Origin: Morinoia aosen
Lineage: Eukaryota; Arthropoda; Malacostraca; Amphipoda; Talitridae
NCBI GenBank assembly: GCA_030386875.1
Contig: CM059562.1
Location: forward strand, 62,308,201 to 62,372,200
Direction: 5' to 3'
DNA: 64,000 nt
Below are positions 1 to 64,000 of the stretch, one piece after another; within the stretch, counting starts at the first letter, position 1, and each line of letters opens with the position of its first letter. A program made the position numbers and the translations under genes. Under the pieces are notes generated by a model. It saw only the letters and a list, made by a program, of their open reading frames with translations. It searched no databases and was not told where the DNA came from.

Positions 1-1753
1 TCCTGGGAATATCCATCGCAGTCCACATCTAAAGAATGGTGACCGGGAACAAACTTTACGCATTTTATGTTATTCATCACAAAATAATTGACAGAATTAC
101 ATTTTAAATCAAAAATTTGTCCGAGCTTTAATCTAAGCGTATTTCTAAGGCATATTCAAGTCTAATGTCCGACGTCAGATGCGACAAATAAGTTGTGATA
201 CTAAGAAAAGTCTTGTAAATCAGTCTATTTTTCGGTGCTAAATATTCGTGATCTGTGATGAATTTTTACGCTTAATCATTCAAAAACCTAACATTCAGGT
301 ACCCTCGTAACTCATTTTCAGTCCCTAGAAAACCGTGTAAAAATAATGATTTATATGTTAAATTTGCTATCAAGTAAAATTTGGTCAACACAACAAAGAA
401 AAAAGCCCAAAATTCAACAGTTGAAGTGCTAACTCAGCATTTGAAGTGGCTTAGAGCTGTAGTGATTGTTCATTGATGGTTTGTTTCAATTTTATTACTT
501 GCCTTTATTACATGTTTCGTTTTGAAACTAATTCCAGTGATATAATTTCGTTAAATACTAATCAACCCATCAGAAGTTTGAGATTGGTCATTGAATGCAT
601 TCACAACCAATTGCGGGGACCAAGAAGATTGTAATTTCATTCGCCACTCTTTTTTCACTCTGTTGGAGCGGCGTAAAAAAATAATCCGTGATCATTTTAG
701 GTAGAAAAGGTCTTGCGATATCGAATTTGCTTGATATGAGGACAAAGGACCTTCTCACGACAGTGGAACACACTTATTACATCTATTTTAATCAGAGTGT
801 GATAAAACTGAGTAATTACTGGGTAACTCATTCCAACAAGTAATAATTCTCAAACGGAAATTTTCTTGAAATATTTCTCGATTTTATCAATTTTATTTTT
901 ACATCAATATAGTATACTTCTCGTGTGTAATCCCGGGTAAGAATTTTTATTTGGGATTACGATCCGTCGCTAAATCAGCTTTTCTGTGAAATGTTGAAAT
1001 TTTAGCTGAAAAGCTCGCAAAGCAATTGGTAAATTTTCACACCACTGGCTTTGGTAAAAATGCTCGAATCAGAACTCTGATCAATTTTGTTTGCTTTCGT
1101 CTAACGAGCAACAAATTGGATTGTTTTTAAACTAGAATCTGAAAACTGGCGTCCGTGCAAATGTTGAAGCATTCAATCGCAGCATCATCGGATTAACACA
1201 CGCTTGTTCAAGCTGGAAATCTCAACTACAACACCAATATCTGAAGGCAGGAGAGCTTCATGCCGTCCCCCTGTCGTCAAGCAGACTTACACAAAATGTA
1301 CTTGCTCCATGCTATAAAAAATCAATCATGCTCCCAATAGTTCACTGAGAAGCCATTCCTCGGCCATAAACTGTCTTCAGGACTGATTGCCCGCCAAATT
1401 GGTTCTGTTCTAAGGCCAAAAACAAAATTATAACCTTTGGGATTCTGTTGATATCTTGTTTCTTGAGGAATGATACCATCTTTTATAGCATAGACCTCTA
1501 TTTTAAACAGTGAAATAAAATTGATGCAGAAAATATAATGTTTTATATTGTTATCAAATGAGTGTATTTTCATTTATTAGTTCGAATTTCTGTTCCTTTG
1601 AAAAGTTATATAATTTGTCTGATCATAGATAAACAATACTTTTAAACTAAACCAGTATTTTATTCAAGAGAGTGGTCGTTTCATGTGATATTTTTACTGA
1701 TAAAAAGAATCTATCGTTGATGTTCAGGTTTTCTTTCTGTTTTCATACCGTAG
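1..1753. other. AT-rich stretch, no supported gene
   Basis: I see no recognisable gene, RNA or mobile element here. A plus-strand frame is open from about 1135 to 1342 after an in-frame TAG and has a weak TAG acceptor-like start, but it has no ATG near its start and no convincing donor. Short minus-strand frames at 588-773 and 1322-1573 look like chance openings. Confidence 0.5.
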
Positions 1754-1874
1754 GATCTCCCAAATATGTTTTTTCTACGAGTATTATTACGCCACTAATG
1801 CTTCAGAAATCTAAAAGAGTTAAAAATAAGTTGCTCCTAGTTCATCGCACACTAAAAATCCTACAATTATGTGG
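1754..1874 (+). CDS. candidate internal exon of an unidentified spliced gene
   Basis: The block is preceded by a pyrimidine-rich tract ending CCGTAG and followed by GTAAGG, so it has both an acceptor-like and a donor-like edge. Read with two leading bases completing a codon, it is open for 39 codons (peptide begins SPKYVFSTSIITPLML) and rich in Lys/Leu. It ends in phase 2, which fits the next candidate exon at 2219 so that the junction codon is GGC (Gly). I do not recognise the protein. A chance open stretch of this size is quite possible in AT-rich DNA, so the call rests on splice signals plus phase agreement with its neighbour. Confidence 0.3.
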
Positions 1875-2218
1875 GTAAGGTGAAAATCTCACCAAACATA
1901 TGATCATAAGATTTACCATCAAAGAATAAAGCTGAACATTTCTTTCCATCTGTCCATTTTTAGCTGATAATTTGATACGAAATGAAAAAAATCAGCAAAT
2001 AATTTAACTAAAACAACGAAAACGAATCACACGTGTTTCAACAAGTTGTTACAACAAGCCAGACATGCTTCAATATGTTGCAATATCGGGATTTCAAGTG
2101 AATGCTAAAATGAATTCCTCGGCTTGAATACCCGGTTATGTGAAGCCTCATCTGTTACTGTGTTTTTGTTCAGCGTTTTTAGAGCGATTTGTACTTCGTG
2201 ATTTTATTTCCCATTCAG

Positions 2219-2324
2219 CCGCCACGCTTTGAAGCGAATATTCTTTGACGCATTTCGATATGATGAGAATACTGGAAGGCTATCTGTGGAATATGTTGAA
2301 GGGCTTCAATGTATTCATTTGCGG
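2219..2324 (+). CDS. candidate internal exon of the same unidentified gene
   Basis: A strong acceptor (TTTTATTTCCCATTCAG) precedes the block and a good donor (CGG|GTGAGA) follows it. With one leading base used to finish the previous codon, 35 codons are open. The peptide contains FFDAFRYDENTGRLSVEYVE, which has a balanced amino-acid mix unlike the flanking AT-rich DNA. The other two frames contain stops. It ends in phase 0, compatible with the candidate exon at 3939. No family recognised. This is one of the better splice-site pairs in the left part of the window. Confidence 0.35.
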
Positions 2325-3154
2325 GTGAGATCTGTCTGCTACAGCCTTGACTAAAGTCGTGAGCAATGTGGTTCTTCATTGAGCTAGAAAGACAAGCTTC
2401 GTTGATTTTTAAAAGTAAGGCGTGGTGTTAAATGGTTATGTTTCTCATAAACGAGTCATGAGTTTCATATATTAAAAACTCATTGAGCTGCTGCCCAATT
2501 TTAGGGCCGTGTAAAAAACTTTAATGGCATCCATGAAGTTATGCATCAAAATTGACACGAAGCAAATTTTTTACTTTTTGGCTGTTCTATATAGTAGACC
2601 TCATTGAATAGGAGGCTTTAATAATACGTATACGGCTGTGACATTTTCATGTAATTCTATACAGTACTCGAGAAATTATCACAAAAATCAAAAGAATGAA
2701 TTTAGTTGACTGGCTTAAAATATTTTTCATTTGGCAGTAATATGACTTCAAAATATTCGGCTTCACCGTAACTCATGTAACAGAGAAAAGCAGCACTCTC
2801 GGTGAAAATTAAGAAATATCTAAATGTTCTTCACTTGGAATGCCATGCATTGTATCAGAGCAATAAATAATGGAGAACTACGTCTCATTAGCATATGTCG
2901 TCAATAATATTAATCCGCGAAACTGTGGATCATGTGCTAGTAAACGAGATTAACGAAAACTTTTGAAAACGAAAACGCTTTGTACAACAACACCATTAAA
3001 AATATTACGGCATGACGTCATGGAAACAAGAGCAAGAAATGAAGTCGTGGAAAGAGCAAGAATTTGAATGAGTGCAAATTGTTCAAATCATTGAAATAGA
3101 GCCGAACGGGCTGAATTTCTGAAATTTTCCGTCGTTTATTAAAATCTCAAAGAA

Positions 3155-3301
3155 ATGAGAGAAGAGTTTCTGCCAGTTACCCTGATAAAAGGCAACCTGA
3201 AAAACGCTAAAAAGGTCGGTGCACACAACCACGATATTGAGCTGTACCACAGAGTTTTACATACCTATGCCTCAGATTACCGCGGACAAAGCACCGCATA
3301 G
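3155..3301 (+). CDS. short ORF, 48 aa, function unknown
   Basis: An ATG-initiated frame runs to a TAG. The predicted peptide contains KKVGAHNHDIELYH. The HNH spacing and preceding basic/hydrophobic residues vaguely recall the C-terminal H-x-H part of FLYWCH-type zinc fingers, but the upstream aromatic and cysteine residues of that domain are absent, so I do not call the domain. It could be a fragment of an old transposon or chance. It sits between two candidate exons on the same strand and would be intronic in that model. Confidence 0.15.
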   Translation: MREEFLPVTLIKGNLKNAKKVGAHNHDIELYHRVLHTYASDYRGQSTA

Positions 3302-3938
3302 AAGATGTACTTTTCCAAATAACTTGTAATGCTGTTCAATGGAACTTGCTGATGACTGCATACTATAATCGTGGAAGATATTGCCAATAGACTTTTCATA
3401 CTGAAATGATTTTTAGGCCCCGACTACGATCATAGAACTTTTAATTGCATCACATCGGATAAGGTAATGATCACTTCATGATGAACTGATTAGGATGAAA
3501 ACAGTTAAATGATGTTAAACTAAAATTTGCTCCAATGGCAAATACCTATTCTGCTATTAATGGATTCCAGGGTTCTACAAATAGGGGTGGGTACTGATTC
3601 ATTTTTGTAATTTTTATTTTTTTTGGTGGTGATGTATTCGAAACGTACAACTCTGTTGATAATTTGGCATTCATTTTGCCGTCATTTTATTGAAAATATC
3701 TGAGCCTAGGTAAAAAAATCTAGAAGAACAAAAAAGTATTTGATTTACTGAACAATTGATAAGTTTATTCAGAGGATGCTATTAAGTTTATTATGATTAT
3801 TAATATTATTACGATTAACTTTGTTACTGTTGATAATGGAAGTCAGCATTTCACAACTAGAGCACAAACTGAAATAGAAAAGTCCCCTTACGGAGCATAG
3901 TCAAGTGAGGCTGCCGATAGGAAACCTGCCTCTTGCAG

Positions 3939-4062
3939 AACCAACACGCTGTCGTGTGCTGCCTCTCCCGTAACTTCAGCCAGCCTGCCGGTGGAGAGAT
4001 GACCACGGACTTACTTGACGCTAGCGATATAATCCTGCGAGAGCTGCTCTCGGGTCTCGGCA
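3939..4062 (+). CDS. candidate exon in a GC-richer island
   Basis: The acceptor is CCTGCCTCTTGCAG and a usable donor is GCA|GTGCGT. The frame is open for 41 codons in phase 0 and includes an internal ATG; the peptide contains MTTDLLDASDIILRELLSGL, an amphipathic leucine-rich stretch. The block is clearly richer in GC than its flanks. The frame in fact stays open past the donor to about 4160. In the chained model it ends in phase 1 and joins the exon at 4379. If instead the ATG is a true start, this would be a first coding exon. Protein not recognised. Confidence 0.35.
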
Positions 4063-4225
4063 GTGCGTTGCAGATGTTCCACTGCTTTCCGTCTTTTTTG
4101 ATTTATAAACACCCAACGTTATGTGATTTGGATATCAATAAATATATTAGTGTCAAGTAAGAATCACTTCAACATTTCCGTTTCTCTTTTTGAATCATGT
4201 ATTGGAATAACTTTAAGATGAATGA

Positions 4226-4320
4226 AAATACTAAGCATTATTAATAATAAAATATTAAATATTTAATATTTAAATATTAAAATATTAAAATATTAAAATA
4301 TTAAAATATTAAAGTATTAA
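4226..4320. repeat. AT-only simple tandem repeat, period 8
   Basis: A run built almost wholly of TATTAAAA-type units, with about five clean copies in its right half and a degenerate left half. It lies in the putative intron between the candidate exons at 3939 and 4379. It contains no G until one copy near the right end. Confidence 0.85.
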
Positions 4321-4378
4321 GAAATAATATCAATTTTTTTTTAAATAAATTTTCCCTTCAGGTGAATTCTTATTCCAG

Positions 4379-4465
4379 ATTATTTGAGTTATCGTACCAT
4401 CGATCCCGAATTTCTCATGTTACGCGTCAGAGCAGTAGGTCTGGCAAGTGGAACAGAAATTAAAG
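4379..4465 (+). CDS. candidate internal exon
   Basis: The block lies between CTTATTCCAG and the donor AAAG|GTAGCA. A stronger pyrimidine tract and another AG lie 15 bases upstream. With two leading bases, 28 codons are open; the peptide contains IDPEFLMLRVRAVGLASGTE. It starts where a phase-1 donor (4062) requires and ends in phase 1, matching the candidate terminal exon at 4618. Other frames are stopped or less consistent. Protein not identified. Confidence 0.35.
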
Positions 4466-4617
4466 GTAGCAATAATTATTTTACTAAAGTATTCAAAAAA
4501 TGAATGAGCTAATATATATTCTCTGTTTTTTTTTTCACGAAAAGTATACTGATATTTAATATAAAAAATTCTCAACTGAACTTTCGCTTGTTAATACTGA
4601 TTAATTTTATCTGTCAG

Positions 4618-4697
4618 CCCCATATTGCTGGAAAGTGTGTTTCGAGAGCTACTCTAGTGCAGACCGCGATAGATATGTTGGCTCAGAGATAGACTGA
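4618..4697 (+). CDS. candidate terminal exon with stop
   Basis: The acceptor TTTATCTGTCAG precedes it. Using two leading bases (junction codon GCC, Ala), 25 codons are read to a TGA; the peptide contains PYCWKVCFESYSSADRDRY. The phase agrees with the exon ending at 4465. No close AATAAA was seen downstream, so the 3' end of this transcript is not supported by a polyadenylation signal. Confidence 0.3.
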
Positions 4698-4757
4698 AAA
4701 TTCCTTCATTTTTCAACCAGCATTAACAGATTCAACAAAATTAATTTATTCCAATAT

Positions 4758-4800
4758 TACAGTAGATTCTCGCTACAACTCAGAGGGGAAACTCCCTAAA
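4758..4800 (+). mobile_element. pogo/Tigger-like terminal sequence
   Basis: TA followed by CAGTAGATTCTCGCTACAAC closely resembles the terminal inverted repeats of pogo/Tigger (Tc1-mariner superfamily) elements and their MITEs, which start with CAGT and insert at TA. Only one end was recognised. I did not find a matching inverted copy nearby, so it is either a decayed element or a coincidental match. Confidence 0.4.
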
Positions 4801-5969
4801 AAAAGCCAACACTCGAAAAATTTGTTTCTAACTCGGGAGAAAACATATTAAGTCTGAACTGAACCTAAAGAGCGCAAGCCGAATATCTAGTCACCTTTAG
4901 ACTTCAGCCTATAAAATGCTAAATTTGTTTTAAATTCCCACGTTTCAGTTATGCATCCAATCTGTTAACTTGAGCGGTATGTAAATTTATTCAGTGAGTT
5001 TGTGGGGTCTTGACATCAGGAAAGTGTTTCCTAAAACAAGTTTGGAAGCACTACGTCTTCCGTGTTTAGAAGCCGAGTAAAGATTCCAACCTGAGAGCTA
5101 AGCTTATTTTATGTTCTTCTATGATAATTTAGTCTCTATCAGTTTCTCTGAGGATTATCTAAATTTTATTTAACACTATTAGCGCTATATCTCGGGACGA
5201 AGGCTCAAATTACAGGTTCTATATCAATAACTGTTTTTATAGAGCAGTCTGTTCTTATCAAATTGCTAGTAACATACAAAGGCATTGTGGGACCCAAATT
5301 GAGAGCTTGAGAATTCCTTCTAATGTGACTACTGTCACTACAGATGTTTAGAGAAAGAAGGCAGCCGTACGGCTTAGACGAGGGATAGGTTTTAAACTTT
5401 TCACATTGGCACAACTGTGCAACTGACTAAAAATTGTCCTGTCTACCAGCTTGTCTGCCCATGAGTATTTTTTGTGGTAAAAATTGAAAAATTTGAGCTT
5501 TTTTCTTTTTTCAACCGACGTTAAAGCAAACAGTACCAGGCATTCCTATCAGGATGCCAGATGCAGTGTGCCTAATTAAATTTTGTTCGAAAAAATGCTG
5601 GGCCTGATAATTTTGCCGTGAAAAACAGCACTTACAGCTTGATAACATAATTGTCGTCGTACGTACTCATCTGAATGTATCACTGTTTGAATTTGTTGGT
5701 GCGTTTTGAGTCACTTCAAAACTAGTTTCGGCTTCTTCATAATTTTAATTATCCTCTACTGGGTAAAAATTTATAGCAATATTCTCACATCCTCTGAAGT
5801 GGCAAAACAGGATTAAAACCCAAAAAGCTCCGGCTAATTCCAACGCGGTTGTGCATTTATTGCTCTTCATTTTGGTCATAAATTCGCATCATGATGAAAT
5901 CTTATTCTGTAAAGCGGAGAGTTTGCTGAGAGCAATAAGCAATAAGCCGCCTGTCACCGTGTTGACTCA

Positions 5970-6005
5970 GCTCGCGATATCTCGAGCATAATAATGCTCG
6001 CTTTA
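5970..6005. other. short perfect hairpin
   Basis: CGAGCAT, a four-base loop and ATGCTCG form a perfect 7-bp stem just after an overlapping palindrome GATATC and CTCGAG. No function is inferred. It may be part of a decayed fold-back repeat. Confidence 0.4.
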
Positions 6006-6566
6006 GAATCTCTCTTTCCGATGTGAGCGCCTTGGAGTCCGCCCGGAATTCTCACGATATTAACATATGAAGCACGGAGATGTGTCTAGGCCTCGAACTC
6101 AATATGCGAATGGCAGTGTCAGTTCAAACGAAGAGATGAAACAATTCAAAGTGTCTTGATATGTTCCAGAGTAACTTCTTGAAAAATAAAACAAATGACC
6201 GTTCAACCAAAGCACGTTTGACTGTCAGCTGGCTGTCAATATCCATCCCAAGTGTCAAACTAAATCTGACAAGTCCATTTTGCTATTTAATGAAGATTCC
6301 AAGTTATTTGAGTTTTCTGGATTTTTTATTTAACCAAGTAAGCCTGTTCTATTCATGCTATTCTGCATAAAATGTGAAAAAAAATTCAAGAAATAAATAT
6401 GAGAACTTTTCTCTTCCACGAGCGACGTCAACACAGAATCCGCGTAAACTCTCGATGAAATAACTGAGAGCTCTGAGATGGCAGCACAGAGACAATGATC
6501 CTAGAGTAATCACGTCAATTTTTGCAGGGTGAACTTTAAGTCAGTGAGAAAACTGACTAGCAGCGA

Positions 6567-6740
6567 ATGCTCCTGAGTCCTGTGAATGATTACGCCGGCA
6601 CGAAAGACAGTTACTCTGCATGGAGAGTAACGTCGGAGGATGAAGTATTCGAAGCAGAGGTATTCAAAACTAATGTTACTTTGCCTTTGAATGCAAATTC
6701 GGCTCAACCATGGAAAACTAGTTCTAAGGAGAGAGAGTAA
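6567..6740 (+). CDS. short ORF, 57 aa, candidate exon
   Basis: An ATG-initiated frame runs to TAA; the peptide contains YAGTKDSYSAWRVTSEDEV and then a Ser/Thr/Asn-rich tail. A good acceptor (CAATTTTTGCAG) lies 34 bases upstream and GAG|GTATTC inside could act as a donor. The composition is more protein-like than neighbouring frames, but no family is recognised, and the minus strand is also open over the same span (6510-6782). Confidence 0.2.
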   Translation: MLLSPVNDYAGTKDSYSAWRVTSEDEVFEAEVFKTNVTLPLNANSAQPWKTSSKERE

Positions 6741-7153
6741 AATCACATATTGAAAGTTCCGAGATGAATTACAGGTGTGCATGGGTTTCAGTATTATAGC
6801 TCGTGTGTGAGAATTTTAAAACAGAATAAAAAGTAACAACTATTATGCATCAATTCACATGGAATTGCAGAATTAAATGCATGATAATATCAAAACGCTA
6901 CATCCTAATTAATTTCATAAACTGGAATAAACACAAATAACGTAATCATTAAAGTTTTTTTTTCAGTATAGCATGGATTTAGGCAAAATGGTCATGGGAA
7001 AAATTAAACTTCCCATTACTTGGTAGAAAATTGAGTTGTACGTAACCATATTGAGATCAAAATATAATTAAGATGGAATTGATGCTGCTAATTCGGTCGC
7101 TGTTGATCGTTCGTTATACTTTCCTTCGTAAAACTCTCGTGAGAATTTGACAG

Positions 7154-7298
7154 GTCCCCTCACTGAGTATATCGCACTGGGTACTTTTTGCTTCAAGCAC
7201 CGCATGGCCGACAAAGGAGATGGATGAGTTCCTCGTCGAAGCTCTGCAACTGCTCGGATCGCGAGGAATTGAAACCATGTATGGACATCACCAAGAAG
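7154..7298 (+). CDS. candidate exon in a GC-richer block
   Basis: It follows TTTGACAG, with an in-frame TGA immediately before, and ends at GAAG|GTTTCA, which is a weak donor. One frame is open for 48 codons; the peptide contains EMDEFLVEALQLLGSRGIE. A second frame is open for half the block and looks equally protein-like, so the reading frame is uncertain. It lies on the same strand as the flanking candidate exons. Protein unrecognised. Confidence 0.25.
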
Positions 7299-7396
7299 GT
7301 TTCAAGAAATCTTTTATCTTTTTCAAGCCTGTTTGTGGACAAGTCTTCACAGAGACATATTTATTAAGATAATTATCAGTAGTGACAACCCAATCA

Positions 7397-7488
7397 AACT
7401 TTTTTGCCACCTGCATGCATGTTTTCCACCGCCCCAGTAATTAAATCGCTTTGGCGGCGAAAAACATGCATGCTCCGGTGAAAAAGTT
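7397..7488. ncRNA. 92-nt imperfect hairpin, possible pre-miRNA or MITE remnant
   Basis: Two arms of about 36 nt (7397-7433 and 7453-7488) pair with few mismatches around a loop of roughly 20 nt. Each arm contains GCATGCATGTTTT or its complement and a GCC/GGC-rich base near the loop. Size and shape fit an animal microRNA precursor, but a short decayed inverted-repeat element would look the same. Confidence 0.3.
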
Positions 7489-7499
7489 AGACTGGGAAG

Positions 7500-10357
7500 A
7501 GTCTGTTTCATGTGCTGTTGGTTAGGCGAAGTCGGCCTACTGCTAATTTAATTTCCTTTTCTTGAACTGCTCTTGCAAGAACAACACAACGTCCCTCATG
7601 CATAAATATGATGGTTATTATAATTTTACCACCAGAGTATTCACAAAAATGTGAGATTCGCACTCAACGTTGCAAGAGTTGGGCCTAAAAGTAGAACACT
7701 TGATGAATTCGTTCTTCAAATCAGTTTCTTGTTCTCAGAGTTATGAAACCCATTAATTAAATTAACAAAATTAATTCGAAACAAAAGGAGGAACACACAA
7801 TATGTTATTCACGCACTACTTTACTAGCATTAGAATGTACTCGCTCTACTTAGTAATATGTCTCCGCAGAACTCAATTAGTAGCCGCATGTACACGCATT
7901 CCTTTATAATTAGTCGTAGCTACACGTAGTGCTGAATTAGTAGTAGTTATTGTACGGCCTGTACTGAGTGTACTCGTACTACTTATTTATTAGTATTATT
8001 ATCTAGTTTCACTTCTTAAAAAAATAGTAAGTACATGCACAACTTAATCAGGACATGAAAAGGATTTTGGTCGAATTGTGCAAAATTTAAAGATATATCA
8101 TAATATAATTTATTGAGTCGAATAATTGAATGATGGCATGCGTTACACTGTGAGTGTGAGAGTCAATTTTTTTCTACATTCTGACAAGCAAATTAGAAAA
8201 ATTAAAAACTGCCTAAAAATCCACGTCTTTTGTGAGGACTTTGTCTTCAACGTTTTAATTGAAATGCTTCATTACCAAGCCATGAAAATAGTTTCGAAAG
8301 ATTACTACACCTTGGCAATCAAAATTGATCTGATATGCCAGCGATGACAAAAGACTTAAAACCTGAATTTTTCGTATTCGTATAAATTATGTTCTTACAT
8401 TCTCAGTCATGAATCATTGAACATGCTTTAAATGCTAACTTGCATCTCTGAGCAACACTAGATCCCAAATGCACGTTTACAAAAACGTGCTCGTACAATA
8501 TTGCCTCTCCCGCTTCTTTATTATTGAAAATAATTTTTTAAATGAAAAATGCTTGAAAAATTTGGGGCATTTTTCGTGGCGAACGCCCAATCTTTAAACA
8601 TATAAAATCTCGCAGAAATCAGTACAATTTAAATTCGTTTAAATCAGTGAGGCCTAGAGGAGCTTTCAAAAGAAGTTCGAGCAGACACCCTAGAGGAGAG
8701 TGTGTTAAATCATCAAATTCATTACTGCTGCGCATTAGCCTGAGCGTACTCGAAAAAGAATCCACTTTCAGTAGCAGTGGTGAGGCATGACTTTGTTGAA
8801 CGGGTTGTCACATTTGTACCCCAGAAGATGAAATCTGAGGTAGCAGATCATGCTGGTGAGGTGACATTCGAGCGAGAGATCTGTTCACGAGCACGCTGAA
8901 TGAACCGCTCAGCGCAAAGATTAAAACAGAGGACGAAATCAATATCATCTCACTACAGGCTGCGGCACCAACCATTACGGATTGTGACGTAAAAACAAAA
9001 AACGTTTTTTTTTATTTTCCAAATGTGTTGTCGCAGTACCACACTTACTACCATTATACGAGTAATCAGTCTCAACCTCTACGAATTACAAACCCAGGAA
9101 TAAATTTCCTGATAACGGCTATGAAAGTAGTTTGGAAGCAGCACGACGGGACTACATGAATATTTTCAAAAATATTTAATTTTCGTTCACGAACAATTCT
9201 GAGAAAACTAAAGGATAGCATTCTTCAGAGTCGATGCAAAATCTGAAAATAAGTGAAACTTCATCCTAATCCTCTGAGTCTGATTTGGTACGGGATGCGG
9301 TAACTCTTCGTTGATTATTGAATTTTTCAAAGAAAGAGAACGTTCAGGGCTGTGTAAAGTTCCTTAACGTTACAGAGGCAACGTGAATGAATCATAAGTC
9401 TCGTAATCTGAACCTTTTGAAATGTCCAAACTGCAATAGGTCAGGATATTTAAACGTTAACATATTTTTGATTTCTGTAAAGGCGAAAAGAGTCAATTTC
9501 CTAAGCTATCAATATTTGAATCGACAAATATGCACAGAAGGATTATTCGTACATAAGTAAATAAAATTCGAACTAAATTTCACTAGTCACTTATCTCCAG
9601 AAGAAATACTTTACCCCTTATAACTACGCCATTCAATTGATCCTAAAACCCATTATTCACAGTGTTAACAGTATGTTAATACTGATCAGTATAAATCTGA
9701 AAAGATTAGAACAGTTGGAAGAACTAAGGAAATATTGATAGAATCACTGGTTGTCCGTATTTTCTTTATTCCGAACTTAGGGTTAATTAGGCGTTTCAAT
9801 CTCTGGGATTACATATACTACATTTGGCAAGAAGACACAGTGACAGTGCGTTGCTCTATTTTAGAGAGATTGAATTCCCCTAACGACATGGAGAAGTGTA
9901 CCTATACTACCTAAAAAGACAGTAGCAATATGTGCAGTTGACACTAGTCCTGACTCATACTTATGGATGCTCAGGATTCATTTATAATGATCTCTAGCTT
10001 GCAATCGGGCAGCAATCTCTTTCTTCTCACTGTAAATTAAGACAAACATAATCATAATCACTAATCATTACTCGTAACTCTACAGTACTCGTAACTCATT
10101 TTTGTCAGAATAGAGGCCAACTTTGATGTGAATCCAAATGTCTGGCGAACATAATTATGTGAACTAATCAAGCTCTATCAATTGAATTTTGCGTGAAACT
10201 CTGAATACTCGCGATAAATCTTAGATCCGAAAGACGCCATTCTATAAACTAAGCTGTTGATTCACTGAGCATGTTCGGCAGATGATATTTAAAATAATTT
10301 CTATGTGAGACTTAACATGAGTTGGCCCAAATTTATAGATTTCTTCAGTCATTTCAG
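7500..10357. other. AT-rich stretch, no supported gene
   Basis: No convincing exon, RNA gene or repeat element was found. A 73-codon plus frame at 8126-8347 has no supporting splice or promoter context. In the left cluster/right cluster model this would be intergenic or intronic DNA. Confidence 0.5.
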
Positions 10358-10415
10358 GACTAAATGGTGGTGCCTACTTTGCATGTTGCCACTCCGTTCC
10401 GAACATGATCATCGG
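10358..10415 (+). CDS. candidate internal exon with strong splice sites
   Basis: The acceptor TTCTTCAGTCATTTCAG and donor CGG|GTGAGT are both near consensus. With two leading bases, 18 codons are open, giving LNGGAYFACCHSVPNMII. It ends in phase 2, which matches the exon at 11121 (junction Gly). A second frame is also open, so the frame comes from the downstream phase rather than from the exon alone. Protein not recognised. Confidence 0.4.
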
Positions 10416-11120
10416 GTGAGTATGAAGTTACTTGGAATATAGTCATTCTAGCAGTAGAAATAACCGTTCCTTACGAGGACACAAGAACGCATCCCACGTG
10501 TTTCGTATACAAGGGGAATTTAGAGAGTGAGCTCATATGTTTGTTGTCCGAGCGATCGCTGACCTCTGATGATCAACTGTTGGGCAGCGCTATGCTACTG
10601 GTTAGACAGGCCCTGATATTTTCGACATTGGCAGTAAAACTCAACTAGAAAACCATTTGGTTTCTGGGTGGTTTTACCGACAGCAAGTTTCCAAATTTTC
10701 TCTGTCCAAAGTTATCATGCAGCATATTGAAAGACAGCTTCCAGAGAAAATCAACGTAAATAGTTCTAACTGAACTCACAAGCAATCTTATCCTCATACC
10801 TGAAATACTGACAAACAAATTTGAACGAACCCTCTCGACGGATCAATACCAAATGACAAGGATTGTGAAGATTTCCCTCGCTGGTCGAATGGATTTAACT
10901 CTGACTGTCCTCCGATGGAATAATATAAATCATGATACAGAAATTTGCTTAAAAACTGATCGTTTTCCACAGCGTTAAACACTTTCGATTGCTCCTCGGT
11001 GGGAGCAGAGCTACTAAATACGCTGGAAGAGCAACAAAATACGCTTCATTTCAACATAACGAGTTCACGGAGAGAAATTGGGAAAAGTTTTTAGAAAATC
11101 TTATTTTTTTTCATTTCCAG

Positions 11121-11217
11121 GTATTTCAAGAAACGATCTCCTGTTGGTTGTACATATAAACCGCTGAAGGAGTCGCCCGATTATGTAGAAAATCTCAAGC
11201 ACTCATCGATTTCTTTG
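11121..11217 (+). CDS. candidate internal exon
   Basis: A very strong acceptor (TTTTTTTTCATTTCCAG) opens the block. After one leading base, 32 codons are read; the peptide contains YFKKRSPVGCTYKPLKESPD. The proposed donor TTG|GTTTGA is poor but occurs just before an in-frame TGA and gives phase 0, which fits the next exon at 11574. An alternative weak donor lies inside the block. Protein not recognised. Confidence 0.35.
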
Positions 11218-11573
11218 GTTTGAAACGAATTTTATTTAAATTTTACTATTATCATATTGTTACAATTTTCCAAAAATATTCATCATAGAAAATTGACTGA
11301 TGTAGTTAGGGTACAAAATACAACCGAAATTCTCTCAGATTTTAAATATTTCCAAGGACAGTGTTTTTTATGACTGACAGACCAAAACCTACGACGTTTC
11401 TTTTGAACTATTGCACTCTTGGTTCTCCTCGCTACTTTGTATGCCAAAATTATCGGTTGCGCTTGAAATTTGGAGTCAAATGTGTTGTAGCAGCCCTTCT
11501 CAATCCTAACAAAATGTTCAATGCGTACGATAAATTGTCATAATATCAGCTGCAACTCACTTGTGACGTCCAG

Positions 11574-11698
11574 ATTGGTTTCAAAAAGTGGTTGCAAGGC
11601 TCACTGTATTTTGCATCATCAGCCGTCGACACTGATCCATCGCAGTCTCTCCGACCCATTTATTTTTCTGTCGCCCATGTCCCACACTTCCTCCTCAC
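11574..11698 (+). CDS. candidate internal exon with strong donor
   Basis: The block follows GTGACGTCCAG and ends at CTCAC|GTGAGT, a near-perfect donor. Read from the first base, 41 codons are open; the peptide contains IGFKKWLQGSLYFASSAVD and a hydrophobic end near VPHFLL. It ends in phase 2. The next exon in the chain is not settled: a candidate at 12111 fits, whereas the exon at 12528 needs a phase-1 partner. Protein unknown. Confidence 0.35.
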
Positions 11699-12110
11699 GT
11701 GAGTGATGCACATCGTTTTATCGGGAATTATCTGTTATTATAGCTACTGCACACGAAAGCTAACTTTGAAACCGAGTTTGCGAATAAAATTTTAAGGTAA
11801 GATTTGACGCAAAATTTTAATCGCGCTTAGTTTAAATTTTGCATTCGGAAAATTTGCAAGGCGATATAAGTAATAATGTTGCAAAATATTGAAGTTTCAA
11901 ATTGTATACTTTAATTTTTTAGAGAATGCAATACGCTGTAACTTATACGTTATCGATGTCAGTTCAGCGCTTACTCCAATTGAGTTTTGAAAATTATTTT
12001 ATACATACCGCTATTTCGTGGACGTTAGCTAAACATCGGGTGTCCAAGACACTGTTTGCTGGTACTTAAAATACAGGACTAAAAAAATTTTCAATATCAA
12101 ATTCATTTCA

Positions 12111-12158
12111 GTTGCAGAGAGGCTGAAAGATGCTTGAGCTACATCAACGAAAAATCGT
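12111..12158 (+). CDS. weak candidate small exon
   Basis: The acceptor ATTCATTTCAG is good, and a donor GTAGGA occurs just before an in-frame TAG. With one leading base the 15-codon peptide contains CREAERCLSYINEK. The phase fits the exon ending at 11698, but its own exit phase (2) does not fit the preferred frame of the exon at 12528, so a link is missing or this exon is spurious. Confidence 0.2.
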
Positions 12159-12527
12159 AGGAGATATCATGCACACGTATCCAAACACGTGTGTAACGTG
12201 CGACTGACTACCTGTAGACACATGAAAATAGGACATATGTTCTGGTCGTTTTGAGGGATGAAAACATTTGAAAGATAACTCTCACAAACATTCAGTAATA
12301 ACATTAGCGTCATCTTGAATAATACAGCTGAGGGATGAAATTCGGAAGTACGAAATATTAATAAAATTGTACCGACAAAGAACCCATCCTTAGCCACTTA
12401 CATAAGCGTTTGCACCAGGATAATGTAGTTTCACAAGCAACGTAAGGAATTTAATGCCAGGATTGGACTTGTGGTTGCGAAACGTTGTCCTGCTAACGTT
12501 TGTTTCGGATATTGGAGGGCAGATTTT

Positions 12528-12699
12528 CTTCTTTTCAGTACTCAAGGAAACTATTTTTGTAGAGATGCAAGTTACTGATGAATATAATTTAAACGCCCGG
12601 GAGAGCGACAAAGGAATTCCTGGTGTGAGAAAACCACATGAATGGGTTGTGGAGATCATTGGCAAGAGTACAGATTACAAGACTGATAAAAATCTGAGG
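12528..12699 (+). CDS. candidate internal exon, best single exon in the left region
   Basis: The acceptor TTTTCTTCTTTTCAG is excellent and the donor CTGAG|GTAAAA is good. With two leading bases, 56 codons are open; the peptide contains VEMQVTDEYNLNARESDKG and later HEWVVEIIGKSTDY. It ends in phase 2 with AG, and the next exon supplies G, making an Arg codon across the junction. The minus strand is also open over this span, but lacks matching splice signals. No domain recognised. Confidence 0.45.
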
Positions 12700-13040
12700 T
12701 AAAACGCATATGAATTAACCTCTACATTATTTGATATTGAAATTAAGCAAAAACACAGAAATTATTTAGCGACCGCGTAAATACTATTGAGACAGGTTTG
12801 ATGTAAGCTTAGAAGGTGTTTGTCAGTCTTGATTGACTTCGACTGACAATAGGTAGCTGATCAATCGTAACATCGCTTCGAGCAAAAATTGAATATTATG
12901 GCTAGCGCAGATGAAAAGCAGCGGAGAATCTAAGCTCACGACATTATAAAAAATTTGATTATTGTGAACAGTCCATCAGAGTGAAGATAGATATGTTTAA
13001 TGGTTTTAAGGTCACCGAATCAGTACGCTTCTTTTTTTAG

Positions 13041-13092
13041 GGAGTTATTTTACGATCCTCAAATAAATAAAGAAAAACTAAGACTGAACAGT
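13041..13092 (+). CDS. candidate internal exon, 52 bp
   Basis: The acceptor CTTCTTTTTTTAG and donor AGT|GTAAGT match consensus closely. With the one leading base that completes Arg from the exon at 12699, it reads 17 codons, ELFYDPQINKEKLRLNS. The other frame that starts with two bases hits a stop. It exits in phase 0, which suits the terminal exon proposed at 14082. The plus frame remains open past the donor to about 13188, so an unspliced reading is also possible. Confidence 0.4.
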
Positions 13093-13189
13093 GTAAGTGA
13101 TCATAGCGTTTCGTTGATTGGAAGTAACGAAACTCAATTCAAGGATTACCTCATTTTTGTATTTGAGAAGTTGGTGGTGTGCAAGTAGC

Positions 13190-13430
13190 AGACATCGACT
13201 TGGCGTCTGCGAAGAGGAGGAAATTGTTCCAAGATAGGACAACCCTGCCGTGAGGGGAGGAACTTTATGATGATGCCTGGCTAAACAAGGTCATTTCCTT
13301 GCTGCTGTCGGCCGTCTGGAAGTAGCTGACTTGTCCGGAAGCGGCAGGTGGAGGAGATACTCAGCTCTTTTCTTGCACTCGGATAGACTGAGCCTGCTCA
13401 TACCAGATTGAATTGGCGTGCTGCCAGAGG
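13190..13430. other. GC-richer island without clear frame
   Basis: Base composition is visibly richer in G+C than the flanks. All plus frames contain stops at short intervals and no clear splice pair encloses it. In the chained gene model it is intronic; it may be old repeat or untranslated sequence. Confidence 0.35.
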
Positions 13431-14081
13431 AGCTATTTGATTAAATTTCTTAATATATGGGACACATACAGCTGCTCTACGTCTAGCGGGATGAGCTCAC
13501 ACAAATAACGGCGATGCTGAAAATCTGCGGGAAGGGTTTGGGAAAATGATCAAACAATTTAGAAGTCACTTTGTATGTGCACCAATATCAGAGGCAAATA
13601 AAATACAGTAACAGTTAATTTACATCAAAATTCAGTTTGTACGATTTCTTGATTTCAGGAACGATAATAATTTTACTCGGTTTGAGATTATGTAAACAAG
13701 TTTTACTGAATTGGAACCTCGTTAGACTTGAACACTGATATATAAAGTTCTGTAGTATGGAAAACAACATACAGAGAAACACCACTACGTTTTCCCCTTT
13801 TAATATAATAGTGTGTTACGTTAAAACGATATCATATGACATAATCTAGTCAAACTTAAACTCAAATAGTTGTTACCAGCACGCCCACGTTCACAAATAT
13901 ATTTGAGATTTCAGTTCATACGGTCCATGACTTTGCTCCGTCGAAGCACTTATTTTGGGCACGTAAATGAGGCTAAAGAGCAGAGGGTGTCCCCGTGCCG
14001 CTGTCTGGCTGTTCATTTGTCTAGCGGCATTGGGGGATTTTAGTTTAGAACAAAACAAAACGCCTTCCTCAGTGTTTTCAG

Positions 14082-14153
14082 GTTTGTAGTCACCAGGAGC
14101 TACGCATTAAAATGAAAAATTTTGTTTTGGGGAAATGCAGCACTGCTATCTGA
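14082..14153 (+). CDS. candidate terminal exon with stop
   Basis: The acceptor CTCAGTGTTTTCAG precedes 23 codons in phase 0 ending in TGA; the peptide begins VCSHQELRIKMKNFVLG. The phase agrees with the exon ending at 13092. A canonical AATAAA lies 20 bases after the stop. That combination supports, but does not prove, the 3' end of the gene proposed for 10358-14153. Confidence 0.35.
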   Translation, partial: VCSHQELRIKMKNFVLGKCSTAI

Positions 14154-14173
14154 TATTTGAAAGAACTAATGCC

Positions 14174-14179
14174 AATAAA
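14174..14179 (+). terminator. polyadenylation signal AATAAA
   Basis: A canonical hexamer follows the candidate terminal stop codon at 14153 by 20 bases, with a T-rich stretch downstream. AATAAA is common in AT-rich DNA, so its weight comes only from position. Confidence 0.3.
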
Positions 14180-17100
14180 GTAATTTCTCTCATCATTAGC
14201 TCTATTAGTTTATTTCAGATATTGAACCTCACTTACAATTTGAAGGTGTATCAACAGTAACTACGACATTTGAAAGAATTAAAAAATAGTAAAGCATGCA
14301 AACTCACTCTATTTAAATATATTATTGAGTAATAAATCGGATCTGTGATATGCAGATGTCAAATTTTACGTAGAAAAACAGACTTAGGGTCTACGTCGCT
14401 GCAAAAGCAAGGCATGATATAACAAATACTGAGTGTTCATTCAGCCGAAACAAGTTGAAGAACACAAAATATAAAATAGTTCAGCTTTTCCGGGCAGTGT
14501 AAAATCCTGTCCCGGAATAGCCTGCAAGTTACGCTACATCGTCCGTATGAGCTGACATGACACACCAGTTCTGTTGTCAACCACACTCGTTACTTTGTTT
14601 CGTTCGTACGTTTCGTTGTGCTGAAAACGTTCAGCATCGCTCCCGCACTACCAGTCTTCTCGACCCTCTCTTTCATGTCCGAACATCAACATGTGATTAT
14701 TGAACGGAAATATGCTCTATGACAATATGCTGTCGGCATTGGCATTGACAATAGACTAGTATGTTTTTCAAAAAAGCGTAACTGGGTTCAGAATAATATA
14801 TTCATAATGAGTTACGTTTCAATCACTAGAAAAATCATATTTTACAAATTACGAAAAATCACTGAGGCGATTATGGATGCTAAAGTGGGAGTAGTCGTTC
14901 TCATACCTTCGAAGGAGGGAATGAACTGAGGATGTGAAGTGTAGTGGGAATTTCCCCCTGATAACTCATTACGGTACGAAATCCAGATGCATTCCGCTAG
15001 CAAATTCATCAATTCAGAGCCCGAGCTCGATTCCCATGAGCATCGAAATATCGCTGTATTTTGGTCGCTTGAAGTTCTAGCAAAAGTTATGACACCTCAT
15101 TACTCAAAGTTTGAGAGCCTCCGAACTTGCAATGACAAGCCTAGATATTTACGGATAACGTCATACTTGGTTTAAAACACTCCGACATGATTCCCTTAAT
15201 CCCAAATATAATTAAAGACAAAATGGGCTCACTTTCAAAATGAGCAAAGCCGTTCAACCAATTGCAACTTCAACATAAGATTCATGGTCAGCTAGCTCGC
15301 TTTAATCACAATTATTACAAAACATCTGTTAAACCTTAGCAAACAAACAGAAAAGGTGTCCTCTTACTAGTGTTGATCGATTATTTTTAAAAACATTCAG
15401 ATTATTGTTAATTTTCGAATAGGTAATGACAGACGCTGAACTCTTAACAGAGGGTTGAATCGCTGTTATTGAATTGTTAAGATATCACTCACACAGGCCA
15501 CCATCAAAACGTAGGCAACCCTTTCTAACCAATTTATAAGATATCAAAACCTATAATTCTAAAAATGTAAGAGTGTTTGCCACATTGAATTTAATTTTAA
15601 CATACACTGATTTTCCTATGATTAACTGAAGCATTTTCAACTTTTCAAGGATCACAGAAAACAAAGGGCTAAAATTGCATGTTTACAGCGAACGAACGAA
15701 AATCAATTTTGATTACTTATCGATGTATTCGGGGAACCACTCTTCACAAGCTTCTTCCACGATACATTTTACTATATTATATTTCAGCAGTTCATAAATA
15801 TTCAATTCACGGTGTTAATTGAAGTCCAAGTACAGAAAGTCTCTCTTGTTTAATTGTCTTGTGCTCTGTCATTGTGTATAATTATGCATGAGACTTCAAG
15901 ATGCAATCAGTCATCATTCGAACATCCCATTGCCAATGATAACGATCTTCCATCGTCCTCAGGTTTTGGTGAAATCGATCTGTTTGTTCCACACTGGCAC
16001 ATCCCAGGTTGTCTGAGATCCAGTTCAAATGACTGAGGAAATTCTAAAAAGTAATTTTCTTTCTATTGCTCTGAAACCGAAAATGGAACATGACTGCAAC
16101 AAGTTCTATGTAGTTTACAGCTTTCGTTTTTTCCAAGAAACCTGACAACACCGACACACGAGAGTCAAGTCGCCTCCTAAACTTCCATGATATAAAGCTG
16201 AAATTTCTCATCTTTCATCAGATGTCTGATCTGTTCCCATCATAGATTCCTGCTTCCAACGTCTGACTACTCAGAAGATGGAATATCTCACAAATTTCTC
16301 TTGAGCTAGAGCTTTCTACATTCAAGGCCTTCACAAATTGGTCAAGCTCTGAAAGTCAACGTCAAATAGGTCAACCCAGTAAAAAACCGCAGCAGGCTTC
16401 TGAGCAGTGAAGCTCGCTCTTCACAGTTCAGCGCAGCCAAAGTCGCGTGAGGGCAGGTCACTCCAGCATCTTGGATAGCGGCTGAGGCAAGAATTGCACT
16501 GCTGCATGAAGATAATTTGCGCCAATGGGAGCTTGTGCGCTAAAATGGACATTTTTACGTAGCCGCTGTGCTACACCAGCGCTGTTTGCCTCGAGAGATG
16601 TCGGTGGTCTGCTTCGATAAATGAATTAATTGGGTACGCTCCTTCGTAGACGAAACGAATAATCATTAAAAAGCACAATGTCTATAAAGACATTGGCTCC
16701 GTTTTGACTGCGGTTACTATTTATTTGTCTCTGAAATAATTTGAACAAAAGATGATCGTCACTGAGCTGTACCCTTTTCAAGCACCTGGATAGAGCAAGG
16801 AATAGTGAATAAGTTCTGAGCGAAAAGAAACACCGGGCTCGCGTTGTGCATTTTTGAATCCCCAACTATTTGCGATGAAAAATTTGCACTCTCAACCTCT
16901 AGTTCAAGGTAAAAAAGTCACTAGCAGCTTCACGACAGTTTGATTAACCTGAACCTGCTTCGAATTACCTAGTTAAGAAATAATAACTTTAGAACAGCAT
17001 TAAACCACTCAACTTCAGAGCTCCGATAATCATAAACGAGTTGACGCCACTGATATTTAATATTTCAGTGCTGGTCCAAAAGCTTCATGAATATCAATAT

Positions 17101-17779
17101 GCACGTTACACAGTTTGAAATAAAAGCCGGTGTTCTCAAATAAACACATAACATTCTTACTTTAGGTAAAACTGCATAGACAAAAAGTCCATTACAATAA
17201 ACAGTGCTCTTTGCTGAATTTTTGCGCTCAGTCGGAATCCCTTTAAGCTTTCGCAGCTCAGAGGTTCAGCGGTTCGCTTAAAAATAGAAAGCTCGAATTT
17301 GTCCCCGCTAAAATTCACCAAAACATTCTTGAAAAGTTTTGCTGGGGCTGCTAACCGCTTACGTACACTTTTCAATAATAAATATTTCGCCAAGCATTTT
17401 TCTAATAAAGATCTCGGACAATATATGGCTATAAAGTATTGTTAATATTTTAACCCAAATATGTGCATGTTAACACCTTGCATGCACTGAATAATTCATT
17501 CCTCTGAAAATACTTGACTCGATAATACAATAGTTTGGGAACTAAACTCAAGAGAATATAATGGACAGTAAAAACATTGACATCTAAAAATATAATTCAG
17601 TTCCAGTTGACAAAAGTTTTAGACCATTGAAACCGGTTGGCCCTAAAAAATTGGCCAATAGTATTAACGGTTCTAAAAATTCTTAGTCTTCATGAGATAC
17701 CATTCTTCTCCCGATAAAAACGTGTTCCAAGTCACTAAAAAAATACCTAGAGAAAGAAATTTAGCGGATTTTCAAAACG
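14180..17779. other. AT-rich stretch with a GC-richer island at 16360-16600, no supported gene
   Basis: Scattered plus and minus frames of 60-80 codons (for example 14987-15175 and 16626-16865) have no splice or promoter context. The island near 16.4-16.6 kb has more G+C, but all frames are broken. I see no RNA gene or mobile element. Confidence 0.4.
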
Positions 17780-18177
17780 ATGTCCGCTGAAATTGAAACA
17801 AGCGACAGATACGTATGGCTCTCTAGTACTGACACTAGTCAGCACCGCTCAACGGTTGCATCACGCCGACCTTACGTTTTTGTGAAACCGATGAAGAGGA
17901 CAGCAGTTGTCCCGAAAGTTAGTTGTGTTTTAAAAGGCTCCGGCAGAGAAGTATTTCTCTGTAAAATAAAAAACAGAAACAATACTCGTATAAAAAAACA
18001 AAGAGAGCTCTTGAGTACGATATATTTTCACCTAGGTACTCAATTTGGACAGCTACTTTTACAGATATCGCTTTATATCACCAAAGAATCTGTAACATTT
18101 ATCTTTTGGTTAACTGAGCTATGTGAAAACGACTGTGTGAGTAGTAAAAATGAAATATCACTCAGTGAACTTGAAAG
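17780..18177 (+). CDS. candidate first coding exon, 133 codons
   Basis: A true ATG starts a frame of about 133 codons, long for this window. It runs directly into AAAG|GTAATT, a plausible donor; the in-frame TAA lies within that donor. The peptide begins MSAEIETSDRYVWLSS and has a basic middle (KNRNNTRIKKQREL) and a hydrophobic stretch near residues 90-112. No family recognised. No TATA box or clear next exon was identified. A frame of this length is not beyond chance in 64 kb. Confidence 0.3.
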
Positions 18178-18199
18178 GTAATTTTGCTTAATCGACCTC

Positions 18200-21100
18200 A
18201 GTGAAACCGGTGAGCGGTCAACCAAGTAGAGAGTAGCATCCATTCCATTTACTCAGAGGGTAGTTTTGGAGCAAAGCGGACATCAAATTACAATTGATTA
18301 GCAGTAATGGTTCACACCTTCTCAAAATTGCATGTTTTTTTGTTTCATAACAGACTATTTTTCTTCATGAGGGGCATAGTACATTCTTTCCTGTGGAACA
18401 ATTAGCTAAATACATTAGGAGAGTTTCACACGGATAAGAAACTGATTGTGCGACGATGTCGTTGTTCATGGCGTGAAGTTCCAAACCGGCCAAAAATTTA
18501 TCTAATTCAATTTTTAAACAGTGTAATAGACAACAAAATTTAACATTACCTGTAAATACACTATGATCAATCACGAATGTTCAAGTACCAGCTGGGAAGA
18601 TTGAAATTCACTAATTAAATTTTCACCTGCATCACTCATCTTGGGCAGGAGTGTGGGGAGAAGGAGGATTCCAGCTAATCTACTTAGATACGGGAAGATG
18701 ACTGATGAAAATTACGAAATGCAGGCCTGTGTTCTGCAAAGGCTTCTGTGTGGAACGCAGTTAATGTGCGGCCAGGTAATTACGCCTCCTAGTGTACAGG
18801 TTTTGTAGGAAATAAATTGTGTATGCGAGATGTGCATTATGACAGCCCTAGTTCCCCGCTTTAGGTGCCTTCAATCTATCTAAGCTCACAAAACCACACT
18901 TGTAGTTAGTGGGTAAGGTTTTTGCCAAGGATCGAATCACGGTTCTTTCTCCCAATAAGAAATCTGGCAATAAAATAGACTTATTGTTCTCTAAAATTAA
19001 TCTTTCCACAATTTACTTGTCATTTTGAAATACGGGATTAAAGGATCAGCTAATAATTTTCTAATTGATTTAATGTTAGTGGGTAAAGTGATACTCAAAA
19101 TACCGTATTTATTCAACCTTGGTTTTCATTAGATATTAAATAACAGTATGTCTACCCTCCGAGCGACCACTTATGGCTGCCGTAGTTCAATAAAACATTT
19201 CTTTGATTTAACTCATGACCAGCTCTTAGTTTAGATGACCTTACAGCTTCAGTCTAAAATCTGGTAAGAATCTTCAATAGGTTCAAGTGTTTGCGGTTTT
19301 CGATTGATTTTCCACTTCTCTGTCAGTGTGCAAAGTTGAAAAAACGTTCGAGTAATTGAAATTTTAGATTGAAATACCGCAGACTTTCTCCGATTGTGTC
19401 ATTCCGACATCAGTGCGCCCTCAAAGAGTTACTGGTACTGCAGGGAAATTTTGCTTCTTAGAGTGAGATATGATATCCTGAACTAAAAATTGGATTGGCC
19501 TCCGTTTTATCGAAATAGAGTAGATTTTTTGTTCGCAACTGACCGACTTTTTTTAGTTCACTACTATTCTTGTTTTTTAGCACCTTTCACTTTCTCTTAA
19601 TATTTTTATTTAATTTCATAATCTTTTCATCTTTGCTATTTCTACGCGCAGGATGTAAGAACACACCTCGTACAGTCAAGTTCCCTTAATTTCATATTAA
19701 ATAGTGCCTTCCACCTTCCTTCTTTGGAAATTCCTGTTTTGGATTAAAAGGCTAAAATTTGCCAATAACCTGTTAAATCTAAACTACCCATGGATGAGTA
19801 AGGCAGTGTCATACTAAATGGTGAAAAGTGTCATGACAGATAGTGAAGTCAAGTCCCTTAAGACCAAATCAAGCAATCATTTGTATGGCCTTTGACAGAA
19901 ATATGACAGACTCAATGATTCGAAAATGAACCAGTTTTAATCGTTGTGCAACTACAGCGCATTTCCTATCATTGACCGGGGTTACAGTTCATGCATGGTT
20001 TAAACCATTAATTGTCTTGCTAAAGGGGATCTGCGTCAATAAAATATCTAACTATTCGTCGGTGAATTTTTTTTACATTTTCTTAACTTGCTTGACTCAG
20101 GTTCAACAGTTTAAGACCGAAGAGTACATCAATTTTCAAATAGAATTAAAAACTAAAAAATTCAAGATTAATATCACAAAGAGTTTCCATCCTACAATAG
20201 CCCTACAAAAACGAAAAATTACAAAATATTTTGCGCAAATACTTACAGAGGAAGAAGTGATAAAAAATCGAGGCGCATCTCGGGCCATATTTGCAAGAGA
20301 GGCAAATGCCAGTCCGCTCTCGATTATTGAGCACATCGTCAACCTTTTCGTGTGCTCATGACTATTTCAAATTGCACGCATATATCAAATAATACTTGTG
20401 CTTGAAGCGTTATTTCTTATTTCTATACTCGATTGAGGAATACAGAAAAGCCGAGTGCAAGTTTAAGGAAACTTCCCTTTATATTCGTACTATATGTCAC
20501 ATAAGAAATCTGTGATGAGGTCAAGTGACGTTTATAATATTTTTTTGGAACCTCTGGAATAGGTGCAAAAAATAAGGATTTTGGCTTTCAATTAAGTTGT
20601 AGACTAAAAGGTCAGAAAGGAGTGTTTAGCAAAAGGATAATTACTCACCACCACTTTCCACAGCTGTGAGAGACGTTGTAGTATATGAGTTCAGACGCTG
20701 AAAGTTTGCTTGGTACTAATAAACAATATGCAAAACTTAGATGAAGATTCGTGAGCAAGTTAGAAAAAATTCTGCATTATATCATTGATTGCTACAGATC
20801 ATTCCAAAGAAAATCACTTACTGATACGCGCATCCACACCTTAAATTAATTTCTTGCATCGCTCCTGTAATAATTATCTATGATAGTTGACGTTTCAATG
20901 TTAATACAAGAATGACAAAGATAAATTTAGCCCTTGATTTTAAGCTATTTACCACTAGCAGTGAATACGCTGGGAAAGAAATTCGAGCATCGTCTGATTC
21001 ACTAGAAAAAGAATTCAACGTAGATTTACTCTACGCTTCTTAAAAATATTTAACAACTGTAAATCACTAACAGCTGCTCTGGAAAATTCAATCTTGCGTG

Positions 21101-22780
21101 CACAATCAAATTTATTTCTATTCCCGTACGTATGATTCTATTCATAGTAAAACTTCACTCAAATGCGTTTACAAAAATAAACATTGCACGAAAACTTGCT
21201 TCTTAAATCGATGCATGGAGCAAGGGATACAACCAATTCCGACTGAAATATAAGAATGTCTGATGCTTAAATTGAAAGCTCTATTCCTTCAGCTCTTGCG
21301 GAATCGCCCAAATTTTGCAGAACCGTTCAGCAGATCCTAAAAGGCCTGAAGGCTAGTCTATGAAGATGCGCCGCTCGTAATTCTCGAGGCAAAAGCTGCA
21401 GTATATTTGATATGCGGACCTGCATTTTCCTGGTAGAAATATGAATAGTGATGAGAGAGAATGCCTAGACTGAAATGAAGAGGTATTTTATTCAGACGTC
21501 CTCTTTTTCTCTCACGACTGAATGCCTTAGAAACACAGGCGCCAATGAAATGTACACAAATGAGATGGAAATTGAAAACAGTAGAAACAGTATTGTTCTG
21601 AAGGCTTGGAAAGAGATGTTAAGATTAAGTAAGAAATTCGTCCCTGCTTTTCAAGCTTATGAACAAGTTTGTGGTCGACAGAGATAAATTCCGAAATAAA
21701 TCGGTTCGCCGAATTAGACAGCAAATTTTATTTCTGAAATGTGAATAATTGGAAATTATTTTAAATTTAACATGCATAAAGTGCAGCTTTATCCGAAATC
21801 ATGATATAACATCGTAACACGATAGTAAAGTGCATACCTGCTGTCGTGTGACGTAATGGGAAGCAAAGTTCAGCTTTTTGGGGAAGTGACCAGAAATGTT
21901 CAGTGAGATTTTTGTCTCTGAAATTATGAGATAAATTTCACCCATACATTTAACTAGGTTTTAATTAAAAAATGAGAGATTATAATTACTTACATCAATG
22001 CCGCTTATAAGCTACCTCATCGCCGATCAAACTATCCTTGTCACAGTATGTACAAAATTTTTCAACTGCATCCAAATTTAGAGATGAATAAATAGAAATC
22101 CCATCCAAACCTTAAAAAAAAACTAGGTGATAACAATTTGAATCAACCTGTGATACTTAGCGTAAATAAATATCTATTTCGAACGAAACTTACAGTGTTC
22201 TGCAACAGCATATCATGGAAATTACTAATTCGCACATCTGATACCAATAATATATTAACAGCAGAGGCATCAGTATATTTCAAACGCCAATGCCACTGAG
22301 AGCTGCGAAATTATCAACGGATATAGAAAAAAGTTTATAATAACTATTTAATGAATATTCAAGTCTTGAAAGTATCATATATTGAATTGTGAACACACAC
22401 AAATAAAATCAGTATTAAGCTAGAAAAGTTGTTTCTTGTATTATTATTGTGTAATGTAAGGGGATCGTACATTTCTTCGCATCGACTAACACGAAATTAG
22501 AATGGATGGTAACATTTTAATTGCTAATGCAGGAATGTATCTGTGTAGCAATGTACTCCTATAAATTGGAATCAAACTGAATCGTACATTACTACTAAGT
22601 GAATCGCATTTTTATATTTCTTTTAAAGATTAAATCTACATATTGTTCAATGATAATCTTTTGTATTTGCATGTATATGATTTCATATATGTGATAAAGT
22701 GGAATTTCACGTATATAAATATCTATGAATGTGTAAACCTTTGGAAATATCAGGATCAAATGCCTGGTTTAAGTCCCTGA
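18200..22780. other. AT-rich stretch, no supported gene
   Basis: The longest frame, 19972-20361 on the plus strand (about 129 codons, non-ATG start, Lys/Ile/Phe-rich), has composition expected of translated AT-rich DNA. It also has an antisense open frame over part of its length. No splice pair, RNA gene or repeat was convincing. Confidence 0.4.
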
Positions 22781-22785
22781 ATATC

Positions 22786-22840
22786 ACTATTATAAAAAGA
22801 GCCGCGTCCGTCCGTCCCTCCGTCCGTCCGTGTGACCCCC
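22786..22840 (+). repeat. GC-rich repeat head, family with 24205 and 61930
   Basis: CTATTATAAAAAGAGCCGC is followed by a (CCGT)n-like run. The same head (TATAATAAAAGCCGCG, then CCGTCC) occurs at 24205 and, reversed, near 61915. After the head this copy diverges from the other two, so it is a partial or different subfamily copy. The layout of an AT head plus CCGTCC run is what one sees at the end of a non-autonomous transposable element. Confidence 0.5.
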
Positions 22841-23078
22841 TCTTGATTATGGTATCCAGAATTTGCAATCGGCATATTTTTACAAATAGAAATTTTCTAT
22901 GGGGCTTTCTCTGTTGAAATTCATCATGTAACTTTGATATTTTTAATTGATAATGCGAAAAGAAATGTTTTTAATTCGTTTGACCAGTAACCTGCCTTCC
23001 ACAAGGTATAAGGCCCAAGATTTTGGAACTTGAGTTATTGTTTTCGAAATTGTGATTTTCTTGAAGAGCTTTGAAAAA

Positions 23079-23120
23079 ATCGAGTGGCACGAGAGCAACA
23101 TCGAGTGGCACAAGAGAATT
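23079..23120. repeat. two-copy 21-bp tandem repeat
   Basis: ATCGAGTGGCAC followed by a purine-rich tail occurs twice with a 21-bp step and one substitution in the compared part. Too short to assign a role. Confidence 0.6.
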
Positions 23121-24204
23121 CAACTCAAGAAAGAAGGGGTGAAATTCTTCAGATTAATTCCGACCAGCACGTGTGCACTACATACTGTAGTTATTATAAC
23201 TTAAATACAAGCGGTCAAACTCCCTTCAAAATCAATTGTTTTTCGGTATAATTGATGCAACGTGTTCCCCTTTCAGAGCTAAGGTAATTTTCATAAATTA
23301 CAATTTAGTGCATATCGATAATTCAGATTTTTCTTTGAAAAGTATCGCTAATATTTATGCAACAATTATTACAGCCTAAGTGAGTGGACAAACTATCCTA
23401 AATACTATGTCATAGACTAAACATTCCTTTCGCATTTTCATTCGAATATGAGAAAATGCGTGCTCTTAGAAAAAACGTTTGGAAATTGATATGCAACTGA
23501 CCATTCAACTACTTTGCAAGAAAAAAGATTAAAACAATTGAATTTAATCATTTTTTCATGATATCCTGCAGGAATTGGTAAAAGATATTCTGGCAAGATG
23601 TAACACTATGAGTTGGAACCTCGCGCACAGATTTTTGGTGGGCCGTTTATCAAAGGTGGACATGTGAATACCGACATACTTTAGATTTAAATTATTTATT
23701 ATGGAATATGTAATGCTGAAATATGTGAAGCTAAGCCGATTCTTGAGACTAAAAATGATTTCAAAAGTTTTAGCATTTTCTATCTTGTTTAAAGTTCATT
23801 GAGTTCTGTTGGAATTTAAGACAGCCGTACCTTCAAATTGCACTGCCAGTAAGGAGAGTAAAAAAATTTCACTAAATCAAATGAGGGCGCCGAAAAACTG
23901 ATGTTTGTTTCAGCAGCCAGAGAACGAACTCGACAAAATAACACCCCTTATACTTTGACTGCGACGTGTGACACCGGTGGTACACGAAGGTAATTTTCAT
24001 AATGCTTCTGACCGGTCATTAGTCGAAAGCTCAATTTTCATGAAAATTTAATCAAAACTAAATAAAGGCACGATCCAGTTCATGTTTGGTATTTTTCAAA
24101 TAGCTTACTACAATTGACATTAAATTTGAGTTTGGTGTTGAACTTAATATTTAGTAGTCGCAGTCAAAGTGTTGAAGCAAGTCTTACACGAGCCGCCATG
24201 TCAA

Positions 24205-24350
24205 TCTATACTATAATAAAAGCCGCGCCCGTCCATCGGTCTGTCCGAAGCCAGCCTGTAGTGTGTGATGAGCGTATCTGTGATAAAAGCTCCAGTCCTA
24301 TATATTTTGACGGGCCGTGTTCACGCGGCCTCATCAACTCTCGAGAGATT
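24205..24350 (+). repeat. dispersed repeat copy, same family as 61825-61935
   Basis: Head CTATAATAAAAGCCGCG, a CCGTCC-rich run, a conserved GAGCGTATCTGTGATA and then CTCATCAACTC are all shared, in order, with the reverse complement of 61825-61935. Spacing differs by small indels. It is probably a non-autonomous transposable element; no coding capacity seen. Confidence 0.6.
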
Positions 24351-24604
24351 GTATTTTTTAATTTCTTACGGCCTTTCCCTCATTTCGCCCTCTTTTTTTC
24401 AAATAACGGGGGTGGACTAGTGTAAATAAAAAATCACGTATGAATAAGTGTTTCTGTGAAAAATGAAACTCGTTCGTTCACTCATTCGCCCGCTACGGGG
24501 CTTGAAGAATGGGAAGAGGGGAGGGGGAAGGGGTATTTTATAATGTTACACCTCCCCCTTGGCACTTTCTTCACGGCTTGACGTTGCTATGTCATCTCCT
24601 ATGT

Positions 24605-24648
24605 CTCTCTATTACTCTATAATGATTACTCTCTATTACTCTATAATG
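24605..24648. repeat. two-copy 24-bp tandem repeat
   Basis: CTCTCTATTACTCTATAATG occurs twice in a row with a 24-bp step. Simple local duplication. Confidence 0.7.
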
Positions 24649-26287
24649 GTTTTTTCATAAGGATAATCGATTTACAATTGCATTTCCTATCAGTATACCA
24701 AATTTCATAATAAATATAAATGTTCGTAAGAGGGACGTTGTCTTTAAGTAGGTATTCAGAATTCACTTTATGCTACGATATTTGCATTTCGGTGAACAGT
24801 TTTTTTATTGCTCCACGGTAATATCAATACGATCATTTAATGAGTTTCACTCGATTGTTCAGTATGTCTGTTTCCTCCACTCTTCAACCGGTGATTGAAG
24901 TTTTGGCGTATAATATTTTTTTACTACCAATGAAATACTAATACAAAAAAATATCATTAAGAATAAATTCATCCAGCAAATCCCACCTTGTGAGCTAAAA
25001 GGTCAAAGAAAAAGATTAATACAACTGCTTAGTATAATCCGTCAAACTTTATTTTATTTTAAGCTGTAGTAAAACTACCACTGTATTATTTGAACAGTGC
25101 CAAGAGAAGATACTTTCATTGAACCAGTCTACACAATTTGTCTTTTTCTACCTTCATTCAAACCTTAAGCTATTCTTAACGGAACACACTGTCATTTTTT
25201 GCTACGCAATTCCATCGTGTTTCCAAAATCTTATTCATTATTTTCAATATTATGATGATTGCCTGATCCACAAGCACTCACGGATAATTTCTTATTCTTT
25301 TTTTAGACTGGGACTTCCTCACAAATTCTACAACTTATTCGAAGAGTCAATACCCAAGAGGAGCAGCTTGGTGACAAAGAATTAAGCTTTTAGGACCTAC
25401 GATCTGCAAATTTTTGGTTTCAGGCAGAGGTCGACCACTCGTAAAAAATAATAGAAGCAGAATGCTGATTGGGGCTTTAGTTGCTCGCTGAACTTAGGGA
25501 ATTTTGATTACTTATCTATCTACCGTACAGAGAAATTATTTTTTCTCTTTAGTCCCTCATTCTGTTCAATACGAGGGGAACTGTCATGTATACCATTGTA
25601 AAATTCGTGCCATCAAGATTGAACTTAGAATATCTGATCAGCTAAAGACTTTATAATCGGAAGAGTGGATAAGCGAAGTCCTCTAGAGGCAGGGTAAAAA
25701 ATCATTAGGAAAGAACATATGATTTTGAAATAACCCGCATGTAAACTACGTTTCAACCTGCCTTTGATATGATCCAGAGATAAAAAAAGTCCCTTGCGCT
25801 CCTGTATGTTCGAGCTGTTGGATGTGTCTGCTGATGAACAAAACATTCTCAAAATCTCGTGCGTGTCTTGCTGCACTCAATCTCAACCTATATTGCCAGT
25901 AAGAGCATACAAGGGAAAATTAATTTACACAAATACGTCTACAGATAGAGAAAACTCACATATCAGCTATGATCCATTCTTGCTCCGGAGAAAATAGTCA
26001 ATCTTTACCTGCTTACGGGGCTACACGACTATTTCTCAAACGCAAATTTTACACTCAGAGACATTTTCTGAGAATGAACGTCACGGAATAAAAATGCAGT
26101 GTAGATGGTAATCCAGGCACGTCCAATACCCTTGGGCATCGAAGCACGTGCGTGCCTATAACAGCAACACGCTTTAAGAGATTAAACATGAATATTTTGC
26201 AGGATACTCTTAGTTTCTTTCACCATTGTAGAGCCAACTTCCAAGACGACAGCTAAATTCCAAATTGATGATCGGTAACAGCTGATT

Positions 26288-26552
26288 ATGAATTTTTCTT
26301 TACTGTCTATTTTTACCTCGGAGGCAAGAACCGGTCTAGACAGTAAGATTGCTGTCATTCTCTGGGGTCTCAGTGGGTGGTTTCAGCGGGTTAGCCGTGC
26401 TTTACAAGAATGCCTAAATTCTGAAGAAAAAACATGTGAAGCTGAAGCACCTCATTTGTTACACAGAAGAGCCCCAAGCTTCAAAATCGTGAGCCTCGTA
26501 AAAAATGATCGCTGGCTTGAGCGAGAGCAAAACTTCGAGAAAAAATCTGCAG
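26288..26552 (+). CDS. candidate first coding exon, 88 codons
   Basis: An ATG opens a frame of 88 complete codons up to the donor GCAG|GTATGC, and the frame stays open beyond it to about 26584. The peptide begins MNFSLLSIFTSEARTG; residues 22-35 are hydrophobic with Trp, and the C-terminal part is charged (DRWLEREQNFEKK). Composition is richer in G+C than the surroundings. It exits in phase 1, matching the candidate exon at 26946. No family recognised. Confidence 0.3.
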
Positions 26553-26945
26553 GTATGCGTGGATATCATCACAGCAATGTGTCATGATAATCTTTTCTCT
26601 ATAAGAATTGAGAATATATAGTTCTCATGTCAGCCGTTATAGACATGAATTTATGAAATTCAAAGTTAATGGCAACACTAAAATGAACTGCATGGTTCTA
26701 AGAATCACTAAGTCAAATAGAGCATAAAAGCATTCAATAGTACTGGATGGTTGCATGATTTCTCGATTCATTGTAACGAATCTAGATGAAAAATGCGAAT
26801 GAGAACTGAAGCATTCAGCCAACCTACCCACTTTCGACCACCGCCATCAGCGCATTGGTATTGCATCAAGTACGCAGCGGTAATGAGCGACACTCGACGG
26901 TCGCGGCTGGGGGACACGCGACACCAGCAATGTCGCTTGTTTCAG

Positions 26946-27020
26946 TCCGCTGGAGAGGGAAGCACAATGCCGCAGCCTCGTTGTGCATCAAGTTACGAGG
27001 GCTTTGGCAGGCATTAGCAG
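26946..27020 (+). CDS. candidate internal exon with strong splice sites
   Basis: The acceptor TCGCTTGTTTCAG and donor AGCAG|GTAAGG are close to consensus in a GC-rich island (about 26820-27080). With two leading bases it reads 24 codons including RWRGKHNAAASLCIKLRG, in phase with the donor at 26552. A second frame is also open across the 75 bp, so the frame depends on the partner exon. Confidence 0.35.
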
Positions 27021-27099
27021 GTAAGGTTTCCAGCGAAAATCTGCCCATGTGGAGCAAAAGCATGGTGCGACAAGGATGCTGTAGCTCTTTCCATGCGTG

Positions 27100-29270
27100 G
27101 TAATTGGCATTGAGAGCTTAGAGTAGTATTAGTAAACTTTATTTGCCTTGCATAGACTGGAATATAAAATGCTAACGAGTTTTGGAAGCAATTAGCCGAT
27201 ATGCATAACATCAGTGAAAGATTTGAAGGAAATTATTTTGAGCATTGTATCGGTGAACTCTGTGAGCATTCAGCCCGTCACCTCACTAAGTAGTAATGAT
27301 TTCAACCGTGCACCTCATTTTCATACTTACAAACAACTGAATTGCGCTCTCGGCTGGCTGACTCCAAATTAAAAGCTCATACTGATTCCTTTGGCTAACC
27401 CTGTCAGATTTTGGTTACTCGCTAGCTAAAAATCTCATGTTCACGATCCATTGTCAGCCGAGCGAAGAGTTCATATTTGCTTTGAAGGTTCTTTCACCTG
27501 GTAACACTTGATAATTATAACCCAAAAAGTTCTTACTAAAAACTTTAGCTTTGCAGTAAATATTTTAGGCTACTATGCGATCAATTTCTTTTCAAATTTT
27601 AAATTCAGCACTGCAACATCAAAACATGTCAATCACCCAAAGAACTCACATGATAGTATTATTCTTTTGCTGCCACAGCATCATTCTCATTTCTTCAGAA
27701 CGTGCTGTCAACTGAAATATCAGAGAATTATTATAGAGGCAAAATTTTATAAACACTTAACATCTTAGAGGTACAACTGGCAGAGAAATGAGTTTTAAAA
27801 AATCCTCCCTTGGTTCGCGCAGCTACGGAAAAACGTACCTCCACAAACCCTTGACATCGATAGCGGAGCACTTTCGGGTGACCTCAATCATAACTAGTCC
27901 ACTTTGGCCATACTTCTGAATAAACTTCACATCCCAACACATATATCCTTGTTTGCTTTCCCATTCACTACCCAGAAATTTTTGGAAGGCTCACGGGATA
28001 ACATCAACCGCTGTTTATGAGTTTTCGTAGAGATCATAGATGTTCCTTCAAAAATCATAGTTGCTTCTAAAACTACTTTTGGTAACCAGCTATAGTTCAG
28101 TATTTTACTTTCTTCTCCTCTAATATTTATTCTAATGGGTAAATCACACTCCTCGGCATAAATTTTTATTTTTTCTGGCATTCCACATTCTTTATCTGTG
28201 TTCCTCATTTTGTTTTTTCAAACATTCGTCAAATTCAGAAACTGAATTTGTAGTATTTTCCTCGAATTTACGATGCATTTGATCAATGGGAAATTTTTCA
28301 GAGGCTCATTTAGCTCATCCAAGCCCCCACCAATTAAAACGAGCTCAAAATCAAAATGAAAAGCTTGAAAATTTCAACTTCCGCTGGTCACTTAAAGTAC
28401 AATGAACTATAAAAATCATTAACACTAACTCGCGCCTGCGTCTACTGCGTATCACATATTAGAGTGATGTAAAAGTATACGTTCCACATCACAATTGAGC
28501 CAATTTGCAATATAACACTTCAATAAAATAGTTCTCTCCCCATTGATCAGTCCTCTATCAGTCCATTTTTCATTTTGGTTGGGTGAAGTTAGCCACAATT
28601 GCTCATTTGACACATTAGCATACCATGGTAAGCTCACGCAAGAGAAGCCATTTACGAGTCCTGAGATTTGCCACACGAAATTATGAAAAGCAACGCTGAA
28701 TATGATCTATTTTAATTTGATTACAGTTAAAATCATTTTATTTGCACAAACAGACGTTTTATTAAAATTTACCCAACATAGTTTTATCAAAACTCAAATC
28801 TAAAAAAGCTTGACAGAATAGAATTTTCCACATCAGCCGACCTTTATTTTGTAGGAGTATTACTTGAATCATATTTTAAAGTGAGCTATTTTTGCCTTCA
28901 GTTTACAAACTGAGTTGCTATGACGGTGAATTCTGTACTACTGTCGCAGCTAAAGCAGACTATACAGCAGCACGGCACTGCAATGCATTAAACTACACTC
29001 ACCACTGTACTAAACTACGCTGCACTGTTTGTTTGTAATAAACACATGCATGTTCGACGCGTATACGTTGCTTAATTTATATTACAGTCCGTGACCCAGT
29101 GTGACTATTTCACACAATCGTTTCAAGGTTACGTAATACAATTTCAACTTTCAATTTAATTTTGACATTCAACTAATTGCCGCTCAAATTTGCGGCGTAA
29201 ATTTTGAACAACTTATAACATAAGGCTGTCTCTGACAACAGGTCAGGGACAGCTGAGTACATTTATAGAA
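27100..29270. other. AT-rich stretch, no supported gene
   Basis: Minus-strand frames at 28452-28676 and 27927-28208 are protein-like in composition, but I could not join them with an in-phase splice. An in-frame stop lies just upstream of the second and no acceptor falls between. Left uncalled. Confidence 0.4.
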
Positions 29271-29289
29271 TGAATAATATGGGTAAAAT

Positions 29290-29610
29290 AAGAGATACGC
29301 CAGTAAGGAGACTTCTCCAGTCTCCAAGCATCTTCGAAGAGACGACTGCCTAACGTGATGCCTCCTATGCCGGGTCGCTACCCAAGCTGGAACAAGGTCT
29401 CATTCAGCTCCACGTCGTTGCCGATGCAACGAAAAGGAAGGCCAGGCGTAGTTCAAGCTGACACTGAACGATGACGTCGGTAACGTCAAAAGAACCGGAG
29501 CTCGATCAGTGCTGTTGCACGGCCAGAAAACTTCACCCGCTACAGACGCCGGAGTGACAGAAGTAGGAACGACAGTATTACTGTCGGTGAAAGCAAAAGT
29601 GCAGTTGTGA
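29290..29610. other. GC-richer island, several short open frames
   Basis: G+C is clearly higher than in the flanks. Three plus-strand frames are open for 27 to about 51 codons each, including one from ATG at 29271 with CCA|GTAAGG as a possible donor. Because every frame looks similar, I cannot say which, if any, is coding. It could be an exon, a promoter-proximal region or a transposon fragment. Confidence 0.35.
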
Positions 29611-29639
29611 GGAAACGGATGTTTAAATTAGACTATTGT

Positions 29640-32600
29640 ATTTACGCAGTATGACAAACTTTGAGGATTGATCTATCAACGGAAAACCCACTGACCTGAG
29701 CTAATTATGCATTCAGTGTGTGTGTACACCTGTGGAGAAGTCTTATTTAAAAAACTTAGAGGAAATCAGTCGAAGGTAAGTGCTCCAGGCTGGAAAAATA
29801 GAAAGTATAGTTGAAGGTTTGATTTGATTTTAAAAAATAGAAAATAGAGTTAATTTGAGGAACCTACGGCTTACCAATAAAGTAAGAGTTTCAGCGCAAG
29901 ATCAGCGTGTTTACAAGCGGATCGATCTTTGCTGCGCGGAACTCAGCAATTAATTGAAGTTTAATTGATTAGGTTGAGTTTTAATCATTTGAATTGAGTA
30001 GCCTGAAACACTATAGATGAGAATTAAGCATTGATAGAGGGGAACTGAAAATAACGAAAATCACACGACAAACACACAAACAAAAAATATAGGGAAACAG
30101 AACATCAGGAAGGAAAGAACTTATCCAGCCACTGCGGAATCTCCGTAGCTTCACGAGATCGCACTCCTGCCAGTGCGTAGCGACCAGGCGTTGAAAGTGT
30201 TCTGTTTTACTAGCGCCCCGCTAACCCTGAGCAAACTTACCAAAACTCGTGAATACAACGAATTATTATCTAATTACTCTCGTAAAAAAATCTGAATAGA
30301 ACGGTGAGAATTTCCTCACACCAGGTCGAGTTCTGTTTAAGCAAGCTGTCAAAAATCGGCAATAACCAGCATCGTTTACGTCGCTTCGAAGTATTGACGT
30401 GCTTGTGTTTGTTCTGTTTGGTTTACCATCGCTTGGCTAACGTAACTTCAAATTATAAAATAAGTTCTTGATAACCCTGGAAGCCGATAACGAAAACCGA
30501 TAATAAAGTCTGTAGTGATTATCACGCTGTAACCCAAAACCACAGTGCCGTAACGGCGGAAAGTACATTGGTGTGAGAAGACCTAATCCAAGATGAGTAA
30601 GAGCAATCTATGATATTTTTTACCATTCAGGTGTCTGTTAACATAGCAAAAGCGTAGCAAGCTGTACACTTTTCAGCGAATGTTTCTGGAAGCCTCCATT
30701 CATTCTTAGCATAAAAGATTGGAGAAAAACTGATTAATGGGCATCTTTGTCCCGGTTCCTCCAGCTAATACAGGCAACAGTCCGTTGGACGAAGATAGCA
30801 ACTCACTTTTCAGTTTTTTGTTTATGTTTTTCTACTATTTGCGCATAGCTTGAAAGGGTAGCAGTGGATTCATTTTTATTTTGCCCATTACTAAGACATG
30901 GAGGCAAAGAGTAGGCGATCTATAAAAGAAGTTATTTCGGCTCCAAAATAAGCAACAAAATGGCCAAATTATCTAATTAGCGCTCAAGTAGGTAATAAAC
31001 ACACCTCCATATGTGGGAAAAAAACAAACAACTTATGCTTGACATTGGGTTCTATACGAATAATGCACTTTATATATTTCCTACTGTTTCAATAACACTC
31101 ATTAATACGTGTTTCCCACTTTTGACGAATGCGCATTAGCACAATTGAATTTATGCATTGTCTTTTTGAATTATGCTTATAATGGTATTTTGAGAGTAGA
31201 AAAAAAAGTTATTACCAGATTCATCACTGTCATTTTACATAAATGCCTTAGTCTCAAATACGCTCTGCAGTAGCTTCAGCTAATTCTCATGATTATTTCG
31301 CTGCGGTTCGGTGCAGGTTTTTCCAGCGATGTACGTCATAAAAGTCCTTTAGGAAACAGCTATGCAAAAAAATTTTTAACTTTTCAAATATCATTCACTG
31401 GCTCGGCATTGCTATCTAGAATGTCTGTTAGAGGTTTAAACATAAATATTGAAGACGAATTTGAATTAATTTACTTGTATACATGCCAGTACCTCACATG
31501 TATGAGAACAAAAACGGCTCGCCTCGATTTCTGACGATGACTGCCTGTCAGAAAGCAATCGTCTTGGTCGCACTAAATTGCCGAGGAATTGAAACTCCTC
31601 ACGCTGCAAAACTCTTCGGAGCTGCAACTGAGCCACCAGAAATGACCCTTTGGTAACTCATTAGTGGGGTAGAATCTGAATGACGATCACTCCTTTTTGG
31701 ATTAGAGGTTCAGCTCATCTCTAGAGATCCATACTTTAGTAGTGAAATCTTCTGTGCGGATACGCTATCTTATTGAAAGAGAAATTTGAGTACTGAACAA
31801 TTTTTTTCGTTCATTTTCTGTCAAACGTTAATTTAAATCAAAGTTTAACTCTGCGCTGTGTTTAATCTTAACCGAGGAAATAAATTAAATTTTTAAACTA
31901 TTGTGTTGCATCCGGGACTTACTGACGTAGCTTTTCTACAGGCGTAAACTTTGAGGCAATTTCTCGAACACAGCCTGGACTGGCGCTCAAAAACCTTCAA
32001 ATTTCGCGTTCTTGACGCACGAGTGTCCTCTGCATGAGCGTTCCCAGATCATAAAAACTAGCCCTCGCAAGTAAAAAGGGAAAATTCGAATATTTGTTTT
32101 GCGTGGTGAACATATAATTCAGACTCGTAAGTTTTAAAGAATAAATCAACAGGCTCCGTAAAACCACTTCTCAAATAAATTCTGGAGTCACACATGGCAG
32201 TCATATTTCATAAGCTCATTTCAGATTCCTGCTCTCGCCATGAATACTGATCTCACAGCTCTCTTAACTTCGATCGCACTGATACTTTCGTAAAGGACAA
32301 AGTTTTTTAAAATGAGGACGAGAAGTATCTTAGTGAATGAAAAACTTGAAAAACGTTCTAAGGTAAGACGCCTGTTCAATTCTTTCGAACTCTAACTCCA
32401 GCAACCTAAAACTGATCAATGTTCCTTGTGCAGTCTAAGGTCGCAATGCTTTTCACTTTAACTGCGGCAAATTCAACAAACATAGCAAACCATCGCTCTC
32501 TCTGTTGTTTTGGTAAGCCCCAATGTCTTTGTCAGTTATTGTTGCGTCGTAAAAGCAATAAGAAAAATAATCCTGTTCAATCTAAGGTCCAGTTTAATAT

Positions 32601-32680
32601 GCTCAAATGCTAGGGAAACCACACCAATACTTGTTCATATCTTGAACAAATAAAATATTAATCTCGATTTAGCGAATGTT
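29640..32680. other. AT-rich stretch, no supported gene
   Basis: Apart from a small GC-richer patch at about 30120-30240 without an open frame, nothing was recognised. The plus frame at 31289-31534 (81 codons) has no supporting context. Confidence 0.4.
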
Positions 32681-32858
32681 CTTCTCCGCTTCCCCTCACT
32701 TTCTATCCGCTTACCCTCCCTACTGAGCTCTCCTCCGGTTCTAAGGCAGGAGAGTGGCCGGAGAGGCTCAGCGGAAGCTGCAGCGCATGGGCTCATGCAT
32801 TTCAATTTGGCGGCCTGCAACGGATCACCCAGGTATGCACCGACTGCGTGATGCTGGC

Positions 32859-32893
32859 TATATATACTGCGCCAGCAAACAAAGAAAACAGTC
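32859..32893 (+). promoter_or_regulatory. candidate core promoter (TATA box and initiator-like site)
   Basis: TATATATA at 32859-32866 lies in a GC-rich island, and ACAGTC at 32888 stands about 30 bases downstream. The arthropod initiator consensus is TCAGT, so this is a one-mismatch match at the usual spacing. An ATG follows at 32924. No experimental support; TATA-like strings are common in AT-rich DNA, though less so inside a GC-rich island. Confidence 0.3.
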
Positions 32894-32923
32894 GCAAGTC
32901 GTGCCCAAACCGTTGCTGGAGAT

Positions 32924-33034
32924 ATGAACGCCTCAAGCGGCACTCGTGGAATGCAGGCTGCGACAGGCAGATGTGCGCAGATCACAAGACGTTTAGTGGC
33001 TCCGGTGAAGGAAGGGGATTCTTCTTTTGAGTAA
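32924..33034 (+). CDS. candidate short ORF or first coding exon, 36 aa
   Basis: An ATG starts 36 codons with GC-rich third positions; the peptide begins MNASSGTRGMQAATGRC. The terminal TAA overlaps GA|GTAAAG, a plausible donor, so this could be a spliced first exon as well as a free small ORF. It sits 30-35 bases downstream of the initiator-like site described above. The same island is also open on the minus strand (32635-32985). No family recognised. Confidence 0.25.
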   Translation: MNASSGTRGMQAATGRCAQITRRLVAPVKEGDSSFE

Positions 33035-33049
33035 AGCAGTCATGGTGGA

Positions 33050-36000
33050 CATACGTTTCGTTTCTTTGTTTCGACTGTTTGCTTTGCTGTTCTACGTTTG
33101 TATGGTCGGGATTTAGTGTTTTCGTTTCGTTTTATCGGCTTCTGCTTCGAGTATGGAATGTTGTAATTTAGATTGGGGTCTGGCAGGAGGTCTCAGGCAT
33201 TAATTATTTACATATTTCAATCACGAGATCAGATACTTCCACACTAGTTATAACATTGAGACTCGTATGACTAGCTTGCTTTTAGGAAAGCAATTGAGTT
33301 TATAATTTCATTTAGTGAACTGAAAATTACTCGTGATGCAGCTTAATTTTCTGACTCTTTATCTAAAGTTCACCTCTAAAATGTTCTAAATTTACTAGCT
33401 CCTATTGAATGAACTATGATATTATGGTAGTACCCCCTCTTTACATATAATATTTTTCTCACGAGCTCAAGGCTGTAATGCAAACACTTATTGCAAGGAA
33501 ACCTTTGACGGTGCGTAGAGTTGCGTCAGTGGTGCGTAGTCATTTTTATTTCATTCATAACTCTAATGAGTAATCAGCTTCACTTTGTAGCGGTAATCTT
33601 AACCGTAAGCCTTACGCAGACTGCATCCTGCGAGCTCTCGTCAATTGAGGGAGAACTGTTCCTTATTTTTTAGACCCACTGGCGCTGCCTACTCTAGCGA
33701 CAGCTATTGAATAAGTGAAGACTCGGAGACAGGAGCCTCGTTTATTTTGAAATTTTGGTAGCCATAACGTTGTGAAATTTCAAAATTAGATCGCAAACTT
33801 TTTTGGCTTAAATTTCAGTGAAATTCGCACTCAACTGAATGTACAAGTTTAAACTAAAGTATTTCTCAAAGCGTAGATTTATTGAAAAATATTTCGAACC
33901 CGAGGAATAAATATTTTTAGTGAAAATAAATTTTACAGGATTGGTTTTATTTCAATTTCTCACACAGTATTGAGGTTCGAATATTTTTTTCGCTGACTCA
34001 AAGCCGAAAAAAATACTTAATAATGCAGTGAATTATTGAGGTCCTGCGTAGAAAATTCACGAACCAGATTTTAGATATTTCTATTTATTAAGAACACACT
34101 TCTTTTTTTGTCCCGGAGACTTCTTTGTCCAGAAAACAGCAGCCTGATTTATAGATTTGGAGCTGAGAAACACTCGCGCCTGAAAATTACTTACCAAAAA
34201 GGCATCATTTGAAGGAACTGATCTCCTCACTTGTGAAATAAAATTTAAGAGTCGGGTTTACATGCTGACCATTATCGCTTATGTTAAATATTTTGGTGTG
34301 TTAGATACATCCCGATGGGTGAATGAGTTCCTTAATTTCATTTTTCATTCAATTATATCCGTTTTTCATTCATGTAGGAAGAGATGAGGGATAACAAGTG
34401 CAAGGAACAAGATCAGGGTGAAAGATAAATGCTGGCTAACGAATGAGTATGAGTCCGATTATGAATATGAATGATAAGGAAGTTAGTTTAAAATGCAATT
34501 AAAGCAAAAATGAAATAGCATCGTTTCAAATCATTGTGAGGCTAGATTCTTATCTGTTAACCAAAAAATGTATATTCGAACAAACACGATGCAAGTTTCA
34601 AAACTATAATTTCAAGCGACAATTGAGCTGATAGCAAATACAATTGAAAGCAAATGCTGTAAAAAAGTGGTAGCTTCATTAGGACCAATTCAGTCAGACA
34701 ATAGAATTAAATGGTGATATAACAAAATACTCCCACACGTAGTAATTATACACGTAATTATGAATGAATAAGAGAAAAGTACACTGACTGTTGAATTTAT
34801 TCTGGTCTGCGTCTCTCCCACGAATACATGTGGAGCGCTATGACGATTATTTCATGTATAAAAGTGCAATTAATTGATAAAGCAACATAATTTCCTACAC
34901 ATGACGTAATTCAATAGACACAAGATTAGATCAACATGAAAAAGGTAAATACGTTCAGAGTCATTCACTACATAACCAATACTTGAAATGGAACACAATG
35001 TGAAAAAAGTTCAGAGCTCAGAGCCTGACTTTTAAAGAACTTACGTCGTTATTGCAATTTAACCGGCGGTGAAAACTTTGCTGTCGACTAGCCAACGTTA
35101 CGTGCTGCTTTTCTTGAACCAAATCTTCAAATTTGAGTATTTTCCGCATATATTTTGAGCACTGAACATTTTGAGCTCAGTTCCGTAGATTTCAGCCAAC
35201 GCCCTTGAAATGGGCCATCTGAGCTTCCCCGAAGTCTTCCTAAGCCGCTACAGATGCAGTCAAGGCACAGATAGTGTCTGCTCGCTCCTCTCCTGCAAAC
35301 CCGAGTGAGATCATTGCCCTGAGCTTCCAGTGGCAAATAAAGAACTCATGCAGAAGTGGTTAGCGTCGCTATTGGCTGATGTAAGCGTTCACTGCGAGTT
35401 GGGTGTGGCAAAAATCATGATCAAATGTTCGACTTTTACATTTGTATGTAACGCAACCACATTTAATCACTAACTTTTACAAATTTTTCAATGACAACAG
35501 AAGTAGGTGTGAAGCATACGAATTATTGTTAAATAGAAACATATCAATGTCATAGACAACAAATTCAGTGCAGTCCGCCGATGCCAGTTGAATTTGAGGT
35601 CGACGTCGCTTAATTGCACGGTCTTCCAGCATTGCTGTGCACTTCACGAAATTTGGCCCGAGTTCGGATTTCAAAGTTAGCGCACGCGCTAAGTTATTAG
35701 GATTAAAGGGTGCATAAGACGGAAATTACTGGTAAGAGAGGTTTCGACTATTTTCTGTCAACTATTTCTGAAGCCAGTGACTCGAGTGGGCAGGTCCATG
35801 AGGTTTGAAAAGAATTCTTACCCTCAGCAGTTCGCTGCGCAAACTTTAAGCCACGAAATCAAAAAATAATTTTTCATTGAATACAGCCTTTTTTAGGACC
35901 ACTCAGGTGGACAAAACTATATTAATGACGTAGATTAGAGTGACACGTTACAGATTCAAACTTTTACGTAAAAAACTCTTTGAAATATTTCCTGGATTTA

Positions 36001-36260
36001 CCTAAGAGGTGAAATAGGACAGTAATAGAAACACTTCTTAAGCACTGAACTCTCATGCGTTTTAGTAAGAAATGTTTCTGGTCACAATAAAAGTGAGGAC
36101 TATGGAGGACAATTTTCTTCCAATTCTAAAACCTCAGTAGGTTGTTTCATGATTGACGTCCTCGAATTGCAATCAATTTATGAAATGGTCATCAACTTGT
36201 GTATTTTATGTGATGGAAAAACAGAGATTTGCATCTTGATAGAGATAATCTCTTGTAAAA
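33050..36260. other. AT-rich stretch, no supported gene
   Basis: No exon, RNA gene or repeat recognised. Short minus-strand frames (35127-35336, 35477-35674) are uncalled. Confidence 0.4.
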
Positions 36261-36266
36261 TCATGC

Positions 36267-36728
36267 TTATGGGCGATACTCTGCCGGAACAAGCGTCTGG
36301 TAACGTCTAAAATAGTACATGTAAGGCATTTTAAAAATAAGCCTCTCGTATTCAATATGCTTATGTTTCACATTCTCCCCCATTCGTAAAATACTGAAAA
36401 ACATCGAAATTGGTAACATATAGCAATGGTAAAATAGAGCGATCAGTGAAAGTGTTTCTTCTAACAGATTTAAGGGACGCCCCTGGTGCTCGATTCTAGT
36501 TTCGATGCGCCTCATCATTGTACGGCAGACATCATTATACGACAGCCGTAAGAACCCTGATGCAATACTTAGTGATATTTTTCTATGGGGTGAAACGAAA
36601 CTAGAATGTCCCATCGGGGCTAAATTAAGTAAAAATTGAAAAGCTACAACATCGGTAAGAAAACTTGAACTCCGCATAATTTTATTAAAGAGGTATACAT
36701 AAAAAAGCATTGCAGTCCAGGTGTGCAA
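36267..36728 (-). other. longest open frame of the window, about 153 codons, coding status unclear
   Basis: The minus-strand frame opens after an acceptor-like ATTTAG; the first real ATG is the seventh codon. It contains hydrophobic, aromatic-rich stretches (LSLIALFYHCYMLPISMFF) and arginine-rich parts (DVCRTMMRRIETRIEH), which would suit a membrane protein fragment. A frame of this length is expected roughly once or less by chance in DNA of this size and composition, so it is reported without a function. Another minus frame (36862-37149) lies just upstream and ends in a stop. Confidence 0.2.
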
Positions 36729-37294
36729 CTAAATGTCTGAGGAGTAGAGTCCCTTGAGAATTTATTTCATCTCCACGGCTGCTTTAGGAGCCTGTGGGGT
36801 ACGCCCGCTGAATAAACCAGGACGAGAAGCTAATCAGTCATCCACTCTAATTCAAGCGGAACTATCCCCCAGCACGAGGTGACGAAGGGAATTCATTATT
36901 CCAAGCGATCGTTACCTCGTGCGTCTCGTCTAGGCAGTCGAGTGGAAACAGCCTCCTGGATGTAGGAAGGATAAGGCGTCCATGGCGAATTTGATTCAAG
37001 TTTCTTGTCATCGTAACTCCTGACAAAATACACTTGGCACCCATTTGGAGTTTGAAAATACTTGAAGAAATGTAGAAAAAGGCTTGCTCTAAAAATAACA
37101 ACATGGAAAAAAGTATTCTAATAGAGCATTCACTTTTTTCTTCGATCAATCATGCAAGCTTCGATTATAGTTATTCTGTGCCGGTAATCCAGTTGATTTG
37201 AATTTAGTCATTGAATTTCGGGATTTTTTGCAGTAAATTTCATGTGTTAGAGTGACAATCATGAATTGCCAATAAAACGTTCAATTTTGAAATT

Positions 37295-37513
37295 TTGATA
37301 AATAGAAAGCATGACAAACTTCAACTTTTGAGCAAAAGTTTTGGATTTTTTAACCTCACGGGAGATGTAAATGTATTGGGAATAAAAACTCGGTGTCGTG
37401 TTCACAGCCTAACGCTCAGAAGCCATGAAGAATCTTTGCGCTACTTGAAAGCTCTGCGTTATTTTATCGAGGGCAGTAAGCTGTTTCAGCCCTTGCCTCG
37501 CCAATGCAAGTGA
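37295..37513 (+). CDS. weak candidate exon
   Basis: A plus frame of about 70 codons without a clear ATG; the peptide contains RSHEESLRYLKALRYFIEG and ends near GGCA|GTAAGC, a good donor-like site. No acceptor gives the right frame upstream. It lies about 0.75 kb before the candidate exon at 38256 on the same strand. Confidence 0.2.
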   Translation: MINRKHDKLQLLSKSFGFFNLTGDVNVLGIKTRCRVHSLTLRSHEESLRYLKALRYFIEGSKLFQPLPRQCK

Positions 37514-37799
37514 ACAACAGAGACGAGAGTTCGATGACTGTTCAATCATTTAATGCGATGAGCATCAATTTACAGACCCGACTTTATTTACAAAAGTTAT
37601 CTCCCGATACTTATCAGCATTTTCATTTTCATTGCATCTGTAAATGGTATTGGAGTTATCAAAACTTTGTCTTGCTCATTTGAATGCTTGCTTATACCGG
37701 GCAATTTTTGCTTAATAATGAGGCGGTGATCGTGGTGCAAAATTCAGTGTTACAATAAATTGTAGGCGAAAGATGAAAATTTAATGCCTGAGAATGACA

Positions 37800-37810
37800 C
37801 CCCCCCCCCC
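37800..37810. repeat. poly-C tract
   Basis: Eleven consecutive cytosines in AT-rich DNA. Length may be unreliable in the assembly. Confidence 0.9.
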
Positions 37811-38255
37811 ATTCTGTATTTACCTACCTAGGTAATTTAAACTATTCCATAAAAATTCTGGATGTAGATTTTCATTTCTAGTTTCTAGTAAATATTATGT
37901 GATACAGAAAATTTTTGTTATGAATTCAAATAACAAGCTAAGCGACATGCAAAGTGCTATGTCATTTCTTTTATTTCGACGTACGGAACCTATCAAGCAT
38001 TTCTTAACGCTCGTTCAAATTTCAATCTTTCAATGTAATCTTTAGAATGTACCGATACATCAGGTCACTCGTTCAACATTTTTTCAGAAAATTCTATTTT
38101 ACCATTTTCACTGGTTTTAAACTGCAGTTCTGCTACGTCAATAAAGTACATAAATTTTATTTTCACTTCATTCGGTGAGTAATACTTTATTGAGTAAAGC
38201 ACTGACTCCTCTTTACTCCAGCCTTTTCTCGTTAACGTGTGTTTTATTTTTCAGT

Positions 38256-38580
38256 TTATTCATATTTTAGAATTGCTTCTTGCTCAAAGTTTGTCTCGAT
38301 TTTTATGGAAATGACTCTGGTGCGCTTGAATTCAAGCGGAGACTCGCTACTACAAACAACGGTATCGAGATCTGATGTAGGGCAATACGTTAGGTTTCTG
38401 CATGACCGACCATCGCTGCCGGTTCAGTTTTGTCCGCAGCCCTTGCACTTCCCAGAAAAAATCAACGTTGTATGTCGGTCATCTGCTTCGCGTCGGCTTT
38501 CCCGCCCTAACCTGCAGTCTCAACGAAGCGTCATCAACATTAAACCCTACGGCACATCTTTACATCGTTCAAGCCTTAGC
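38256..38580 (+). CDS. candidate exon, about 108 codons, unidentified protein
   Basis: The acceptor TTTTATTTTTCAG is excellent and a possible donor is GCG|GTATTT; the in-frame TAG falls inside that donor. The open frame spans the whole block, and G+C content rises clearly compared with both flanks. The peptide contains DVGQYVRFLHDRPSLPVQF and a Ser/Arg-rich C-terminal half (SASRRLSRPNLQSQRS), which looks like a disordered or regulatory region. No known domain recognised. A second frame is open for part of the block. Confidence 0.35.
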
Positions 38581-38699
38581 GGTATTTAGAACAGCTTAAC
38601 GCTCGACTTTTTCGGCGTTATTACTACAGAGCCACGTGTTTCTTATAGTCTGTATTTATCAAACTGTTACTCGAAGGAGAACATCCCGATTTGGGTTTA

Positions 38700-41379
38700 C
38701 TTCCTAAGAAATACAATGAGGTGAGACCTTTGCCACTTCAACAGGAGAGAACACGAGAACACTGCCGGAGCGTTAGAGGACTCAATCCCTGAAGCACAGC
38801 GCTGGCAGGCAAAAGCCAAGATCTCCTGGCTGACCCGGAACTTCCTGTACTGACCGTCCGACTTCTCACTTATCCTGCTTCTGGAGGCTTCTTATATAAA
38901 CTAACCTACCAAATCATTTTCAACTGTTATAAAAAATTTCCAGCCAAAAGATTTCTAATAATATTGCGCTTAACAGATAGTTCTTATATTATTGGTATTT
39001 TTCCTTGAATTGAGAGCATGACCCATTGTAGGAAGTCTCCTTTCAATTGATACTATGTCGCTTAACTGACAGTTTCCCTTGTTGGTTGGTTATCCTTGCA
39101 GTAGATCTCCACTCAGCAAAGTTGCCCGGGAAAGTCAGGCCAGATAACAGTGGAGGTCAAGCATTGGTGTTTAACTATCCAGATCCAAGCCCGCCGGCAT
39201 AATGAGTCAGAGTGCGTGAGGAAACTCAAAACTTGTATCTGTTTGTTATCTTTTTCCTTTTCCTATCAATATTTTGTAGGCACATGACCATTTTAATCAA
39301 ATAAAAGTTTGTATCTTTCTTTCTTGTGAAAGTTCATCTTTTTCTACGGTGGGTCAAGTCTGTTTTCGTAATTTCCTCAACACATTTGAATTTGGTGATT
39401 CAGCCAGTTAGTTGATAACGAGTCAAAATCACGTGTACAGTATTCTAACAAACATACACAAATATACACAGGTACACAGGTAAGTTTTCATCACTTTCCT
39501 GGCCTTAAAATCTAATTTTGCACATGGTAGCAGTTTGAGTGTGTTGATGGTGGTCCACTTTTAGATTTAGGTTAAAAATTTACTTTACATTCTCTCATGA
39601 AGTTCTCCCTAGAACTTCTTCTGATCAAGTTTCAAAAAGGATGAAACTAATTTATAAAAAATAAATAAATCCATTTTAGTTTTTAATTAAAATGGTTTTT
39701 TGTTCTTTTAAAATGGGAATCCACACCACACTGTTGACGTAACCGTAACAGATTCCCTTTAAATTATAAATTCTTCAGTTACTGGTGAGGTTCTTCTTCT
39801 GTTTGAACCGTCAGCGCGACTCACTTACCTTTCAGATAAAGTTTGTGTTATCCCGCCAAATGAGTAAACCTCTCGGTTTTCCTTTGATTTAAGAAATGGA
39901 GATAGTAGACAGTGAGAAAACTGGAGAACTTTAAGCCATCGAACATCGGTCGATCGTATTTTTAATGTTGTTCTGCTGTACTCAATTTTGTTTTTAAATA
40001 ACAATTGTATCAAAAATTGCCAATCCATTATCCGAAGCGGTAATTGAATCGACTGCGAGACAACATGAATGTAAGTAAACTTGAGCTGTTGAACAAATTG
40101 CTTCAGAGCAGCCCTAAATTGAACAACTGCAATAGAGCACAATTTACCCGCTTTGTGTAATCATCCCTTCCTAATGATCAGCATAAGCATTTTGAATGAA
40201 AAATTAAGACAATGAAATAAAATGCTCCTCCACGAGGTCAATTCATGCATCCTCGAATAGAAAAGAAGGGTACAAAATGAAGGAAGAGAAGTGAGACGTC
40301 CGTAATCCCGTAGCTTAGCCCTGCACAGTTTCCCCTTGCATCCTTCGCTAATTTTCCCTTGACGGCTCAAAATGAACTCAAGAAGCGGACGCAAATTGGA
40401 TAAACTAAAAACGGTTGTGTTTTCTCAAAGAGCTTCCTCGAGCTTTTACTGGCCAGAGACTATTTAATTATTTTCTGTTCTTGTGTCCAGAGAGCTTATT
40501 ATATTTTGGACATTTTTTCGAGTTCACTTATTATACTAAATAAGTTATTTATCTCAAACTTTTGAAACCAATAATCATGGTAGCTTTCTTGGCAAGCTCA
40601 TTCATCACATAAATATTTTTTTTCAAATACTGAGTCCGTGGACCTTGACTGAATTTCCAAAACGTGACACGATCTTCTCCAACAGCGAATTTTTTCAAAT
40701 CGATTGAAAATGGGAACTCATGCTCTGAGAAAAATGAATAGAACATTTCAGTACTCACAGTCGAATAATTAACAAAGAACTGCAGTCTCTGCCAAGCGAT
40801 GTGTAGAGAATATTTTCGCTAGTACTTTCACAAAATCAAACATCTTTGAAAAACTGCGATAACAAATCATGCGGACACTCATTTAAGCGTTCATGCAGTG
40901 TTTGGCAACAGCAAAGCCCACTATAAATATATGGAATTAGTATGGAAAAATATTCTCAAACAAATTTTCAAGCATAATGTGACATATGGAAAAATTCTCA
41001 ATCAGACTGTAACTTTCCCCGATTGCGCTGTGTGTGTGTGCACCTAATGACCGCCAAAACACTTTTCCTAGCCTCGCTTTTGTACTCGCACGTCAATAAG
41101 AAATTTGAATTTAAAATGTTTTCTTAAGTCGCTAATTTTTATCAAGTGAAATCTCGCTAAAGTTGCGGCTTGTGGCAGCACTAAGCTCGACAGGTGCCTT
41201 GTGTGAGACAGATGAGATTGAATTGAACCGCGCTGTGAGGAGGTGGCTGGCCTCTTGTGCGTTGCAGGGAGTATGTGATCGCCTTTTCTTTGCTATTTCA
41301 ATTTGAGATTGCCATCTCGTTTTCTGTTCATTTTGTTTAGTTATTTATCTTGCATTGTCGCAACCTCTTTTCTACCCAT
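38700..41379. other. left flank of the satellite, no supported gene
   Basis: GC-richer patches at 38730-38870 and 39110-39230 lack a clear frame. Minus-strand frames at 39825-40142, 40161-40394 and 40549-40758 have no convincing splice context. The last 120 bases before the array are pyrimidine-rich with no relation to the monomer. Confidence 0.4.
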
Positions 41380-41589
41380 CTCAAGCTACTTGGTCCTTTT
41401 GACTCTTAAACTACTGGGTCCATGTGACTCTTAAAGTACTGGGTCCATGTGACTCTTAAACTACTCGGTCCTTGTGAGTCTCCAACTACTCGGTCCTTGT
41501 GACTCTTAAACTACTCGGTCCATGTGACGTTTAAGCTACTTGGTCCTTGTGACTCTTAAACTACTCGGTCCTTGTGACTCACAAGCTAC

Positions 41590-42230
41590 CTGGTCCTTTT
41601 GACTCTTAAACTACTTGGTCCTTGTGACTCTTAAACTACTTGGTCCTTGTGACTCTTAAACCACTTGGTCCTTGTGACTCTTAAGCTACTCGGTCCTTGT
41701 GACTCTTAAACTAATGGGTCCTTGTGACTCTTAAACTACTTGGTCCTTGTGACTCTTAAACTACTTGGTCCTTGTGACTCTTAAACTACTTGGTCCTTGT
41801 GACTCTTAAACCACTTGGTCCTTGTGACTCTTAAGCTACTCGGTCCTTGTGACTCTTAAACTACTCGGTCCTTGTGATTCTTAAACTACTTGGTCCTTGT
41901 GACTCTTAAACTACTTGGTCCTTGTGACTCTTAAACTACTTGGTCCTTGTGACTCTTAAACTACTTGGTCCTTGTGACTCTTAAGCTACTCGGTCCTTTT
42001 GACTCTTAAACTACTGGGTCCTTGTGACTCTTAAACTACTTGGTCCTTGTGACTCTTAAACCACTTGGTCCTTGTGACTCTTAAACTACTCGGTCCTTGT
42101 GATTCTTAAACTACTTGGTCCTTGTGACTCTTAAACCACTTGGTCCTTGTGACTCTTAAGCTACTCGGTCCTTTTGACTCTTAAACTACTGGGTCCTTGT
42201 GACTCTTAAACTACTTGGTCCTTGTGACTC
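41590..42230. repeat. higher-order block, copy 1 (partner at 44440-45080)
   Basis: The order of monomer variants in this block recurs 2,850 bp (114 monomers) downstream. Landmarks are the rare CTAATGGG monomer at 41711 and 44561, the GATTC monomers, and AAGCTACTCGG followed by CTTTT. The match ends near 42230, where copy 1 continues with several CTACTTGG monomers and copy 2 with CCACTTGG. Confidence 0.75.
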
Positions 42231-44439
42231 TTAAACTACTTGGTCCTTGTGACTCTTAAACTACTTGGTCCTTGTGACTCTTAAACTACTTGGTCCTTGT
42301 GACTCTTAAACTACTTGGTCCTTGTGACTCTTAAACTACTTGGTCCTTGTGACTCTTAAGCTACTCGGTCCTTTTGACTCTTAAACCACTGAGTCCTTGT
42401 GACTCTTAAACTACTTGGTCCTTGTGACTCTTAAACCACTTGGTCCTTGTGACTCTTAAACTACTCGGTCCTTGTGATTCTTAAACTACTTGGTCCTTGT
42501 GACTCTTAAACCACTTGGTCCTTGTGACTCTTAAGCTACTCGGTCCTTTTGACTCTTAAACTACTGGGTCCTTGTGACTCTTAAACTACTCGGTCCTTGT
42601 GACTCTTAAACTACTGGGTCCTTGTGGCTCTTAAACTACTGGGTCCTTGTGACTCTTAAGCTACTCGGTCCTTTTGACTCTTAAACTACTGGGTCCTTGT
42701 GACTCTTAAACTACTCGGTCCTTGTGACTCTTAAACTACTCGGTCCTTGTGACTCTTAAACTACTCGGTCCTTGTGACTCTTAAACTACTCGGTTCTTGT
42801 GATTCTTAAGCTACTTGGTCCTTGTGACTCTCAAACTACTCGGTCCTTGTGACTCTTAAACTACTCGGTCCTTGTGACTCTTAAACTACTGGGTCCTTGT
42901 GGCTCTTAAACTACTTGGTCCTTGTGACTCTTAAACTACTCGGTCCTTGTGACTCTTAAGCTACTCGGTCCTTGTGACTCTTAAACTACTTGGTCCTTGT
43001 GACTCTTAAGCTACTCGGTCCTTGTGACTCTTAAACTACTTGGTTCTTGTGACTCTTAAACTACTTGGTTCTTGTGACTCTTAAACTACTTGGTTCTTGT
43101 GACTCTTAAACTACTCGGTCCTTGTGACACTTAAACTACTTGGTTCTTGTGACTCTTAAACTACTTGGTTCTTGTGACTCTTAAACTACTCGGTCCTTGT
43201 GACTCTTAAGCTACTCGGTCCTTGTGACTCTTAAACTACTTGGTTCTTGTGACTCTCAAACTACTTGGTTCTTGTGACTCTTAAACCATTCGGTCCTTGT
43301 GACTCTTAAGCTACTCGGTCCTTGTGACTCTTAAACTACTTGGTCCTTGTGACTCTTAAACTACTCGGTCCTTGTGACTCTTAAACTACTTGGTTCATGT
43401 GACTCTTAAACTACTCGGTCCTTGTGACTCTTAAACTACTTGGTCCTTGTGACTCTTAAACTACTGGGTCCTTGTGACTCTTAAACTACTTGGTTCTTGT
43501 GACTCTTAAACTACTTGGTCCTTGTGACTCTTAAACTACTCGGTCCTTGTGACTCTTAAACTACTTGGTCCTTGTGACTCTTAAACTACTCGGTCCTTGT
43601 GACTCTTAAACTACTCGGTCCTTGTGACTCTTAAACTAATGGGTCCTTGTGACTCTTAAACTACTCGGTCCTTGTGACTCTTAAACTACTTGGTCCTTGT
43701 GACTCTTAAGCTACTTGGTCCTTGTGACTCTTAAGCAACTTGGTTCTTGTGACTCTTAAACTACTTGGTCCTTGTGACTCTTAAACTACTTGGTCATTGT
43801 GACTCTTAAACTACTTGGTCCTTGTGACTCTTAAGCTACTTGGTTCTTGTGACTCTTAAACTACTTGGTCCTTGTGACTCTTAAACTACTTGGTCCTTGT
43901 GACTCTTAAACTACTCGGTCCTTGTGACTCTTAAACTACTTGGTCCTTGTGACTCTTAAGCTACTTGGTTCTTGTGACTCTTAAACTACTCGGTCCTTGT
44001 GACTCTTAAACTACTTGGTCCTTGTGACTCTTAAACTACTTGGTCCTTGTGACTCTTAAACTACTTGGTCCTTGTGACTCTTAAGCTACTTGGTTCTTGT
44101 GACTCTTAAACTACTCGGTCCTTGTGACTCTTAAACTACTTGGTCCTTGTGACTCTTAAACTACTTGGTCCTTGTGACTCTTAAACTACTTGGTCCTTGT
44201 GACTCTTAAACTACTTGGTCCTTGTGACTCTTAAACTACTCGGTCCTTGTGACTCTTAAACTACTTGGTCCTTGTGACTCTTAAGCTACTTGGTTCTTGT
44301 GACTCTTAAACTACTCGGTCCTTGTGACTCTTAAACTACTCGGTCCTTGTGACTCTTAAACTACTTGGTTCTTGTGACTCTTAAACTACTTGGTCCTTGT
44401 GACTCTTAAACTACTCGGTCCTTGTGACTCTTAAACTAC

Positions 44440-45080
44440 TTGGTCCTTTTGACTCTTAAACTACTTGGACCTTGTGACTCTTAAACTACTTGGTCCTTGT
44501 GACTCTTAAACCACTTGGTCCTTGTGACTCTTAAGCTACTCGGTCCTTGTCACTCTTAAACTAATGGGTCCTTGTGACTCTTAAACTACTTGGTCCTTGT
44601 GACTCTTAAACTACTTGGTCCTTGTGACTCTTAAACTACTTGGTCCTTGTGACTCTTAAACCACTTGGTCCTTGTGACTCTTAAGCTACTCGGTCCTTGT
44701 GACTCTTAAACTACTCGGTCCTTGTGATTCTTAAACTACTTGGTCCTTGTGACTCTTAAACTACTTGGTCCTTGTGACTCTTAAACTACTTGGTCCTTGT
44801 GACTCTTAAACTACTTGGTCCTTGTGACTCTTAAGCTACTCGGTCCTTTTGACTCTTAAACTACTGGGTCCTTGTGACTCTTAAACTACTTGGTCCTTGT
44901 GACTCTTAAACCACTTGGTCCTTGTGACTCTTAAACTACTCGGTCCTTGTGATTCTTAAACTACTTGGTCCTTGTGACTCTTAAACCACTTGGTCCTTGT
45001 GACTCTTAAGCTACTCGGTCCTTTTGACTCTTAAACTACTGGGTCCTTGTGACTCTTAAACTACTTGGTCCTTGTGACTC
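44440..45080. repeat. higher-order block, copy 2 (partner at 41590-42230)
   Basis: This block repeats the variant order of the upstream copy, with single-base differences such as GTCACTC for GTGACTC near 44550. The 2,850-bp spacing is an exact multiple of 25. Confidence 0.75.
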
Positions 45081-45099
45081 TTAAACCACTTGGTCCTTG

Positions 45100-46110
45100 T
45101 GACTCTTAAGCTACTCGGTCCTTGTGACTCTTAAACTAATGGGTCCTTGTGACTCTTAAACTACTTGGTCCTTGTGACTCTTAAACTACTTGGTCCTTGT
45201 GACTCTTGAACTACTTGGTCCTTGTGACTCTTAAACCACTTGGTCCTTGTGACTCTTAAGCTACTCGGTCCTTGTGACTCTTAAACTACTCGGTCCTTGT
45301 GATTCTTAAACTACTGGGTCCTTGTGACTCTTAAACTACTTGGTCCTTGTGACTCTTAAACTACTTGGTCCTTGTGACTCTTAAACTACTTGGTCCTTGT
45401 GACTCTTAAGCTACTCGGTCCTTTTGACTCTTAAACTACTGGGTCCTTGTGACTCTTAAACTACTTGGTCCTTGTGACTCTTAAACTACTTGGTCCTTGT
45501 GACTCTTAAACTACTTGGTCCTTGTGACTCTTAAACTACTCGGTCCTTGTGACTCTTAAACTACTTGGTCCTTGTGACTCTTAAACTACTTGGTCCTTGT
45601 GACTCTTAAACTACTTGGTCCTTGTGACTCTTAAGCTACTCGGTCCTTTTGACTCTTAAACTACTGGGTCCTTGTGACTCTTAAACTACTTGGTCCTTGT
45701 GACTCTTAAACCACTTGGTCCTTGTGACTCTTAAGCTACTCGGTCCTTTTGACTCTTAAACTACTGGGTCCTTGTGACTCTTAAACTACTTGGTCCTTGT
45801 GACTCTTAAACCACTTGGTCCTTGTGACTCTTAAGCTACTCGGTCCTTGTGACTCTTAAACTAATGGGTCCTTGTGACTCTTAAACTACTTGGTCCTTGT
45901 GACTCTTAAACTACTTGGTCCTTGTGACTCTTGAACTACTTGGTCCTTGTGACTCTTAAACCACTTGGTCCTTGTGACTCTTAAGCTACTCGGTCCTTGT
46001 GACTCTTAAACTACTCGGTCCTTGTGATTCTTAAACTACTTGGTCCTTGTGACTCTTAAACTACTTGGTCCTTGTGACTCTTAAACTACTTGGTCCTTGT
46101 GACTCTTAAA
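45100..46110. repeat. 725-bp higher-order duplication inside the array
   Basis: The rare CTTGAAC variant occurs at 45206 and 45931 and the CTAATGGG variant at 45136 and 45861, both 725 bp (29 monomers) apart. The neighbouring variants agree in order, showing a duplicated block. Confidence 0.7.
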
Positions 46111-46537
46111 CTACTTGGTCCTTGTGACTCTTAAGCTACTCGGTCCTTTTGACTCTTAAACTACTGGGTCCTTGTGACTCTTAAACTACTTGGTCCTTGT
46201 GACTCTTAAACTACTTGGTCCTTGTGACTCTTAAACTACTTGGTCCTTGTGACTCTTAAGCTACTCGGTCCTTGTGACTCTTAAACTACTCGGTCCTTGT
46301 GATTCTTAAACTACTTGGTCCTTGTGACTCTTAAACTACTTGGTCCTTGTGACTCTTAAACTACTTGGTCCTTGTGACTCTTAAACCACTTGGTCCTTGT
46401 GACTCTTAAACTACTCGGTCCTTGTGATTCTGAAACTACTTGGTCCTTGTGACTCTTAAACCACTTGGTCCTTGTGACTCTTAAGCTACTCGGTCCTTTT
46501 GACTCTTAAACTACTGGGTCCTTGTGACTCTTAAACT

Positions 46538-49460
46538 ACTTGGTTCTTGTGACTCTTAAACCACTTGGTCCTTGTGACTCTTAAGCTACTCGGTCCTTTT
46601 GACTCTTAAACTACTTGGTCCTTGTGATTCTTAAACTACTTGGTCCTTGTGACTCTTAAACTACTTGGTTCTTGTGACTCTTAAACCACTTGGTCCTTGT
46701 GACTCTTAAACTACTTGGTTCTTGTGACTCTTAAACCACTTGGTCCTTGTGACTCTTAAGCTACTCGGTCCTTTTGACTCTTAAACTACTTGGTCCTTGT
46801 GATTCTTAAACTACTTGGTCCTTGTGATTCTTAAACTACTTGGTCCTTGTGACTCTTAAACTACTTGGTCCTTGTGACTCTTAAACTACTTGGTCCTTGT
46901 GATTCTTAAACTACTTGGTCCTTGTGACTCTTAAACTACTTGGTCCTTGTGACTCTTAAACTACTTGGTTCTTGTGACTCTTAAACCACTTGGTCCTTGT
47001 GACTCTTAAGCTACTCGGTCCTTTTGACTCTTAAACTACTTGGTCCTTGTGATTCTTAAACTACTTGGTCCTTGTGACTCTTAAACCACTTGGTCCTTGT
47101 GACTCTTAAACTACTTGGTTCTTGTGACTCTTAAACTACTTGGTCCTTGTGACTCTTAAACTACTCGGTCCTTGTGACTCTTAAACTACTCGGTCCTTGT
47201 GACTCTTAAACTACTCGGTCCTTGTGACTCTTAAACTACTGGGTCCTTGTGACTCTTAAACTACTCGGTCCTTGTGACTCTTAAACTACTCGGTCCTTGT
47301 GACTCTTAAGCTACTCGGTCCTTGTGACTCTTAAACTACTTGGTCCTTGTGACTCTTAAACTACTTGGTCCTTGTGACTCTTAAACTACTTGGTCCTTGT
47401 GACTCTTAAACTACTTGGTCCTTGTGACTCTTAAGCTACTCGGTCCTTGTGACTCTTAAACTACTTGGTCCTTGTGACTCTTAAACTACTTGGTCCTTGT
47501 GACTCTTAAGCTACTCGGTCCTTGTGACTCTTAAACTACTTGGTTCTTGTGACTCTTAAACTACTTGGTTCTTGTGACTCTTAAACTACTCGGTCCTTGT
47601 GACTCTTAAGCTACTCGGTCCTTGTGACTCTTAAACTACTTGGTTCTTGTGACTCTTAAACTACTTGGTTCTTGTGACTCTTAAACTACTCGGTCCTTGT
47701 GACTCTTAAGCTACTCGGTCCTTGTGACTCTTAAACTACTTGGTCCTTGTGACTCTTAAACTACTTGGTCCTTGTGACTCTTAAACTACTTGGTTCATGT
47801 GACTCTTAAACTACTTGGTCCTTGTGACTCTTAAACTACTTGGTCCTTTTGACTCTTAAACTACTGGGTCCTTGTGACTCTTAAACTACTTGGTTCTTGT
47901 GACTCTTAAACTACTTGGTCCTTGTGACTCTTAAACTACTCGGTCCTTGTGACTCTTAAACTACTTGGTCCTTGTGACTCTTAAACTACTCGGTCCTTGA
48001 GACTCTTAAACTACTCGGTCCTTGTGACTCTTAAACTAATGGGTCCGTGTGACTCTTAAACTACTCGGTCCTTGTGACTCTTAAACTACTTGATCCTTGT
48101 GACTCTTAAGCTACTTGGTCCTTGTGACTCTTAAGCTACTTGGTCCTTGTGACTCTTAAGCTACTTGGTTCTTGTGACTTTTAAACTACTTGGTCCTTGT
48201 GACTCTTAAGCTACTTGGTTCTTGTGACTCTTAAACTACTTGGTCCTTGTGACTCCTAAACTACTTGGTCCTTGTGACTCTTAAACTACTCGGTCCTTGT
48301 GACTCTTAAACTACTTGGTCCTTGTGACTCTTAAGCTACTTGGTTCTTGTGACTCTTAAACTACTCGGTCCTTGTGACTCTTAAACTACTTGGTCCTTGT
48401 GACTCTTAAACTACTTGGTCCTTGTGACTCTTAAACTACTTGGTCCTTGTGACTCTTAAGCTACTTGGTTCTTGTGACTCTTAAACTACTCGGTCCTTGT
48501 GACTCCTAAACTACTTGGTCCTTGTGACTCTTAAACTACTTGGTCCTTGTGACTCTTAAACTACTTGGTCCTTGTGACTCTTAAACTACTTGGTCCTTGT
48601 GACTCTTAAACTACTCGGTCCTTGTGACTCCTAAACTACTTGGTCCTTGTGACTCTTAAGCTACTTGGTTCTTGTGACTCTTAAACTACTCGGTCCTTGT
48701 GACTCTTAAACTACTCGGTCCTTGTGACTCTTAAACTACTTGGTTCTTGTGACTCTTAAACTACTTGGTCCTTGTGACTCTTAAACTACTCGGTCCTTGT
48801 GACTCTTAAACTACTTGGTCCTTGTGACTCTTAAACTACTTGGTTCATGTGACTCTTAAACTACTTGGTTCTTGTGACTTAAACTACTCGGTCCTTGTGA
48901 CTCTTAAACTAATTGGTCCTTGTGACTCCTAAACTACTTGGTTCATGTGACTCTTAAACTACTTGGTCCTTGTGACTCTTAAACTACTTGGTCCTTGTGA
49001 CTCTTAAACTACTTGGTTCATGTGACTCTTAAACTACTTGGTCCTTGTGACTCTTAAACTACTTGGTTCTTGTGACTCTTAAACTACTTGGTCCTTGTGA
49101 CTCTTAAACTACTCGGTCCTTGTGACTCTTAAACTACTTGGTCCTTGTGACTCTTAAACTACTCGGTCCTTGTGACTCTTAAACTACTCGGTCCTTGTGA
49201 CTCTTAAACTACTTGGTCCTTGTGACTCTTAAACTACTCGGTCCTTGTGACTCTTAAACTACTCGGTCCTTGTGACTCTTAAACTACTCTGTCCTTGTGA
49301 CTCTTAAACTACTCGGTCCTTGTGACTCTTAAACTACTTGGTCCTTGTGACTCTTAAACTACCCGGTCCTTGTGACTCTTAAACTACTCGGTCCTTGTGA
49401 CTCTTAAACTACTCGGTCCTTGTGACTCTTAAACTACTCGGTCCTTGTGACTCTTAAACT
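46538..49460. repeat. 2,923-bp higher-order repeat, copy 1
   Basis: 117 monomers, one of which lacks two bases (GTGACTTAAAC at 48874), giving 2,923 bp. The same variant order follows immediately in copy 2. Shared landmarks at exactly this spacing include GGTTCAT (47792 and 50715), TTGAGACTC (47997 and 50920) and the two-base deletion (48874 and 51797). Only a handful of single-base differences were seen by eye. Confidence 0.9.
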
Positions 49461-52383
49461 ACTTGGTTCTTGTGACTCTTAAACCACTTGGTCCTTGTGA
49501 CTCTTAAGCTACTCGGTTCTTTTGACTCTTAAACTACTTGGTCCTTGTGATTCTTAAACTACTTGGTCCTTGTGACTCTTAAACTACTTGGTTCTTGTGA
49601 CTCTTAAACCACTTGGTCCTTGTGACTCTTAAACTACTTGGTTCTTGTGACTCTTAAACCACTTGGTCCTTGTGACTCTTAAGCTACTCGGTCCTTTTGA
49701 CTCTTAAACTACTTGGTCCTTGTGATTCTTAAACTACTTGGTCCTTGTGATTCTTAAACTACTTGGTCCTTGTGACTCTTAAACTACTTGGTCCTTGTGA
49801 CTCTTAAACTACTTGGTCCTTGTGATTCTTAAACTACTTGGTCCTTGTGACTCTTAAACTACTTGGTCCTTGTGACTCTTAAACTACTTGGTTCTTGTGA
49901 CTCTTAAACCACTTGGTCCTTGTGACTCTTAAGCTACTCGGTCCTTTTGACTCTTAAACTACTTGGTCCTTGTGATTCTTAAACTACTTGGTCCTTGTGA
50001 CTCTTAAACCACTTGGTCCTTGTGACTCTTAAACTACTTGGTTCTTGTGACTCTTAAACTACTTGGTCCTTGTGACTCTTAAACTACTCGGTCCTTGTGA
50101 CTCTTAAACTACTCGGTCCTTGTGACTCTTAAACTACTCGGTCCTTGTGACTCTTAAACTACTGGGTCCTTGTGACTCTTAAACTACTCGGTCCTTGTGA
50201 CTCTTAAACTACTCGGTCCTTGTGACTCTTAAGCTACTCGGTCCTTGTGACTCTTAAACTACTTGGTCCTTGTGACTCTTAAACTACTTGGTCCTTGTGA
50301 CTCTTAAACTACTTGGTCCTTGTGACTCTTAAACTACTTGGTCCTTGTGACTCTTAAGCTACTCGGTCCTTGTGACTCTTAAACTACTTGGTCCTTGTGA
50401 CTCTTAAACTACTTGGTCCTTGTGACTCTTAAGCTACTCGGTCCTTGTGACTCTTAAACTACTTGGTTCTTGTGACTCTTAAACTACTTGGTTCTTGTGA
50501 CTCTTAAACTACTCGGTCCTTGTGACTCTTAAGCTACTCGGTCCTTGTGACTCTTAAACTACTTGGTTCTTGTGACTCTTAAACTACTTGGTTCTTGTGA
50601 CTCTTAAACTACTCGGTCCTTGTGACTCTTAAGCTACTCGGTCCTTGTGACTCTTAAACTACTTGGTCCTTGTGACTCTTAAACTACTTGGTCCTTGTGA
50701 CTCTTAAACTACTTGGTTCATGTGACTCTTAAACTACTTGGTCCTTGTGACTCTTAAACTACTTGGTCCTTTTGACTCTTAAACTACTGGGTCCTTGTGA
50801 CTCTTAAACTACTTGGTTCTTGTGACTCTTAAACTACTTGGTCCTTGTGACTCTTAAACTACTCGGTCCTTGTGACTCTTAAACTACTTGGTCCTTGTGA
50901 CTCTTAAACTACTCGGTCCTTGAGACTCTTAAACTACTCGGTCCTTGTGACTCTTAAACTAATGGGTCCTTGTGACTCTTAAACTACTCGGTCCTTGTGA
51001 CTCTTAAACTACTTGATCCTTGTGACTCTTAAGCTACTTGGTCCTTGTGACTCTTAAGCTACTTGGTCCTTGTGACTCTTAAGCTACTTGGTTCTTGTGA
51101 CTTTTAAACTACTTGGTCCTTGTGACTCTTAAGCTACTTGGTTCTTGTGACTCTTAAACTACTTGGTCCTTGTGACTCCTAAACTACTTGGTCCTTGTGA
51201 CTCTTAAACTACTCGGTCCTTGTGACTCTTAAACTACTTGGTCCTTGTGACTCTTAAGCTACTTGGTTCTTGTGACTCTTAAACTACTCGGTCCTTGTGA
51301 CTCTTAAACTACTTGGTCCTTGTGACTCTTAAACTACTTGGTCCTTGTGACTCTTAAACTACTTGGTCCTTGTGACTCTTAAGCTACTTGGTTCTTGTGA
51401 CTCTTAAACTACTCGGTCCTTGTGACTCTTAAACTACTTGGTCCTTGTGACTCTTAAACTACTTGGTCCTTGTGACTCTTAAACTACTTGGTCCTTGTGA
51501 CTCTTAAACTACTTGGTCCTTGTGACTCTTAAACTACTCGGTCCTTGTGACTCCTAAACTACTTGGTCCTTGTGACTCTTAAGCTACTTGGTTCTTGTGA
51601 CTCTTAAACTACTCGGTCCTTGTGACTCTTAAACTACTCGGTCCTTGTGACTCTTAAACTACTTGGTTCTTGTGACTCTTAAACTACTTGGTCCTTGTGA
51701 CTCTTAAACTACTCGGTCCTTGTGACTCTTAAACTACTTGGTCCTTGTGACTCTTAAATTACTTGGTTCATGTGACTCTTAAACTACTTGGTTCTTGTGA
51801 CTTAAACTACTCGGTCCTTGTGACTCTTAAACTAATTGGTCCTTGTGACTCCTAAACTACTTGGTTCATGTGACTCTTAAACTACTTGGTCCTTGTGACT
51901 CTTAAACTACTTGGTCCTTGTGACTCTTAAACTACTTGGTTCATGTGACTCTTAAACTACTTGGTCCTTGTGACTCTTAAACTACTTGGTTCTTGTGACT
52001 CTTAAACTACTTGGTCCTTGTGACTCTTAAACTACTCGGTCCTTGTGACTCTTAAACTACTTGGTCCTTGTGACTCTTAAACTACTCGGTCCTTGTGACT
52101 CTTAAACTACTCGGTCCTTGTGACTCTTAAACTACTTGGTCCTTGTGACTCTTAAACTACTCGGTCCTTGTGACTCTTAAACTACTCGGTCCTTGTGACT
52201 CTTAAACTACTCGGTCCTTGTGACTCTTAAACTACTCGGTCCTTGTGACTCTTAAACTACTTGGTCCTTGTGACTCTTAAACTACCCGGTCCTTGTGACT
52301 CTTAAACTACTCGGTCCTTGTGACTCTTAAACTACTCGGTCCTTGTGACTCTTAAACTACTCGGTCCTTGTGACTCTTAAACT
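49461..52383. repeat. 2,923-bp higher-order repeat, copy 2
   Basis: Tandem duplicate of the block at 46538-49460. Differences include GGTTCTTTT against GGTCCTTTT near 49509, AAATTACTTGG near 51757, and CTAATGGGTCCTTG against CTAATGGGTCCGTG. The array continues afterwards with unrelated variant order. Confidence 0.9.
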
Positions 52384-55164
52384 ACTTGGTTCTTGTGACT
52401 CTTAAACTACTTGGTCCTTGTGACTCTTAAACAACTCGGTCCTTGTGACTCTTAAACTACTTGGTTCTTGTGACTCTTAAACTACTTGGTCCTTGTGACT
52501 CTTAAACTACTTGGTCCTTGTGACTCTTAAACTACTCGGTCCTTGTGACTCTTAAACTACTTGGTTCTTGTGACTCTTAAACTACTTGGTCCTTGTGACT
52601 CTTAAACTACTCGGTCCTTGTGACTCTTAAACTACTTGGTTCTTGTGACTCTTAAACTACTTGGTTCTTGTGACTCTTAAGCTACTTGGTCCTTGTGACT
52701 CTTAAGCTACTCGGTCCTTGTGACTCCTAAACTACTTGGTTCTTGTAACTCTTAAACTACTTGGTTCTTGTGACTCTTAAACTACTCGGTTCTTGTGACT
52801 CTCAAACTACTTGGTTCTTGTGACTCTTAAACTACTCGGTCCTTGTGACTCTTAAACTACTTGGTTCTTGTGACTCTTAAACTACTTGGTTCTTGTGACT
52901 CTTAAACTACTTGGTCCTTGTGACTCTTAAGCTACTCGGTCCTTTTGACTCTTAAACTACTTGGTCCTTGTGACTCTTAAACTACTGGGTCTTTGTGACT
53001 CTTAAACTACTCGGTCCTTGTGACTCTTAAACTACTCGGTCCTTGTGACTCTTAAGCTACTTGGTCCTTGTGACTCATAAGCTACTTGGTCCTTGTGACT
53101 CTTAAACTACTGGGTCCTTGTGACTCTTAAACTACTCGGTCCTTGTGACTCTTAAGCTACTTGGTCCTTGTGACTCTTAAACTACTGGGTCCTTGTGACT
53201 CTTAAACTACTTGGTTCTTGTGACTCTTAAACTACTTGGTCCTTGTGACTCTTAAGCTACTCGGTCCTTTTGACTCTTAAACTACTTGGTCCTTGTGACT
53301 CTTAAACTACTGGGTCCTTGTGACTCTTAAACTACTCGGTCCTTGTGACTCTTAAACTACTCAGTCCTTGTGACTCTTAAGCTACTTGGTCCTTGTGACT
53401 CATAAGCTACTTGGTCCTTGTGACTCTTAAACTACTGGGTCCTTGTGACTCTTAAACTACTCGGTCCTTGTGACTCTTAAACTACTTGGTCCTTGTGACT
53501 CTTAAACTACTGGGTCCTTGTGACTCTTAAACTACTCGGTCCTTGTGACTCTTAAACTACTTTGTCCTTGTGACTCTTAAACTACTCGGTCCTTGTGACT
53601 CTTAAACTACTTGGTTCTTGTGACTCTTAAACTACTTGGTTCTTGTGACTCTTAAACTACTTGGTTCTTGTGACTCTTAAACTACTTGGTCCTTGTGACT
53701 CTTAAGCTACTCGGTCCTTTTGACTCTTAAACTACTTGGTCCTTGTGACTCTTAAACTACTGGGTCCTTGTGACTCTTAAACTACTCGGTCCTTGTGACT
53801 CTTAAACTACTCGGTCCTTGTGACTCTTAAACTACTTGGTCCTTGTGACTCATAAGCTACTTGGTCCTTGTGACTCTTAAACTACTGGGTCCTTGTGACT
53901 CTTAAACTACTCGGTCCTTGTGACTCTTAAACTACTTGGTCCTTGTGACTCTTAAACTACTGGGTCCTTGTGACTCTTAAACTACTTGGTCTTTGTGACT
54001 CTTAAACTACTCGGTCCTTGTGATTCTTAAGCTACTTGGTTCTTGTGACTCTTAAGCTACTTGGTCCTTGTGACTCTTAAACTACTTGGTCCTTGTGACT
54101 CTCAAACTACTTGGTTCTTGTGACTCTTAAACTACTTGGTCCTTGTGATTCTTAAACTACTTGGTCCTTGTGACTCTTAAACTACTCGGTCCTTGTGACT
54201 CTTAAACTACTGGGTCCTTGTGACTTTTAAACTACTGGGTCCTTGTGACTCTTAAACTACTGGGTCCTTGTGACTCTTAAACTACTTGGTCCTTGTGACT
54301 CTTAAACTACTCGGTCCTTGTGACTCTTAAACTACTGGGTCCTTGTGACTCTTAAACTACTTGGTCCTTGTGACTCTTAAACTACTCGGTCCTTGTGACT
54401 CTTAAACTACTTGGTCCTTGTGACTCTTAAACTACTTGGTTCTTGTGACTCTTAAACTACTTGGTCCTTGTGATTCTTAAACTACTTGGTCCTTGTGACT
54501 CTTAAACTACTCGGTCCTTGTGACTCTTAAACTACTTGGTCCTTGTGATTCTTAAACTACTGGGTCCTTGTGGCTCTTAAACTACTTGGTCCTTGTGACT
54601 CTTAAATTACTTGGTCCTTGTGACTCTTAAACTACTTGGCCCTTGGGATTCTTAAACTACTTGGTCCTTGTGGCTCTTAAACTACTGGGTCCTTGTGACT
54701 TTTAAGCTACTGGGTCCTTTTGACTCTTAAACTACTCGGTCCTTGTGACTCTCAAACTACTCGGTCCTTGTGACTCTTAAACTACTCGGTCCTTGTGACT
54801 CTCAAACTACTCGGTCCTTGTGACTCTTAAACTACTTGGTCCTTTTGACTCTTAAACTACTGGGTCCTTGTGACTCTTAAACTACTGGGTCCTTTTGACT
54901 CTTAAACTACTTGGTCCTTGTGCTCTTAAACTACTGGGTCCTTGTGACTCTTAAACTACTCGGTCCTTGTGACTCTCAAACTTCTCGGTCCTTGTCACTC
55001 TTAAACTACTCGGTCCTTGTGACGCTTAAACTACTTGGTCCATGTGACTCATAAGCTACTCGGTCCTTGTGACTCTTGAACTACTCGTTAATTGTGACTC
55101 TTAAAATACTCGGTCTTTGTGACTCTAAAACTATTTTCACTATCATACTACCCGTGGCTCTACG

Positions 55165-55677
55165 GTGCCCTCTTCAAATCATAAGAGACTCAGGCACTAT
55201 TTCAAGGTGAGCAGGTGGTCATATGAGATTTCTTTTATCGCGAAACGTGAAGACGTTCTATTTTCTGTTGTTGCTCTCCCTCAGAATCCTTTGGCGAGCG
55301 TGATCTGGATGTTATGCTCCTTTAAGAGGCCACTTTGTTCGGTTTACCAAGCCTAACTTTTCTCCAGCGTGTGTTTCATCTCCGAAGTTAATTTCTTGGA
55401 CTCTGAGTAGTGCCTAGGTTCTTACGTGAATAATAATGAAACTTTCTAGAATGAGATCTAAGTGTTACATGATCTGACGCGGTGGTACCTCATTTAATCA
55501 CTAATTCATTCCTCCTTACTAAATTGCAGTTCTGTGTTGGGCTGGGAGGTGCCGGATCTATAATGGCCTCCCGTTCACTTTGTTGAACGTCAAGAGGTAA
55601 CAAGATACGCCCTAAAACACGTTGGGTCGTTTGGCACAACGAAGACCATTTAATTATCTGCATTCGGTAAGCATTCA
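55165..55677. other. unique sequence between satellite and fold-back element
   Basis: A 63-codon plus frame (55165-55356) has a GTGAGC donor-like site (CAAG|GTGAGC at 55207) early in it but no acceptor. Nothing can be called. Confidence 0.4.
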
Positions 55678-56205
55678 CGAGATGACTATAATCGATTTTG
55701 CACTTTTCTGGGCCTAAACATAGTTAATCAGATCGAAAATAACACGTTTTCTTCAATGCACTTTCCGTCTGAAATGAGTATTTTGCGAGTTATAGCGGTA
55801 AATTAGTTACCGCAACTCAAGTGTTAGAAGCGGGAAGAAATTCATCGAGCGCGGGTATGGCAACACTGCATTGGAGTCACGCTTCCAACGCGCTCGTCAT
55901 CACAGACGAAACTAAACCTACCGCTATAACTCGTCAAATACTCATTTGACGCAAAAGTGTATAAAAGAAAAGTAGTTCATTTTGAAGTTATTACCATGAT
56001 TCAAGCAACGAAAATTGGAAAATCGATTGGTAGCTGTTTATTCGATTGCATTCGTCATCAAAGACGAAAATTAAAATACCACTATAACTCGTAAAATACT
56101 CATTTCAGACGGAAAGTGCATGGAGGAAAAGTTGTTTATTTACATCTAATTAGCAATGTTCAGACACCAAAAAGTGGGAAATCGATTATGGTCATCTCCT
56201 GGACA
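55678..56205. mobile_element. fold-back (inverted-repeat) element with three arm copies
   Basis: The reverse complement of 55678-55800 matches 56078-56205 over about 120 bp, including TATAACTCG, AAATACTCATTTCAGACGG, AAAGTGCAT and a terminal ATCGATTATRGTCATCTC. A third, more divergent copy in the same orientation as the right arm lies at about 55918-56040, preceded by a shared TCGTCATCAxAGACGAAA. Terminal inverted repeats plus internal direct repeats and no coding frame fit a MITE or fold-back transposon. No target-site duplication was established. Confidence 0.65.
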
Positions 56206-58458
56206 TTTACCCTGCATTCTCCTAATTGGGAGTTTATCGTTGACAATTCATCGAGTTGAAAAAAAGTGTGAATTATTAAAAGTTCGAGTTCTTCTGTGCG
56301 TCATTTCCTGTGTTCCGGTTAAAAAACCCTACACGTCTTCTGTGAATCACAGAACGGAGTCAGCAATGATTTGGATTGCCGGATCGGGTTCTCATACTCT
56401 CAGTGGCGTTACTCAAGCGAAAGTCTAATTATCTAGATACTTTAGATTAAACATATCCATTGGTACTAACATAACATTGTTCTTTGATGGAGTTATTTCC
56501 ATGATTACAATCAACCCATAAAATTAAAGCTCTTGCCTCCTAAATCTGGTGAAAATAATTCATAATCTAATTCCCACATAACTGAGCATCTGCGATACTT
56601 GCCAACTGAGGCTTTAAAAAAAAAGGGGTGAACTGATTTCACGAACCTATATCAAGAGAAAAGCGTATAAATATAATCGTTTAAATGACGTAACTCTTTA
56701 TTCCAAGCATTAAGCAATGATATTATTTATCATCGTTTACCTTAGAGATACAAATAGTATATTTATTCTTGCATTGTTCGCAGCGACAAGGTAACAGAGT
56801 GTACCTTTGTGCATCCGAGGCTTTGCAGCCAAGGCTTACAAGTGGTGCATCATGAAGGGAACCACGAACAAACTGTGGCGAACACCTAAAATTGTGGAAG
56901 AACATCATCGCCAAACTATTACTTATTGAAACATGTTTAAAAATGCAGGTTTTTCTTCAGCAACAGTATAAGAAAAGAAACATAGGTTGTCTCAAAACTT
57001 CGACACCAACAACTATACGTGCTTGCTTCCCAGGACCGAACAACACCAAACTTGCCAGAGCGTACCTCAGTAACTTGTCTTGTTAATCCACATCTTGGTG
57101 CGCTTCTATTACGCTTGTGCTTATTTTATGGTAGTCTTCTTTTTCTGGATATGTTAGACGACTCTTCTTTACATTTAATCAGCAGTTATGTTTACTATTT
57201 TCGGTTTCTGAGAGAAAAGATGTAGATACTATCTTTTTACACTCGAAGAAATTTTCACTGTGTTGGATGAAAATTAAAGGACTTGTTACGAGATCTTACT
57301 TCTCATTTAACGTTAAAGTCAAAGGCAAAATAAGCACTCTGCGTGCGTATGAATTTTTAATATTTTCTGTGTTTTATTGTGTATGCAATTAATCACTCCG
57401 ATGAGTTTACCTAATCTTTGGTAGAAGTATGCAAGCTTCTTTTAGGATTTACTCACTTCTGAAAGTCCAATGTTTGCTTCAGTAACTGACATTGAAATTT
57501 TTACCAACGTGGCTGCTGCGTTTTCGAGACTGTGACATACCATTTCGATCCCGTTTAGTTTTCAGTGTCTTATCAGTCTGTTCTTTGTAGACGACGGCAT
57601 CGTGGTCTGTGGTCGACACCTAAAGGAGCTCGTTCTGTAGCTGATGCCTGATCGCTGTTTGTCAAACTTACTCCTCCGTATTTCGGTCGTGCAACTAACT
57701 GGAGTGAATAATCTTCTGATATTATTGTCAGGTGGTTCTGGGGATGGGAACTAAATTCGATCGGTGAATGGGTCCTATGTTCGAGAAAACTCGATATAGC
57801 CAATTATATTTGTAACACTATTCTATGAGCGTGAAATCTTATTTTAATATTAAAGTATTAAAACGTACTGCTCGCACAATCTTGAGTAGTCTGGAAGTGT
57901 GAAGGGTGGTCAAAACTCTAACGTAGGTTCAGAAAGGCAATCCAGTGCAGCCTTTGGTCTGAACATGAGATTTAATCGAAGCTTTTGTTCTGGTTGCGAA
58001 TAAATGGAGACGGTCTAATGCCTTCGTACATTTTCTAAATGAATTTGAGCTGCGGGACAAAACGGCTGTAAGAAGAAAACCAAATTTTTTTAAGTGATCA
58101 AGTGCAAAAGTAAAATCTGTAATTTTACTGTCCGCCCACAGAATAACGAGTGAGATGTTCACAGAAGTTTCATGTTCATAACGACCACTATGAGAACTAA
58201 CGATGTACTTCATATTTTGCTTTTTATGAGAAAGAGCAGACCAACACATGTTTCACCAAAGTGTGTTTTAGCTTCGGTTTCAATTTCAACTTTTTGGCTT
58301 CCTATTTTGAATATTTTTAAAGCTTCTCTACAAGTGATTTAAAATTATGAAAAATTGTTTCAGTTTAATTAATATTAAGTCAACACTCTTTAGTTTTAAA
58401 CCTAACTAGTATTGCAAGCTTTCCTTGCTCTGCAAAATATAAAACAAAAATACACATT
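56206..58458. other. AT-rich stretch, no supported gene
   Basis: Plus frames at 56156-56428 and 57019-57225 and minus frames at 57573-57803 and 57929-58249 lack splice support or known motifs. A short A-rich run lies at about 56617. Confidence 0.4.
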
Positions 58459-58610
58459 AAAACATTGGTTACAAAGTAGCCCCCAGTGACACTGAATTCA
58501 TCCACTTCCTTACTCCGTTGAAACATCTGGTTTAATAACAAATTTGACAGAGATCTAGTCTTTCGGTATGAGAAGCCTTCAGATCACAGATCGAGTTATC
58601 GAAAGAAGTT
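58459..58610 (+). repeat. dispersed 152-bp repeat, copy 1
   Basis: This segment matches 61248-61401 at roughly 90 percent by eye. Shared strings include TAAAACATTGGTTACAAA, GTAGCCCCC, ACTCCGTTGAAACA, GATCTAGTCTTTC and AGAAGCCTTCAGATCACAGA. No open frame of note. It is probably a fragment of a longer mobile element. Confidence 0.8.
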
Positions 58611-60009
58611 TTTCCAAGACTGACGCGTTCTCGAGATGATGGATTGGACGGCTAGCTTCGGGACATTTTCTTTTCGTCAAGATGCCATCAGCTTTTAAGG
58701 ACACGGAAAATAGCCGCAGAGAGTGAAAAATGAAGAATATAATTTTCAAAAAAACTGAACTTCTGATCTCATCCCTGAAAGCCGGAAACTTTCGGTTGTA
58801 AGATATGAGGAAAAACTATGCCTCAGAAAAAAATACCGTCTAGGCGTTTACTCGACCTTTAAAATGGGTATGAATTTGTACAATAGAGCATTTAATAAAT
58901 CCGACCGCTCTTGTCTTTTACAGAAGGAAGAGAGTTTTACATATATTTCTAACATTATCCGGACCATCTCCATTTATCCTATGAACAACACAGTATAACT
59001 GAAAGATTAAATAATTATTTGTAATTGTTTTCGACACCTTATAATAAATCATCGCAGTGAATAAGATTTCCCAATTCAGATAATGTTTCCAAAAGGTTTC
59101 AAATGAGCATTTCAGTGTCATTATTTACATTTCGCAGTCTCTCCAATGAATTTTCCGGTATCGTGTTCGAATTCTTCCTGACAATTTTCTGTAGAATTAT
59201 TGTTCTCATTGTTCTTTAACTTCTGCAAGGAAACTTTTCACTATGTTTAAATAAGTTTGGTGTATGCATTTCGGTCTTCTCTGTTCGTTCTTGTGCAAGT
59301 GAGGTTTTCATTTTCATCAGCTTTTTTGTTTAATTTCTTTAGTCTACAAACTTTGAATTAGAATTTTTTGTAGTGAAAGATGCGCTCTCATTTAAAGGGA
59401 GATGTGGCTGGCATTTCAACACCACAAGCTGTCGACAACTTACGGAATTTTGTGGTAGCTGTCCAGAAGTTTCTTTTCCTGAAGTTCAGGAAATAGTGAA
59501 TTCTCATACAGTATGTATAATATTGCACAACCAAATGTTTACTGTCACATCCTTATAATAAAATTAATTCTTTATTTTAAGCCGAGTTCAGACCTTTTGG
59601 AATTAAAAGTCTGTTCTCCTGTTAGTTGGTCAGTATGGATGTACGAAAAACATTTTTAATTATTATTTATTTTTATTTAAAATGTGCGAAACGATTATAT
59701 TTCTTCATTTTAATCACTTCTTCATAACTTGGTTCAGAGTACAAGTTAAATGTAGAAACACTGACAAATTTCCAACCAAAGAGCCGTTATAATAACTTGG
59801 ATAATATTTCGCATATTCCAATACTCGTTATTGCTATCGTCAGTCATAAATGCAGAACCGTTAAATTTTTGAAAATAACGTTGGTAAATTGTGGTATCAA
59901 ATACCATTTTACTAATCTTGTTTTTCTATTTTATTCTAACTTATTTCACGTTATACTCTAACTCACTGAAGATTGCTCTCATAAAGTTTATTTGCACGTC
60001 TTAGGATTA
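58611..60009. other. AT-rich stretch, no supported gene
   Basis: No exon, RNA gene or element recognised between the first dispersed repeat and the GC-richer block at 60010. The minus frame at 58918-59121 and the plus frame at 59373-59558 are uncalled. Confidence 0.4.
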
Positions 60010-60231
60010 GGAACACTTTGCATCAGATCCAAGAGGAGGCCTTCAACTGTCTGAGGAAGGCGCAGCGCAGCGTTTATTCTCACTCCCGCCGAGTGTCGCC
60101 CATATTGACTACCTAATGTTGCCCAGAAATCTTTCATTCGCCCAACTAACAAAGAGAGCGAACTCCATTAGCGTACTCAATGGATGTCTTTTCTCGAGCT
60201 CCAGAGCTTGCTGGAAGATTTGTTGCGAGTA
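60010..60231 (+). CDS. candidate exon, frame ambiguous
   Basis: In a GC-richer block, a plus frame is open for 73 codons from an in-frame TAG to TAA, with GCGA|GTAAAA as a donor-like end; its peptide contains GLQLSEEGAAQRLFSLPPSV. A second frame is open over the first half (peptide IQEEAFNCLRKAQRSVY) and looks equally protein-like. Acceptor candidates (CTTAG, ATTAG, CATCAG) are weak. I cannot choose a frame and no family is recognised. Confidence 0.25.
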
Positions 60232-60888
60232 AAAGCCACATCTTTGATGTGAATGGAAGGAAGCTGAATAAACGACAAGCTTAATTATTCACCAGAGTTA
60301 TGCTGTGCTCGCCGTCATACCTTCCCGAGGTTTCTTCTTACACACAGTCAGAAGAAAAACATATTTTTTATGCCAACAAATTCTGTATTAAACAAATTTC
60401 GGATCAATTTTACAGAAAGAAATTGACAAAAAGTTATATTGAAGTACATAGAAACAGAAGATGGAAGAAAAACCGTAAAAATTCCGACAGGGTGATCAAA
60501 GATGAGTGACAATTTTGAAAAGTACAACATCTGGTGAACTGAACAAAAACTAACATCACCAACGTTTTTTCAGCTCTCCATTAGGGAGGTTTTATAATTC
60601 CGTAGATATGATACCGGATGCATAGTTATATGTTGCTGTTTTTTGTGTCATCTTAAACTCGACTTTGAAAATGGATGTCCCTGCACGCCAGAAGTTAAAG
60701 CTTCAGAAAAGATTCTCCCTTCTCTCCCGAAGAATTCATCCATCAGTCTGAAGTATGAAGAAGTCATAGTACACTGTAGCAGTGAAGAGAGTATTTAGAA
60801 CAAAGATCTACCCGACAAATCCTCGTAAGGTTCCGAACCAAAAGGCATTTCAACGAGTAATCGGAAATGCCACGAGGAACCTGACGGT

Positions 60889-60910
60889 ACTTTACCTAAA
60901 GGTAAAGTAA
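60889..60910. other. perfect short hairpin
   Basis: TACTTTACC and GGTAAAGTA form a perfect 9-bp stem around a 4-base loop. No T-run follows it, so it is not called as a terminator. Confidence 0.5.
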
Positions 60911-61197
60911 AATGATTTTGCCACATGCAGATAAATCTAATTGCTAATCTGTAAGATCTCTTTTTACAAATCTTTAGGACACTTTCCTCAAAGATGTTGC
61001 AGATTTATTCCGCTCTGCACCAGGCCTTGCACTGTATTCTGTAGCTCATCGGCTCTTTTACCATGAAAAAAACTATAGCAACGGTCGTAAACGGAATTAT
61101 ACTCTATTCTGATATCTCAGTGTAGGTCTCACCTATTTTTCACTCATTAAATATCCTTTTTTCTGGGTCTTTAATGTTGATTGTATCAACACCTCTC

Positions 61198-61217
61198 ATT
61201 ATTATTATTATTATTAT
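61198..61217. repeat. (ATT)n microsatellite
   Basis: About six to seven consecutive ATT units, located 30 bases before the second copy of the dispersed 152-bp repeat. Confidence 0.9.
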
Positions 61218-61247
61218 GAGTGCACAATGTAATAGAAAAAGATAAGT

Positions 61248-61401
61248 TAAAACATTGGTTACAAATGTAGCCCCCAATGACACTGAAGTCATCCACTCGC
61301 ATACTCCGTTGAAACACCTGTTTGAATAACAAATGTAACAGGGATCTAGTCTTTCAGTATGAGAAGCCTTCAGATCACAGATCAAATTATCGAAAGAAGT
61401 T
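61248..61401 (+). repeat. dispersed 152-bp repeat, copy 2
   Basis: Same orientation as the copy at 58459-58610, 2.79 kb apart, with scattered substitutions and small indels. The flanks of the two copies are unrelated, so the shared unit is bounded at both ends. Confidence 0.8.
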
Positions 61402-61824
61402 CATAAAGAGAATACAACGATCTGCTATTAAGCATGTCTAATCTAGATTTAAAAAATTTTTGTCCATATGCCGTTTTAAGTCTACACTAATGTAAATCTG
61501 TATTGAAAACTACTCAGCTTTTTTTATGGAATTATTTGATTATGAGCCTCGGCTCGAAGTTTTCAAACCAAATATTTCTAAGAATTCTCTTTTCAGTTTC
61601 TTTCCCAGTTAATTTACTGGGCAAGACGAACCTAATCCTGTCAAAAAATGACAGAATTAGATGTAGGACCAGCTGAGCTTCAACATGGCTTTCCCATGAT
61701 TTCCCATGCTATTCTATGGCTTTCCAATACATTCCCAAGTCTCAACCGCTGATATTCTATTCAACCTAATCAAACCTACCAATACACGTGATATTCATTC
61801 CGACTCCCAATCTGCTGGGTTAAG

Positions 61825-61935
61825 GCACCGAAAATTGTCGAGTTGATGAAGCATGTATCACAGATACGCTCTTCTCACACTGTAGGCGGACGAACGGATG
61901 CGGCTCCTTTTATAATACAGAATAGATAGATAGAT
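61825..61935 (-). repeat. dispersed repeat copy, reverse orientation
   Basis: Read on the minus strand it shows TATTATAAAAGGAGCCGC, a CCGTTCGTCCG run, GAGCGTATCTGTGATA and CATCAACTCG, in the same order as 24205-24350. A short (ATAG)n-type run (GATAGATAGAT) abuts the head. Confidence 0.6.
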
Positions 61936-62264
61936 TTTCTGGGTTTGAAATTTTTTTGCTTTTAACCATGTTGTACCGCACTGTTTGATGTTGCAGTATT
62001 GACTTGACAATAGTATTTAGATACTATTCATATCAGCTGTTGAAAGTATTGTAGGAACAAACTAAAAAGTTCTGTATTAAATGCAAACGATAAAAAATAA
62101 TTTATGTCTTAATGTTATCAGAAACTTGTTTTGTGCAAAAATTCTCCCTCTTATAGATGCAAAAATATATAAACTTTCTCTAAGAGTTGAATTTTCTTGA
62201 TTTTTATTGGATTTCTACTTCTATGTAATTTAAGGGGACCATCCGGGGGGTTGAACTAGCTTAG

Positions 62265-62372
62265 TCCGATTCGTTTGAAAATTGGCCAGTATATGCATTT
62301 GTTGAAAGTAAACCGTCACTTGTCGTCACTTTTTCGATTTAGGCCTTATTTTTTTTTATACGAAAAATTCGT
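62265..62372 (+). repeat. 108-bp direct repeat, copy 1
   Basis: TCCGATTCGTTTGAAAATTG, GCCAGTATATG, TTGTTGAAAGTAAACC, GTCACTTTTTCGATT and CGAAAAATTCGT occur here and again, in order, at 62936-63049. The two copies bracket the long hairpin. Confidence 0.85.
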
Positions 62373-62391
62373 TTTTTGGGGCATATTTAGG

Positions 62392-62699
62392 TACCATTCA
62401 AATCCTATCAGGGCATTGAGTTTTGATGCCAGAACAAAACCAAAGACAGTTTTAGAATCCTTGGTACATTTATAACAAAAGTACATTTATTTTTTTTGAA
62501 AATTCGAATTTTTTTTATTTTTTTCAATTTTCTAAACCCTTGAAAATTTTTTGGGTTTAGAACAATATATTTTTTCGAAATATTTGAATTTGAAAACAAA
62601 AAGAATGTACTTTTGTTATAAATGTTCCAAGGATTCTAAAACTGTCTTTGGTTTTGTTCTAGCATCAAAACTCAATGCCCTGATACGATTTGAATGGTA
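62392..62699. repeat. 308-bp near-perfect long hairpin
   Basis: The left arm from 62392 and the right arm ending at 62699 are inverted copies for about 100 bp with only a few mismatches. Shared strings include GGGCATTGAGTTTTGATG and AACAAAACCAAAGACAGTTT. The AT-rich inside continues to pair imperfectly down to an inner stem, TTCTAAACCC with GGGTTTAGAA, around a loop of about 13 bases. If transcribed, the RNA would fold into one long duplex. Confidence 0.85.
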
Positions 62700-62935
62700 A
62701 AAACGGTAATTTTTCACTAGAGCCAAAAACAAAGTATGTCCATTGAATTGGAATATCATGAAAATTTTAGTACATGAATGCAGTTTCCATGATTTATTTC
62801 TATGTACGAATTATGAGCAACGTTTTCCCTCTTGAATTTCAATGAAACACAAGAAGAATAGTGCATAAAATTATAGAGAAATATTACAGTTCTTTTGAGT
62901 ACTCAGTCATATTGAGGTCTCACCAACTTTTTTCG

Positions 62936-63049
62936 TCCGATTCGTTTGAAAATTGGCCAGTATATGTATTTGTTGAAAGTAAACCTTTTTTACTCCCGTC
63001 ACTTTTTCGATTCAGGCCTTAGTTTTTTATTATTTTTCGAAAAATTCGT
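62936..63049 (+). repeat. 108-bp direct repeat, copy 2
   Basis: Second copy of the segment at 62265-62372, with a small insertion before the GTCACTTTTTCGATT string. It leads straight into the GC-rich tandem repeat. Confidence 0.85.
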
Positions 63050-63375
63050 GGAGGGGTCCCCCCCCCCGGGGGGACCCCTTTGGACCCCCGGGGGGTCCCC
63101 TTTTGACCTCCCGTGGGGGGTTTCTAGCGTCCGTAGCGCCATAAAATTTCATGGCACAATAACCCAACCCCTAAGGATCTTTTTTCAACAAGAAAAAAAA
63201 TTGGGTCCAAAAATGATGTTTATCGGTCCCCTTTGGAGCCCCCGTGGGGGGGTTTCTAGCGTCCGTAGCGCCATAAAATTTCATGGCACAATAACCCACC
63301 CCCTAAGGATCCTTTTTCAACAAAAACACGCATTTCCATTCGGGGACCCAATTTGGCCCGGGGATGGTCCCCTTA
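63050..63375 (+). repeat. GC-rich repeat block with about 131-bp duplicated unit
   Basis: It opens with long C and G runs (63057-63120). The string GTTTCTAGCGTCCGTAGCGC and then TTTCATGGCACAATAACCCA and CTAAGGATC occur at 63118-63192 and again at 63250-63322. Palindromic GGGGACCCC-type motifs recur through the block. A 147-codon open frame (62946-63389) runs through it only because the repeat lacks stops; I treat it as non-genic. Confidence 0.8.
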
Positions 63376-63389
63376 ATACAAACATTTAG

Positions 63390-64000
63390 AAAATTAGTTT
63401 TGTTTCAGTTCGTTAAAAAATTTTTGAATAAAGAAATAATTCATGTACTATCATTCGTTTTCTCACACCATACAACTGGCGACATGTAACTTTCTGATTT
63501 ATTGTTTAAATTTTCCTCAAAAAGGATTTCATATGTTTTTGTATAGATTACATTATCCAAGTAATATTCTTACATAATTTTTTTCCTTGAAAGTATCAGT
63601 GAATATAAATTATTGTGCACTCAGGAATCGCAAAACCATCCTGCAGGCTTATTAATTGCGTTTATATATTAAGTTCTAAAACATTTGTTGTAATTTTACC
63701 CGATAAGAATACTTTTACTTGTCAAAGGAAAGAAAAAACTCAAGTTAATACATCTCAAGTATGTCACTTTATCTTTCTCACTCTCCATAAAAAGTTTTGA
63801 AAAGTGAAAGTTTTTTGAAGTTTTTAAACTTTTTGACCCTCAATAACGAGCTTTTTAAAAAGTTTTAGTCGATTATTTTTTTTCGTCTTTTCCCCAAAGA
63901 TGCAAAGCTTTCTTTATCCTTTCTGTAACATGGCAACAAAGCTGTAAACATTTTTGGGGACACCTCTTCACTGATGGCCTAAAATGTACGTACAGAACCA
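63390..64000. other. AT-rich end of window, no supported gene
   Basis: A 61-codon plus frame (63615-63800) has no supporting signals. Nothing else recognised. Confidence 0.4.

What the first reader, a model, noticed from the sequence alone, without database searches (positions are those of the whole stretch)
41380..55134. Large homogeneous 25-bp satellite without any interruption
About 550 head-to-tail monomers span 13.75 kb with no transposon insertion, no orientation switch and almost no length change (one two-base deletion, copied once, plus a few edge defects). A monomer this short in such a long, clean array points to continuous homogenisation. It is the most unusual object of the window and may be a centromeric, subtelomeric or heterochromatic satellite.
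Basis: seen in the sequence. Interest (0 to 1): 0.7.

Follow-up and report, generated by a model that had tools for sequence, protein, structure and literature searches.

The report
Solo retrotransposon LTR with inflated minisatellite
The 13.75-kb array is not a free-standing satellite but the internal 25-bp repeat of one leftover end (solo LTR) of a BEL/Pao retrotransposon family, most likely grown from about 20 repeats to about 550, which makes it a readable example of a transposon seeding satellite DNA.

Summary
The array is real: about 550 head-to-tail 25-bp units at 41380-55134. In the host assembly (1.99 Gb, 29 contigs), all 27 copies examined (25 loci) have the array between the same ~285-bp left and ~650-bp right sequences. 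The unit starts TG, ends CA, and has perfect 4-bp target-site duplications at 16 of 21 loci. Two full-length copies carry it twice, 99.7-99.8% identical, around a 5.5-kb interior with Pao peptidase, DUF1759 and DUF5641 matches. The window therefore holds a 15.2-kb solo LTR (41095-56333, TSD cgtc) of a BEL/Pao element with 547 monomers, against 19 and 23 in the full-length copies. Length changed after integration: a duplicate of this same insertion 2.6 Mb away has 287 monomers plus an insert. One growth step is visible: a 2,923-bp block copied once with 5 differences, which explains the 'copied' two-base deletion. Copies are scattered over 25 of 29 contigs (my count); centromere positions are unknown. 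Satellite birth from transposons is known; this is a new member.

The parts
41091..41094 (+). 5' target-site duplication, cgtc
   Evidence: the same 4 bp follow the 3' end
41095..41379 (+). left (5') part of the solo LTR; the usual terminal TG reads AA in this copy and in its C7 duplicate
   Evidence: dispersed repeat, mostly 86-91% to the other listed copies, matches starting at 41097 in most
41380..55134 (+). 25-bp minisatellite, about 550 monomers, consensus TCTTAAACTACTTGGTCCTTGTGAC
46562..49484 (+). block of 117 monomers less two bases (2,923 bp), first copy of a tandem block duplication
49485..52407 (+). second copy of that block, 5 mismatches in 2,923 bp
55135..55665 (+). right (3') part of the solo LTR, first segment
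   Evidence: dispersed repeat, 277 first-look candidates of which 40 were scored
55666..56211 (.). nested insertion with imperfect terminal inverted repeats; CTGCATTC at 55658-55665 and again at 56212-56219; shared with the C7 duplicate, not seen in the other copies whose right part was read across this point
56212..56333 (+). right (3') part of the solo LTR, last segment, ending ...AACCCTACA (its first bases are the second copy of CTGCATTC)
56334..56337 (+). 3' target-site duplication, cgtc

Best explanation
The feature is a solo LTR (15.2 kb, 41095-56333) of a BEL/Pao-type LTR retrotransposon family. The family's LTRs carry an internal 25-bp minisatellite, about 20 units in the near-identical LTR pairs of two full-length copies. 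SHOWN: shared LTR ends, 4-bp target-site duplications, full-length copies with paired LTRs and BEL/Pao domains, a different array length in the duplicated copy of this same insertion, and one block duplication in the window's array. INFERRED: (1) a full-length element inserted at cgtc; (2) recombination between its two LTRs removed the interior; (3) the array started near the size seen in full-length copies and grew by unequal exchange or replication slippage of multi-monomer blocks, with variants amplified locally; (4) it has no host function and is passively maintained.
For: Left and right LTR parts on either side of the array in 27 of 27 copies examined. Of the 16 loci fetched through array hits, 8 were not in the listed rows of the left-flank search, and all 8 have both parts. 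TG...CA ends; perfect 4-bp TSD at 16 of 21 loci with both ends, 3 of 4 bases at three more; 4 matches in 420 comparisons between different loci, the number that the two duplicated pairs alone would give. Counting each duplicated pair once: 14 of 19. Full-length copies L037 and L038: LTR pairs of 1472 and 1544 bp differing at 5 and 3 sites, 19/19 and 23/23 monomers, TSDs cggc and ctat, interior about 5.5 kb. Pfam: Peptidase_A17 3.9e-37 and 1e-37, DUF1759 8.3e-16 and 5.9e-16, DUF5641 2e-10 and 1.8e-10. The C7 duplicate has the same TSD and nested insertion and flanks about 98% identical, but 287 against 547 monomers. Shared blocks at lags of 117, 114 and 29 monomers. Substitutions concentrate in few classes (172, 80 and 79 of 560) against a maximum averaging 14.7 and never above 19 in 200 trials of independent uniform mutation. 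Among 17 copies (the window and 16 others not found by the left-flank search; duplicates pruned) array size rises with terminal branch length, rho 0.60, P 0.011.
Against: This copy's 5' end reads AA, not TG. Two of 21 loci show no TSD and three an imperfect one. No primer-binding site starting TGG directly after the 5' LTR and no clear polypurine tract were seen, by eye, in two copies. RVT_1, rve and Integrase_H2C2 scored below Pfam's curated cut-offs. Length against age is not shown for the family: rho is 0.23, P 0.28 when the six copies found by the left flank (2 to 24 monomers) are included, and an earlier run, spoilt because the duplicate shortened the window's branch, gave 0.41, P 0.11. 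The window/duplicate comparison shows change, but contraction in the duplicate could explain part of it; the array length at insertion is unknown. Reads were not available, so the exact length is unverified.
Confidence: 0.93

Rival explanations
1. A free-standing centromeric, subtelomeric or heterochromatic satellite.
For: Long, clean arrays here and on C18 (547 and 564 monomers). No protein-coding gene recognised nearby (10 of 161 window frames of 58 aa or more scanned, none matched Pfam). In Lathyrus, arrays inside dispersed retrotransposons expanded mainly in primary constrictions (PMC7004042 summary), so a large array could still lie near a centromere.
Against: 27 of 27 copies examined lie between LTR halves, mostly with TSDs. 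The listed copies are scattered over 25 of 29 contigs, e.g. C12 at 1.8, 2.9, 14.4, 23.2, 46.1, 70.2, 74.5, 76.6 and 99.1 Mb of 102.8 Mb (listed rows only, no statistical test of spread).
Confidence: 0.03
2. A DNA transposon or Helitron-type element with central tandem repeats (DINE-1, pearl, terMITE kind; names partly recalled) rather than an LTR.
For: Conserved left and right segments around a tandem array is the described anatomy of Helitron/Helentron elements (passages of PMC12628747 and PMC8268682).
Against: 4-bp TSDs, TG...CA ends, and two copies with the unit repeated at both ends of an interior with BEL/Pao domains.
Confidence: 0.01
3. The array exists but its assembled length is wrong: the 2,923-bp near-identical block, or the total, is an assembly artefact.
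For: The block pair differs at 5 of 2,923 sites; the two largest arrays, 13.8 and 14.7 kb, are near a common long-read length (recalled, not tested), which could cap or distort them.
Against: 66-69 monomer types make most of the array placeable by reads; other loci hold intermediate sizes, e.g. 117, 172 and 181 monomers.
Confidence: 0.12
4. The monomer is kept by selection, for example as a promoter-side enhancer or host-factor site in the mobile element, so that old arrays keep the same consensus.
For: Array consensus in the window and C18 is identical to that of the full-length copies although the LTR flanks differ by 9-14%; in the L038 LTR the array (about 297-881) lies upstream of AATAAA at 1191 and 1197 and of a TATA string at 982.
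Against: A majority consensus of a large array changes slowly anyway; site 13 T/C varies within most copies; several short arrays have a changed consensus (L011, L012, L013, L016); no expression or binding data; a TATA string also lies at 301.
Confidence: 0.2

Closest known systems
Mouse MaLR LTR minisatellites Ms6-hm and Hm-2 (Kelly 1994; seen only as a table row and a reference in PMC9659126)
   Same: Minisatellites arising inside LTRs of a dispersed retroelement
   Different: Different element; their array sizes were not seen; here the repeat was present in all 27 LTR copies examined and reaches about 14 kb
[quoted passage not shown] seen only as a cited title; the paper is not held)
   Same: Same superfamily (BEL/Pao) and tandem repeats within the LTR
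   Different: There the repeats are assigned to R; here the array probably lies in U3 (inferred from AATAAA and TATA strings); the title says nothing about satellite-size arrays
Ogre-derived satellites of Lathyrus sativus (PMC7004042, summary and passages)
   Same: Short arrays inside dispersed LTR retrotransposons that occasionally expand
   Different: Plant Ty3/gypsy, repeats in the 3' untranslated region, expansion mainly in primary constrictions; here in the LTR of a BEL/Pao element, place relative to centromeres unknown
CgiSat11 of Crassostrea gigas, labelled LTR/BEL in the satellitome table (PMC8268682, passages)
   Same: Satellite linked to a BEL element in an invertebrate
   Different: 892-bp monomer instead of 25 bp; how it relates to the element was not seen

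Membership tests
BEL/Pao LTR retrotransposon (for the family) | Pao-type protease and other BEL/Pao-specific domains | tested here: met
   Peptidase_A17 3.9e-37 / 1e-37, DUF1759, DUF5641 above cut-offs in two copies; that the two DUFs are BEL/Pao hallmarks is recalled
BEL/Pao LTR retrotransposon (for the family) | Reverse transcriptase and integrase | tested here: inconclusive
   RVT_1, rve, Integrase_H2C2 at E 6e-6 to 4e-4, below curated cut-offs; no RT tree was built
BEL/Pao LTR retrotransposon (for the family) | Paired near-identical LTRs, TG...CA, short TSD | tested here: met
   L037 99.66%, L038 99.8%; TSD 4 bp in both
BEL/Pao LTR retrotransposon (for the family) | Primer-binding site and polypurine tract | tested here: inconclusive
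   No TGG directly after the LTR and no clear purine tract in two copies, inspected by eye
Solo LTR (window copy) | One LTR bounded on both sides by the same TSD, no interior | tested here: met
   cgtc at 41091-41094 and 56334-56337; the terminal TG is AA in this copy
Satellite DNA | Long contiguous array of similar monomers | tested here: met
   13.75 kb, 4.1% mean divergence from consensus
Satellite DNA | Centromeric, subtelomeric or heterochromatic location | tested here: inconclusive
   Copies scattered over 25 of 29 contigs; this one at 62.3 of 90.1 Mb, so not subtelomeric; centromeres and chromatin not known
Satellite DNA | Arrays independent of a mobile element | tested here: not met
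   27 of 27 copies examined lie within the LTR; an exhaustive genome count was not obtained
Helitron or MITE with central tandem repeats | Helitron ends without TSD, or terminal inverted repeats without gag-pol | tested here: not met
   4-bp TSDs and LTR pairs around BEL/Pao domains

The most novel reading that the evidence does not exclude
A BEL/Pao family acts as a genome-wide satellite factory: each insertion plants a ready-made 25-bp array of about 20 units inside its LTR, and once the element is reduced to a solo LTR the array escapes the length control imposed by reverse transcription and grows by block duplication to 14 kb or more. This gives LTRs over 15 kb and a graded series from mobile seed to satellite within one genome.
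Probability: 0.4. Interest if true: 0.55.

Novelty: new member of a known kind. Interest (0 to 1): 0.42.

Why it matters
It gives a readable intermediate in satellite birth: the same mobile seed at many positions, from 2 to 564 monomers among 27 copies examined, with one insertion duplicated so that two histories of the same array can be compared. It also warns that long tandem arrays in assemblies should be checked for element boundaries before they are called centromeric or heterochromatic satellites.

Tried and rejected
Rfam at gathering thresholds (0 matches), tRNA search (0) and Pfam on 10 of 161 window frames of 58 aa or more (0 matches) gave no gene context. A degenerate monomer pattern had no match in viral contigs (the tool notes that records of the own genome may be left out), and six fragments of the monomer were found in 4 papers, none on repeats by title. 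No good monomer match lies elsewhere in the window (best 18 of 25 over all rotations, no shuffle control). A boundary reading as MITE or Helitron was dropped. Whole-genome counts of the monomer and of coding copies could not be had: those requests did not complete. The first test of array size against age was flawed because the duplicate shortened the window's branch; it was redone with duplicates pruned. Contig-end stretches were partly N and showed no telomere motif to my eye, so the taxon stays unknown. A third pair of arrays about 7 kb apart (C21 near 113.07 Mb) was not fetched.

Full report
What is there. The array is at 41380-55134 as described: period 25, 550.4 copies, no interruption; 551 units in my own phasing, 546 of exactly 25 bp. 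The consensus is TCTTAAACTACTTGGTCCTTGTGAC; 167 units match it exactly and mean divergence is 4.1%. The 'two-base deletion copied once' is explained by a block duplication: 46562-49484 recurs as 49485-52407 with 5 mismatches in 2,923 bp (117 monomers less two bases). Other near-identical blocks lie at lags of 114 and 29 monomers.

It is not alone. The window is C7:62308201-62372200 of a 1.99-Gb assembly of 29 contigs. A 301-bp piece of the array gave 264 matches there (39 of 204 first-look candidates scored); the rows printed, a part of these, fall at 31 places on 20 contigs by my count. The 300 bp left of the array are a dispersed repeat (40 of 284 candidates scored, mostly 86-91% identical from window 41097 on), and so are the 366 bp to its right (40 of 277 scored, 87% or more). 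The listed rows of the three searches together touch 25 of the 29 contigs. All these counts are lower bounds.

It is an internal part of a mobile element. I fetched 20 stretches covering 16 further loci found by array hits, and used six shorter loci brought in by the left-flank search. Eight of the 16 were not among the listed left-flank hits, so they are a fair test; all eight have the left part on one side of the array and the right part on the other. Over 27 copies at 25 loci, including the window and two full-length elements, the order left part - 25-bp array - right part holds in 27. Aligned ends mostly read TGTAAGAAATTT... and ...AACCCTACA. Of 23 loci examined for target-site duplications, 2 lacked one end; of the 21 left, 16 have perfect 4-bp duplications, 3 match at 3 of 4 bases, 2 at none (14, 3 and 2 of 19 if each duplicated pair counts once). 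Between different loci 4 of 420 comparisons match, as many as the two duplicated pairs alone would give. The window copy has cgtc on both sides; its terminal TG reads AA.

The element is BEL/Pao. One search showed three places with two arrays about 7 kb apart; two were fetched (L037, L038). Both hold the unit twice, 1472 bp at 99.66% and 1544 bp at 99.8% identity (5 and 3 differences), with 4-bp duplications cggc and ctat, around a 5.5-kb interior. Their open frames match Peptidase_A17 (Pao retrotransposon peptidase, 3.9e-37 and 1e-37), DUF1759 and DUF5641 above cut-off, and RVT_1, rve and Integrase_H2C2 below cut-off. A primer-binding site and polypurine tract were not recognised by eye.

Array size varies enormously. 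Over the 27 LTR copies, recognised monomers run from 2 to 564; the window (547) and C18 (564) are the largest, the full-length copies have 19 and 23. The choice of loci was biased: those found by array hits have 24 to 564, those found by the left flank 2 to 24. With duplicates pruned, array size rises with terminal branch length among the 17 copies not found by the left flank (rho 0.60, P 0.011), but not among all 23 (rho 0.23, P 0.28); a first, flawed run gave 0.41, P 0.11. 'Older means longer' is therefore suggested at best; old copies may also lose their arrays.

Change after integration is shown by a natural duplicate. An inverted copy of this region lies 2.6 Mb away on C7. It matches the window at about 98% in the main flank alignments (31197-41379 and 55135-60432; shorter pieces 95.8-98.4%), shares the TSD and the nested insertion, and reaches to about window 9364 in the 5-kb stretch tested there (95%). 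Its array is 8.0 kb with 287 monomers plus about 828 bp of foreign DNA at a TTAA with CCCGCGCAC...GTGCGCGGG ends, piggyBac-like by recall. So one insertion now has two very different arrays; part of the difference could be contraction in the duplicate. The 2,923-bp block pair differs by 0.17% against about 2% for the flanks, so that block duplication is younger than the segmental duplication unless conversion has erased differences. If the duplicate is really a misplaced haplotype, the comparison becomes an allelic one.

How the array turns over. In the window, 560 substitutions from consensus fall into 42 classes, the largest 172, 80 and 79; independent uniform mutation gave a maximum of 14.7 on average and never above 19 in 200 trials. 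Site 13 T/C varies within most copies, including one of the two full-length ones, and is probably ancestral; the window and its duplicate share variants (13G, 17T) that C18 nearly lacks, so amplification is local. Monomer similarity hardly depends on distance in the window: 0.935 at lag 1 and 0.936 at lag 160 against a shuffled mean of 0.933 (highest of 100 shuffles 0.936), with a slight excess at lags 3-10 (0.938-0.939). Other arrays do show local similarity: the duplicate 0.939 at lag 1 against 0.927 shuffled, C18 0.937 against 0.933, L021, L029 and L020 more strongly (length changes may add to this). Unequal exchange or slippage of multi-monomer blocks is the likely mechanism; solo-LTR formation itself could also change array length.

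Comparison. Satellites from repeats inside transposons are established (PMC12628747, passages; PMC9659126, passages and part of Table 1). [quoted passage not shown] the paper is not held). CgiSat11 of the oyster, 892 bp, is labelled LTR/BEL (PMC8268682, passages). Six full-text searches on these themes (one search listed 25 of 41 papers and 12 of 14) listed no paper whose title or abstract start describes a BEL/Pao LTR minisatellite grown to this size; that is a limited look at open papers. I call it a new member of a known kind.

Verdict. Observation confirmed; interpretation corrected from a satellite of unknown, possibly centromeric, nature to the inflated internal minisatellite of a BEL/Pao solo LTR. 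The exact length awaits reads, and the place relative to centromeres and heterochromatin is open. On checking, the facts mended (the age test, the distance test, the centromere row) did not call for changed odds.

Noticed in passing
window about 9364-64000 versus C7 about 64973000-65023700: Large inverted segmental duplication (95-98% where compared; not all of it was fetched) 2.6 Mb away on the same contig, or a misplaced haplotype; the window copy has extra stretches near 60433-61633 and 62234-63372.
   Followed up: partly
window 55666-56219: Nested 546-bp insertion in the LTR with imperfect inverted ends and an 8-bp duplication CTGCATTC, hAT-like by recall.
   Followed up: partly
L017 (array of the C7 duplicate, about position 6576 of that array): About 828 bp of foreign DNA at TTAA inside the satellite, with CCCGCGCAC inverted ends; the monomer itself contains TTAA, a ready target.
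   Followed up: partly
L037 1-834 and 9270-9900; L038 1-430 and 9590-9898: Both full-length copies examined sit in or beside other tandem repeats (119-bp, and 21-bp and 70-bp units); possible insertion bias, two cases only.
   Followed up: no
L022 and L023 (C9 near 72.83 and 70.55 Mb): Same TSD and flanking letters at two places on C9: another duplication carrying a solo LTR, here with equal arrays (82 and 82 monomers).
   Followed up: no
window about 58450 and 61250; 63063-63119: Two copies of a repeat (aaacattggttacaaa...) close together right of the LTR, seen by eye; and a GGGGGACCCC-rich short tandem stretch.
   Followed up: no
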